The notes under the pieces: model-generated
The model's database searches: none
The model's input: only the letters and a program-made list of their open reading frames with translations
What the model was told of the DNA's origin: nothing
Shown here: positions 1 to 64,000 of the stretch, in pieces
Layout: each line of letters begins with the position of its first letter
How positions within the stretch are numbered: the first letter of the stretch is position 1
Position numbers and translations under genes: made by a program
Origin: Cinnamomum chago
Lineage: Eukaryota; Streptophyta; Magnoliopsida; Laurales; Lauraceae
DNA length: 64,000 nt
Direction of reading: 5' to 3'
NCBI GenBank assembly: GCA_038049695.1
Contig: CP142456.1
Span: forward strand, 16,954,501 to 17,018,500

Positions 1-1929
1 CATCCTAGTAGCATGTGAATTCTCGGATGTCTTTCCGAATGAAGTGCCTAGTTTGCCACCTATTAGGGAGATAGATTTCACTCTAGAGTTGATGCCGGGG
101 ACATCCCCAATCTCTAAAGCACCATACAGGATGGCACCTACATAGCTTAGAGAATTGAAAGTTAAGTTGCAAGAATTGCTTGATAAGGATTTTATTAGCC
201 CTAGTGTTTCTAATTGGGGAGCTCTTGTTTTATTTGTGAAGAAGAAAGATGGCACCTTAAGGTTGTGTATCAACTGTAGGCAGCTTAACCAAGTGACAAT
301 AAAGAACAAATATCCACTACCCACGATTGATGAATTATTTGATCAATTGTAAGGTGCGGCTCATTTCTCAAAGATTGATCTTAGGTCTAGTTATCACCGT
401 TTGAGGATTAGATATCAAGATATTACTAAGACAGCTTTCCGGACGAGGTATGGACACTATGAATTCTTAGTTATGCCTTTGGACTAACAAATGCCCCGGG
501 AGTTTTCATCTCTTTGATGAACAGAGTCTTTGCCTCATACTTATATCAATTTATAGTTGTTTTTATTGATGACATCTTAGTATACTCAAAGTCTAAGGAA
601 GATCATGCAGATTGGAGAGCATCTGAGGACTTCATTGCAAATGTTGAGGGACAATCAATTATGTGCAAAGTTGAGCAAATGTGAATTTTGGTTGGAGTAA
701 ATAGCTTTTCTCAGGCATGTAATCTCTAAGGATGGTTTGGCAGTTGACCCATCTAAGGTAGAGGCAGTAGTGAATTGGCAAAGCCGAAAAAATGTAGTAG
801 AGATCTAAAGTTTCTTAGGATTGGCTAGATACTATATGAGATTTGTTAAAGGGTTCTCTAAGATTTCAGCTCCGTTGACCAAGCTAACGAGGAAGAATGT
901 CCCATTTGTTTGGACTCCAGAATGTGAGGCTAATTTTCAGTTGCTTAAGGAGAAGTTTACTACAGCCCCAGTGTTGACCTTAGCAACTGAGCACGGAGGA
1001 TTTGTGATTTATATTGATGCTTCGAAGGTTGGGTTAGGTTGTGATTTGATGCAGAATGGAAAGGTAGTATCTTATGGATCTAGACAGCTAATAGATCATG
1101 AGAAGAATTATGCCAGCATGACTTGGAGTTAGCGGCGGTAGTTTTTGCCTCGAAACTTTGGAGACATTATCTCTATGGAGAGAGGTTTGAGGTTTACTCT
1201 GATCATAGGAGCTTACAGTACCTCTTCCACACTTTGTGCCATTCAGGTTAGGGACCAAGATTCATACGATGGTTGATATGTTTATTAAGGAGATTGTTAG
1301 ATTGCATGGGATCCCAGCTTCAATTGTGCCAAATAGAGATAGCATATATATTTCAAGGTTTTGGGCGTCATTCTAGCAAGCCATGGGCACTCAGTCGATT
1401 TTCAGCACTGCGTACCATCCGCAGACAGATGAACAATCAGAGAGGACGATCCAGGCTCTTGAGGACACGCTCAGAGCATGTGTTTTGGATTACAAGGCAG
1501 AATGGGATCGAGATTTGGCTTTGTGCGAGTTTACATATAATAATAGTTTCCACACGAGCATCACTATGGCACCATTTGAAGCTCTTTATGATAGGCTATG
1601 AAGCACGGACACAGATACGGGACACGGATACGATACGACACGGATACGCAGATACGCCATTTCTCAAAAAAGTAGGATATGATACGTCAGGGATACGTTG
1701 AAAAAAAAAATTAATATTTTTTATATGACTATGTAATAAAAATCTAACATTATTTCAATCAAAATAACCATAAGATATGCACTTCCATTGATTTAATCAT
1801 AATCAATCATCATCATCAAACATTACATTCAATACTTCCAAGTTCAAAATCCAAGTTTCACCAATTACTATAGAAACATAAGCATATAACCCAAACAGAC
1901 AGACAGTAGATCTACTTAAACTTCAACAA

Positions 1930-2260
1930 TTGCATCAAGAAAAGAAGAAAAAAAGAAACAGCAGCAGTAGCATTGCATCAAGAAAAGAAGAAAAAAAGAA
2001 AGAAACAAGAGCGGCAGCAGCATAGAATCAACCAGTCAGTAGCAGAACACAGCACAGAAAAAACAGAGAACAAAAAACAGAAAAAAAATGCAGCAAAAAA
2101 AAAAAACACGGCAGAGAACAGAAAAAAGAAGCAGAAAAAAAAAAAAAAAAACAGCAACAACAGCAATCGAAAGCAAAGAAAGAAGATCAGCAAAAAAAAA
2201 AAAAAAAAAGCCCTAAAATCCAAATGATTTAAGGGGTAAGAAAAAAAAAACCCTAGATTA
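1930..2260. repeat. A-rich low-complexity block inside the hAT-like element
   Basis: Runs of AAGAAAAAAAG with several stretches of more than 12 A. Lysine-rich (plus) and phenylalanine-rich (minus) open frames here are by-products of composition. A short segment including a run of CAG and gaagaaaaaaag words appears duplicated at about 1932-1968 and 1974-2012. Confidence 0.8.
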
Positions 2261-2369
2261 GCATTAACCAGAATAGCATCAACCAACAAAAACCAACATT
2301 TACAGATGAAGAGAAAGAAAGAAACAAGTGGAAAGAAAGAAGAGAAAAGAACCTAAAGGTGTGGAGATG

Positions 2370-2620
2370 AAACAGCAGACGGCAGATGGCAGCAATGGAC
2401 AGCAGACGGCAGCACCACAGCAGACGGCAGCACTACAGCAGCAGGATGACAGCAGCACGGCGACGGCGGCAGCACGGTGACGGCGAGGTTGAGGCGACGA
2501 CGATGGCAGCAGCACCACAGCACAACAGCACAATCGGCGACAGCACCAGGGCGACGGCAGCACGGCGACGGCGGTGGCACGGCGACGGCGGGAGCACGGG
2601 GACGGGCTAGGCTCAGGCGA
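2370..2620. repeat. CAG/CGG-rich low-complexity block inside the hAT-like element
   Basis: GC-rich imperfect repeats of CAGCAC, CGACGG and GCAGACGG, strongly different from the AT-rich flanks. It could be a captured fragment of a gene or 5' leader, but no protein similarity is recognisable in any frame. Confidence 0.6.
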
Positions 2621-5543
2621 TTCCTCCTTCCCCTCTTCTTTTTTTTTTTTCCTTCCTTTCTGTTTCTTCTCTCGGTCTCTCCTCGTTTTTTACTTTTAAG
2701 GGCTTTAAACGAGTCCGTGGGGGACACGTGCGTGTCCCGCGCGTGTCCCGCACGTGTCCCCCACGTGTCCGGCTAAAAAAAAAAAAAAAAATTTCCGGAT
2801 ACGAAATTGGCGTATCCCATACGTGTCCAGGGCGTATCCGACAGTATCCGTGTCCGATACGTCCGGGATACGGATACGGGGGCCTATTTTATGTATCCGT
2901 GCTTCTTAGATGATAGGAGGTGCAGGACCCAGGTTTGTTGGGAAGAAGTTGGCGTCAAAAGCTTCCATGGACCGACGAATATCGGTGACACTAGTGCTAA
3001 GGACAAGCTTGCATATGACCGGTTGAAGAGAGCTCAGAGTAGGCAGAAAAGCTACCCAGATCACCGACGTAGAGATCTCGAGTTTAAGGTGGGAGACAAG
3101 GTGTTCCTTAAAGTTTCACCAACGAAGGGCACTATTTGGTTTGGGCAAAAGGGCAAGTCACCAAGATACGTAGGACCGTTCGAGATTTGCAGCAGAGTCA
3201 AATACTTGGCCTACAGATTGATATTACCTCCAGATCTTGTGGCAGTGCATAATGTTTTCCCCGTATCCATGTTGAGGAGATACATTCTGGACCCGTCACA
3301 CGTCATAGAGTATGAGCCCTTAGAGATCCGAGCAAATGTGACTTACAATGAGAAGCCTTTGCATGTGATTGACGTCAAGGAGCAGGAGTAACATACCCGG
3401 ATGATACGTTGGGAGAAGACCTTGTGGGAGCACCAGAGTCTAGAGGAAAGCACGTGGGAGTTAGAGGACCAAGTTTTGAGGAAGTATCCTCATCTCTTTA
3501 CCGAGGTACAATTTACATTTGGAGGACCAAATATTCTAAGAGGGGGGAGGATGTAACACCCTAACCCATCTTAAGTTTTTTTTAGAATTAATTAACTTAG
3601 ATTAGTAGCTTAATGGATGTTTTGTATGTAATTGGGCTTGACTAGGTAGAATTAGTTGGTTTTGACCATTGACTAAGTAGATTATGACTTCTTGGAGTGT
3701 TTTGGGTTTTATGTGTCTTTAGATTTTTATGGTTTCTTAGTGCATTGCATATAGCATAACATGGTCTTTGAGTTTCATGTTTTGACCCGAGTCATTTAAA
3801 CCCAAACTGACCCAAATTTGGATCCACCTTGGCCCAAGTACCAATAGGAACCCCTTCAGTGAAATTTTGACCCAAAAAATCTATGATTGCATGGAAAACC
3901 CCATTCTTTTAAACCCATCCCCAACGATTTTGTCTCCTCTTCTTCTTCACTTCAGCTGAAACTCTTCTTCTACTTTTACTTCTTCTTCCCCTACCTTCTA
4001 TCTCTATCATCTTCTTGAATTAGATACTGCATGTGGGTTTTGGTGAAAGCATCTTCATCCTCATCTTCTTATTCATATTCTCCAAGTCTCCATTTCCACC
4101 AAGTGTGCTCCATCATCTCCATTGGTAAGTATTTCTCATTCTTTCCCTTGCTTTTGCTTCAAATCAGGGAGATGATGTTACAATTCATGCATGCATTTTC
4201 TTCTCCCTCATTTCAATTCATGTCATTGTAGGTTGCATTCTTGAGTTAGCAATTTGGGGTTTTTAGTTTGGAGATGTTGCATTTGCTAGGGGAGCTTGTT
4301 TGGTGTAGGACTCGAATTTTAACACCCAAGGCAAGTGAAACTCATATAATTGTATGCATGCAAACTCATTTGATTCCATAGATATGTTTATTCATGTTAG
4401 ATTACCCACCTCTTGGTTCAAATTTGATTTTGTTCATAATTTTTTGTAAGAATGGAATTGTGTTTCTTCATATTAAATGATGATGTAATGAACATGTTGG
4501 GAGGCTCATTTTATGCATCAAATGTGGCTTGATGTCTGGGAGTAGGCGATGGTTAGAATTGGAAGGGAGCAGGGAAGTTCAGATTTCGGATACAGAAATC
4601 TGGACTGCCCGCTCAAGTGCACCCACTTTCTGCTAGTGCCCGCTAGAACGAGTGACTCCCCGCTCAAGCCTGCAAGACTTCTAGTTGGTGTCCACTCGAG
4701 CGCACTTGATGCATGACTAGGTTATATCAACTTCCAACAGCCATATCTTTTTTACCGTACGTCCGATTTTGGAGGTTCACATACTGATGGAAAGCTCTTG
4801 GAGCGTAGAATCCAATGGTCCTTATGTATATTTGATCGGAGGTGTGGGGATAAAAAGGATATGGGACTTTAAAAAAATCTTGGCAACTGGATGGTACCGC
4901 GAGCCAAGTGATGGACCGTAGTATGTTAGATTGATTTGGCCTGATAGTTAGACTTTAAGGTTGGATCACTTGAAGCCTATATCATGCCCAATGGGCTTGT
5001 AATTCATATGGGTGCGGTGTGAGCAACCGTCCACCCACAAGGGACCTCTTGTTCTTCATATTTATGATCCCAACCAAATGTGTTATACTAAGGGATGCGG
5101 TGTCTAAATTAAGTAACGCCAAGGGTTCCTTTGTAGGCCACTAACGCCGAATCATTAGTACTACACCGAGTTGGATCGTGAAGATCACGAGTGTTCGCAA
5201 GACTGTAGGCTTGGCTTGACTCACATCTTGATTCCTTATATGATCTATATGCATGCATTTGAATTCCGATTCCAGTATTCTCGTATGACTTGATCATACT
5301 TCTCATTAGTTTATGTATATCTTATTTATGCAAATGTTTATGTTATATACACTTGTGTTTCTGTTCAGTTATACATGATAAGTTCTGATTATGTATCACA
5401 TGACATGATCTGTTTCTATAATATGTTCTGTTATTTTGTACACTTCATTCCACAAGTCGGCAACACTTGGCTTCGACCCTATCTAAGTCAGATCCGGCTA
5501 ATAAGTGTGGGTTTAGTTATATTTCTGGCCCTCTGCAGATAGG

Positions 5544-8075
5544 TGTTGACACCAAAAAAGTCACTTTGCCTCTTCAACATCAAGAAGTCACATGAAGCCA
5601 CATCCTACTACAAAACAGGCAATGCTACTTCAAGCATCAAACCTTGTCAGAATCAAACATAAACTGCAAGATCCTTCAAGACAGCCAAAAAAGAGGTTCG
5701 CATGAAGTTTCGGGCCATTCCAACATCATTTGACCCAACTTCACTCCTCCAGCAACTGAACAGGAGCTCCTGGAGGTGACGGCGTCGAAGACGTCAAAAC
5801 TTCGATCAGAGCCTACAGATGGTCTCAAAATATCTCCAAAGGGCTCCATGCCAAATTTCAAGTCAAACCAACAACTTTTGACTCTCCAACAACCCTCAAG
5901 CAGTAAAACCTAGTCTCTCGGTGGTGAGAACTATTGAGGCCATCACTCATCCAACAGAGCACATGGGTAGCTTCACCATGCCTCCAAAAAGCTGCACGTC
6001 AAATTTCAGGTCATTCCGACAACGTTTGACCCGACTTTGACGCTCCAAAACAAAAATCAAGGCTACCAGCGGCGGAGCACCTCGGGACCATGACATCCAA
6101 ATCGGAGCCAACGAATCGTCTCAAAATGACTCCAATAGGCTCCTTGTCAAATTCCAAGTCGATCGGACATCGGTTGACCGTACATCAAAGCGCGGTACCT
6201 TCCCCGCGGCAAAATCAAGCCTACTGGCGAGGGGACCCCACACGGCTTCAAAACTCAAAAAAAAGCCCTTGGATGGTCCTATCTACTGCTCAGGAGGCTT
6301 CACCTCAAATTTCAGGTCATTCTAACATCGTTTGACCTAGTTTCGACTCTTGACGGAAAATCGCTACAAAGTCTTCGCCTTTTCCAAAAAATAGGAAACT
6401 TTGTGCTCCGATTTGTACGGCTTCTCATCAGGTTTTCTTCAGGAGAATCAAGCTAGTAAATGAGGAGAAATGTCAAGAAAGATACAGGAGAAAAAGGCAT
6501 CGAAAAAGACCGAAAAATAGCCAAGAAACGGCGATCGGAAGGGGAAGAATCCACTGGCGACCCCATCCCACGGTCGCCGGCAACCATGGAAATCCAAGTA
6601 GCCGGATTTATCGCTGGGTGGCCCGTTTTCCACCCTTTTCGCATTTCGAGAGTTCCAGCCTCTGTGGTTTTCCGAAAATCTGATTTTTTATGCGCGAGAT
6701 CGACTGATCTTTGTCAACATCTCGGATCCGCCACCAAGAGCATGAAATCATCATTAATCGCTCCAAGATCGCCAACCGGCTGACCAAGAAAGTACACTTC
6801 CTGTCCGACCGATCGAGAAATCGACAAAACAGATGTCGTCGGCCCACTTGCACCAATCAATGTCCGAAGTTGCTTCGCCATCCGACATCAAATAACATGT
6901 GGATCCATTGATGATCATCGCAAGAAGAATTCCAAAAGACGCGGCACGGCCCACGACTCTTCAAATGCCCTGGCGACCACTTAATGCCGTTAATTGACCC
7001 GTTTTATGATAACTTAATGCAGTCATTTACGCATTATTTTGGACAACCAATCAAAATCAAGCAAATGAGAGTTACAAATTCAAGTAATCATGGCATTAAA
7101 ACCATGAAACTCCCCTCATCATGGAGATTAAGGGCAATTAAATGCCCATCATTCTCCACTGGCCAATCACAAGCCAAGAAAAAGGAGTTACAAAATCAAG
7201 AATTAAAACTTGTAACTCCTCTCATCATGGAGCATCAATGCCATCAATGCTCATAAACCCACCTCATTGCCATCAAAAGCCTATAAAAGGGGGGTCATTC
7301 CAAAAAAAAAAAGAACCCTGGAACTCCCCCCAGAAAAAGCCAAGAAAAAACTCAAGAAAAATCCCGAAGAATTGTCGAAGAAATCCTGCTACTCTGCTGC
7401 AAAAGAAACACCACAAGGTAATCGAAGTCCCTTGGGGAGCCAGCCCCCCAAGGTCTCCTATCTCCTTCTATTCAACATGGCCTAAACGCAGCTCATCAGC
7501 CCGTTTACTCGGTTTTTCATTGGATATAGGGCCTTCCCTTGGTCTTTATCCTCTAAAAAACTGAGGTCCAAGCCAAGCCAAAGAATCAAAGCATCGAGCA
7601 TTCTCATCTGAAGGACGATGGCGAAGTCCATACATGACTTGCAACCGTCGATCTGAACGAGTCCCTGCAATCTCCTGAGAAGTTAGATCCCTTTTCTTAC
7701 TTTTCTATTGTATTTTGTATTCTTTGTAAAGAGACAAAAAATCACATTTCTTGTCTTTCATTATTGATGAGATTTGTAAATCACCTTCTACAACAAAATC
7801 GCCTTTCACGGCAAACAAAATGAAATCGCCTTTTACAGCATTTAAAAAACTTGTGTCTCTTTCTTAAACTATATGTGCAATGGAAAGTTAGAAAGAAGAA
7901 TTGATTTCCTTTCTACTTATGAAGGTGAATCTCTGGATCACCACTTCAAATTCCAAGTAGAATAGAAAATCTGGCATACCCGTACAAAAATGTTGATGAC
8001 TTGCTTTTCCTCCTCCGCCATACCCCGGCAGCCCTAGGGATGGGAAGGAAAGGACAAGAGGCCGGGCCCCCATCA
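5544..8075 (+). mobile_element. Solo LTR of a second LTR retrotransposon, probably Ty3/gypsy Tat/Ogre type
   Basis: This 2532-bp block begins tgttgacacc and ends cccatca. It is flanked by atagg (5539-5543) and atggg (8076-8080), a one-mismatch 5-bp duplication; the uninterrupted sisters of the host LTR read atggg once at this site. A TATA box (tataaaag, 7282-7289) lies well inside the block, as expected for the U3/R boundary of an LTR transcribed on the plus strand. No coding capacity is recognisable. The Tat/Ogre suggestion rests only on great length and the CCTATAAAAGGGG promoter, so it is tentative. Confidence 0.7.
7282..7289 (+). promoter_or_regulatory. TATA box of the 5544-8075 LTR
   Basis: The sequence cctataaaaggggggt contains a consensus plant TATA box followed by a G run. 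It is the best promoter candidate in this LTR and gives its orientation. Confidence 0.55.
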
Positions 8076-8934
8076 ATGGGATTATATTCTGAGGGTTGAC
8101 CGGCACCCTAGGTCCACGACGGAGAGTTTTGGGCCCTCTGTCTCCCAGTGGCACCACCATGTTCTGTTCTATTCTGTTTTCTGCTCTCACTTTATATTCA
8201 TGTTTACATGGTTAATTTGGGAGAATGTAGCTAATGTGGATGTGTCATCTAGTTCTGTTGTTTATGTGTATCTGTCATTTATGATTCGTTGTCTCATGCT
8301 TATTCAGGCACAGGCTTGCCTAGTGTACACACTTTGACCTCATATGATTTATATCTACCTAGTTACTCATTTGTCACATGTTATATGATTTATATTCATT
8401 TATCTTGCTTAGCCTAGTCTAATTGTGCTACACTTGGCATTACAGGTGAGTACATCGATGCCACCGCCCCAAAGATCAACGAGGAGGAATCTCCTCAACA
8501 CATAGCTAAATGGACTTCAGATGATGTCTTTTAGACATCTACCCGCTGACTTGGACGTAATATGACCCATGGACTGTGGCTTGGATTGCCACATCTTTTG
8601 TTATCATTTATGAACTTGTTTCGACTATGGCTTGTAAACCTTAACTTCTTTCTCTCTCTATCTCTAGATCTTAAACTTGAACCTTTAATTTATGCTCATG
8701 AACTTTTATGCTCTATATCTTGATGGATATGATATTATTGGTTTACAATTGGATATCTATTTGACAAAACTATACAAGTGGAAATACAAGTTTATGGAAA
8801 TTTGAACCTCACACATGATATCCTGTGGGTGAATTCCGTTCGTGGGGACGAAGGATCAACGAGTTTGACTCGAATCCCAATGTGGGCGTACATCACGCCT
8901 CAAGATGAGTGCAGTCTCGAGATCAGGGCGTGAC

Positions 8935-9357
8935 AAGGGCGTCCCACCAGCCTTGCACGCCCAAGGTGGACCCCCCTCTTTGGCTGCAAAAATCTAAAAT
9001 CCTTCCCTCCTAGAAAAGAGTCCAAGTTGAGATGGGGCCCATGGTGCAAATTTTCAATGAAGCAAGAGGTGGCGACCAAATTAGAAGTTCTTACACAACG
9101 AGGAATCCATCTTAGCAACTTTTTCAAAAATCCCTTGTTTCTCTCCCACACCTTCAAAAACCTTGCTAAACTTGTAGATCAAACTACTAACCTTCCTAAT
9201 TCCACCATTACTTGGAGGCTAAGATTGCAAGAACCATAAAAATGAGCAAAAGGGGGTTGTGACGTCCCATGTTGGCAGCCCCCATCTGATGCCCCTCTCT
9301 CCGTCTCCATCTCTTTCTCTCATTGGAACTCACCCAAGGGCCAACATTTTTGGCTGA
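8935..9357. other. Unassigned DNA between LTR remnants
   Basis: After the LTR end there is about 420 bp with no recognisable coding, RNA or terminal-repeat structure. It is presumably the DNA into which the gypsy element jumped, or older element debris. Confidence 0.4.
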
Positions 9358-9477
9358 TGTAACACCCTGGCCCTTTTTAAGCGTGTGTTTAGTGTCTAAT
9401 TAACCTTAATTAGATGCCTAATTGGTTGTTTTGGATGTTATTGTGATTGGATAGGCAGATAAGTTGGGAATAAGTCT
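9358..9477 (+). mobile_element. Truncated LTR start (Ty3-like)
   Basis: About 120 bp begin tgtaacaccctgg and continue with taattaaccttaattag, resembling the start of the Tekay-like LTRs here but clearly divergent. It stops abruptly where an RT fragment in the opposite orientation begins. It is probably the 5' stub of an LTR from a related family. Confidence 0.45.
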
Positions 9478-9584
9478 TTGAATATAGGCAAGTCTTCTTT
9501 GCAGACTTTTGAGTTCTTTCAGAGTCTTTGGCGGCAGCATGTTCGTGATGGCTTTGACTTTTATTGGATCAAGCTCTATTCCAC
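9478..9584 (-). pseudogene. Ty3/gypsy reverse-transcriptase scrap (Tat-like block)
   Basis: The minus strand encodes a short block reading GIELDPIKVKAI followed by PPKTLKELKSLQ and RLAYI. This is the conserved segment at the RT/RNase H connection of Ty3/gypsy pol, closest in style to the Tat lineage. It is only about 35 residues long and abuts copia gag coding sequence at about 9584 without visible LTR or target duplication. It is a fragment left by deletion or recombination. Confidence 0.6.
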
Positions 9585-10442
9585 CTTTTCAAAACACTTG
9601 GTTCCTTTCTCAGAATCCTTCTTCTCAGATTTAGAACTCTTCCACTTGGCTTGTTTTGACTTCATATACTTCTTGACGCAATTAAATAGTTTAGCCATAT
9701 CATCTTTAGCCTCAAATTCAGAATCAGGCTCAATTTTCTTTTCAGGCTTCTTTTTTTATTCTGAGATGGACTTCAAAGCAAATACCTTTTGCTTTAGAAT
9801 TTCCTTTATCCAAACGGTTTGCTTCAAAGGTCTGAAGATTTCCAACCAGCTGATTTACCTTGAGGGTATCTAGATTCTTATTTTCTTTAATAACTTTAGA
9901 ATCGAACCTCGAAGGTAGAGACCTCAGAATTTTCTTGACAATCATGCTTTTTGAAATTTCTTCACCCAGATTGGAAACAGAATTGACAATATCATTCAGC
10001 TTAGCATAGAATTGATCGAAGGTCTCATCTTTTTCCATCACGATGGTTTCAAATTCTTTAGTCAGCCTTTGCAATTTAGATTGCCTCACTGTGTATGAAC
10101 CCTCATACACTGTCTGTAAGACTTTTCATGCTTCTTTTGCAGTTTTGCATGTGGAAATCCTACGGAACTCTTCAGCAAACACTCCATTGTATATTTCATT
10201 CATCGCCTTGTTATTACAATTGGAGGCATGATTTCCATCCTTAGTCCATTGGGCTTTTGGTTTGGGAACAGATTTCCCATTAGCCACAACCATTGGTTTG
10301 GAGTAACCCTCCTCAACGATATCCCAAACATCATAATCAATGGACTTAAGGAACCCGATCATCCTTTGCTTCCAATATGCATAATTAGAACCATCTAGTA
10401 AAGGGGCTTAGAAGTTGATATCCCTTCTCGATTGAGTACCAT
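9585..10442 (-). pseudogene. Ty1/copia gag (N-terminal and UBN2 domains)
   Basis: The minus strand encodes a copia-type Gag. The probable start codon is at 10442-10440 (MVLNREG), followed by the signature NYAYWKQRM, with a one-base shift between start and signature. The DUF4219/UBN2 core follows (YDVWDIVEEG, KTAKEAW, KLQRL, DETFDQFYAKLNDIVNS, ILRSLPSRFD, NQLVGNLQTFE). The reading breaks near 9742 and continues as KYMKSKQAKWK to a truncated zinc knuckle (KCFE) at 9584, where it is fused to a Ty3 scrap. Protease, integrase and RT of this element are missing. A primer-binding site and LTR lie immediately upstream in transcription. Confidence 0.85.
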
Positions 10443-10484
10443 TTTAGAAATCTCTTAGGATCAAACACAACAACTTAGTGCAAC

Positions 10485-10500
10485 CCACTCTGGTACCAAC
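10485..10500 (-). promoter_or_regulatory. Primer-binding site of the copia fragment
   Basis: On the minus strand the sequence directly after the LTR end reads ttggtaccagagt, close to the initiator tRNA-Met-complementary sequence used by most plant LTR elements. It fixes the LTR boundary at 10501. Confidence 0.7.
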
Positions 10501-11190
10501 TGAAAGCTCCGGGTATGAGATCTCTAGATTGGTCAACTCAACAAAATAACCCAATTGTGTGCAAAAATAAAAAACTATGCAGTGGAAAATAAACTCAAAA
10601 AGCACACATCACAATGACACTAGATTTAGCGTGGAAAACCCAAACCGGGTGAAAAACCACTGATCCGAACTGGATCAACAATCAAGCACTATGAATCTCA
10701 CAATTACAAGAAACTCAGATTTCCCCCCCAGATATCCCTTACCTAAGGACTGAAGTTACCTTGTGTCACTTCACGCTTCAACGACATCACACCGTTGATT
10801 ACAAAAGACTCAATCCAACGCTTGACTCTTCAAATCTTCTACGCAAGAAGATGATCTTCTATAAGGGATGCAAAAGAAACTGCTCTCTAGAGAACTTGGC
10901 AGCATAACTCTTCAAAAAATCTCAAGAGAAAATTTCTCTCAATTAGATATCTAATTCAGAACTTGAGAGATAATGTATCTCTTTGGGTTGTGAGAAACAC
11001 CCAATATATAGCCCCAAATCCATATGCATAAGTCTCCTAATAATAATCCACTAGGAATTTCGAGTCATCTCAAACTTTGACTCAGAGTCCGGATCAAACT
11101 GGGCAAACTGCGCCATTCTAACTATAGCGAGCTTCACCCTCACTATAGCTTGGTGTCTCTCGAGTTCAAGCTCTGACAAACGTTTCTGAC
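10501..11190 (-). mobile_element. 5' LTR of the copia fragment, outer end lost
   Basis: It starts tgaaagctcc on the plus strand (LTR 3' end ggagctttca on the minus strand) next to the primer-binding site. The expected opposite terminus is not found; sequence characteristic of a LINE begins at about 11195, so the LTR is probably truncated there. The exact outer limit is approximate. Confidence 0.6.
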
Positions 11191-11194
11191 CCTT

Positions 11195-13911
11195 ACAGAA
11201 GCTTAAAGCTTTGAAAAAGCATCTCACAAAGTGGAATGTGGAAGTTTTTACGAGGCTAAATTCTAATATTTAGGCTGCTAAAGAAGGCATGTTTCTATGC
11301 GAACAAAGTTTTGACTCCAATCCTACAAACTCTTATGCCAATCTCTTGATCTCTGCTAAAGCCAAGCTTCACAATCTTCTTAAGGCAGAGGAAATTCATT
11401 GGAAGCAAAAGTCCAGAATCAAGTGGCTCTGTGAAGGCGACTGAAACACAACATTTCTCCATATATGCGCAGAGACGAGGAGCAAAGCAAAACAAATAGA
11501 TTGCATCGTTGAGAATGGCTCAACCTTAGTCGATCATGAGCAAACAAGTCCAACAGGCAGCAATAAGGTACTTCTCTTCTTTGTTCCAAGCTTCAGATTC
11601 CCCAAATGATAACTCTATCTTTAAAATTCCTGGTCCAAGAGGTAGAGTCACTGCAGATCAAAATAACTTTCTCACAGCCATTCCTTCGAAGGATGAGATC
11701 ATAGGTGTAATCTTCTCTTTGAAACCAAATAAACCTACATGATCACCTTGACTCCCAAAATTTTTTCTCCCTCTACTTTTTCAGACCTTAGACCAATTAG
11801 CCTTCTAAATTTTTCCTATAAGAAAGATCATATCCAAGATTCTGGCCAACGGGTTATCCTCTCTGCTCCCATCCCTTATTTTAGAAAATTAGGCAACCTT
11901 CATCAAAGGCAGAGCTATACACCAACACATTGGTTTAGCCCAGAGCTTTTTCAAAAAGTGAAGCCTTTGGCAAACTAAATTGGCAATTCCTATTCAAAGC
12001 CCTTAGATTTTTTGGTTTCTCTGAACTTTGGATTAATTTGATCTTTGAATGTGTGTACCTCCAAAGACTCTGTGCTCATCAATAGAATACCTTGCGGTTT
12101 CTTTACTACTAGTTGTGTTCTTAGACAGGGAGACCTACTCTCACCATATCTTTTCATTCTAGCTGAGGAAATCTTAAGCCTCAACTTGGCCTACCTAGTC
12201 TCTCAAAGGAAAATTATGCCTACGTCCAACATTGACCTTGTTATCAGCCATCTTCTCTACTCGGATGACATTTTGGTTTTCATGAAAGCCAATGCCAAAT
12301 CCTTAAGATCTCTAAAGTCTCTCATGGATTCTTATCAGGCTGCATCAAGCCAAATCTTCAATTTAGATAAAAGCAGTATTTTTGCAAGCCACTATAATAA
12401 CAGAAAAAAGCGATTCGTCTTTTCTAAACTGGGCATTCATCTATCTTCAAATTTTGGTAAGTACCTAGGTGTTCTTATTTTCCTAGAAGCCCCTAAAAGT
12501 GCTCATTTCTCCTTCTTAATGGACATCATCAGGAAAAGACTTGCTAGTGGGAAGAATAGATTGCTTTCTTTTGCTGGTAGGCCTATCCTCATGAAGCATG
12601 TGGTCTTTCCAATGCCTACTAAAGTGGTCACACACATTGAGCAACTTAAGAGAGCTTTTCTTTCGGCTGGTGGTGAGAGCAAGAAGACAATTAAGGTCAG
12701 CTGGAAATTTGTTTGCCTGCCCAAAAGGGAAGGAGGTCTTGGGCTGCGTAGGTTGGCTGAAGTCAATAAAGCTTGTATGTTAAAACTAGCATGGCTTGCA
12801 TCAACTTCTTCATCAATCTGGGCAACTTGGTTCAGCAATAGTACTTCAAGCAAACTTCTCTATGGGATTATAATACTACAAAGTTGGGCTCTTGCATTTG
12901 AAAATTCATAAGGAAGCTCTGTCCTTTCCTCAAGCTTAACTGTCAGTGGAAAATTGGCAATGGATCTTTTATCAATTTGTGGTATGACAAGTGGTTAGAG
13001 GACATTGTTATTGTAGAAAAGTTTCCTCACCTCTACTTCACTCCTATAGCTAGAGTCTCTCACATCATCGCTGGAAACAATTGGAATTCCCCGCAAGACC
13101 TTCCCGCAGAATTAGCAAGTTTCCTTTCTAAAGCTAGGACAATCCAGATTAATGCCTTTGTTCTTGATACTATCATGTGGTCGTCCCCCCCTCCCCGCCC
13201 CTTTTCTTTGAGAGGTGCTTGGGATATAGTCCGTTCCATATTAGATATCAACCCTTGGGTGCACCTAACTTGGAATTCCCTAATGAATTCTAGACTTTCT
13301 TGCTTCTCTTGGAGGGTCTTATATATAAGAATCCCAACCGATGATGGGCACAAAAAATTGGTGTCAACCTCTCCTCTATTTGCTCTCTTTGCAACTCGGA
13401 CGGTGAATCTATTGGTCACCTTTTCTTCTCATGCCCCTATGGTATAGAGCTCTAGTTGTGGATTCTCAAGGCTGCTGGTTGCAACTCACCTCATTTCACC
13501 CACCTTACTTTTAAGGTCTTCTCTATCCTCTGGTTGTGATAAGCTCGCCAAACAGGAATGGCAGTAGTTTTCTTCTCCACCATTTATGTCATTTGGAAAA
13601 CCAAGAATGAAGCTAGATTCTCGAACAAACTTCCTTCTCAACAAGTATCTAGAAGGCTTCTTTGGATCCAGCTAAATTCAGCCTTGTAGCAACTGAAAAA
13701 TCCTTTTCATGGTCATCCTCTTTCCTCTATCATTTATTTTTTGAGAGATGCTCCTCTGTAATTTTTTTCCTTCTCTTCCTCTTCTTCGTTTCAGCTTCTC
13801 TTAAAGCATGTTGAGAGCGGAGCTCTTTTTTCTGTTCCTTCTGTATTATTGGGGAGCCGGTCTTCAGCTTTTTCTTTCTCTTTTTTCTCAATACAATTTG
13901 CCCTTTAAGCG
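11195..13911 (+). pseudogene. 5'-truncated L1-like LINE with RT and zf-RVT remnants
   Basis: A decayed non-LTR retrotransposon. The pre-RT linker (EEIHWKQKSRIKWL) is followed by a fragmentary RT with at least two internal deletions relative to the LINE at 25057-27797. The best-preserved segment is 12045-12911: LRQGDLLSPYLFILAEEIL, then YSDDILVF where most relatives have ADD, then LGIHL, KYLGVLIF, LLSFAGRPILMKH and KREGGLGLRRL. The 3' part (12977-13447) carries the zf-RVT region (SRLSCFSWRVLYIRIPTDD). The 3' end is placed near 13911 by comparison with the other LINE (caatttgcc); no clear poly(A) or target duplication was found. Confidence 0.85.
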
Positions 13912-15165
13912 GAAAAGGCATCATTTTAAGCATCCTTTAATAGATTGTCGACCGCCTTTCACATATGAATGAAACGCATAATACTGTGTGAACTAGCAAC
14001 CAAGTTTGAGAATCCCAGAAAACCCAAATTTTTTACCATGGGATGTTATGAGGTATCATTTAAATTAGAGGCTATTTGGTCTTTTGAACATACATAGAGA
14101 ATATGCAGGCCTTAAGGTCGGATATTGCCAACATATGATGAAGGTTTGAGGTTGTCCAAAATTAGTTAGAGACCATAAGGATCAATTGAGAACGAAATTG
14201 AGATTAGATTTGACTAAGATAATGATGAAAGAAATTTTTTTGGGATTGACATCCTTAAGATTGGATTGACTTAGCACCTCCGACGTATCTTAGCCCTTCA
14301 CACTCATATACTATGTGAAAAATAACACTAAACAGAACTTGACATTCATCCTAGTTATTTGTTTCCTTTAATTGATCACACAAATTTTATCACCCACCCC
14401 TAGCATCTAGGATTTGAAATTTAAAGCCCTAATAAAACAAATGATTCCATTGAAATGGTTTCCATTTTTCACGCATAGGTAGGTCATCAGAGACTTTCAA
14501 ACCCTACCCAATCCCTCCTCCACCCAAATTATTTTATTATAATTTTAGGAGCGCCAATGATCCCTAGCTTAGGAACAAGTCCCTTTCCGAAAATGCATCG
14601 ATGATAAGATATTAATAGATTTGATTAAGCTAGTAAGACTATATTAATCATCTTTGATTGCATATTCTTGATTACCTTCCACCCAAATGATTTTATAATT
14701 TTAGCATTTAGCTGGGCCTCAGAACCCAGACTATCCCTAGCTTAGGAACAAGTCCATCTCCAAGATGAATCTAATATAATATATTAATAGATTTGATTAA
14801 GTTTGTAAGGTTATTTTTAATCTTCTTTGATCACATCTTCTAAGTTTTCTCATCCATTCTAATTCATAAATATGGAATTTTTCTAAAAGCATTATACTTT
14901 CTTGTGTTCTTGTGGGACATACATCATAACACTCATATGTACTCTATTAGCAAACCCATCTTATATACATACGATCCAATGCCCCAATCATAACAATCAT
15001 TTGGCATTTTTCTCCTGTTTTCATAAAGAACAGTGCTTTGAATAAAGACTGGAAGGTCAACTGGTCATGGTCGGAGGTCTAAAAGTGACAATTTTTTTGT
15101 CATATGCATGGGTTCATTTGTCGGTATAATATCATAATTATATAAAAATAAAATTTTTTAATTTA
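13912..15165. other. AT-rich intergenic DNA with an approximately 160-bp tandem duplication
   Basis: No gene is recognised. Two adjacent copies of a unit of about 160 bp lie at about 14519-14677 and 14678-14840; both contain tccacccaaat, ccctagcttaggaacaagtc and taatagatttgattaag. The copies differ by many substitutions and small indels, so the duplication is old. Confidence 0.6.
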
Positions 15166-16159
15166 TTGATATTTTTACCAAAAAAATAAAGAAATCCACT
15201 AATTAGTAATTAATGATAGGGATTTAACATTTTTCTATACAGTGATAACTGAATTTCAGGGATTTTTTTTAACAGAATTGCCCATAGGCTTGAGTTGAGT
15301 TTTCACCTCACCCAAACCCTCATTTTCCCTTTCTACCATTTTACTCTCCCTTTTGTTTTACCATTTTATAGCCACAAAGGTGTGTAGCTTTCCGCTGAAT
15401 CCATGAGTTGGGGCCTAACTTCTAGAAATGCAAATCCTCCACCCATTGTAGAGAAATGCCTTTCCATTGTGCAAGCGCTCTAATAGGAAGAATTGTGTGA
15501 TCACACTTTAAAGCAAAATTCTCTCTCTAAGCTTATAAACGCTCAGGCCTTAAGAAATGAGCCCATGTTTTAGTGAAAAATGAACTCATTGTGGACAAAC
15601 ATGTGTGGAGACTATCCTGCAGAAACATGGCCTTAGTGCCTACAAACCTGGATTTGGTGCAAGGTTTGTCCACAGTTCTCATCAAATAATGGGAAACATT
15701 CATACAGATTCTAACCTAAAGTATATTTTGCATATCCCCATGATGATGGATCATGTAGTCTGCTTTTATACAACTACAAAAAAATGGAAGATTTGTCCCA
15801 ATGCAGGTTTTGGTGTCTAACATCTGGTCAAATGGTAGAAATATTTTGACAACCACGCCACGACCAAAATGTGACAGTGGTGGGAGGGTTTGCAATTTTC
15901 AAGTATTAGGTGGAAAGCTATATTTTATTAGATTATGTTTGTGGCTATAAAATGCTAAAAAGGGAATGGATTGGGGCTTCTTGATATAGAGGGGGAAAAA
16001 GGAGGGTTTGCTTGAGGTGAGAATTTAATGTCGTGAGACAATTCTGTCAAAAAAAAAAAAAATTTCCCAAACACTTAGTTATCATTATTTGGTAAAATGT
16101 TAAATCCCTATCATTAATTGCTAATTACTAAATTCTTTTATATATTTGATAAAAATCCC
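15166..16159. mobile_element. Mutator-like MITE with about 250-bp terminal inverted repeats
   Basis: A 994-bp element. Its left arm (15166 to about 15400) pairs with the reverse complement of its right arm (about 15910-16159): both contain taatgatagggatttaac, cagaattg, ttttagcc/ttatagccacaaa and gctttcc. The proposed 9-bp flanks are tttaattta (15157-15165) and tttaatata (16160-16168), 8 of 9 matching, as expected for Mutator-type insertion. The interior has no transposase; the short frame at 15605-15820 matches nothing recognised. Confidence 0.65.
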
Positions 16160-16678
16160 TTTAATATACTTAAAAGTAAAGAAAGCTTACAAGAAATTTA
16201 TTTTAAAACTAAATAGTTCAGCTCAAGAAAACATCTTTTTGAAAGTTACATTTTGGTATTTTAAAAATGATAGTAATTATTGTAATGTTTTGGACTTAGA
16301 TTGTCATATTTTTCACCTGATATTACTCATTGGCCGGTTCTTAAATCTAAATGGTACAAATATAGCGTTCAGGTTCAGCTAGTCAGTCCAGACTGATTTT
16401 TAAATGTTACTTTCTACAAGGTGTTAATTTTTACAAGGGTAAGAGATGAATTACTATTGATCTTTGAAATCACTATCTTATATGTCATATCCAACCATCA
16501 CTCTATTTCTCTCATAAAACATTCTCCACACTTTTCCTAGAAACTCTTTAGCACTCTTGCCAATTGAAGGAAAGCCAAAAAAATAGATAACTAAATAAAT
16601 AAAAGAAAAAAAAATCAATAAGAGAGAAAGAATCTTGCTACAAGAAAAGAGAGGGAATCAAGAGAAACAGCTTTTTTT

Positions 16679-16768
<90 letters not shown>

Positions 16769-17903
16769 GCGCGCGCACACTAGGAGTGATACTTTAACTT
16801 GAGGACCCATGAATCGGTCCCTAGGCATCACTCTAAGACGAGGTGCCAACACCATACAACCATAGTGTGCCGGCAAAACTTATCATTTTGGATAGTGAAT
16901 GGTAGATCCAAACCATCATGGTCCATATAAAATTACAAATTTGCCCCCATGTAAGAATCAAATTAGAAGTTGAAAGGTCTGGGCGTCTTTGAGCTAGTTA
17001 GATTAGGTCAAGAACAAAAGGCTCAAATTTTTACCTTCTAGTTTGCATTTAGTCCATCAAGTAAAATCCTAAAGAAAAACTTTTATTTTGTAATTTGGTG
17101 ACCAAACAAATAAGAGATGAGGCATTTCCTGTCATTTTCAAAAATATACTTTTACAATAGTATCTTATCGCAATCAGATTCATAACAGCAAAAATGAGGA
17201 ATTTCAAATTGGTGCATTAAGGGCTAGTAATAGAATCTACCCTTTTGCCAATTCAATGCCCAAATAAAATAAATTAATATAAAATAGAATAAAAGATGTG
17301 AGTTCCCTAATCACCAAACCATAAGCCTAGCATCAGAGTATTCTTATATTTTTCTTACTTTTCTCACTCACTTATGTGGGTTTTTCTATTCTTTAAAGAA
17401 GGGCTTCGGAGGGAGAGTTAGGGATTATCTTTTCTAGAAAAAATTCAAACCATATTTTTCCTTAAGTTTGTCAGATCTAAAGATGGAGATGTCATAGAAG
17501 CGGGAATTGTGTTCCTAATGGGGCTAAGTGGGTTCCGAGGTTCTTTATAAGGAAGAAAACGATTTTACCCTATGCATATTTGTCCACTTAGAAAGTAACC
17601 GATAAACCGCTTTTTTATGTGCAGGCTTTCCCTCTACTGCTGATCTAAGTAGAACTCTAAATATAGATTTATCAAACATCTCATTAATTTAAAAAGTCTT
17701 TAAGTTCAGAGTTTCCACATGCTCCTTAGTGTTGAATAAATCCTGTTTATTTTACATCGATATTTTCATCAATTTTCATGGTTTGTTGTTTTCTTACTGT
17801 CATGTGAATGACGGCCAACCAGCAAATTTAGTTACAAATTTAGTTAAGTTATTAATATTTTCGTTTCAGAGTCGTTCTCCAAATGAAGGGGTTCATTCTC
17901 TAT
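16160..17903. other. AT-rich intergenic DNA with a large microsatellite
   Basis: No gene or element termini are recognised here apart from the microsatellite at 16681-16780. Confidence 0.4.
16681..16780. repeat. Compound microsatellite (CT)n-(TA)n-(CG/CA)n
   Basis: About 27 CT units (16681-16734) run into about 15 TA units (to about 16766) and a short cgcgcgcacac tail. It is an obvious polymorphic-marker candidate. Confidence 0.98.
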
Positions 17904-18186
17904 GGGCATGTTTGTTTGCATTAGAATACATAAAAATTAAAATAATTCAAGCCATAAGTGGTTCAAAATGAAAGCAAGAGACGAATATTCAAAGACGCCA
18001 ATTAAATAACCTCTCCTTTAATAGAGATTGAATCAAGAAAATATTTAAAATAAAATACTCAGTCATCACTCTAGTAATTCAATACGTAGGAAATTCAATG
18101 CCTCATCTACATCTCCATCTAACAGTCCTTTGTGTAGATTATTTGACCTTGAATTCCTATAGAATATAATGTAAACAAACAGGCCC
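17904..18186. mobile_element. Short MITE-like inverted-repeat element
   Basis: The left end gggcatgtttgtttgcat and the right end (reverse complement gggcctgtttgtttacat) form terminal inverted repeats about 280 bp apart. The termini resemble the MITEs at 20648-21268. The flanking bases do not form a convincing duplication. Confidence 0.5.
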
Positions 18187-19787
18187 ATGAGAAATTTATT
18201 TTCTTGTCATAATAGAGAAGAGAATAAGAAGTTGGCAATGCCTTAGCAGAAATTGGTTAAAGAAAACTCTTTATGGTTTTTATTTATCACTTTATTAGAC
18301 TCGTAGGAAACTTTCAAAATATCTACTGCACTTGTTCAATTTGAAGTGAGAATGGTGCCATTTTTACAGCTTTAGAATAATACTCAGTCACCTCAAGCAA
18401 ACAATTTTCGGATTCAAGTCAAATTGATAATGCTGACATTAATGTAACTTGACAATAAAACTAGATCACCTCAAGCAAACAAATATAAGTGCATTGCGCC
18501 CTCTTATGGGTGGACAGAACTCATCTTATCTATTTGAATAAAGTTGATTTAAATAGATCTGCTTGAAATAAAGCTAAAGCTGATTCAATTAGACCCTTTT
18601 CTAATTAAATTGTTTGGTATGTCCGATTCAATTAGAAAATGAAATCTTGTCAAACTGTAAAAGCTATAGTGGTACATACAAGATTTTCATTAAGTAAAAG
18701 CAATATAGGCAAACTTTTTTTTATGTACGGCAAATAAAATATTGTAAAGAGCAAAGAAATATATAGGGACCAACAAAAGTAGAAAAGAAAAAAATCCCCA
18801 AAACTACAGACAATAGAGGCCCAAAACGAATGACCTCGACTCAATGGACTATACAAGGAAACAGAGATTAAAATCTTGCTAGTCCTAGTCTGGGGAGCAG
18901 ACAAGTTTAGAGCCTTGCACTTCTCCGGGATGGAACTAGAGAAAGTAGAATTCCACCTGCATAAAGAAAGAACTCCTCTTCTTTGAAGAGAGCTAGAACC
19001 GCTTGGATGGAGGGACTGCATTCAGATGGGCAAAGTTGTCACATTATAAAAGTTATATGGAAAATCTTGTGGAAAAAAGAGTAAAAAGTGTTTGATTGCT
19101 TTAGACATTTATGTATATTTGAAAAAGGTTACCGTTTGGCTAACTTTTGAACAGTAACCTTTTAAAAAGAGGCAAAATATCTTAAAAGCTGATTGAATTG
19201 GACATTCACATAAACTTTACCAAACATTTTAAAGCACTCAAATATCGATTGAATTTGTTTTAACTCAAATAGACATGAAAAGTAAACTTTCAAAATAGCA
19301 CCAAAATAATATTGCTCATTTTCTTGTTTTGAAACCTAACAAAAATACTTGATTTATTATTTAGAGTAAGATTAGCATATTGTATTAGTTGGTACAAGGC
19401 TTTGAAGATGATGATGGATATATTATATATATTTTATGGTAATGTTTCATAGATTTTAACTTAAAATAAATTATCATTTAAATTTTATTTAAGCTGAATC
19501 CACAGTTTTGGGTTTGCCACATTGGATACAACATACCATTATCGAGATTTGACACATCTACCTATGGTCATGTAACTTAGTTCTAAAAATTAAGACAATA
19601 AATGTGTCCCTTTGGTCCAAAGATGTCAAAATTCTGGGTTTGAATCAAAAGTAATATTTGATATCCCAAGTGTGCATCCAGGATCCAAGGATTGATGGAC
19701 TTGAATACTATGACATGGACAACATGGTTTTAGAAGAAACCATTTCAACGGCAATTTTCAATTGAATTCTTTTGAAAAAAAAAGAAG
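18187..19787. other. AT-rich intergenic DNA, no gene recognised
   Basis: The words tgtttggta and gtccgattcaatt near 18610 recur inverted near 19200-19235, suggesting an old inverted-repeat element, but its ends cannot be defined. The 123-codon minus-strand frame at 18650-19021 matches no family I recognise. Confidence 0.35.
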
Positions 19788-20070
19788 GGGAATGTTTGTT
19801 TGCATGGGAGTTGAACACATGAAAAAAGACTCCCACTCAAATTAGCTCCAACAAAAATTATTAAAGAAGTGAGATGTGAAGGATATAAGTTGGAGATGGA
19901 GATGGAGATGTAAATGGAAAATTCATTTTCCTAGGATTTGAATTACGAGGGTGATGGCTGGGTAATCATTTTCCTTCTCTGCTCGATTCATTTTTCATCA
20001 AAAGGGAGATAATATGATGTTCTTTTTTGAGAATTTTAACCACTTTAGAAATACAAATGTTACAATTGAT
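19788..20070. mobile_element. Degenerate third copy of the Tourist-like MITE family
   Basis: It shares internal words with the two MITEs that follow (cctaggatttgaattac, ggatat after aaagaagtgagatg, attttcc). The left end aatgtttgtttgcat resembles their terminus but the right end is eroded. It is assigned to the family by internal similarity. Confidence 0.5.
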
Positions 20071-20647
20071 ATGTATTCTGTTACACGGACCAGTCAAACC
20101 AAAAAAGAAAGAGAAGAACTTCTTTGACTTTCCTGCGCTGCCTAAAGATATTTACAAGGACAATGAATAAGAAAAAGAGGAAGGGAGATTCAGCGGAATA
20201 CTGCCTTACCGCATATTGTGATCAAGCAGACTATATATAAGGATTGATTAGTCTGGTTAGGCTACCATCAAGGCCATTTAGGGCCCCAACCAAAAAAAAA
20301 AAAACAGGCCATAGGACCCAATTAATGCTACAGTGAATCAATTAGCCTCCTAATTACATAATCAATCTAACCTAATCAATTACGATAAATATCGTAAAGC
20401 TTTCTATATACATGAATGGCATCACGCGTGGGACCACTGATTAGCTGTGGTCCCCATTATCTCTACACAAGAACCCTATGAAGGAAATAGTTATAAGGTG
20501 GAAGCATTATATTTATAGGTTTATATATGCTTAATTATTTGAAACAGACCAAGATCACCACAAATTCAACAATAAATACACTTGACCAAGGTTTTTGAAC
20601 AGTTGTTTAACAAGGGACTCAAACAGATGAGAAACTAATTTCACTTA

Positions 20648-20963
20648 GGGCCTATTTATTTGCATTAGAATTCAAAGGAATTCATGGTCAAATGAGATCC
20701 ACTGAAGGATTGTTAAAGAGGTGAAGTGCGAAAGATATGGGGTGAGGGGTAAACGATACAAGGTAGCAATGTATATGAGATCATGACTTTCCTAGGATTT
20801 GAATTACTGGGGTCATGGCTGCATATTCATTTTCCATATTCCGTTGACTCGCATTCCACAAAAGGAGAGGTTATTTGATGGTCATTTTTGTATGTTCACC
20901 TTGGATCTTTTTTAACCATTTATTAAATGAGTTCCTAGGTATTCTAGTCAAACAAACATGCCC
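20648..20963. mobile_element. Tourist-like (PIF/Harbinger) MITE, copy 1
   Basis: The termini gggcctatttatttgcat and (reverse complement) gggcatgtttgtttga are inverted repeats. TTA flanks both ends (20645-20647 and 20964-20966), the duplication typical of PIF/Harbinger elements. There is no coding capacity. It lies head-to-tail with copy 2, sharing the middle TTA. Confidence 0.7.
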
Positions 20964-20966
20964 TTA

Positions 20967-21268
20967 GGGCCCTTTTGTTTGCACAGGAATTGGATATATT
21001 GGGATTTAGGGTAAATGGGGTCCAACAAAGGACTACTAAAGAGGTAAGAGCTGAAGGATATATGGTAGAGATGTTGAGGGGATCTTGACTTTCCTTGGGT
21101 TGAAGGCCAAGTAGCTAAGTCCTTTCTCATCTCCCCTTGATTCTTTTTCTATTAAAAGAAGATTATTTGATGGTCATTTTTTGGTGTCTACCCTTCTTCA
21201 TTTTTAACCTACGTTAAAAATAAATCTTACTATTCCTAGGAATTCAATAACATTAAAAGAACGCACCC
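20967..21268. mobile_element. Tourist-like (PIF/Harbinger) MITE, copy 2
   Basis: It starts gggcccttttgtttgca directly after the TTA shared with copy 1 and ends cgcaccc, followed by TCA, a one-base variant of TTA. The interior aligns with copy 1 (taaagaggtaag, gactttcctt, gattatttgatggtcattttt). Adjacent insertion into or beside a related copy is common for these elements. Confidence 0.6.
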
Positions 21269-21271
21269 TCA

Positions 21272-22529
21272 ATGTCTTTGAAAACAAAGTTAACCTCAAC
21301 ATGTCTACTACATTAACGCATATTTGTGTGAAGGATCAAGAGGAATTCATTATGTACTCTTTTTCATAGAGGACAATTACAGAGAATCTTGAAATTCAAC
21401 TAGTATTACACATTTCAAGCAGCCATGTGATTATTTGAAGTGCAAACACATTTTTCAAAGTGTTCTTTCCGAAAATGTTACAAAAATGAGACTAATTCTT
21501 CTATCTATACACTTTGGGAGAAGAAAATTTCCTACCCTCCCTAATTAATTATATAGACCCAAAAGCAAGAGGAAAGTAGTGTTTTTCCTTTGCCATTTCC
21601 ACTACTGGATGTGTACTAAAAATATTTTTATTACCCACAAAAAATCAAGGTTGGAAAACTCGTGACTCAGACTCGACTATCTAATGCAAAGAAATTAACT
21701 CGGATGGAGTCAACAAGGAGACTTGGGAGAGTCATGTTCTTTTAAAAATATTTAAAAATGAATCCATTACTTAAAAAATACAGAAATATATTTATTTCAT
21801 GCATTCATAATAATCAATTCAATTTAATAAATTCATATATGCAATAAAAGTAAGAAAAGATATTGCATATTACATAATATATTACTCCAAATATCGAATG
21901 TAAAAGATCAGAAATAAGTTTCAAATTATATTCTGGTCATCATTTTTAAATTACTAACTCCAAACCTCATGCATAATTACTTAGAAATGAACTTTATTTA
22001 AAATTAGATCTCTCTATTAAATGGTTCGGAATGCAAATAAATTATTAAAATGAGATGTCTCGGCCGAGTCTCCCCTATTTTTTACTTGGGAGAGTAAAGA
22101 GTCAACTCGGAGAGTTTTTCAACCATGCAAAAATTAATACTAATCGTGGAAAACAATGTGCTTACACAATCATGCTCTAAGAAGCTAGATTTTCTACAAT
22201 CTTGAATGTACGAGTACCCATCAATCGTGATACATGACAGGTTTGAGGTGCCCACTAGTCCCATTGGATAAAAGAGAGTTACTTGGATTGGTCATCTACA
22301 AATATTTGAACCCGTTGGACTCTGCTAACTATTGGATCTAAAGCCACTCCTAGCTACTAGGTCTGACAACCAACAACATCCAATTCATTTCAATATTTTT
22401 CCCTTCCTAAGATAACCAATTCATAAACACCTCTCATAACTAGTGTGGCCAATGGGGCCACAAACATAGCACATTCAATACTTTTTTTGAATGCTAGAGT
22501 CAATTCTTGAAGAACCCTTTTGAAGGAAA
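21272..22529. other. AT-rich intergenic DNA, no gene recognised
   Basis: No reading frame, terminal repeat or RNA structure is recognised before the copia target site TTAAG at 22530. Confidence 0.4.
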
Positions 22530-22534
22530 TTAAG

Positions 22535-22911
22535 TGTCAGGAAATTAACTAGGGCAAATCACGCACAATCAATCACAAGCACACAAACACAAGAGATTTA
22601 CTTGATTCGGCAATTGCCTACGTCCACGGGGCTATGAGCGTTCCGCTCGATCTCACTATGCAAGAAACTAGGCAACTCGTTACAAGGATTCAGTTCCTCT
22701 AACACTTAGCCTACTCTCTCCCCCAATGTCTCAATCTTGCTCTCACAACCTCTCCCCTTACAATGCTCTCTTGTTTCCCTTGTTTGCTTTCTCTCTGTTG
22801 CTTACAAAGAATAACCCTAGAGAGTATACATAAAGAACTAGCCCTAATAGACTTGGGCCCCAAGTAAACCACTCATCAAGGCCTAATGGATCTTTTGTGC
22901 CAAATCCAACA
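22535..22911 (-). repeat. 3' LTR of the copia element
   Basis: 377 bp, tgtcagg...tccaaca on the plus strand. It pairs with 30774-31135 and has a short extra segment (cccttgtttgctttc) absent from the other LTR. The adjacent inner sequence gccaaggtggagatt (minus strand) is the polypurine tract. Confidence 0.95.
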
Positions 22912-23026
22912 ATCTCCACCTTGGCATATGAAGAATTGCTGTGCTATGTTTATAACACATGTTCCATGTGGGAAAACCCTCCCACCATATCCGCACCTCA
23001 CTGAAGATGAGGTGCACCTTCAATCT

Positions 23027-24480
23027 CTAACAAAAGGAGAGATTGAGCAAGTCCAGGCAATGCCTGAACTTCTTCGTAGTGACTGGCTTAGTGAGCCTAT
23101 CAACTGCATTCTCATCTGTGTGAATCTTCTCAACGGAGATCTCACCTATAGCAACCCGATCTTGAATCCTGCGATAAATAATAGCAATGTGCTTTGTCCT
23201 GGCATGATATACCTGATTCTTCGTCAAACATATGGTGCTTTGATGGTCACAGTGTATCAAGATTGATTCTTGCTTAATCCCAATTTCATTAACCAAACCT
23301 CTCAACCAGATTGCTTCCTTAGAAGCATCTGTTAGTGCCATGTATTATGCCTCTATAGTGGATAATGCTGTTGTAGATTGAAGCACCAATCTCCAGCTTA
23401 TCGGTCTGCTCGCTAGTGTGTAAACATAGCCTGTGGTGGATCTTCTTTTGTCCATATCCCCTGCAAAATCAGAATCTACCTACCCCACTACACTTTCTGG
23501 CCCCTGTTTTCTTTCAAACATTATTCCCAACTCCTTGGTGCCTTTCAAGTATCTCATAATCCACTTTACTGCATTTGAATACTCTGTCCCTGGATTCGCC
23601 ATGTACTTACCACACCGATTGCTTGAGCAATATCTGGTCTTGTACAAACCATAATATCCATCAAACATCACACTGCATTAGCATACGGTATCTTAGGCAT
23701 CTATTTAATTTCATCATCCATACATGGACATTGACCGGCACTTAAACTGAAGTGCCCTGCAAGTGGAGTAGACACGAGCTTGGCATTCTGCATGTTAAAC
23801 TTCTTAAGTACCATTGAGATGTATTTCTTTTGTGATAGCCATGGCTTTCCAGCCTTTCTATCCCTCCTTATTTCCATACCCAACATTTTTCTGGCTGCCC
23901 CAAGGTCTTTCGTGTCAAACTCCTTTCTCAATTGAGATTTCAGTTCTTCTATTTTTGACATGTTCTTACATGCAATAAGCATATCGTCCACATAAAGTAG
24001 CAACATAATAAATGAATTATCATCATGTACTCTGAAATAAACACAATGATCATACTCACATCGATAGTAGCCAATCTGCAACATGTAGGAGTCGAAGCGC
24101 TTGTACCATTGCCTTGGTGATTGTTTCAGCTCGTACAATGATCACTTCAATTTGTAGACATAGTATTCTTTTTCGGCTTCTCTAAATCCTTCAGGTTGCT
24201 CCATGTAAATTGTTTCCTCCAAGTCACCATGAAGGAAAGTTGTCTTTACATCTAACTGTTCAAGCTCCATATTGAATTGTGCTACCAATGCCAACAACAC
24301 CCTGATAGATGTGTGCTTCACAACTAGTGAAAAGATCTCATCATAATCAACCCCTTCTTTCTGTGAGTACCCTTTTCTACTATAAGTGCCTTGAACCTTG
24401 GTGTCTCATTTTCATGCAGTACTTCCTTTTTCCGAAACACCCATTTGCAACCAACCAATTTTTCCGTCTTTGGGTTTTGT
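23027..24480 (-). pseudogene. Copia reverse transcriptase and RNase H
   Basis: Read on the minus strand from about 24480 downwards. The RT opens near NSVWELV and continues with GVDYDEIFS, VKTTFLHGDLEE, QPEGF, SLYELKQSPRQWYKRFD, the catalytic LLYVDDMLIA (about 24000), KEFDTKDLGAA and LGMEI. The RT tail/connection is at 23480-23671 (VKWIMRYLKGTKELGI). RNase H is at 23027-23341: ALTDASKEAIWLR, IHCDHQSTICLTKN and the signature RTKHIAI. Several frames are needed, with stops near 23700, 24140 and 24410. Confidence 0.93.
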
Positions 24481-25056
24481 AACTAACTCCCAGACGGAGT
24501 TCTTTTCAAGAGATTCCATCTCATCCATCATAGCACCCATCCAACCTTCCCTTTCATAGCTTTTCATAGCTTCTTGGAATGTGGTTGGATCACCACTGAT
24601 GGTGATAAGAGGAAACTGGACTTCATCTTCATCCCATCCAAACCTCTGAGGTGGCTTAATGTTTCTTTTTGCTCTTCCCTCTGCTAGACTGGTGGGTTCC
24701 TTCCGAACCTCAACTTCTTCCTCTCTGCCAGATGTACTGGTCTCTGTTTGACTCTGCACCGGTTTCTTGCCTTTATTGTCTCTAAGAGGAATTATTTCAA
24801 TTTTCAATTACTGCCCTTTCAACAGTGTGGCCTTTGACTTTACCATCTTGTTCCCTGTTCAGCGTAGACTTCTTATCAAACACTAAATCTCTGCTGATGA
24901 TCTTTTTCCTATTTACTACATCCCATAGCTCGTACCATTTCACTCCCTTCTCGAATACGAGGAATATGCATTTGAGTGACTTGGAATCTAACTTGGATCT
25001 CTCACCACATGGAATGTGTGCGTATGCTGGACATCCGAATAACTTGAGTTTGAAAT
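24480..25056 (-). pseudogene. Copia integrase C-terminus and linker to RT
   Basis: The minus strand reads KLFGCPAYAHIP, KCIFLVFEKGVKWYELWD and SRDLVFDE, the conserved copia integrase tail. A basic/acidic spacer (GREEEVEVRKEP) and the RT lead-in (DPTTFQEAMKS) follow. It is separated from the integrase core by the LINE insertion at about 25056. Confidence 0.9.
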
Positions 25057-27797
25057 AACAGCCTTGCTAGATGTTCTCTTCAAAATCTGCTTCAAGCCAA
25101 AGAAATCCATTGGAAGTAGAAATCTAAGATTAATTGGTTGCAGGAAGGTGATAGAAATACTAGATTTTTTCACTTGGCTGCTAAAATCAAGGGCTCCAAG
25201 AATCGTATTGATAAAGTGGAGTATCAAGGAAATTCCCTTGACAAGCTTCCTCAGATTAATTTCTTCTCTGGTATTTATCAGCCTTCCCCTTCTCAAATGG
25301 TCCCCCAGCTTTTCCAAGTGGCCTGTAACAGAGTCTCTCCAATCCAAAACTCTATTTTGCAAGCTATCCCTTCCAATGATGAAATTAGAGCTTCGGTCTT
25401 CAGCCTCAAGAAATCTAGCTCTCCTCGTCCGAATGGGTTCTCTGGCAGCTTCTTTTGCAGTTGTTGGGACATTGTTGGCATGACTGTAACAAACGTTAAG
25501 AATTTTCTCACTTCTAAAAAGCTCCTCAAGGCGTCAAACTCTTTCTTTATCTCTCTAATTCCCAAAGTGGCTGCCCCATCTTCCTTCGGTGATTATCGTC
25601 CTATCAACCTTCTCAACTTCTCCCACAAAGTTATTTCCAAGATCTTAGCCTCCAGAATGGCTGTTGTCCTCCCTGACATCATTTCCCTTCATCAGGTGGC
25701 CTTTTTAAAAGGAAGAAGAATTCAAGATCACATTGCTCTAGCCCATGAGCTAACTAAGACCCTTCAAAAGGGAGCAAAAGGCAAAGGTATTTGCATGAAG
25801 CTAGATATTTCTAAAGCTTTTGATGAATTGAGTTGGCCTTTCCTTTTCAACGCTCTGGACTTTTTTGGCTTTAGCAAAGAATGAACTTCTTTTATCAAGG
25901 CTTGCATATGCTCTGCAAAAGGCTCGGTCCTTATCAACAGAGAGCCTGCTGGCTACTTTGATGTGGGGAGTGCGCTCAGGCAGGGAGACCCTTTATCCCC
26001 ATACCTTTTTATCTTAGCTCAAGAAATCCTAAGCTTGAACATTACCAATCTAGTTTCTCAAAAGCTTCTGTCTCCGGTCTACAGAGCCCCAACTTCTCCT
26101 TCTATCTGTCACTTGATGTTTGCTGATGACATCCTTCTTCTCTTCCAAGCTTATCCTCAAAGTATCAACTCTATCAAGGGTGTCTTGGAAACCTACCAAT
26201 CGGCAGCTGGTCAGAACTTCAACCTTAGGAAGAGTAATGTCCTATTTGGCAACAACAGACAATCCTTCAAAGCCAGAACCTTGAGATCCTTAGGCATCTC
26301 TCAGGCCTTCTTCCCTACTAAATACCTGGGAGTTCCCCTATTCATTGGCAGCCCCAAAGCTCAGTACTTTGAGAGTTTAAAGGATTCTTTCAGGCAAAGG
26401 CTTGCTGGTTGGAAAGTAGTTTGCTTTCCTTTGCCGGGAGAGTCATCCTCGTCAAGCATGTGCTCCAAAGCCTCCCTATCCACATCCTTCTCGTGCTCCC
26501 TCTTCCTATATCAGTCTGCACCTTCCTAGAGAGATGGATGAGAAACTTTCTCTGGTCTGGGGGTCCTAATCAAGTCAAGAGGAGCCTCCTTAATTGGTAT
26601 TCAGTCTGTCAGCCAAAGTCTGAAGGTGGGCTGGGTCTTCGTTGCATTAAGGACCTGATTTTGGCGAATTTGATTAGATTGGGCGGGGCTGCCTTCTCCT
26701 CCTCGTCCCTGTGGGCTAGCTGGTTCAGAGCCAAATATTATAAAGGCATTTCCCCTTGGCACCGTTCCTCCCTTCTCTCAGGATCTTGCATTTGGTAGTC
26801 TATCAAGAGAAGCTCTCATTTCATTTTCCAAAACAGCCACTGGATATTAGGAAATGGTAAAAGCACTAGCTTCTAGTACGATAAATGGCATGGTCCCCTG
26901 ACTTTGGCACAGATTTATCCAGAGGTTGTTTTTCCTTGCTATGATTCTGTGAATGAATTTTTTTCTAATAGCCAGAAGCTCCATAGTCTCCATCTTCCTC
27001 AGCTGGTGAATTCTTTCTCTGCCTCTCTCCTAATCTTCCTTCTCCCTCGTTGAAGAGCCTGATATGCTGCGGTGGTCCAGCTCAAACTCTAGTAAGCTCT
27101 CTTTTGCTGCGGCTTGGGAGCTCATCAGATCTAGAAGCACCCCCTGTGTTTGGTCCAAGTTTGCTTGGAACAGCCTCCTTAAGCCTTCCACAGCTTGTTT
27201 TGCCTAGAAGTTGTTCCTCAACAAACTCCCCACCAATGCATGGGCCCAATCTGTTGGAGTTCATTTAGCTTCTTCTTGTTATCTCTACGGCACTCATCAG
27301 GAATCAGCTTACTACATGTTCTTCCTCTACCCCTTCGCCTCTTCATTTTGGGTCTGGCTTACAGTTAAAGGGAATTTCCAATTTCTCCCTTTCAGCTCTG
27401 TCTCATCCAAATGGGAGTCCTTCTCTGCCAACTCCTGCTCTAGAGCCAAGAAGAGTCTCAGTGCTCTCTTCATCATTGCCAACTTCAGCATTTGGAAGGT
27501 CAAGAATCTGGCTCTCTTTAATAATAAAATCCCCTCTCTGGACTCAACTATCTCTTTCTTCCTAGAGGATGCATCTTTCTCTCTATGTAGATTCATTTTT
27601 TCTTTCTCTAGTGATACTTTAGCCTCTTTCTTCCTTCTCTGTAATCAACTCTATCCTAATATGAGATAGAACTCTATCTTTCTCTTTCTTTTCTTTGGAT
27701 GTTTTCTTCTCTTTCTTGTTTCTGTTTTGCCTATTTTGGTTGTTTCTCTTTTTCCTTTAATTCAATTTGCAATTCAGCAAAAAAAAAAGAAAAAACT
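25057..27797 (+). mobile_element. L1-like LINE inserted antisense in copia integrase
   Basis: A 5'-truncated non-LTR retrotransposon of about 2.74 kb ending in an A-rich tail (27780-27796). The linker EIHWK and QEGDRNTRFFHLAAK leads into RT: IPSNDEIRASVFSL, NSFFISLIPKV, FGDYRPINLLNF, VISKILASRM, QVAFLKGRRIQD, KLDISKAFDELSW, LRQGDPLSPYLFILAQEIL, the catalytic MFADDILLL (near 26120), KYLGVPLFIG, LLSFAGRVILVKH and KSEGGLGLRCI. The zf-RVT region beyond 27050 is degraded. The RT is unusually well preserved, with one stop near 25884 and a shift near 26410. No clear target duplication was found, possibly obscured by the A-rich junction. Confidence 0.93.
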
Positions 27798-28440
27798 TCT
27801 TTACCTGTCCACACTTCTTCTACAACTTTGCATTCCAAAGCTGCTGATGGTGATCGATTAACCACATAGCATGCGTGATTAACCGCTTCTGCCCAAAAGC
27901 TTTTAGTCAACCCTGCATGAAGTCTCATGCATGCTCCTTGTTATTTCCAAAAGAGTCACGTTCATTCTTTCTGAAACTCCATTTTGCTAAGTAGTCTTTG
28001 GAACTGTAAAGTGTCTTGTGATGCCTTCATCCTTGCAGAATTGTAGAAACCTGTGATTTTTGTATTCACCTCCGTTATCTGATCTCAGATACTTGACTTT
28101 TCTTCCTGGTTGATTTTCAACTTCTGACTTCCACTCTTTGAACTTGTCGAAGACCTCATACTCTTGTTTTATGAAGTAAACCCAAACTTTTCTTGAAAAG
28201 TCGTCCATAAAAGTCACAAAGTATTCAGCTCCACGTTTTGACTTAAATGAGGATGGTCCCCACACATATGAGTAAATATAATCTAGAATGCCTTTACTTC
28301 TACAATCGTTTCCTACAATCTTAAAAGACACTTTCGTCAAATTTTCGTGAACACAGAATTTGCAAAAATCCAGCTTGCATATTTTCACACCCTTCAACAA
28401 CTGTCTTTTATGAAGTTCGAACATGCCCTTTTTGCTCATA
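27798..28440 (-). pseudogene. Copia integrase core
   Basis: Minus strand. The pre-integrase zinc region includes KGMFELHKRQLLKGVK and CKFC. The catalytic core includes ILDYIYSYVWGP, YFVTFMDDFSRKVWVYF, KYLRSDNGGEYKN and GITRHFTVP, then MRLHAGLTKSFWAEAVNHACYVVNRSPS. Two catalytic Asp positions are visible (the first as LDYIY rather than the usual HxDxxG context, the second in SDNGGE). The core reads well to 27987 and then shifts frame. Confidence 0.92.
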
Positions 28441-28448
28441 TGCCCTAA

Positions 28449-29690
28449 CTACATATGCCATAACTGTGACTCATCAATGCCGGTTTTGTCTTCCATCAAG
28501 ACTACCGCTCCACCCACAGCTGTGTTTCCCATCAATCTGTAAAGCTTGTTTCCCACTCTGGTACCTTTCATTAATACCAAAAATCCTTTACTCACTTTAA
28601 GCAAACCATCATTTGCACTAAATGAACATCCTTTGGATTCTAGTGTGCCTAAAGATATCAAATTCTTCTTGAGTGCAGGAAGATATCTCACACCACCCAA
28701 GGTTCTAACAACTCCATCTGCCATTCTAATTTTTATGATTCCTATTCCAATGGTTTTACATGCAGCATCATTACCCATTAGAACACTACCACCATCACAT
28801 GGCTCATAAGTATCAAACCATTCACGATTAGGACACATATGATATGTACAATCGGAATCTAAAATCCATACATCAGATAGATGGTTACCTTGCGAGACTG
28901 ATAGGAGTTCCACTTCCTTTTCTGAGGCAACGCTTGCGGTTTCTTCCCGCAATAAAAAACAATCTGAATCTTTCTTGCTTCTGGACTTTGATCTAGAGTT
29001 GTTTCTTCTTGACCTACCCCTGTCTTTGGACCAGCCACGGTTATGCAAGCCTTCCTTTACTAGGAGTCCCTCTGCATGTGAATCACGTTTGCTAAGCTTT
29101 CTTCTGGGAGCATTAGAGATGATATCTTGAGTAACCTCCTCAAAATTGAGTGTCTCCTTTCCATATAGCAGGGTAGTCACAAAATGCTCATATGGGTCAC
29201 AGAGAGAATTCAACAATAACAAGGACTTGTCTTCATCATCGAATTCCACATCGAGCGTCAACAAGTCACTGATCATCTTGTTGAAAGTGTTCATGTGCTC
29301 CATCAGGTCACATCCTTCCTCCATCTTCAACCCATATAACTGCTTTTTCATTTGCAACTTGTTGGTCAAATTCTTTCCCATGTACAACTTCTTGAGCTTT
29401 TCCCATAGGTCCTTTGCAAATTACTCTTCCATGACGTTGAACATAACTTCGTCAGAGAGATACTGCTCAATAGAGCTCATTGCTCTTTCATCGATATCCG
29501 CCCACTCATCAACAACTATCTTTTCAGGCTTCTTTTCCTTGCCAACAATGCTACTTTGATTCCTTGTTGAATCAAGATATTTTTCATTCTCCTTTGCCAC
29601 AAGCCAAAATTAATTTTGCAATCAAATTTCTGAATTTCAAATTTGATACCTGCTGTTGTAGCCTTAGTTGCCATTGTGTCTGGAATATGC
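28449..29690 (-). pseudogene. Copia gag and protease
   Basis: Minus strand. Gag starts near 29672 (MATKATTAGIKFEIQKFD, NFGLWQRRMKNILIQQG). After a shift it continues as GKNLTNKLQMKKQLYGLKM, EDKSLLLLNSLCDPYEHF and LLYGKETLNFEEV. A basic RS-rich stretch follows (RGRSRRNNSRSKSRSK). The expected CCHC zinc knuckle is not visible between this and protease, suggesting a small deletion. The protease block reads WILDSDCTYHMCPNREWF: the active-site triad normally DSG (or DTG) is DSD here. The frame continues into the pre-integrase LWHM box at 28449. Confidence 0.92.
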
Positions 29691-29699
29691 TCCTTTTTC

Positions 29700-30773
29700 A
29701 GCCCCCTCAAATGGTCAATCTGCTCCGCTAATTTTGTAGATCTCGTTGACATGAGTCCGTAGGAAGAAACATAGAGCAAATCGAAGTCCGGATGGGCCCG
29801 AAAACTGACATTGGAATCTGACCGTTGATCTAGTCAAATTGTTGTTTGACTGCACTACTGGGGTCAAGATGACGTCAGCCCTACCTGGCTGCTGGTTAAT
29901 GCTGAACTGGGCTTCCTGCTGCGGACAGGTCATAACTGACCCGAACTTGACCCTGGCCAGGAAACTGACCCAACTGGGTCTTGTCTTCCTTGTTCCTTTG
30001 ATCTAGTTCTGTAACAAAAGTCTGGGAATGGGAGCCTTGCTGCTTGTTCTTCTCCATCTCTGGCGACATGCGGCATGGCACGGTGGTCTCCGGCTAGCGA
30101 AGAACGACGGACGACGATGAATGTAGTCCGGATCTGAACTGTCTTCTCCAACGAGATGGAAGCCCGAAGCCCCTATTTGCTCTACTTACGATTTTTGCAC
30201 CAACGACGAGCAGCAGCATGCAGTCCGGATCTTGTCCAACAACGGCAGCAGCAACGTTGAGGATCAGGTTCTCTTCCTCTGCAATGGGCGAATCTGGATC
30301 CTCTGCAAATTTTGGTCATGCACGGTGACCGAACCAAAAATCCTTGAATCCTCTTCTCGTCTGTGATTGAGAGAGAAACTTCTATTAGATCCAATCTCTG
30401 ACCTTTTTCCTGCTATGGGCGAATCTAGATCCTCTGCAAATTCTGGTTCTGCATGGTGACCGAACCAAAAATCCATGAATCCTCTTCTCGTCTGTGATCG
30501 AGAGATAAACTTTTATGAGATTCAATCTCTAAACTTTTTCCTGCTACCTGATCAATCCACAGTTCTCTGCGACTTCCGGTTTGCAACAAATTTGGGGCGC
30601 TATTTCCTCCCCTATTTCGTCTGTTTTGGCAGCGAACTTCTGTAACTTTGGGATTGAGACCGAAATGAGTCAAATCTCTGTGGCCCACCCGAAGATCAAC
30701 TCAATCTCCTTCAATTGATCGCACATTAGAAGCCCTAGCCCTAGGAAAACCCTAGCCTCGCTCTGATACCAAT
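29700..30773 (-). other. Copia 5' leader with primer-binding site and internal 132-bp duplication
   Basis: About 1 kb between the 5' LTR and gag. The primer-binding site (ttggtatcagagc on the minus strand) abuts the LTR at 30760-30773. A tandem duplication of period 132 bp lies at 30283-30414 and 30415-30546; both units contain atgggcgaatct, cctctgcaaatt, gtgaccgaaccaaaaatcc and cctcttctcgtctgtga. It is GC-richer than the flanks and has short open frames on the minus strand with no recognised product. Confidence 0.8.
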
Positions 30774-31135
30774 TGTTAGAAAATTAACTAGGCCAAGTAA
30801 CGCACAATCAATCACAAGCACACAAACACAAGAGACTTACGTGGTTCAGCAATTGCCTACTTCCACGGGGCTATGAGTGTTCCACTCGATTTCACTATGC
30901 AGGAAATTGGGCAACTCGTTACAAGGATTCAATTCCTCTAACATTTAGCCTACTCTCTCCCCAAGGTCTCAATCTTGCTCTCACAGCCTCTCCCCTTACA
31001 ATGCTCTCTTGTTTCTCTCTGTTGCTTACAAAGAATAGCCCTAGAGAGTATATATAAAGAACTAGCCCTAATAGACTTGGGCCCCAAGTAAACCACTCAT
31101 CAAGGCCGAATGGACCTTTTGAGCCATATCCAACA
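30774..31135 (-). repeat. 5' LTR of the copia element
   Basis: 362 bp, tgttaga...tccaaca on the plus strand, flanked outside by ttaag. It pairs with 22535-22911. Confidence 0.95.
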
Positions 31136-31140
31136 TTAAG

Positions 31141-31947
31141 TATATAGAGGTGGAAGCATAGATCTACACAGTTTTGGATGCTTGATCGAGACTAATAATA
31201 TGAGTTTATCTATGTTAAAAACATGCATAATGGCACCATTGTTTGAGTAGTTGGAGGGTACACATACGTGTAATGCTAGCTATTTGGTTAGCAAGAAGTA
31301 ATGGACTTAACTATGTTGGTGATAAAATTACACTATGCTATAAAAAATTTAGTCTAAAATCAAAAGGATTGAAAATCTCAAGAAAAACGAGGAAATGTTC
31401 ATTTAACTTTTCTGAAGAAAAAAAAACACAAATTATTCGAATCCATGGAACTAGGGATATAAACGGGTCGGTTTCGGTCTAGTCCGGGACCATGGTGGAC
31501 CCAGAACCGGAACCATTAATCAGATGGCGGAACCGGTTTCCTGGTTCTCGAATCAGAACCATTAATGAGAAGATGAAACCGGAACTGGTTCCGTATATGG
31601 AATGGCTTCGGGTCTAGGTAGAGAATGATATAGAAAAAAACTAGCTTTTATGAGGGATTCTCGAAAATTGAGGTAATATGTTGGTCCATGGGTCGGAATG
31701 AAGGTAGAACTGGACCCAGACCCGTTCACTTATCGGGGCCTAAATAAGGACCTATACCTGATTTTTAACGAGTCAGAACCTCCAAGTAATGGGAGAATCG
31801 GGGATGTAATATATAGCCATATGGAGCCTTCAACATGGTTAAGGCAGTCATGTATGCCCTGAAGGCTAAAACCAAGTTAAGTTGGACTTCTAAAAGGTAA
31901 ATTTATACTTCAACATGCTAACAGCTGGATTACTAAGGTCTAGTTTG
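31141..31947. other. AT-rich DNA with a possible GGTTCCGGTT-rich hAT remnant
   Basis: From about 31452 (ctagggatataaacgggtcg) to about 31815 there are many AACCGG/CCGGTT words of the kind clustered near the ends of some plant hAT elements. A matching opposite terminus is not clear. No gene is recognised. Confidence 0.3.
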
Positions 31948-32702
31948 TGTTACTAGTGATTGATACGTTAAAGATTGGTTAAAGTTGGGTTTCTTATGCT
32001 TACAGATAAGGTTTGCTTTGTACTTGAGAATTATTGTTATTATTGGTTTGTGTAAATTGAGAGAATTTCCTCTCATGTAAATCACAGTGAAATTATGAGA
32101 TGTATATCTCTCCTTGAAATCATTTATGATATAAGAGCTAGGGCGGCGATGATTTTGCGATAAAGCAAGGTATCATCCGCAATAACCATGGTCAATTTTC
32201 CTTTTTTCTTTCAATAAAACCAAACATCCTCTCTCATCCATCCATTCAAATATCCAAGACTTAAAGATCTCATTATTCTCACCAAACAGCACAATCAAAA
32301 TTTCTAGAAGAAATTGAGACAAATCTCATCTAGTCAGCCACCAACACTGACGACTCAAAAAGGAGGGGGTTGTTACAGTAATGGGTCAACAGACAGATGG
32401 TGATCGCTAGGAAGATATGAAGATCATTTCTATTAAAAATTTAACATTTATTTTTCAGAGATCAAAGGGTTTTATTTTATTTATGTTAACAATTATAGAT
32501 ACTTTCTAAAAAGATCATGTAATTGGGAGGGGAAGTTAGAGATTGATATATAAAAGATGGGTTAGATTAGGATTTCTTATTCTTACACATAAAGTTTAAT
32601 TTGAATTTAAAAATTATTGTTATTGGTGTTTATAAATTGAAAGAATTTCCTCTCATGACTAACACGGTGAAATTATGAAATGAATATCTCTCTTTGAGAT
32701 TC
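31948..32702 (+). mobile_element. TRIM-like element with two about 170-bp LTRs
   Basis: Direct repeats at 31948-32122 and about 32535-32702 share ttcttatnctta, attattgttatt, gagaatttcctctcatg and gtgaaattatgaa. Just after the first copy, tgatataagagct resembles a degenerate initiator-tRNA primer-binding site; just before the second, aattgggaggggaag is a plausible polypurine tract. The internal part is about 410 bp with no coding capacity. No target duplication is visible, so the call is provisional. Confidence 0.5.
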
Positions 32703-33328
32703 TTTATATGTATTTTGTGGAAATTAAGAAGCAAAGATATTTGTAATGTTTGCAGTTTGGAGGGCTACAAGGAATTAGAGAAGCAAAGGAATCTTATTAA
32801 CACTGCATTTTTTCCACCTTTTGAGTGAAATTCTCGATTTCAAGTGGAGGGGTGGGAAGGAGGATTCCACCTTCATAAAAAAAGCTAAGGAAGCATGTCT
32901 AAGGGATGTTGGTTACATTGTGTGTTGCTTTCACACCGTTGAGTGGAATTCACATTACATGAAATTCTCATGTTTTGCCTTGTAATTAGGGATGATGCTA
33001 AAAAATACATAAAGAAGAGCCTTTGTATATTATTAAAGAAAATTACACAAATGGAAATCCAAGGGTCAGATTCTACAGAACGCAGGAGATGAACATGATT
33101 CTCAAGGACCCATTTCTAATAAACAAAGAAGTAATGATTCAAAGAAAAGAAGTTGAATCTGAAGTAATGAGGCATAGGAGATGAGAGATTAGACTGTTAG
33201 AGATTTTAGAAATAGAATTAAGAGTTTGTATTTAAAACCATCTCCTGCTGCTCATCTCTTCTCTTGTATAAATTGGGAAATTGATTTAAATAAAGTTTAC
33301 AGTGGATTTATTGCAAATATAGTCGGCC

Positions 33329-33538
33329 TTAAATTTCGACATCTCTAGTCAGGTCTATGAAAGAAGGATGAGTGAGCCATATTTCTTCAAATTCAAAGGG
33401 TGAATTTTTGGGGGATGGAGATGGTTTAAAGATAGGGCTACGATTAGAGGATTTTCTGACAAGGTGAAGAGGAGAAAGGATCCTAGAAAACAAACCACTG
33501 AAGATTTGCACGGGCCCAATCAAGGCAAGCTGAGGCAT
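33329..33538 (-). pseudogene. Possible LINE endonuclease-domain scrap
   Basis: The minus strand reads PFEFEEIWLTHPSF, which resembles the motif at the end of the L1 endonuclease domain (PFRFE.MW..HP.F). The rest of the short frame is not clearly alignable. A LINE remnant is the best explanation, with moderate doubt. Confidence 0.4.
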
Positions 33539-34739
33539 AAGAGGTTCCTAACCTGTTGCTTGACCAAGTAAACTTACTGATTGGAAGCATAAATCCAAAA
33601 GGCAAAAGTCGAGATCACATCCTGGAATTAAATATCTGGTACCCTGTTGTAAGCTAGCATGTCAATATCGTACTAATAAATAAAAAATTGTATCTAACGA
33701 TGCTGCAAAAAAAGCTACTGAAATTGACATAATATATGGAACATGACCGATGTCTCATCCAAGTCTCCCTTAATTCTTGCTCTAAATTTTTTTCTAGACT
33801 ATATAAATTTAGTAAAATTTGAATATTCTTCATCCAAAGAGGAAGATTTAATATACAAAAGATGCAAGCTAAGGCAATCAATCAATGTTATTACTTTGTT
33901 GAGAATTCAAGAACATTAAAATCTAGAAAAACCTACACTAACTACAATACATAAACTATCGCATTGCAATAAACAAGAAATATTCAACAAAGCAATAGCA
34001 TTTTACAGGTCCAGAAAAGAACATTCAATGCAAGACCAGCAGAGCTAAAAAAACAATGCATTAAACAAAAAAAATAAAGAATGATGTTTCTTACTAGCAA
34101 ACAAAAAAAGAATGATCTTTCTTTCCGTGGTAGACATAAAAGGGACTCATATGGAACTTGGGTCATTAGCATCATTTGATAAAGGAGTTTAAGATGAGGG
34201 AATTTAAAGCTTGTCTACATAGCATCAATTGATATAGCTGGTATTTATATAGATATAAGGACATGGGCATAGATCATTTCCCTTCTGGGTAATTTGAGTT
34301 TGAAGAAAAACGGGATTTCTCTTTCCCCATGGCAAAGAATCATCATACAGATGGGTAATGTCAAGGTTAAAAAGGAAACCTTCTCCCAAGAAAACAAAAA
34401 AGGTTAAAAGGAAACAGCATGGAACGATACCAGACTGTGAAGATACTAGACTAAGAAGAGTTGTCAGTTGTCCCCGACTGTTCTATAATAGCTGGATGGA
34501 AAAGAAAGAGAAGGAATTACCGAATGGGGCGTGCCAAAACATACCTTGACCTAAGAGCACTTATATTGAGATTTCCAAGGAATTTGTGTCATCTTTTTTA
34601 TGGTTGCAATAGAGACGAGAATAGCTAGGTGGAAAACAAAGAGAAGAAGAAATTAATGAATGGGGGTGCCAAAACATACCTTGACTCAAGAGAACTTATT
34701 GAGATTTGCATGCAATTTGTGTAATCTTTTCGATGGTTG

Positions 34740-34743
<4 letters not shown>

Positions 34744-34776
<33 letters not shown>
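34744..34776. repeat. (AG)n microsatellite
   Basis: About 16 AG units, followed by smaller GA tracts at 34969-34982 and 35214-35230. All lie on the 3' side (minus-strand transcription) of the MADS exon. Confidence 0.95.
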
Positions 34777-34777
<1 letters not shown>

Positions 34778-35234
34778 GTCCTCTTTCAGCTCATCTCTGT
34801 TAGGGTTTGAAAGAAAAAACCCATTTGAAAAGAGGCGACCCTATTGCAAGGACATATAGCTTGTATGGAGATCAGCCTAAGTACATATGAGAGAGAGCAA
34901 TTATAGCTAAGTACAAGAGATATAGATATATATAGAGAGAGATATAAAGAGATCAGCAGGTACGAGGAGAGAGAGAGAGAGAGGTCCTATGCCTCCTCTC
35001 TCCTTTCTTGTCAACCCCATCTATCTGAATTAAGAACGTAAGCCAGGAAGACGAAGGACACAAATGAATCCGAAGAGAATTTGAAAAAGGAAAAAAAACA
35101 TATATCAAGAAAGCCGACTCAATTCCAAATCATGCAGCATGTATAGATATTAGCCCAAGCACTTGAAAAGATTAAGAGACAGAAAGAAAGAGAAGGAAGA
35201 AAAACTCAAGTACAGAGAGAGAGAGAGAGAGTAC

Positions 35235-35416
35235 CCCGCGTTTGCAAATTCATAAAGCCTCCCAGTGGGGGAGAAGACCATGAGCGCAACCTCCACATCG
35301 CACAGTACTGACAGCTCAAACGCCTTCTTCAGAAGCCCATTTCTACGCTTTGAGAAGGTCACTTGCCTGCTGGCAGCATTCTCTATCCTCCTCAGTTGCG
35401 TCTTTCCCCTCACCAT
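35235..35416 (-). CDS. MIKC-type MADS-box gene, exon 1 (SOC1/TM3-like)
   Basis: Encodes the DNA-binding and dimerising MADS domain of a nuclear transcription factor. The start ATG (35416-35414) opens [19 protein letters not shown], followed by [39 protein letters not shown] and N. The residues match the MIKC consensus: [26 protein letters not shown], and the MVRGKTQ opening used by the SOC1/TM3 (AGL20) clade. The exon is 182 bp and ends at a GT donor (minus strand, 35234), the usual length and phase of MIKC exon 1. No stop or frameshift is seen. The frame extending upstream as an Arg/Glu repeat is only the CT microsatellite in the leader. Downstream exons (I, K and C regions) were not recognised in the window, so the gene may have a very long TE-bearing first intron, or the exon may be an orphan. 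Confidence 0.9.
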
Positions 35417-35424
35417 TCTTTCCC

Positions 35425-35427
<3 letters not shown>

Positions 35428-35456
<29 letters not shown>

Positions 35457-35468
35457 GCTCTCGCTCTC
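35428..35468 (-). repeat. CT/GA microsatellite in the MADS-box 5' leader
   Basis: An imperfect CT tract lies 12 bp upstream of the MADS ATG (GA on the transcribed strand). GA-rich leaders are common in plant developmental genes; a role here is inference. Confidence 0.8.
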
Positions 35469-36310
35469 TGCATAAAGTAAACAAAGGCCCTATAACTGAA
35501 TGATTGAAACCAAACAAAGACATACTAAGAAGAAGAAAAAATCAAGTCCCAAATACGAAGTGTACAGAGCTCAACTCAACAAAAATGGAAATTACGCTGT
35601 TCTTGACGGCCAATCAACAAGCATCAGCAGGTAAAAGAAACCAAACCGCACGCAACGACCTCACACTTATCTTTTTCCTCGATGGAGTAGAATAGGAATA
35701 ATTTGGTCTCGTCTTTCCCTTCTAGTTTATGCCTGTTTGGGTAAAAAGCAGAAGGAATAGCAGAAGCAACGAATTATAAATAAAATAAATGCACTCCGAG
35801 CAACCTTGACTGAGTCGTTGGTAACTTTTAACTTCATTCTGCTAAAGTGGCCTGACGTGAAGGGTTAAAGATAACAATGTGGAGGTGTCAAATAAAAAAA
35901 GTGATGACTTTAATTTTATAATTTAGTGAGATGAGGATCTAATTTTTAGGGAATTTTATGGGGAAAAATACTTTAGGTGGGCATTATACTGAACAGAAAA
36001 TACTAAGTTAACATGTACCTAATAGGAAATCCGTATAGAAAAACCAACTGTTTTTACCATTTTTTTCGATGGTCACTCTCGACTTTCATTTCATGTCGAC
36101 CTTTGCTATAACAAGTGAGGGTCGCCATCAACCCTGAGCAGACATAAATTCTTCACCTTCTTCACTTTTTCTCACTTCCCCAAACTCAATCAAATGAAGG
36201 AGAAGTATATGATTGTACTACTTGCGTATCAGTATCTCTTATTTTTATAAATTATATGTTAGGCACGATACAATATGGTAAGGATCTAATAATTTGTAAT
36301 TCTCAGTCTA

Positions 36311-36424
36311 TCCAAAGAATGCCCTTATCCTGATAAAAACAATGTTTGGAATTGAGTAGAATGCTTTCCTTGGAGAGCAGGCAACTTAAGTTCTCGTTTC
36401 AGAATCGGTGGACCCAAATGAAAA
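36311..36424 (+). pseudogene. Captured HD-ZIP class IV homeodomain fragment
   Basis: After KECPYPDK and a short frame shift, the plus strand encodes QCLELSRMLSLESRQLKFSF and QNRWTQMK. This is helix 2 to helix 3 of the HD-ZIP IV homeodomain (consensus KFWFQNRRTQMK); the invariant Trp of WFQNR is Ser here and an Arg is Trp, so it is decayed. The parent family (ANL2/PDF2/HDG type) regulates epidermal cell fate. It lies between the inverted repeats of the Pack-MULE, and the CACTA insertion begins 42 bp downstream. Confidence 0.88.
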
Positions 36425-36625
36425 GCTCCAGATCTACTGTGTGGGATTTATATTTATTATTATCTCACTGTAAGAAATCTAGACTGTTGTGGTGAAATTT
36501 GATGACGAAATTTTTTTTTGTCTTAAAAGAACACTCAAAGAGGACGAAATATAAATTTTGTCGTTTGTTTTCAGTTTTTTCAAAAGTATAGGAGACGAAA
36601 AAAAATTTCGTCTGCAAAAATAAGG

Positions 36626-37400
36626 CGCCAACTTCATTTGCGTTGGCGCCAATTATTTTTTCTCATTGGAGACGAACATTGTTGTCACAAAATATCTTTT
36701 TTTTTGCGACGAACGTAATTCGTCACCAATAAGGATAAGTTATGAAAGATGAACATATTTCGTCACCAAAATAAGGCTTTGGAGCGAATTATTTTAGCTC
36801 ATTGGAGACGAACATTTTTGTCACAAAATATAATTTTTTTTTGTGACGGACGTAATTCGTCACTAATAAGGATATATTATGGAAGACAAAAATATTTGGT
36901 CACCAAAATAAGGCACCAATTTCATTTGCGTTGGCGCGAATTATTTTAGCTCATTAGAGACGAACATTTTTGTTACAAAATATAATTTATTTTTGCGACG
37001 AATGTAATTCGTCACCAATAAGGATAAGTTATGGAAGACGAACATATTTCGTCACCAAAATAAGGCGCCAATTTCATTTGCTTTGGCGCAAATTATTTTA
37101 GCTCAATGGAGACGAACATTTTTGTCACAAAATATAATTTATTTTTGTGACGAACATAATTCGTCACTATTAAGGATAAGTTATGGAAGACGAAAATATT
37201 TGGTCACCAAAATAAGGAGCTAATTTCATTTGCGCTGGCACGAATTATTTTAGCTCATTGGAGACGAACATTTTTGTCACAAAATATAATTTATTTTTGC
37301 AACGAACGTAATTCCTCACTAATAAGGATAAGTTATGGAAGACGAAAATATTTCGGCCAATAAAATAAGGTACCAATTTCATTTGCGGTGGCGCCAATTT
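36626..37400. repeat. CACTA subterminal tandem repeats with TTCGTC/GACGAA motifs
   Basis: Five imperfect units of about 140-160 bp, each with ggcgcnaattattttagctc, gacgaacatttttgt, taattcgtcac and taaggataagttatg. The short inverted TTCGTC words are the type of subterminal motif bound by CACTA transposition proteins; binding is inferred. Confidence 0.85.
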
Positions 37401-37439
37401 CATTCGCACTTGAGCCTATTCCTCTCTCATAAGTATTGC

Positions 37440-37912
37440 TTTAAAAAAAACCTTTAAAATGACTAAAATGCCCCCCTGGCCCTAACGTCTTTCCCTCCCC
37501 CCAAATCCAACGCCCCTTTTCCAAAACTCATTTCCCCCTTTGTCCCTCCATCTATCCCGGTCTCTCTTTTCCAAAACCATTTCCCCTCTTTTCCAAAACC
37601 CTTTTGCAAAAGAGGAGAGAAGAACCATTTTCCCCATTTTCCAAAACCCTTTTCCAACATCTCCAACCCATCGTCTCAGGCAGCAGCCCCATGGCCCATT
37701 GGCCCCCATGAATCATCATCACCCTCCATCAACACACGCAGTGCAGACCCATCCCTGATCAGTGATCCCTCTCATCTCTACTTCTTTCAGTCTCTCTCGC
37801 CTAGAACTCCCAAACGCAACCACCATCACCAATCACCATCACCTGTGCCCATCATCCTCCATCCAGGAGTTCGTCAGCGCCAGGTACACGTACATCTCTC
37901 AGTCTCTGCTAC
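37440..37912. other. C-rich non-coding interior of the CACTA element
   Basis: A pyrimidine-rich stretch with repeated ttttccaaaacc words (37510-37660), then CATCACC-rich DNA. Glycine/lysine-rich minus-strand frames reflect these repeats. It could be a captured gene leader, but no product is recognisable. Confidence 0.5.
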
Positions 37913-38096
37913 TATGAGAACTTGGTTCGGGCAGTACCCTTAACAACGGGGCATAGCGTGTCAACCACGGGCTTCAAACGGTGAGTCTCCGTTAGCCCGC
38001 ATCAAAAATATCCAAGTCCTGACCTTGGGCTTATAAGTCAAACCTTGTATTAACTTAACATGAGGCTTTTAAAAGTCGTGCATCCCCAGAAATCGT

Positions 38097-38168
38097 AAGA
38101 ACTCTAAAGTTAAGCGTGCTAGGGCGGGAGCAGTACTAGGATGGGTGACTTCCTGGGAAGTCCTCGCG
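38097..38168 (+). ncRNA. 5S rRNA-derived segment in Cassandra LTR1 (pseudogene-like)
   Basis: Matches the 3' part of plant 5S rRNA, including the pol III internal control regions: box A region aagttaagcgtgct and box C region aggatgggtgacttcctggg. Equivalent segments lie at 38453-38526, 38809 to 38865 plus 41759-41775 (split), 42063-42136, and on the minus strand at 61108-61177 and 61420-61493. The 5' third of 5S rRNA is absent, so these are not functional rRNA genes. Confidence 0.9.
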
Positions 38169-38865
38169 CGTGCACGTGGGCCAAAGCGGACAATTTCATA
38201 CTGAGTTGGGCGGGGCTGTGACAGTTGGTATCAGAGCCGAGGACGACTCTATTTCTAGTGGGGAAGAATGTGAGATCTTGGTCCGGGTGGTACCATCAAC
38301 CACGAGGCGTAGCGTGTCAACCACGGGCTTCAAACGGTGAGTCTTCGTTAGCCCGCATCGGAAATATCCAAGTCTTGACCTTGGGCTTATAAATCAAACC
38401 ACGTATTAACTTAGCATGAGGCTTTTTAAAGCAGTGCGGCCCCGGAAATCATAAGAACTCCAAAGTTAAGCGTGCTCGGGCGGGAGCTGTACTAGGATGA
38501 GTGACCTCTTGGGAAGTCCTCGCGCGTGCACGTGGGCCAAAGCAGACAATTTCATGCTGAGTTGGGCGGGGCTGTGACAGTTGGTATCAGAGCCGAGGAC
38601 GGCTCTATTTCTAGTGGGGGAGAATGTGAGAACTTAGTCCGAGCAGTACCCTTAACCACGGGGCGTAGCGTGACAACCATGGGCTTCAAACGGTGAGTCT
38701 CTGTTAGCCCGCATCGAAAATATCCAAGTCTTGACCTTGGGCTTATAAATCAAACCTCGTATTAACTTAGCATGATGCTTTTTAAAGCCGTGCGGCCCCG
38801 GAAATCATAAGAACTCCGAAGTTAAGCGTGTTCGGGCGGGAGCAGTACTAGGATGGGTGACCTCC

Positions 38866-41758
38866 TGTAACACACCGACCCACCTTAATTCTGATTTAGA
38901 GTTAATTAACTTAGATTAGTAGCTTGATGGATGTTTTGAATGTAATTGGGCTTGATTAGGTAAAATTAGTTGGGTTTGACCATGGACTAGGTAGATTATG
39001 ACTTTTGGAGTGTTTTGGGCTTTTGTGTGTGTATTTAGAATTTTATGGATTTTTAGCGCATTGCATAAAGCATAGCATGGGCTTTGATTTTTCATGTTTT
39101 GACTCAATGGATTCGGATCCATCTTGACCCATTTCCAGCCCATTTTTCTAGCCCAAGCCCCTTTTTGAAATTTCCAGTCCTTTAACTGGACTTGCATGCA
39201 ACTGCAGGAAATTCCAACTCAAAAACCCCTTTCTCCCCATTTCAAACGAAGTTTCTTCTTCATTTCAGCTGGAAACCTTCTTCTCCTTCCTTTGTCTTCT
39301 ATCTCTGTCTTCTTCTTAAAACAGTTGCTGCATGTGGGTTTTGGTGAAAGCATCTTCATCCTCATCTTCTTATTCATCTTCTCCAAGTCTCCATTTCCTT
39401 TAAGTGTGCTTCATCTTCTTCATTGGTAAGTATTTCTCATTCTTTCCCTTGCTTTTGCTTCAAATCAGTGAAATGGTGTTACAGTTCTTGCATGCATCTT
39501 CTTCTCCCTCATTCCATTTCATTTCATCATTTTAGGTTGCTTCTTGATCTTACATTTTGGGGTTTTTACTTTGGAGAGCTTGGCTTTGCTAGGAGGGATT
39601 GATTTGGTGTAGGATTCGAATTTAAGCACCTTAAGGCAAGTTAAATTTATATAAATGTATGCATGTATCCCTATTTGATTCTTTGAATATGATCAATCAT
39701 GTTAGATACCCATTCCTTTGCTCAAAAATGGATTTTTGTTTATGTTTTGGATATAAGAAATTGATTGTTTCTCTTGTTGATTCAATGTTGAATGTAAATT
39801 GGACAATTCTTGAGTTTTGTGAGCACTTTGGTGGATCATTTTCGTCCAAATTATGTCTTGAAAAAATGGTTTTTGGTTTAGAAGAAGAACACAGAAAACA
39901 GGGCATTTTTTGAGCTCAAAAGTGTGTACAGTGACCTTCTCGCTCGAGCCAAGCGTTTGGTCGCTCGAGCGGACCAGTTTCTGCCCAGAAAATGTGTCAC
40001 AGAACCCTGTTCGCTCGAGCGGATCATTGTCTCGCTCTAGCGGATGGGCCCATTGGGCCCAACAGTGCAAACTTCAAATGGCCATAACTTTTTAACCGTA
40101 CGTCCATTTTTGGAGTTCCACATACCGTTGGAAAGCTCTTGAAGTGTAGAATCCAATGGTCCATACATATGATTGATTTGAAATTTGAGGAATAAGTGGA
40201 TATTGGATTTTAGTAAAAACTATGGCTTTCGAATGGTACCGCGAGCCAAGAGTTGAACCGTAGTATGTTTAGATTAATTGATCTGATAGTTGGACCTTAA
40301 GGATGGATACCTTGAACATTTTATCATGACCAATGGACTTGTATATTAGGTGGATGCGGTTTGAGCAACCGTGCACCCACAGGGAACCTCGTGTTCTTCG
40401 AAATTGAGATCTGAACAAAATGTGTTATACTAAGGGATTCGGTACCCAAAATTATGTAACGCCAAGGGTTCTTTTGTACGCCACTAACACCGAAATCCTT
40501 AGTACTATACTGAGTTGGACGGTGAAGACCCCGAGAGTTCCCAAGATCGTAGGATTGGCTTGTTTCATATCTTGATTCTGTCTATGATTTATGTTCATGC
40601 ATTGCATTCCGTTTCCAGTACTCTCGTATGACTTGATCATACTTCTGTCTAGTTATGTATATCTTTCTTATGTATCTATTTATATTATATCTGTTTTCGC
40701 TTCTGATCCGTTACATCTTGATAAGTTTTGAATTATGATAAGTCTTGAATTATGTACCATGATATGATCTGTTCTGTATATGTTCTGTTGTTTTGTATAT
40801 TTTGTTCCACGAGTCGGCACCACTTGGCTTCGACCCTATCTAAGTCGGACCCGGCTAAGTGTGGGTTTAGTATATATTTCTGGCCCTCTGCAGATGGGAT
40901 TATATTCTAAGGGTTGACCGGCACCCTAGGTCCACGATGGAGAGTTTTGGGCCCTCTGTCTCCTAGTGGCACCGCCCTGTTCTGTTCTGTTTTGTTTTCT
41001 GCTCTCACTTTACAGACATGTTTATATGGTTAATTTGAGAGAATATAGCTAATGTGGATGTGCCATTTAGTTATGTTATTGTGTATACCTGTAAAATTTT
41101 GATTCGTACGTCTCATGCTTATTCATGCTCATATTTGCCTAGTAATTATGCTTTGACCTCCTGTGATTTATATATGTCTAACAATTTCATTTGTTACATG
41201 TTATATGATTTATATATGTTTATCTTGCTTAGCTTAGTCTAATGGTGCTACACTTGGCGCTACAGGTGACTACGTCGATGCCACCAACCCGGAGATCCAC
41301 GAGGAGGAGGAATCTCCCAGTCGCGTAGCCGAATGGACTTCTGATGATGTCTTCTAGACATCTACTTGTTGAGATTGGACGCAAAAATGACCCATAGACC
41401 GTGGCTTGGATTGCCACATCTTTTGTTATAGTTTATAAACTTGTTTAGACTATGGCTTGTAAACCTTAACTTAACGTACTTCTTTCTCTTTCTATCTCTT
41501 GAACTTAAACTTGAACCTTTAATCTATGCTCACAAACCTTATGCTCTATATCTTAAAACATTTGATGTTGTTGGATTACGATTTGATATCTATTTGATAG
41601 AATTACACAGGTGAATGGAAAATTTGAAACCTCACACGTGAAATCCTATGGGTGAATTCCGTTCGTGGGGACGAGGGTCAATTTATTTGACTCGAATCCC
41701 CATGCGAGCGTTTGTCGCGCCTCGAGATGGGTGCACTCTCGGGCTCGGGGGCGTGACA
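38866..41758 (+). mobile_element. Tekay-like solo LTR inside Cassandra LTR3
   Basis: 2893 bp from tgtaacac to gcgtgaca, with a perfect duplication cctcc at 38861-38865 and 41759-41763. It splits the 5S box C region of Cassandra LTR3 (normally gacctcctggg). It has no internal domain, so it is a product of LTR-LTR recombination. Same family as 3552-8934 and 43032-45932. Its ctcgagc palindromes lie at about 39941-40045. Confidence 0.95.
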
Positions 41759-42262
41759 CCTCCTGGGAAGCCCTCGCGCGTGCACGTGGGCTAAAGCGGA
41801 TAATTTCATGCTGAGTTGGGCGGGGCTGTGACAGTTGGTATCAGAGCCGAGGATAGCTCTATTTCTAGTGGGGGGGGAATGTGAGTTCTTGGTCCGGGCG
41901 ATACCCTTAACCACGGGGCGTAGCGTGTCAACTATGGGCTTCAAACAATGAGTCTCCATTAGCCCGCATCGGAAATATCCAAGTCCTGCCCATGGGATTA
42001 TAAGTCAAATCCCGTATTAACTTAGCATGAGACCTTTTAAAACCATGCGGCCCCGAAAATTGTAAGAACTCTGAAATTAAGCGTGTGCTTGGGTGGGAGT
42101 AGTACTAGGATGGGTGACCTCCTGGGAAGTCCTTGAGTGGGGCGGGGTTGTGACATCTTTAAAATTAAATGCGACAAAATTATTTCGTCTCTATTTCTTA
42201 TATTTATGACAAAATATTTTTGTCTTTAATTTCTTCCTTTAATGGAAAAATATTTTATCACT

Positions 42263-42346
42263 AATTACTTACAAGTATGTTTCCAACAGAGTGTATTGGA
42301 CAAAAAAAAAAATACTTACGAGTATGTTTCCAACAGAGTGTATTGG
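42263..42346. repeat. Direct duplication in right arm of the CACTA element
   Basis: Two adjacent copies of a unit of about 34 bp (tatgtttccaacagagtg and flanks) lie at about 42267-42300 and 42312-42346, separated by an A run. Confidence 0.85.
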
Positions 42347-42577
42347 AGAGAAAAAAATCGTCACAAATTTATCTTTTTTAATGATTAAAATTTTTTTCGT
42401 CTCCAATACCTTTTAGCGACAACGCTTTGGCAACAAAACGGGTGACGAAAAATTTTCGTCTCAATTAGCTTCGGTGACGAAATATGTACATTTTGGAACA
42501 AATTTGTGTCGTCCTTAAACCCCAAATTTCTTACAGTGTCTTTGGGTAAGTTGTAATTGAGACTATGGAACCTGATT

Positions 42578-42815
42578 ATCACAAACCCAACTCGAACGCC
42601 ATGAGAATTCACTCCTTATACAAGACAATGACAAGCTCCGAGCTGAAAATCTGACCATTCGGGATGCAATGAGGAACCCAATTTGCAGCAATTGTGGAAG
42701 CCTGGCGAAGTGTCTTTAGAAGAACAACACCTTAGGATAAAAAGGCACTATTGAAAGATGCACTAGACCGTGTTTGTGCCCTTGCAGGGAACTTCTTGGG
42801 CATGCCCCCACCTCT
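42578..42815 (+). pseudogene. Captured HD-ZIP class IV leucine-zipper fragment
   Basis: The plus strand encodes [39 protein letters not shown], then after a one-base shift [13 protein letters not shown], and LKDALDRVCALAGNFLG. These are the consecutive signatures of the HD-ZIP IV leucine zipper-loop-zipper, including its CxxCG loop. It continues the homeodomain fragment at 36311-36424; the CACTA element separates them. At least two frameshifts make it non-functional. Capture by the surrounding Pack-MULE explains its presence without START domain or upstream exons. Confidence 0.92.
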
Positions 42816-43031
42816 ATGACTACTACTTTTCAATCAGTGTAAATTACAAGTACCATAGATCTTGAATCCTACCAATATTGTATCATGCCTAGCATATAAT
42901 TTGTAAAAAATAAGAGATACTGATACATAAGTAGTGCAGGCATGGACTTCTCCATCAATGAATTGAATTTGGGCTAGAGATGAAGAAGGAAGAAGGTGAA
43001 GAGTTTATGCCTGCTCAAGGTCGACAGCGAC

Positions 43032-45932
43032 TGTAACACCTCGACCCACATTAATTTCGATTTAGATTTAATTAACTTAGATTAGTAGCTTGATGGATGT
43101 TTTGAATGTAATTGGGCTTGATTAGGTAGAATTAGTTGGGTTTGACCATGAACTAGGTAGACTATGACTTTTGGAGTGTTTTGGGGTTTTATGTGTGTAT
43201 TTAAAATTTTATGGGTTTTTAGTGCATTGTATAAAGCAAAGCATGGGCTTTGATTTTCATGATTTGACCCATTGAATTCGAGCCCAAATCGACCCATTTC
43301 CAGCCCATTTTTCTAGCCAAGCCCCATTTTGAAAATTCTGCAACTTAGTGGCACTTGCATACAGATGCAGGGAAAGATTTCAAATAAAACACCCAGCCCA
43401 GCCATTCTTCTCCTCTTCCTTCATTTCCAACCACTAAAATTCCATCTCCCTCTTCACTTCTTCTCCAAATGTTCTCAAGATAAGACTCTAGGGACCTTGC
43501 ATGTGAGCTTGGGAGTTCTACTTTCATCTTTCTTCTTGTCTACAACAAGGTTTTCAACTCCCAAGTCAAGAATAACTTTTTTTTTTTTTCACTTCTCGAC
43601 ATTTTTGGTAAGATCTTTGATTCAAAATTCATGTCTCCTTGTTCAAATCCGAATTTGGAAGGCTATGTTGGTGTTGCATGTGGATTTCAAACCCATTCTT
43701 TTCATTTACCATTGTAGGACTTCATCTTCTTCATTTCATTTGGGGGTTTTTCTTTTGGAGAGCTTGCTTGGGATATAGAGCTTGATTATAGCTTGGATTT
43801 GTGATTTTCAGCTTCAAGCACCTTAAGGCAAGTTAAATTTATATAAATGTATGCATGTATCTCTATTTGATTCTTTGAATATGTTCAATCATGTTAGACA
43901 CCTATTCCTTTGCTCAAAAATGGATTTTTGTTTGTGTTTTCTTAAGAAATTGATTGTTTCTCTTGTTGATTCAATGTGGAATGTAAATTGGGCAATTCTT
44001 GAGTTTTGTGAGAACTTTGGTGGCTCCTTTAGTCCAAGTTTATGTCTTGTAAAGATGGTTTTTGGTTTAGAAGATAGAACACAGAAAATAGGGTATTTCT
44101 GAGCTCAAAAAATGGGTACAGCGTGCTTCCCACTCGAGCCAAGCCTTGGCCGCTCGAGCGGACTAGTCTCTACCCAGAAAATGCGTCACAGAACCATGTT
44201 CGCTCGAGCGGATCGTTGGCTCGCTCGAGCGGATAGGACAATTAGGCCCAACAGTGTGAACTTTCAATGGCCATAACTTTTTAACCGTACGTCCGTTTTT
44301 GGAGGTCCACATACTGCTGGAAAGCTCTTGAAGTGTAGAATCCAATGGTCCATACATAGATTGATTTGAAATCCAGGGAATAAGTGGATATTGGGTTTTA
44401 TCTTAAACTATGGTAATCGAATCGTACCACGAGCCAAATGTTGAACTGTAGTATATTTAAATTAATTGGCTTGATAGTTGGACCTTAAGGATGGATACCT
44501 TGAACCTTTTTATCATGACCAATGAACTTGTGTATTATGTGGATGCGGTTTGAGCAACCGTGCACCCACAAGGGGCCTCATGTTCTTTGAAATTGAGATT
44601 TGAACAAAATGTGTTATACTAAGGGATTCGGTGCCCAAATTAAGTAATGCCAAGGGTTCTTTTGTAGGCCACTAACACCGGAATCCTCGTGTTCTTTTGT
44701 AGGATTGGCTTGTTTTATATCTTGATTACATATATGATCTATGTACATGCATTGCATTCCGTTTCCAGTACTCTTGTATGACTTGATCATACTTCTGTCT
44801 AGTTATGTGTATCTTTCTTAGGTACCTATTTATATTATATTTGTTTCTGCTTCTGATCCGCTACATCTTGATAAGCTCTGAATTATGGTAAGTTCTAAAT
44901 TATTTACTATGATATGATCTGTTCTGTATATGTTCTGTTAATCTGTACTTTTATTCAGCGAGTCGGCACCACTTGGCTTCTACCATATCTAAGTCGGACC
45001 CGGCTAAGTGTGGGTTTAGTATATATATATATATATATATATATATTTCTAGCCCTCTGCAGATGGGATTATATTCTGGGGGTTGACCGGCACCCTAGGT
45101 CCACGATGGAGAGTTTTGGGCCCTTTGTCTCCTAGTGGCACCACCATGTTCTGTTCTGTTTCTGCTTTCACTTTACATACATGTTTACATGGTTAATTTG
45201 AGAGAATATAGCTAATGTGGATGTGCCAGTTAGTTCTGTTATTGTGCATATCCATTATCTATGATTTGTACAACTCATGCTTATTCATGCTCAGATTTGC
45301 CTAGTAATTATGCTTTGAACTCCTGTGATTTATATCTATCCAACAATTTCATTTGTTCCGTGTTGTATAATTTATATCTGTTTATCTTGCTTAGCTTAGT
45401 CTAATGGTGCTACACTTGGCGTTACAGGTGACTACCTCGATGCCACTGTCCCGGAGATCCACGAGGAAGAGGAATCTCCCCGTTATGTAGCTGAATGGAC
45501 TTCTGATGATGTCTTCTAGACATCCACTCGTTGAGATTTGGACGTAAAATGACCCATGGACTGTGGTTTGGATTACCACATCTTTTGTCATAGTTTATAA
45601 ACTTGTTTAGGCTTTGGATTGTAAACTTTAACTTAACATACTTCTTTCTCTTCCTATCTCTTGAACTTAAACTTGAACCTTTAATCTATACTCGCGAACC
45701 TTATGCTCTATATCTTGATGCATTTGATGTGGTTGGATTACGATTTGATATCGATTTGACAAAAATTGCACAGGTGGAAGTACAGGTAAACAGAAAATTT
45801 GAAACCTCACACGTGAAATCCTGTGGGTGAATTCCGTTTATGGGGACAAGGATCAACGAGTTTGACTCGAGCTCCCATGCGGGCGTTTGTCGCTCCTCGA
45901 GATGCGTGAATTCTCGGGCTCGGGGCATGACA
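43032..45932 (+). mobile_element. Tekay-like solo LTR inside the Pack-MULE right arm
   Basis: 2901 bp from tgtaacacc to ggcatgaca, flanked by gcgac (43027-43031) and acgac (45933-45937), a one-mismatch duplication. It is more similar to 38866-41758 than to the LTR at 3552-8934 in the palindrome and tail regions. A (TA)n tract at 45019-45046 is private to this copy. Confidence 0.93.
45019..45046. repeat. (TA)n microsatellite in the solo LTR
   Basis: About 14 TA units where the sister LTRs have only atatat, showing expansion after insertion. Confidence 0.9.
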
Positions 45933-47939
45933 ACGACCCTCACTTGTTACAGTGAGGGTTGACAACACAGGAAATGAAGGTCGATAGCGACCACCGAAAA
46001 AATGGTAAAAAAAAGAAAGTTGGTTTTCTGTACGGGCTCCCTGTTAGGTGCGTGTTTTGCCTAATGTTCCCTGTTCGGTATAGTGCCCACCTAAAGTGTG
46101 TTTTCCGGTAAAAACCCATAATTTTTATAACGCAGTTTTTTTTTTAATTTAAGGACATGTTTGTAAACAGAGAGAATTCCTTTGTTTAGAGGATTCACTC
46201 CATCTTCTAAAATCAAAATATCCTCATGTAGGATTTGTAATGAGAATTCTGTAAGTCCATCGGGATCCGAACCCTAGAGGGGGGGTTAATAGGGTGAGCT
46301 TCTTTTATGACCAATTTTAACAATTTTAACTTCTTTAAAACAAACTAGTCACAAGTGATGATTATCAAACAAAATGCGGAAGCTTAAAGAAAACAATCAC
46401 CACAAAGCAAGCACCATCACACAAGTATTTATAGTGGTTCGGCCTCAATGCCTACATCCACTACCGGCTTGTGATCCAACACCCCACCGGATTTCCACTA
46501 TTTATGCTTTTCAATAGGCTAAGCAATAACCTTTACAACATGCTTTTCAAGGCTAAGCAATAACCTTTACAATGATGTTTTTCCAAGGCTAAACATCAAC
46601 CTATACACTATGCTTTTAAAGGCTAAGCAATAACCTCTTCAACCACAAGGTTGGTTATCTCACTAATTAGTGTCTATCATACACTTGATGGAGATTCTAT
46701 TAAGCTCATTACAGTGCCTCTTAATTAGGCGGATATGGAAGTGAAAAACAAATACACACTCACACTATGAATGCAAAGATGAAAACACATGAAGTGTGTG
46801 TGTGTGGTCCTCAATCATTTTGAAAATGAAAGCTCATAAATGTATGCCTAAGGCTTTTGAAAGTTCTAGCTCATAAAACATTTATGATTGAGGATGAAAT
46901 GCAATCACATGTTAAAAGTAACAACTTGTTAATGATATCAAAGTTACACAAGTTGTATGAAATGGATTAGCTCTAAACATGTGATGCATATGGATGTCAA
47001 TCAAATCATCAATGTAGCTCAAAACATAAAAATAGATTTGATTGAAATTAGGGGACAAATCATATGTAATTATAAATACAACTTGAAAATGATTTACCAA
47101 TCAAAGTAAGGCAAGTTGTGAAACATTAAAACAATAATACACATATGATTTGTAATGATGTTGAATCCAAAACATAAGATACATTTGAAAGAGATTTTCT
47201 TATGATGGAAAACAACAACCAAAGATTCAACAAAGTATATGAATCATGTTACATATTTCATTAACATGATCTACTTAGATTTACCAAAGATAAAGTACTA
47301 CTTTGATGAATCAATGGTGATGTATCCAAAACAATAGATCTATTCAAAATATAACACATGCTAAGGATACAACAAATTATAGATTAACATGTTACAAAGA
47401 TTTACCAATGATAAAACAAAACATGAAAACATATGATTTGTAAAGAAGTTGAATCCAAAACATAAGTTAGTTTTGAGAGAGATGTTCTTATGATGGAAAA
47501 CAACAACCAAAGATTCAACCAAGTATATGGATCATGTTACATGTGATTTCAAAGATTTTTTCATTAACATGATCTACTTAGATTTACCAAAGTTAAGTAC
47601 TACTTGGATTGAATCATATGATGTTGTATCCAAAACAATAAATCAACTCAAAACATAAAACATGTTAAGGACACAACACAAACATAGTTTAACATGCTAG
47701 AAATGATTTACCAAAAATAAAACAAAGCATGAAAACATATGATTAAGGAAGGAAGAGCCTACTTGGTGGTTTAACTTCATTAATCCAAGCTTTAGCTTTC
47801 CTAATCATCCCCTTCATCCCTTGGTTCTTTTCCCTTTTGATATGCCTCAATACCTCTCAAGGAGGGGCTTAAAATTCCCAACTTTTGGCAAGGGAAAGAA
47901 CTCATATTTATAGCAAAAAGTTGCCAACGGCTAGTCCTC

Positions 47940-48140
47940 GGTCGACCTAGACACAGGTCTCGGTCGACCGAGAACACACAACGGTCATATTTCTGACCGT
48001 TGGTGCTCCCAGGCAAATTTTGCCTGCAGTTTTCTCGGTCGACCGGGAAGGCACAACGGTCATATTTCTGACCGTTGGGGCTTCAGGCAAAATTCTGCTG
48101 CAGTGTCCTCGGTCGACCGAGACCTGTGGGTCGGTCGACC
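47940..48140. repeat. GGTCGACC palindrome cluster with duplicated hairpins
   Basis: Five ggtcgacc palindromes at 47940-47947, 47962-47969, 48037-48044, 48111-48118 and 48133-48140. Between them a segment of about 75 bp is tandemly duplicated; each copy contains an inverted repeat with arms aacggtca/tgaccgtt (47980-48001 and 48055-48076). This GC-rich block is set in an otherwise AT-rich LTR, so conservation for a regulatory or packaging role is possible but unproven. Confidence 0.85.
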
Positions 48141-48157
48141 GGCGACACTGCCGGGCC

Positions 48158-48158
<1 letters not shown>

Positions 48159-48193
<35 letters not shown>
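48159..48193. repeat. 35-base poly(C) tract
   Basis: An uninterrupted C run inside the SIRE-like solo LTR. Proline- or glycine-rich frames across it are artefacts. Length should be treated cautiously because homopolymers are error-prone in sequencing. Confidence 0.95.
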
Positions 48194-48567
48194 TTTTTTG
48201 CAAAAATTCAACTTTTCACATTTTAAAGGTATTTCTTTGGGGGACCTTTTGGCCACTAAATCAAGCTTGGAAAACATGTTTTAAAGATTCTAATGGTTTT
48301 TAAAACATGACATAAAAAGCCTAAAAAGATTCAAAATTTTTAAAACAAAGGCTTGCTTGATTTCTTGAAAACTCTTTTCTAAAACAAATGCATCCAAGAT
48401 GAAAATACAAATCATGCATAAATCAATACTTTTACAAATCTTAAAAGCAATGCATGAATAAAACAAGATTTCAAGTTTATTTAAAACAATGCAAGTGTGA
48501 GAATTCAAATGATGCTAATATGATAATGCATCCATCAAATTGCAAATACAAAATCCCTAACAAATTC

Positions 48568-51184
48568 TAGAATCAGTATTGAGAGAGGATTTCTACCATT
48601 GGCAGAATCTATGATTTAATAATTGTAAGAATTTTTTTTTTTATAATAACTCAAGATCAATGAGGAATCAAGACCTCAGCTCTATACTCGAACTTGGACG
48701 TTTTTGAGGATCAACGACAGAAGTTTGAGAAACCATCCTTTTTTATCTTTCGAAAATAATTCACGGTTTAGATCATGATTTTGGGTCCAACAGAAATCAG
48801 AAAATTGAAAAAAAAAACCATTTTTATCTCGTTTTTTACACTGTGTGAGATCAACGGTCAAGAGTATTTGGCCAATTTCTCATGATCCATGAAGAATCAG
48901 GCTGCCAAATTTTGGACTCATAGCCGTTCTAACTAGGCATTCTTAAGAGATTGGACGGTTTGTATTTCGCAAATGGGGCCCACAGAATTTCAGAAATCGT
49001 CATTCAATATTGGTCTGGACTTTTTTGCAATTATACCAAAATCTACAAGGGATCGACTGCTAATATTTGATCAAATGGACGTGTTTGCCCATTTTAAGAG
49101 GATGACCAGTTTGGATAGTGATTTTATGGCCCACATAAATGAAAAAAAAATCAAAAACATAATCAGTCCAAAATAATCTTGCGTGTTACTATGGCTCCTA
49201 TTTTCACTCCACACCCCCACCCCCCCACCCAAAAAAAAAAAAAAAAAAAAAATCATTTCCCCCTGTCTAGTGATTTCATTGCCTCCTTTTTCCTCAATAG
49301 CCTGCAATGTAGTCCAAGAGGTCATTTTTGAACCTCCTTTGGATTGACGTGGATGAATTCTTCTTGAAGGTATTCGAGGTACAATGCCTACACTTTTTTA
49401 CTAGCCAGAAACTTGGTGTTTTGCGCTATCATTGATGGGTCTACCATTGTGTTCTCTCAGCTTTCATCCAGACACCTTTATTTCATATTTCTTGCATCAG
49501 CTATCACTATTTTTACCGAGTTTCAACTATTTAGCTTCCTTTTAACTACCTACACGCTTGTCTCGAATGAGCTTCAACATTGTAGAATTTGGGCATAAGG
49601 CGATGTTATTTCTAGCCAAACAAGCCAAGTGGAATTTCAATCTCATTTTTTATTTATCCCGCCTGAGTACTTGTTGTCTCAGAGCTTGCATTGGACATTT
49701 GATCTATCTAATTTGGTGGCAAACTGCCAACAAAGGTATGTTCTATTGGTTTTCTACTGGGTGGATTTGGCTATCTTATTATATATTGTCTTGAATTGTT
49801 TCGGATACAAAAAGGTGTTATTCCAAAATAGGTGTTACAAACATGGTATAAGAACCTTGATTCTGCCAGCCGTGGGTGTAGGAACAAGTGTCCTTTGGGT
49901 ACATGCCAACTGTTTGATAAAAGGACTTAATGACTAAAGTATGAAAATTGGTCAAACAGCCAAGACTTTTTGAAAAAGTTCGAAACTTGTTAAGGATTGA
50001 TCAGCGCATAGTGGTGGTAGGGATATTGTTTGAATATGAAGTTTTTGAACTTGTATTCCATGTTTTGTAATTGTGCTTGCAATATGTATACTGATTTCTT
50101 TAGATCATGTAGAGTGTGTGCACATCATAGTAAATCTAATGAAAAATTTTCAAACTAAGATCAGTGTCGACTTCGTCGCCTAACAGAATATGCTGCCAAA
50201 CTTAATAGTTTAAATTTACGTCAATGTCGTCGCCCGACAATTTATGAACTCTTGCTGAAGATTAGAATGAGCGACGACATTGTCGCTCCATATAATCTTG
50301 AAATGCTTGGTCACATTCATGAAATGAGCGACGATGTCGATGCTCGTTGAAAAAGGGCAAAAAATAAAAATGAAAAAATTGGCGGGAAGACCGATTCTGT
50401 TTCATAAAAACTATGGGGCCTTTTTTGGTTAATGGCAATCTAAGGTAATTTCTCAAATAAATTCCTCTAAAATAGATTTATCAAACATGGCGAGGCCGGA
50501 AGGGTAGGAAATCACCTCATTAGAACCCCGCCAACTTGCGCCGTATGATAGGGCACATTTGGTCTCAATCACGAGTCAGATCCAAATCCAATCGACAAAA
50601 TCTAGGGATGCTCCTGCAAATCTGTCAGTGGTGTCCCCTTTTAAAATCTTAAGAGCCCAAAATGAAATCTCAAGTTTAATTAAATTTTGTGCATGCCACA
50701 ATGCTGAGAGGTTGGCCCCACACCCATGAGGTGTCGCAAGCTCACTTCACGAGGCCGTACAATTCTGTACGAGGAATGACCACTGAGACCTAGACGCGTG
50801 GGCTGCGATAGTTGCCTCAACGATCTGGACGAGACCCGATCCTTTGTTTCCACGTGCCCAGTCCACTTCAACCTGATCCTTTGTTTCCGAACACTTGGAT
50901 GGTCTGGAGTTATTATAGCATGCTTTGCAAACACTTGGAGGTTGTTATTCCCGCAGTCATAAAAAAAATTAAGGCAATCGACGATAGGTCCCTGAAGATT
51001 TCACTTTATGGCCTTAGATCCATAACCTTTTTTCATAGTGTGATAGGTCCTTTATCTAAATTTAAATACCTTAAATATCTAATTTACCCTTTTTTTAAAT
51101 CATATCTCATGATTAGTGAGATATGCCATTAATAATGGTTAACTACCATTTAATTGGCCGCGATTAATGATATCTCATTAATTA
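48568..51184. other. Intergenic DNA, no gene recognised
   Basis: A C/A homopolymer junction lies at 49206-49253. At about 49837, acatggtataagaacctt resembles a decayed primer-binding site after gtgttaca, hinting at an eroded LTR element, but no partner LTR was found. GACGACAT-type words recur at 50165-50345. No coding sequence is recognised. Confidence 0.35.
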
Positions 51185-51905
51185 GATTTTCAAATAAACT
51201 TCAAAAGAACGCAAATACATTAAAAAAAACTTTTAAAAAAACGCAGATAAATTTTAAAAATGAAATAATTTCTAAAAACACAATAAGTTTCAAAAGCACG
51301 CAGATAAATTTAAAAAGACACAAATAAATTTCAAAAGATCCAATTAAATTTAAAAAAAAGGTAAATAAATTTCAAAAGACGCAAATAAATTTCAAAAGAT
51401 CCAAATAAAATTCAAAAAATGTAAATAGATTTCAAAAGGCGCAAATAAATTTCAAAAGACATAATAAAATTAAAAAACACAAATAAGTTTGAAAAAAATG
51501 AAAATGCATTTTCCAAAACTAAGATAAACCAATTTTCCAAATTTTAGAAAAAAATTTCAAAAAAATCAAGTATTTTTGCCAAAACTCAGTTAAATTTATT
51601 TTAAAAAATGCAAATAAATTTAAAATTAAAGAAGTAAATAAATTTCAAAAGACACAAATAAAATTAAAAATCACAAATAGACTTAAAAGAATGCAAATAA
51701 AAATTTTCAAGAATCTCAGATAGATTTTCCAAAAAACTCAGATAAATTTTTAAAAAACTTAGATAAATTCGCCAAAAACATCGAAAGACTTCTTCAAAAA
51801 CTCAGCTAAAAATCACAAAATAGATAAATTTGTTAGAAACTCAGATAAAATTTCCTAAAACTCCAATAAACTTATCAAAAACTCAGATAAATTTGTCAAA
51901 AACTC
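51185..51905. repeat. A-rich degenerate tandem repeats
   Basis: Around thirty imperfect units of 18-25 bp built on (gc)aaataaatttcaaaaga, shifting in the right half to cagataaatttttnaaaaact. The words AAATAAA and TTCAAAA recur almost throughout. No inverted termini are seen. Confidence 0.8.
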
Positions 51906-52141
51906 AGATTTACGGGACCCGAACCCCTTGCTTGGTCGTCGTCTTTCTTATTTTGGAATATGAACCAAAACTAGAGAGCAGCAAGACACAAAAGAGCAGA
52001 GCCTTCTCCTCTTTCCATCTTCTTCTTCCTCTGCGACGGCACAACGGCAACGACGATGGAGACAGGCGGATCCTCCTTCTCCGGCGACGGGCGCTGAAAA
52101 CTGGCGAGGTCGGCCTGACTTGCAAACAGAGACGAGATTAT

Positions 52142-52395
52142 TAGTCTAATCATGTTCTCAGTATTCATTCCAAGAAGCTTCCGCAACTCTGACAGAAAAC
52201 CACATCTAATTCTCATCACTTTCGGCATCAACAATAGCAAATGCCAATGGAATTAAGGCATCATGGGCATCAATAGCTGCAACACAAAGCAGCATCCCAA
52301 AGTATTTACCTTTTAGATGTGATCTTTCAAGTTCCAGAAGAAGACGACAAGCATTGATAGAGCCATACATAGATGCACGATAGGAAATAAAGAGA
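52142..52395 (-). pseudogene. MULE transposase scrap (MuDR-type)
   Basis: The minus strand reads CRLLLELERSHLKGKYFGML, LCVAAIDAHDALIPLAFAIV, DAESDEN, a stop, then after a one-base shift FLSELRKLLGM. This is the conserved DDE block of Mutator-like transposases (LKGKY, PLAFAIVDAE, WFL). Where many relatives have a catalytic Asp (DGTHLKGKY) this copy has Glu-Arg-Ser. Only about 85 residues survive. It is flanked by GC-rich DNA on both sides with no recognisable function, and by no visible MULE termini. Confidence 0.85.
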
Positions 52396-52399
52396 CGTT

Positions 52400-53526
52400 G
52401 TTGCGATCTTCTTCTTCCTCTATCTACGTTACGTGGCAGCGACGGATCCTGTGTGCGTGAATGGCCTGTTGCTGCTCTCCTTCGTCCTCTTCTCCGGAGG
52501 CGATCTTCAGCTGTTCTTCCGTCGTCGAACTGAGACACAGTCTGCATCTTCCCTGTTTTCTGTCTACTGTTCTTCCACTTTGATCAAAGTTCTGCAATTT
52601 TGAGCATAGTGATGGCCCACCTATAGATCTGCAACATAAACCCTCTGACTTCTTCTGTGAGTTTTTGGAACCTCTGCAAGTCTTCTTCTCTGATTTCTCA
52701 ACAGAGAAACGATACCCCTTTTCTCGTCTCTCTCGAGTCCGGCGTAGCAGCGACGGCAGCACTGGGCGAATCTGGACCCGGGTTCTCGGTTTCCGTTGTC
52801 TTCCTCAAAATGGAGTATGGAATCCTCTAAGGTCCCTGCCACATTTCAAAAAAAAGAGATCAAGGATCTTTTCCGATCAACAATCGGTCCCCACAATGAA
52901 ATGAGGGAGAATGGTGAGTTGAAATTTTAAAATTCAAAATCTTATGCCTAAATAGTTTAAAGGCAAATCAGTCATGAAAATGTTTGATGTGGCATATCTA
53001 GGGACCTCTTACCAAACATATCTATGTGCGTGGACCAGAGCCCTTAAATAGAAACTACGTGGAGCAGAGCCTTGAAACGTTCCATTTCAGAAATCTTTCG
53101 CTAAATTACTCAAAAAATTTCCCTATACAACTAAGGTAATCTTGAATCCTGAGGTTTATGACCCACAAGGATTAATTCATACGTGGCACCCGATAAACTC
53201 ACACAAATACACATTAAGTAAATTTGAAGCGATTTGTAACAAAAAATATCCATTTGTCTTAATGTGTTCCCAATTATAATTTGCTTGCATATATAGAAAC
53301 CAATGGGATGCAACCTTTTAGGATTTGACTGTTAGAGAATTTAAAATTATCGTTGAGGATTTGAGTTGGTAAGAGAAACAAGAAACTCTTAATGTAACCT
53401 TTTCGAAGAGTTATTTTGGAATAATTACTAATTGGAAAATGGGCATATGGACTTAACCATCATGCTGGTTAAAGACAATAACTAGCACCCCAACTACCCG
53501 ACCCTTTATTCCTTCTTGACCCAAAA
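52400..53526. other. GC-rich leader-like DNA then unassigned sequence
   Basis: 52430-52860 is GC-rich with gcgaatctgg and cttttctcgtctctctcgag words resembling the leader of the copia element at 29700-30773. It might be another retroelement leader on the minus strand. Beyond 52860 nothing is recognised. Confidence 0.3.
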
Positions 53527-53531
53527 GTAAG

Positions 53532-55822
53532 TGTCACGACCCGGACCCGAGATCAGAGTCATTAGGGTTAACCCCCGGGTCGCGATGATAATCATACTTA
53601 CTCCCGTAAACCCGAATTAACCGAAGTTAATACGAATCTACAAGGGATCTTGCATACGTACCTGTCAATGTACAGTGCGGAATATACAAATAATATACAT
53701 TGATAACCACTAAAAATAAAATGAATCAAACTCTTTACTTTGAATAGTAAAGTTATTGTACATCATCTCAGTTTCTCACTATCAACCACTGCACATTTAA
53801 ATACAATGCAGGGGACATACTTACAATACCAAAATGATTATACAAAATAATTTTTATAAAGTTTCCAAAAGATTTTCCATGTATACGCTCTCCAATCATG
53901 TCCATTCGGCTAGACCTCCTGGAGGTAGTGAATGGGCCTCCTCCGCTGGCGGGACGGTCTCGGAGGGACCGGCATGGGCAACTGGGCCTGTAATATCACC
54001 AGTAATACGATGAATACGACGGTTCAACAAGGTATACATACATTTATACATGTTCATAATTTCTAGCAATTCACTGTTTAACAGTGCTAAACAATTCCAA
54101 TACATACCATTAATAATAACAATATACTGGCAACTACACTAGCATGAGTTTCAACTCCATTCAGTTCTTCCCAAAAGGAAGCCTTTCATTCTCATTTATT
54201 CATAATGTTCAATATTTATTAATGGCTTTTCAGTGTATGACTTTTCAGTCAATGACCTTTCGGTGCAGTGTGGTGAGATCTCCTAGTGTCTTGATCAGAG
54301 ATCACTGGTGTCCCACGGAGCTCCGGACGCTCCCATTCTCATCTACTGTAGTAGGAATAGTCATTTCATTCATTTCCCATTTCATTCAATTCAATTCAAT
54401 ACTGAGTTCGGAAACCACTAGGTAGTGCCAGACTCGTTAACAATTCACATTAATCTCAGTTTAATCCTAAACTAATTCTATAACCAACCACTAAGTGTAA
54501 TTTTGGTTATTAATGCAAAGATTACTATAGATGATATTACATATATGATTATGCATTAAGATAACCCTAGTTAACACTTATGGAGATGTAACACTAATAC
54601 TAGTCACACTTCCCTCAAGACTTATCTTAGTTCTCGTAGAATTCAAAACTCACTGCCCCAATCGCGAGGACCGTTAGGTCCGAGCGATTGGCTAAATTTT
54701 CCTCACTATGAATAATCGGGTCAATCTCTAAGCGTAAACTTTTAATCCCGGAATTCGGACTTAATTTCAATTTTCCAGACATGTTTCAGTGGTCCGGGTC
54801 GACCTGGGGTTGTAAACAAATAAATAGAGGAACAGTAAATTGGTCAGGCCATTCCGGGCCTGACCCAGTGTTCCCGGTCGACCGGCGACACTGCAGAAAC
54901 AGAACATAAGTTCTGTTCTGCAGTGTAGTGCATGGGTTTTTCACCCATTCCTTTTTCCTTCTTTCTGAACCTGATTGACAATAAAATTATAAACTTAACA
55001 AACTAACCCAAGACTAATAATCTAATTAATCTAACCCTACTTAACATCATTCATCACACTAATTACACAACCTAAATAAGGTTCAAAATCCATAAATCAC
55101 CCATAATAGCTGAATCATTATTTCTTTTCCATTACAATCCATACAAACTCCTTCATAAGCATAAACATATGTAAGTACTTGCCTTATTTGAAGTTTAGTC
55201 TTTGCTTAGCTTGGATTTGAGATAAAAATCCACTCTTTGAAGCTCTAAGTTCAAGAAGACTCAAGAAAGTGATGAGGAAGAGGGAGAAGATGAACTCCTT
55301 CACTTGATTCACACTTAATGATGAAGAAATGGAGGAAGCAAGAAGAAGAAAAAGGGTGAAACGACTGCTGTTAGGTTGCTGGAGATGAATGAACTCATTT
55401 GCGTTCATCATCTTATCTTATAAGTCCATTTTTGCATTTAACCCCCCTTAATTCTCTTTAATTCCAATTCTAGTCAAATGAAGTCCCATTTGATCCGATA
55501 TTCATCGAATGAGTCCAAGTCTTTTATGTAATTTGTCGTACTCGTAAAGATACACATGCGAGTATCAATACTTTCCGAATTCGACAAATACATATAAATC
55601 CGTATTTATACGCAACTCTTTCATTTGCTTGTTTAAGCTCCATTTCGATTCAATTTAGTTCTTAATCTTGCTTAACACTTCATTAATCCTAAATTACTTA
55701 TGGTTAGGCTAATTCAACTTCATTTGGTGATAAATCACTATTAAGTCATTTAAACCGGCTTAATTAGTATTGATCTTAATTAATTAGAGTTAATCGGGAT
55801 TAACTCGGGACGGAGCCTAACA
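53532..55822 (-). mobile_element. Solo LTR, probably Ty3/gypsy, minus strand
   Basis: 2291 bp from tgtcacgaccc to cctaaca, with a perfect duplication gtaag (53527-53531 and 55823-55827). On the minus strand it starts tgttaggctccg and ends gggtcgtgaca, a terminus shared with many plant Ty3 chromovirus LTRs. It carries two ggtcgacc palindromes (54797-54804, 54876-54883). No internal domain or coding capacity. Confidence 0.88.
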
Positions 55823-55827
55823 GTAAG

Positions 55828-56505
55828 CCAAGCCAAACAAGTACTTGGTCAACCCAAGTTACGACCAAACCAACCTAACTCAAATAGATACTAGATTAAT
55901 CCAAGGCAGGCTCAATAAATGGCAAAAGATAGAGATCTTTAATGAGTCATGAAACTCCAAGCCCATGCCATTCCATTACTATTTTGAAAATTTCTAATCA
56001 AATTTGCCTATTTAGCTTTTATAATATGATAAGTTGAGTTGTGCTACTTATATTTTATCATAATTTCTACATATATTACATTTACTTTATAATAAGTTTG
56101 CGTATATAACTTTATAATATGAAAATTTTACTTTTTTAATTAAATTAGACATCAAATAATTTATTTGCAAAAGGGTCTAAATGAAATGTTACTATTCCAA
56201 ATGGATAAGAGTTGTGAAAAAGGTCCTCACTGGCTGTTCACATGGATGATGGATCCGAATTCCGGACTATTTACCAAAAACATTGTCGGCGGTGAAAGCC
56301 GGCTCCATAGTGGAACGGACGGAAGTGCGTGTCCATGATATTGCATACCGTCATGGAGCATGATACCACACTTCTGGAATGCAACACGTGGATACATTTG
56401 AGGGCAGGGCCCCGGCTTTGGCGGGTTTTTTCCCACTTCCGCACTTTCTTGCAGTGAGGGTGGGGGACCAGCACGTGTGAGTTGAAACCTGTTTTTCATA
56501 TAATT
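55828..56505. other. Intergenic DNA, no gene recognised
   Basis: AT-rich to about 56220, then a GC-richer stretch to 56480 with open frames on both strands and no recognisable product. Confidence 0.35.
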
Positions 56506-56859
56506 TCTAAAACCATGGTTGAAAATATCAAGCCACTTCGACCGATATCTGTATACCGATTCGATATGGCTCCGATATATCGGTATCGATATTTCGGGGC
56601 CAAATATCCCCAACATTTCAGCCCATATCGGCCGAGCTATCATTTATCTCATTTTTTCCGAGATCTCGGCCGATATTTTGAAAAATATCGACTGAGATCT
56701 AATAAAAAGTGTCAAAACACTATTTTTTTCTATTTTTTTCCTCATCTTCATCTTCTTCTCATCTCCTTACTCCTTAGAGCAGCAGTCATACTCCATCACA
56801 CATCCCTTTTGCATATTTTCAAATCCCACATCTATTTCTTGAAGAAAATATTATTCAAG

Positions 56860-58203
56860 GTAAGAGAAAATCAACTTAAAGGATTTTATTATGTGTTTTT
56901 TATCTTTTATTTTTAGATGAAGCATAGAAATCATTGGGTTTGTCACTTGTGTTGTGTTATTCATTTAGAAGTTAGATTTACATACTTTCATGCTAGATCT
57001 ACTCATACCCATGATTTAAAAAAAAAAATTCAATTATTTTTTTTTAGATTTTTTAATATTTGAATTATAATATATCATTTTTTGGGGATTTCATCATAAA
57101 TATGTTCTTTTAATGATTCATGATCATCTTATGATGTGTAAATGATTGAGCTATGTACTTTTATGCTAGATCTATATATTTAAGATTTTCAAAAATGATT
57201 TTATTAAATCTTTATTTTTTCTAAAAATAATTGTTGTTACTTGTTAGAATATTTGTGATACCACAGGCTTATTAATAGTGTATAGATGATAGATCTACAT
57301 TTACTCATAGTCATAAACATGATTTAGATTTTTATTTTAATTATTTTATTTTTGAATTTTCTAATATTTGAATTATATTATATCATTTTTTGGGGATTTC
57401 ATCATAAATATGTTCTTTTAATGATTCATGATCATCTTATGATGTGTAAATGATTGAACTATGTACTTTTATGCTAGATCTATATATTTAAGATTTTTAA
57501 AAATGATTTTATTAAATCTTTATTTTTTCTAAAAATAATTGTTGTTACTTGTTAGAATATTTGTGATACCACAGGCTTATTAATAGTGTATAGATGATAG
57601 ATCTGCATTTACTCATAGTCATAAACATGATTTAGATTTTTATTTTAATTATTTTATTTTTGAATTTTCTAATATTTGAATTATATTATATCATTTTTTG
57701 GGGATTTCATCACAAATATGTTCTTTTAATGAATCATAATCATTGTATGATGTGTAAATGATTGATCCAAATACTTTTATGCTAGATCTATATATTTAAG
57801 ATTTTTAAAAATGATTTTATTAAATCTTTATTTTTTCTAAAAATAATTGTTGTTACTTGTTAGAATATTTGTGATACCACAGGCTTATTAATAGTGTATA
57901 GATGATAGATCTACATTTACTCATAGTCATAAACATGATTTAGATTTTTATTTTAATTATTTTATTTTCGGATTTTCTAATATTTGAATTATATTATATA
58001 CTTTTTTGGGGATTTCATCATAAATATGTTCTTTTAATGATTCATAATCATTGTATGGTGTGTAAATGATTGATCTACATTTATGCGAGATCTATATATA
58101 TATAGGGTTTTCAAAATGATTTTTTTTAAATCTTCTACTTTTTCTAAAAATAATTGTTGTTAGAGTATTACTATTACTATTACATGAATTTCTTATTTTA
58201 TAG
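56860..58203 (+). other. Putative leader intron of the hAT transposase gene
   Basis: A donor (caag|gtaaga) at 56860 and an acceptor (ttttatag|gaacaag) ending at 58203, just 7 bp before the transposase ATG, bound a 1344-bp AT-rich segment. Splicing is inferred from consensus sites only. Confidence 0.65.
56970..58165. repeat. 308-bp tandem repeats in the hAT leader intron
   Basis: The landmark tttgggg recurs at 57081, 57389, 57697 and 58005, a constant spacing of 308 bp. The units share gatttcatcataaatatg, tttatgctagatctatata, tgttagaatatttgtgatac and cataaacatgattta. The first two full units are nearly identical. The array is about 3.9 units, with degenerate edges. Confidence 0.95.
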
Positions 58204-58210
58204 GAACAAG

Positions 58211-61200
58211 ATGGTGCGTGACATAGATCCAGCATGGAGCCACGGTGAAGCAGTCGGAAGCAAAAGTAAAGTAAAATGTAATTATTGTTAACGAGTGCTC
58301 AATGAGGGTACTTGATTGAAACAACATTTGGCATATGTATTAGGACAAGTGACAAAATGTGAGTTGAAATGCAGGAACTCCTTAATGCATCTGCCAAAAA
58401 AAAAAGTTGTACAAGAAAGAAGAAGAGCTGAGGAACTTGTTGCATGTAGAGAAAAAGTATTTGCTTCCTCCGATGATGACCATGAAGACCAGGAAATGAG
58501 GAGGGCTAGGAAAGAAAGTGTGAAGTCACTTCAGGAGGAGGAAGAGAGGAGAAGAATGCAATATGAAGCAGCCACTAGAGGTAGCCAATATGAGCAGAGT
58601 GGTTCATCCGGACCAGAGGGAGTGAGTTTGCATCGGGCATTTAGTAAAAAACAACGCCGTCAAGATCCAGACATTGAGGAGGTTGAAAGAGCTCCTACAT
58701 ATGCACCTCGTAGGCCGGATGTGGTGGGGCCAACTGACCCATTTGCTTTTAGAAAACCAGCATCAAAGCAGCCCAACATTATGAAAACATTAAAGGGCAA
58801 GTTTGGTAAAGCAGGAGAACATCTAGTGAGAGCCATTGGGAAGGTTTTTTTTTTTTTTGGATGGAGGCATTCCACCCAACAAGGCATCTTCTCCTTATTT
58901 CACCACCATGTTAGATGCAGCTGCAGAACACGGTCCAGATATACAGGCACCCACCCCTTATGAGACTGGGCATGTCTGTATTGAGAAAGAGTATGAGGAG
59001 TTGCAGGCTTGGGTGCAAACTTTCAAATGGGCATGGAATGAAAGAGGTTGCACACTAATGTGCGATGGGTGGACGACCATCACACATCGTCATCTCTTGA
59101 ATTTTCTAGTCTACTCGTCTATGGGCATGGTGTTTATCAAATCAGTTGATGCAACTGATTACATCCAAGATGCAAAATATATTAATAAGTTATTGAATGA
59201 TGTGATTGAAGAAATTGGGGCAGATTGTGTAGTTCATGTTATTACTGACGATGTTGCAAACATGAAGACTTCAGGAATGATGCTTATGAAACAAAGGCCA
59301 AGGATTTTCTGCTCTCCATGTGCAGTACATTGTCTGGATTTAATACTTGAAGATATTACAAAAGGAAAAGTCATGCAATAAGAGATTGGTAAGATAAAGA
59401 AGATCACCAATTTTTTTTATCAGTCATATAGACTCATTTCCATCATGAAAACGCATACAAACAACTATGAAATACTGCGGCCTGGCATCACTAGATTTGC
59501 CACCCACTTTGTTGCAATCAAAAGTGTTTACAAGTATAGAGAAGGACTTCTCCAATTGATAAAATCATAGGAGTTCATGAATTCTAAATGGGGAAAGAGG
59601 CCAAGTCCCATTACAAAAGAAGTATGTAAAATAATTGAATACAACAAATTTTGGCCTCATGTGAAGGGTGTTTTGAATGTTTTTGATCCCCTAATAAAGA
59701 TTTCTCGATTGGTTGATGGCGATGATAAGCCAACAATAGGCTTCTTACGAGCTTCTTAGATGAGGCCATGGAGAGATCAAAGCTGGCTATTCAAGCAGAT
59801 TGTAGATATTACAATAAATTTTGGAAGATCATCGATGATCGATGGTGAATACAATTGAAACATGATTTACACACTGCTGGTAAGTTAAGGCTATTTCTTT
59901 TAATAGTTGAATTGTTGTATTCAACTCTCCTCACTATATTAATTTATCATTGACTAAAATTCATTGGTTTTACATTATACTTCTTTAATCCACAATTCAC
60001 GGATGGACACATATCTGATGAAATCCGTATGGGACTAAAAAATGAAATTGAAAGATTGACAGAGAGTACAGATAAAGCAATTTGGGCTACTAATCAGGTA
60101 AGATAATTAAGTAAAAACGTATATAACATTGTAATTTCTCTAATTTATTCTTATACGTTAATGTCTTCAGATTGACATATACAATGTACGTGCTGGAAGC
60201 TTTGGAACGACGACTACGCAGAGAGCTATCACACAGACCAATCCTGGTATTGATTGTAAAGTCATCTCTATATTATTCAAGGACTTATTATTATTTTATT
60301 GACTCTAATACCATTTCTATTCTTCTTTTCAGCTGAATGGTGGTTGAATTATGGAGATAGTGCTCCTGCACTAAGGACGATTGCTATTAAAGTCCTTAGT
60401 CAAACTATATCGTCTTCCAATTGTAAAAGAAACTGGAGCACCTTCTTGTTTATCCACACAAGATCAAGAAATAGATTAACAAATAAGAAGCTAAATAAAT
60501 TGGTTTACATCCACTACAACCTCAAGCCTCGGAGTAGAAATAGAAAAAGAAGACAGTTTGAGGATCACCGAGATTATTTTTGTCCAATTAATTTGGACTA
60601 TATCTCTTCAGAAAAGGATACTGTGTTAGGTGAATGGCTGGAGAACAAGAAGAACTGGTGTTAGACCAAGACCCAGAATTTAAGAAGTTGATGGAGGAAT
60701 TGACTGAGGATAGGCTTAAGTCAGTGAGTGTTACAGAAAGGATAAAAGAAATAAACTTGACAATGCAACATGAGTGCGCACCTGATACGAGTGAGCCAAG
60801 GGGAAAGGAGGTGGACGAGGAGAGTGAGTCAAGTATTTATACTTCTTCATCATCAGCAGGAATTCCACTAGACTCTGTCGGGGATGAGGGTCATTATAGA
60901 GACAATGAGCCTGTCACTTATGAGACAGTTGAGCATTTTCCTGGGGCTACCGAGTTAGATCCTCACCATGGCTATGTTAGATATGTTAGACAGAACGAGG
61001 TAGGGGGTAGTAGTGGCGCCGCTGTGCAAGGAGTGGGGGAAGGTACTCTGTCATAGCCCTGCCCAACTCAGCATGAAATTGTCCGTTTTGGCCCACGTGC
61101 ATGCGCGAGGACTTCCCAGGAGGGCACCCATCCTAGTACTGCTCTCGCCCGAGCACGCTTAACTTCGGAGTTCTTACGGTTTCCGGGGCCGCACGGTTTT

Positions 61201-62106
61201 AAAATGCCTCATGCTAAGTTAATACGGGGTTTGACTTATAAGCCCAGGGTCATTGAAGCCTGTGGTTGACACGCTATGCCCTGTGGTTAAGGGTGCCGCC
61301 CGGACCAAGTTCTCACATTCTCCCCCACTAGAAATAGAGCCGTCCTCGGCTCTGATACCAACTGTCACACCCCCGCCCAATTCAGCATGAAATTGTCTGC
61401 TTTGGCCCACGTGCACGCGCGAGGACTTCCCAGGAGGTCACCCATCTTAGTACTGCTCCCGCCCGAGCACGCTTAACTTCGGAGTTCTTACGATTTCCGG
61501 GGCTGCACGATTTTAAAAGGCCTCATGCTAAGTTAATACGGGGTTTGACTTATAAGCCCAGGGTCAGGACTTGGATATTTCTGATGCGGGCTAACATAGA
61601 CTCACCGTTTAAAGCCCGTGGTTGATACGCTACGCCCCGTGGTTAAGAGTGCCGCCCGGACCAAGTTCTCACATACTCATGGTCATCATGGGGTTTATGT
61701 TGGCCAACAAGATGCCATGTATGGACTGCATGGGGGTTATGTTGGCCAATAAGGTGCCATGTATGGACAGCATGAGGGTTATTCATATGACCTTAATTGG
61801 GTGCCCCCTTCACCAACACCGATACTTTCTCACGAATAGATGTTAATTGAGCAAGGGAGGCTTCCCACACCAATTTCGAAACGACCATTTCATACCCCTC
61901 ATACCTATTTTATGCAATTTGAGTACAACTAGCCATCTCAATCCACAGGGGATCAAGATAGTTCATCATCTTATCAAGAACAATCTGAATATGGTCATGG
62001 GTATGGTAGTGCTGCATAGTAGTATGGAGCATATCTTTTTAACCAATACCGAAGAAATGGTGATGATGATGATATCGAGCCAGGGCGACACTCCACTTGG
62101 AATTAG
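58211..62106 (+). pseudogene. hAT transposase (BED finger, DUF659, hAT dimerisation domain)
   Basis: The start is at 58211 (MVRDIDPAWSHGEAVG). The BED finger follows (VKCNYC, then LKQHLAYV and C/C), with two in-frame stops. An acidic/basic linker leads to DUF659 at 58836-59377: GCTLMCDGWTTITHRHLLNF, LVYSS, FIKSVDATDYIQDAKY, VHVITDDVANM and CAVHCLDLILEDI. The central part continues through more stops (RPGITRFATHFVAIKS, VFDPLIKISRLVDGDDKP). Introns are suggested at 60098-60170 and about 60247-60332. The dimerisation domain is at 60333-60660 (EWWLNYGDSAPALRTIAIKV, LSQTISSSNCKRNWSTF, NKLNKLVY-like NKKLNKLVYIHYNL). After a frameshift an acidic, Ser-rich, then Gly/Tyr/His-rich tail follows. A Cassandra at 61049-61673 interrupts that tail, which resumes (GVYVGQQDAMYG) and ends near 62106 (RHSTWN). 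Confidence 0.9.
61049..61673 (-). mobile_element. Complete Cassandra TRIM inserted in the hAT transposase tail
   Basis: Two LTRs (61049-61317, with a deletion of about 40 bp; 61363-61673, 311 bp) flank a 45-bp internal domain (61318-61362). A perfect duplication tactc lies at 61044-61048 and 61674-61678. Minus orientation is set by the primer-binding site ttggtatcagagccgag and the polypurine tract. Removing the element and one duplication copy leaves the reading frame continuous, so it inserted in an exon. Both LTRs carry 5S-derived segments. Confidence 0.97.
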
Positions 62107-62677
62107 ATTGTCAATCTGTCATACACTCATACTCATCAATCTCTCTCTAGTCTCTACTCTTTACTAGTCCCCTCTAATTTCAGGTAAACCATGAACCGTT
62201 TAATGCCCAAGTGCTTTATAAATTATCTATCTCACTTATGTTTCTGATTTTAATATACCATCTTCAGGGTCTTGAATTTCACAACTTATTTGATGATTGA
62301 GTTAGTATTAAATGATGATTGATATGTTATCTTTATTTTCTTATATTTTACACTAATAAATTGATCATGAGCATCAATAATGGTTGCATTATATGAAATA
62401 CTGGAGAAGATAGTGAATTGCAATACAGACAGGATTCATAACTTAAGGTGGCTAAGATTTTGATTTATTGTTGTTACTAACAGAAAAAATATTGTTTTCC
62501 GGCATTTTCTAATATTCTGGATTTTTTAGATATTTTTGAGAATTTTTTGGATTAAAAAAAATTCACACTGCGACAACTACGACGGACCAATATCCGCGAC
62601 CAATACTGATATCATACCTTTTTTTCAGCCCGACCGATAGCGCGACCGAGACAGAGATTTTAAACCATGCCCAAAAC

Positions 62678-63422
62678 CCATAAATGTTTTCCAACAAAGA
62701 AAATTCTCAAGAGAGGTCAAGGTCATAACATAGGATCATCATAACATCTGTGGTTTCCCCCTGTATCAAACAATTAATTAAAGTATGAACCCATCTTTAG
62801 TCAAGATGCCAAAGTTTAAAAATTCCCTACGGTTCATTTACATATGCAAGTGATTTATAAGTAGATTCCTTATGCATCATTATGTTTATTTGTATTAATT
62901 TACGCCTGTGGTGAATGAAATAAGATGTGAAAATGGTGAGAAAGTGACAATTAACGCAAGAACTTTCCCAATAAAATACAGCATAAGTGATTCACACCCC
63001 GCAACAAGAAAGGCACTAAGACGGACCAAAAAATGATTTTCTCTTGTGGGCACATCAACTATCTTTATTTCCTTATTCATGTGGACCCCATAATTTGTAA
63101 CTCAAAGCACTCAAATTGTTTATTAAACTAATAAATCCCAAGATCTTGAAGCTGATTGCCTCAAATCTTCATAATTTTTTAATAATTTCTAAAAAGGTAA
63201 GAAAAGATAAATCTAATTTCCTATGCTTTATTGGGCCTTTCAATTCAGGATCTAAACTGTTCAACATTATTTTATTCGTGGTAATTTCATATCTAAGTTC
63301 TAGATGGATTTTAAGAAATTTGTGAAAAACGTCCAAAAAAAATCCAAATACATTTACGATAATTGGATGTACTCATTTACTCATGTGAAATGGTGATTTT
63401 GACAAATATGGTAATGTATTTC
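62678..63422. other. AT-rich intergenic DNA, no gene recognised
   Basis: No recognised coding, RNA or terminal-repeat structure between the hAT element and the LTR at the right edge. Confidence 0.4.
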
Positions 63423-63851
63423 TGTTATGTGCACACTTCTTCTTTCACCGAAAGTAAAAGAAAGATCTGTAGGTTCACTTCGAGGGGAACCTTAGCCCTC
63501 CAATAACTCAATAAAAAATTGCTAGAATATAGGATATCCTTTTCATTAATTTTATTCTCATCTTTAAATTCAAGATATGTGCACTTATAACTACCACAAT
63601 TTGGCCCACTCTCTATAAATAACACAACTTACCATAACTCATACAAATAACTACACCAACTATTCACACTCATACAAATATGAAAAATACTCCTACTGAT
63701 AGGTAAACCAACTAACCCCTCATGACTCATTACTTTCCCCATGCCTCAAGAACAACTACTCACACCTCGTGTGTAACTCGTCATAACTCTCCTATTACCA
63801 TATGACCCCCAAATAGGAATGATCATGCTTGTGTAATGTAAGGCCACATCA
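63423..63851 (-). mobile_element. 3' LTR of a chromovirus entering from the right edge
   Basis: 429 bp from tgttatgtgc to ggccacatca on the plus strand. It directly follows (minus strand) a polypurine tract agggggagaggaa at 63852-63864, so 63851 is the LTR start. The far boundary rests on the matching terminal words tgttatgtg and tgatgtg. The 5' half of the element lies outside the window. Confidence 0.6.
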
Positions 63852-64000
63852 TTCCTCTCCCCCTAGACCAACCTTTTCCTCAAGGTTGAAATCTGGGTAA
63901 CATTCCTCAAAAGCTCGAAATAGAACCCACATGGTATCTTAATGATCTTTTCCTTGCCACTGTCTGAGAACTTCCAACATCTATTTTCTCCGTTTAACCA
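63849..64000 (-). pseudogene. Chromovirus pol C-terminus (chromodomain), cut by window edge
   Basis: The minus strand reads WQGKDH, a stop, DTMWVLFRAFEECYPDFNLE, EKVGL and GGEE, ending at TGA 63851-63849. This is the C-terminal chromodomain and tail of plant Ty3 chromoviruses (WxGK...TWE...YPxFNLEDKV). At least one in-frame stop is present. The family differs from the Tekay-like elements elsewhere in the window. Confidence 0.8.

Follow-up and report, generated by a model that had tools for sequence, protein, structure and literature searches.

How many insertions built the nest of mobile elements at 35940-46127 of the window, by which we mean the whole analysed stretch of 64,000 nucleotides from Cinnamomum chago, and how did a Cassandra array come to lie in its middle with no target duplication of its own? 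Every boundary and duplication was found again, and the nest is confirmed as real. The original prediction described four levels, a Pack-MULE holding a CACTA element, a Cassandra array and a solo LTR, with a second solo LTR in the right arm. All of these elements had been rightly named; the Cassandra level is no insertion at this locus, and one change is needed: the locus consists of three nested insertions and one side insertion, the right-arm LTR. The target duplications of the Pack-MULE, the CACTA element, the inner LTR and the right-arm LTR were all recovered, and the predicted coordinates deviate by no more than about 30 bp, with the arms ending at 36285 and 42866 instead of 36290 and 42835. 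The chance that k-mers at random positions in 30000-52000 are equal is 0.020 for k=3, 0.0016 for k=5 and 5.5e-5 for k=9.

The outermost level is a genuine Pack-MULE, with terminal inverted repeats (TIRs) of about 340 bp, a 9-bp target site duplication (TSD) and an intron-containing captured gene fragment. The two copies of its duplication, TAATTTTTA, match exactly at 35940-35948 and 46119-46127 (no strand assigned). Elsewhere in the 64 kb, this 9-mer occurs at three other places on the plus strand and three on the minus strand. According to the arm alignment, the left TIR occupies 35949-36285 (plus strand), and the right TIR (minus strand) lies in two parts, an inner one at 42866-43031 and an outer one at 45934-46118, split off by the right-arm LTR. 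The inverted arms of the original prediction align far above 300 shuffles in both pieces: 35946-36124 against the reverse complement of 45934-46121 scored 138 (best shuffle 29), and 36121-36285 against that of 42866-43031 scored 176 (best shuffle 38), the pieces being 76% and 81% identical. On the left arm the two alignments share 4 bases, which fits one site having been duplicated by the right-arm LTR. With 40 of 357 candidates scored, the left TIR gave 43 genome matches, 41 of them outside this element. The uninterrupted Pack-MULE that had been anticipated exists as an independent 1232-bp copy, L005, flanked by its own 9-bp TSD AAAAATAAA. The expected empty site for TAATTTTTA did not appear in clean form among the 40 candidates scored out of 591; apart from the window itself, both flanks were matched among them only by L004, where the MULE is present, and by a third paralog, L059, which carries another insertion near the insertion point, and the remaining 34 rows of this search matched the neighbouring repeat only.

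The captured fragment comes from an HD-ZIP IV gene. On the plus strand, 36293-36465 corresponds to the end of the homeodomain exon and the start of an intron (84% identical to L047 3346-3527), and 42542-42828 to the end of the intron and the zipper exon (88% identical to L047 3528-3826, with a protein match). The L047 exon matching the first piece encodes a Pfam Homeodomain; L047 carries Homeodomain and PDF2_C domains, with START slightly under its cutoff. A second gene, L048, is 85% and 78% identical to the fragments, and L047 is the closer of the two genes seen. From these sequence comparisons, L047 is the likely source gene. All features of Pack-MULE membership are present, namely long TIRs, a 9-bp TSD and a captured fragment whose parent gene is located, and the capture of exon, intron and exon and the same fragment in several Pack-MULE copies add to the likeness to known Pack-MULEs; there is no difference of note.

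Within this fragment lies a non-autonomous CACTA element at 36466-42538 on the plus strand (6073 bp including the nested LTR), with ends CACTGTAAGAAAT and ATTTCTTACAGTG and with subterminal repeats in 152-bp units at 36594-37399 (plus strand). In the window the terminal motif is mutated to CACTG; the family ends are CACTACAAGAAAT, found at the left end of 13 of 14 siblings and, as the complement, at the right end of 12 of 14. CACTA elements duplicate 3 bp of their target. The window copy is flanked by TCT at 36463-36465 and 42539-42541 (no strand assigned), and exact 3-bp TSDs also flank 13 of the 14 siblings with both ends, the other, L018, having AAG and AAT. As controls, none of the 14 agreed at five shifted registers and one did at a sixth, and 30 flanks gave 1 similar pair. 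For rice and maize, the excerpt of PMC8903248 gives a duplication of 5 nt. No autonomous partner, which would bear CACTACAAGAAATCTARGCTGTTGTG ends, was found among three copies of 8-10 kb, whose open frames of at least 120 aa were listed; these copies (L049, L050 with L052, and L051) were rejected as partners, being ordinary members lengthened by later insertions.

The order of insertion can be read from empty sites and from containment. The paralogous locus L004, 150 kb from the window, is collinear with it but lacks the CACTA element and the right-arm LTR and has TCT once; L005 likewise lacks both and has a single TCT. These observations support the predicted order, in which the MULE came first, the CACTA second and the inner LTR last; the nest has three insertion steps in place of four. 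Arm divergence was discarded as a clock: between L004 and the window, the MULE pieces are 83%, 83% and 91% identical, against 94% and 93% for the outside flanks. The inner LTR (38866-41758, plus strand) is flanked by CCTCC at 38861-38865 and 41759-41763, and the right-arm LTR (43032-45932, plus strand) by GCGAC at 43027-43031 and ACGAC at 45933-45937. Both are solo LTRs of one Ty3/gypsy family, which has paired copies elsewhere: LTRs stand 7.73 kb apart at two places (4 of the 40 places scored, from 195 candidates), and one such pair encloses gag, RT, RNase H and integrase domains.

The remaining level is the Cassandra array, which occupies 37913-42155 on the plus strand and comprises four 5S-bearing LTR units with a 356-bp period, the last LTR being shortened. 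The units lie at 37913-38268, 38269-38624, 38625-38865 with 41759-41879, and 41880-42155, and the internal domain, with primer-binding site TGGTATCAGAGC and purine tract, at 38224-38268, 38580-38624 and 41834-41879. A search motif from PMC7215508, covering the 5S-like sequence of the LTR and the primer site, has one exact match on each strand of the window, the plus-strand one lying inside the nest; it is absent from 20 shuffled windows and present in 11 of 26 CACTA copies, the window included. A free Cassandra outside the nest, at 61049-61673 on the minus strand, has a perfect TSD, GAGTA (61044-61048 and 61674-61678), whereas GCTAC and TCTTT flank the nested array, which, as predicted, has no visible duplication.

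We found that both junctions between CACTA and Cassandra are common to CACTA copies at unrelated sites; the array therefore arrived inside the CACTA element and was not inserted separately here, and this is why no target duplication surrounds it. A left-junction query spanned the junction in all 40 places scored from 867 candidates, the window included, and a right-junction query matched in all 40 scored from 1034, in 26 stopping exactly at the last CACTA base. The left junction was present in 26 of 26 copies tested; 20 of these had been picked with a query spanning it, so that their left junction is no independent sample. The right junction was spanned in 22 of 26. Of 27 copies tested, 25 had both landmarks and 22 of these showed the shortened last LTR; in L022, L034 and L053, without the short form, 2528, 237 and 317 bases separate the CACTA right end from the last unit found; in L019 and L030 that end is absent. 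On C1 and C2, 17 of 33 exact CACTA termini listed lie no more than 12 kb from a left junction on the listing (at most 1 mismatch, up to C2:87.3 Mb, with C2:91680668 outside the range). Seven of the other 16 were inspected for Cassandra, which was present at L029, L051 and three of five further loci fetched; L055 and L056, outside the 26 copies tested, have a CACTA left end and no Cassandra within 3.2 kb. Conversely, of the 99 Cassandra internal domains listed, 58 or more adjoin a CACTA junction.

The units themselves point the same way. Each of 20 siblings scanned holds 2-4 units, and these are alike between elements when they occupy the same place in the array: 1000 shuffles of the labels within elements never reached the observed value, and the nearest unit came from the same element for only 1 of 56. 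This signal is due to the first and middle units; the last units are at mean distances of 0.145 to each other, 0.144 to the first and 0.139 to the middle ones. Since units are alike by array position across elements, the array predates the spread of the CACTA family. Through this family a class I TRIM array has been carried to hundreds of places in the genome: junctions, ends and duplications were seen in the copies read, and the figure of hundreds comes from pattern counts (634 CACTA termini and 615 left junctions, with 0 in controls).

Could the cargo help its carrier? Its 5S-type promoter units may aid the family, for example by binding Pol III factors or blunting silencing, and the 2-4 units retained in every sibling scanned and the 615 left junctions would fit. 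We consider this improbable: the 5S part is more divergent between copies than the adjoining CACTA sequence (mean pairwise difference in 21 sequences, 0.132 against 0.053, where 0.132 stems from fixed-length extraction and may be inflated by alignment, a model alignment of first units giving 0.095), and the Rfam 5S threshold was reached by 12 matches only, in 10 of 20 sibling loci, and all four units in the nest fall below it. Because the pairwise comparison of the 21 sequences revealed no sequence constraint on the 5S cargo, it is likeliest to be a passenger. It is unlikely, if somewhat less so, that a class II transposon is Cassandra's main vehicle here and that over a thousand dispersed 5S-type units, an extrapolation from the 615 junctions at 2-4 units in each copy read, serve as Pol III factor sites or Cassandra donors.

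A nest physically four deep, with one layer lacking a visible duplication, might also result from four independent insertions, Cassandra having entered a resident CACTA element here and lost its duplication later. However, both junctions recur at unrelated sites, and first and middle units match by position across elements, which makes this highly improbable. Equally hard to credit is that many Cassandra elements independently chose one preferred site in many CACTA copies. The left junction in all 26 copies tested would agree with such a preference. Against it, 22 of 25 copies have their last LTR shortened in a similar way, units match by array position, and the window array has no duplication around it, where the free copy has one. 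That the nest is an assembly chimera has next to no probability, given the duplications at insertion levels, the empty sites in L004 and L005 and the junctions repeated at other sites.

The locus is thus very probably the product of a Pack-MULE insertion, a duplication of the locus, a CACTA element bearing the Cassandra array and two Ty3/gypsy insertions reduced to solo LTRs. A Mutator-like transposon took up, at the DNA level, a piece of roughly 480 bp from an HD-ZIP IV gene and multiplied as a Pack-MULE; a copy landed at this locus with its 9-bp duplication, and the locus was subsequently duplicated. The non-autonomous CACTA element then entered the window copy, leaving the TCT duplication. 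Its family already held the tandem array; that no duplication surrounds the array would best be explained by capture together with its flanks, or by two Cassandra insertions having recombined before they were captured. Element and array were moved together to hundreds of sites, presumably by transposase from an as yet unseen autonomous CACTA element. One Ty3/gypsy element entered the third Cassandra unit and another the right MULE arm, where single LTRs with duplications now stand. Recombination between the two LTRs of an element leaves a single LTR, and each insertion was presumably reduced in this way.

CACTA elements with captured DNA, or Pack-CACTAs, are known, including satellite tandem arrays in Chenopodium CACTA, from the excerpts of PMC8978399 and PMC8903248. 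The element described here shares with these the CACTA ends, the small TSD and the movement and multiplication of foreign DNA, but carries a class I retroelement, the Cassandra TRIM, in array form. Cassandra and tandem TRIM arrays are likewise known, and excerpts of PMC7215508 and PMC4717578 describe 5S-bearing LTRs, a short internal domain with TGGTATCAGAGC and arrays of about three LTRs, as here; the present array differs in lying inside a DNA transposon and multiplying along with it. The word 'Cassandra' does not appear in PMC8978399, PMC8903248 and the review PMC13317346, nor do 'CACTA' and 'DNA transposon' in PMC7215508 and the Cassandra paper PMC10853983. CACTA cargo and Cassandra arrays are thus each known, and no report of their combination was found among the open-licence papers listed, mostly by titles and beginnings of abstracts.

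In summary, a retroelement array has been spread wholesale by a DNA transposon. Nesting depth does not equal the number of insertions, and a layer without target duplication may be cargo. As CACTA copies hold 2-4 units, loss and gain within the array can be traced among the copies of one founder. Counts of Cassandra or 5S-like sequence in such genomes would partly measure CACTA activity.

We have re-examined the transposon nest of the window (C6:16954501-17018500) in its 1.06-Gb assembly of 14 contigs. The inverted arms and the four target duplications, together with the absence of a fifth, were found again as first described. Between random positions within 30000-52000, 3-mers are shared at a frequency of 0.020, 5-mers at 0.0016 and 9-mers at 0.000055. 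In addition, the two pieces of the right arm share four bases when aligned with the intact left arm, and this overlap independently reveals the duplication at the site of the right-arm LTR (43032-45932). The nest is genuine, and nested transposons of this kind are ordinary in plant genomes. The original prediction counted four levels, namely a Pack-MULE (35940-46127), a CACTA element (36466-42538), a Cassandra array (37913-42155) and an inner LTR (38866-41758); this anatomy stands, but the array is cargo of the CACTA element and not an insertion layer of its own.

The inner and right-arm LTRs, compared with boundaries that are out by 2-3 bases, share 83% identity over 2825 aligned bases. Two LTR pairs on the same strand, each with a spacing of 7.73 kb, were found among the 40 places scored from 195 candidates. 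Domains of gag, reverse transcriptase, RNase H and integrase are encoded in the interior of one of these pairs, the integrase core match lying under its curated cutoff and the integrase zinc-binding match over it. Since paired LTRs enclose a gypsy interior elsewhere and single LTRs carry duplications here, both nest LTRs are solo LTRs of one Ty3/gypsy family. A third LTR of this family lies at 3552-8935 in pieces (3552-4488, 4729-5543 and 8076-8935).

The left MULE arm with its duplication gave 43 genome matches, with 40 of 357 candidates scored; two come from its own element and 41 lie elsewhere. The internal fragment at 42542-42865 has nine further places in the genome (all 10 candidates scored), two of which, at C6:8254 kb and C3:118385 kb, lie in open frames of 239 aa. 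The locus at C6:8254 kb, L047, aligns uninterrupted with both fragment halves (3346-3527, 84%; 3528-3826, 88%), and its exons contain a Homeodomain (E 3e-15), PDF2_C (E 3e-51) and the beginning of START, slightly under its cutoff. By these domains, L047 is an HD-ZIP IV gene. Together with the element families, this gene points to a plant as the source of the DNA. The captured fragment includes an intron, indicating that the capture was made from DNA. L005, on C11, is an unbroken copy of 1232 bp with its own 9-bp duplication, AAAAATAAA. The arms, the intron-bearing fragment and this independent copy identify the outer element as a Pack-MULE. Inverted MULE-arm pairs 1.3-1.4 kb apart also occur at C4:12106715-12108149 and C6:19419993-19421281 without an HD-ZIP match, possibly the same MULE ends with other contents.

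The order of insertion can be read from related loci. L004, which lies 150 kb upstream of the window and is paralogous to the entire site, matches window pieces in order (34468-36465, 42539-43025, 45929-46250, 48563-48692 and 48705-49001). It has the Pack-MULE with the same TAATTTTTA, a single TCT at the CACTA position and an unbroken GACGACGATCC stretch at the right-arm LTR position; in L005, both sites are likewise empty. Accordingly, the MULE inserted first, the locus was then duplicated, and the CACTA element and right-arm LTR followed in the window copy. The flanks of L004 are 94% and 93% identical to those in the window, the closest CACTA sibling read shows about 93-94% in its left part and 93% in its right part, and a relative of the inner LTR is 97% identical over 458 bp. 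The order of these identities fits the nesting, the values being no calibrated dates. Two of the three MULE pieces of L004 are 83% identical to the window (35949-46118) and the third 91%, against 93-94% for the flanks, as if parts of the MULE inverted repeats mutate faster than their flanks. A third paralog of the flanks, L059 (C6:17245150-17247450), has a different inserted sequence near the Pack-MULE site and no Pack-MULE match. Some 2.3 kb of the window (46251-48562), with a short repeat around ATTCT on either side, is missing from L004, and its first approximately 80 bases produce 34 of the 40 scored rows of the flank search (591 candidates), indicating a further high-copy insertion adjoining the nest.

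The junctions between the CACTA element and the array recur throughout the genome. The left-junction query (37360-37960) was spanned at all 40 scored places, window included (867 candidates), every match running from query base 1-3 to 592-601. The right-junction query (42060-42541) matched at 40 of 40 places (1034 candidates), from base 1-8 to 473-482, and 26 of these stop exactly at the last CACTA base. We sampled as siblings the 20 best-scoring left-junction loci after the window, of 39. Both ends were located by the motif CACTRYAAGAAA in 14, which measure 2466-3260 bp; 13 of the 14 have exact 3-bp duplications, while registers shifted outward as a control gave 0/14 at five and 1/14 at a sixth. 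Comparison of 30 flanks, two from the window and 28 from the siblings (the latter no longer than 300 bp), gave one similar pair only, over a 51-bp piece in opposite orientation. Another eight copies, namely L049, L050 (together with L052), L051 and L053-L057, were selected for their ends or their right junction. The left junction was seen in all 26 copies tested (the siblings, L049, L051, L053, L054, L057 and the window) and, by blastn, in L050; L055 and L056 have no Cassandra within 3.2 kb of the CACTA left end. A query spanning the right junction matches 22/26 copies. Eight of these (L023, L024, L026, L028, L031, L032, L033 and L036) have a gap of about 17-18 bases that spans the terminus of the last LTR, which suggests subfamilies. 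The Cassandra-carrying copies L049, L050 and L051 later received insertions of 6-8 kb, and the insertion in L050 bears a 1655-aa open frame.

The structure of the array is shared as well. In a full Cassandra unit, some 50 bases separate the 5S part from the end of the LTR, and these are missing from the last LTR in the window. Of 27 copies tested, 25 showed both landmarks; L019 and L030 lack the CACTA right end. The last LTR is shortened at this position in 22 of the 25, the exceptions being L022, L034 and L053. By the 5S-part model, siblings have two (nine), three (ten) or four units (one), leaving out a 31-base partial match in L032, and the window element has four. When units were compared across 21 elements (one partial row dropped), same-label units (first, middle or last) differed less between elements than different-label units, and none of 1000 within-element label shuffles reached the observed difference; only 1/56 units has its nearest relative inside its own element. 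This signal stems from the first and middle units (first-first 0.095, middle-middle 0.092, first-middle 0.099). Every comparison involving last units gives 0.14-0.15, and their nearest relatives are middle units in 10/21 cases and last units in 9/21. Position-matched units between elements indicate that the array is older than the parting of the copies. The 5S part is conserved no more than its surroundings, and none of the four nest units reaches the Rfam 5S threshold, which speaks for the array being a passenger.

Genome-wide, 634 matches to the 26-base CACTA left terminus were counted at up to two mismatches, along with 615 to the 27-base left junction, and none for the reversed controls. 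The internal domain of Cassandra matches 1417 times, against 0 for its control. On C1 and C2, at least 58 of the 99 exact internal domains listed have a listed junction upstream on their own strand, at most 2.5 kb away, a hundredth being omitted as lying beyond the junction listing. This is a lower bound because the listed junctions had at most one mismatch.

A perfect GAGTA duplication bounds a free Cassandra on the minus strand of the window (61049-61673); no duplication surrounds the array in the nest. A review describes Pack-CACTA capture between neighbouring copies having complementary terminal deletions (PMC13317346). Applied to the Cassandra array, as we infer, this route would carry the array in with its flanks and thus leave no duplication around it. 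Tandem Cassandra arrays (PMC7215508) and tandemly arrayed TRIMs (PMC4717578) are already known, as is the capture of genes and satellite arrays by CACTA elements (PMC8978399, PMC8903248, PMC13317346). The open-licence literature searched yielded no description of a CACTA element that carries a Cassandra array. The Cassandra-carrying CACTA family extends the known capture by DNA transposons to a new type of cargo.
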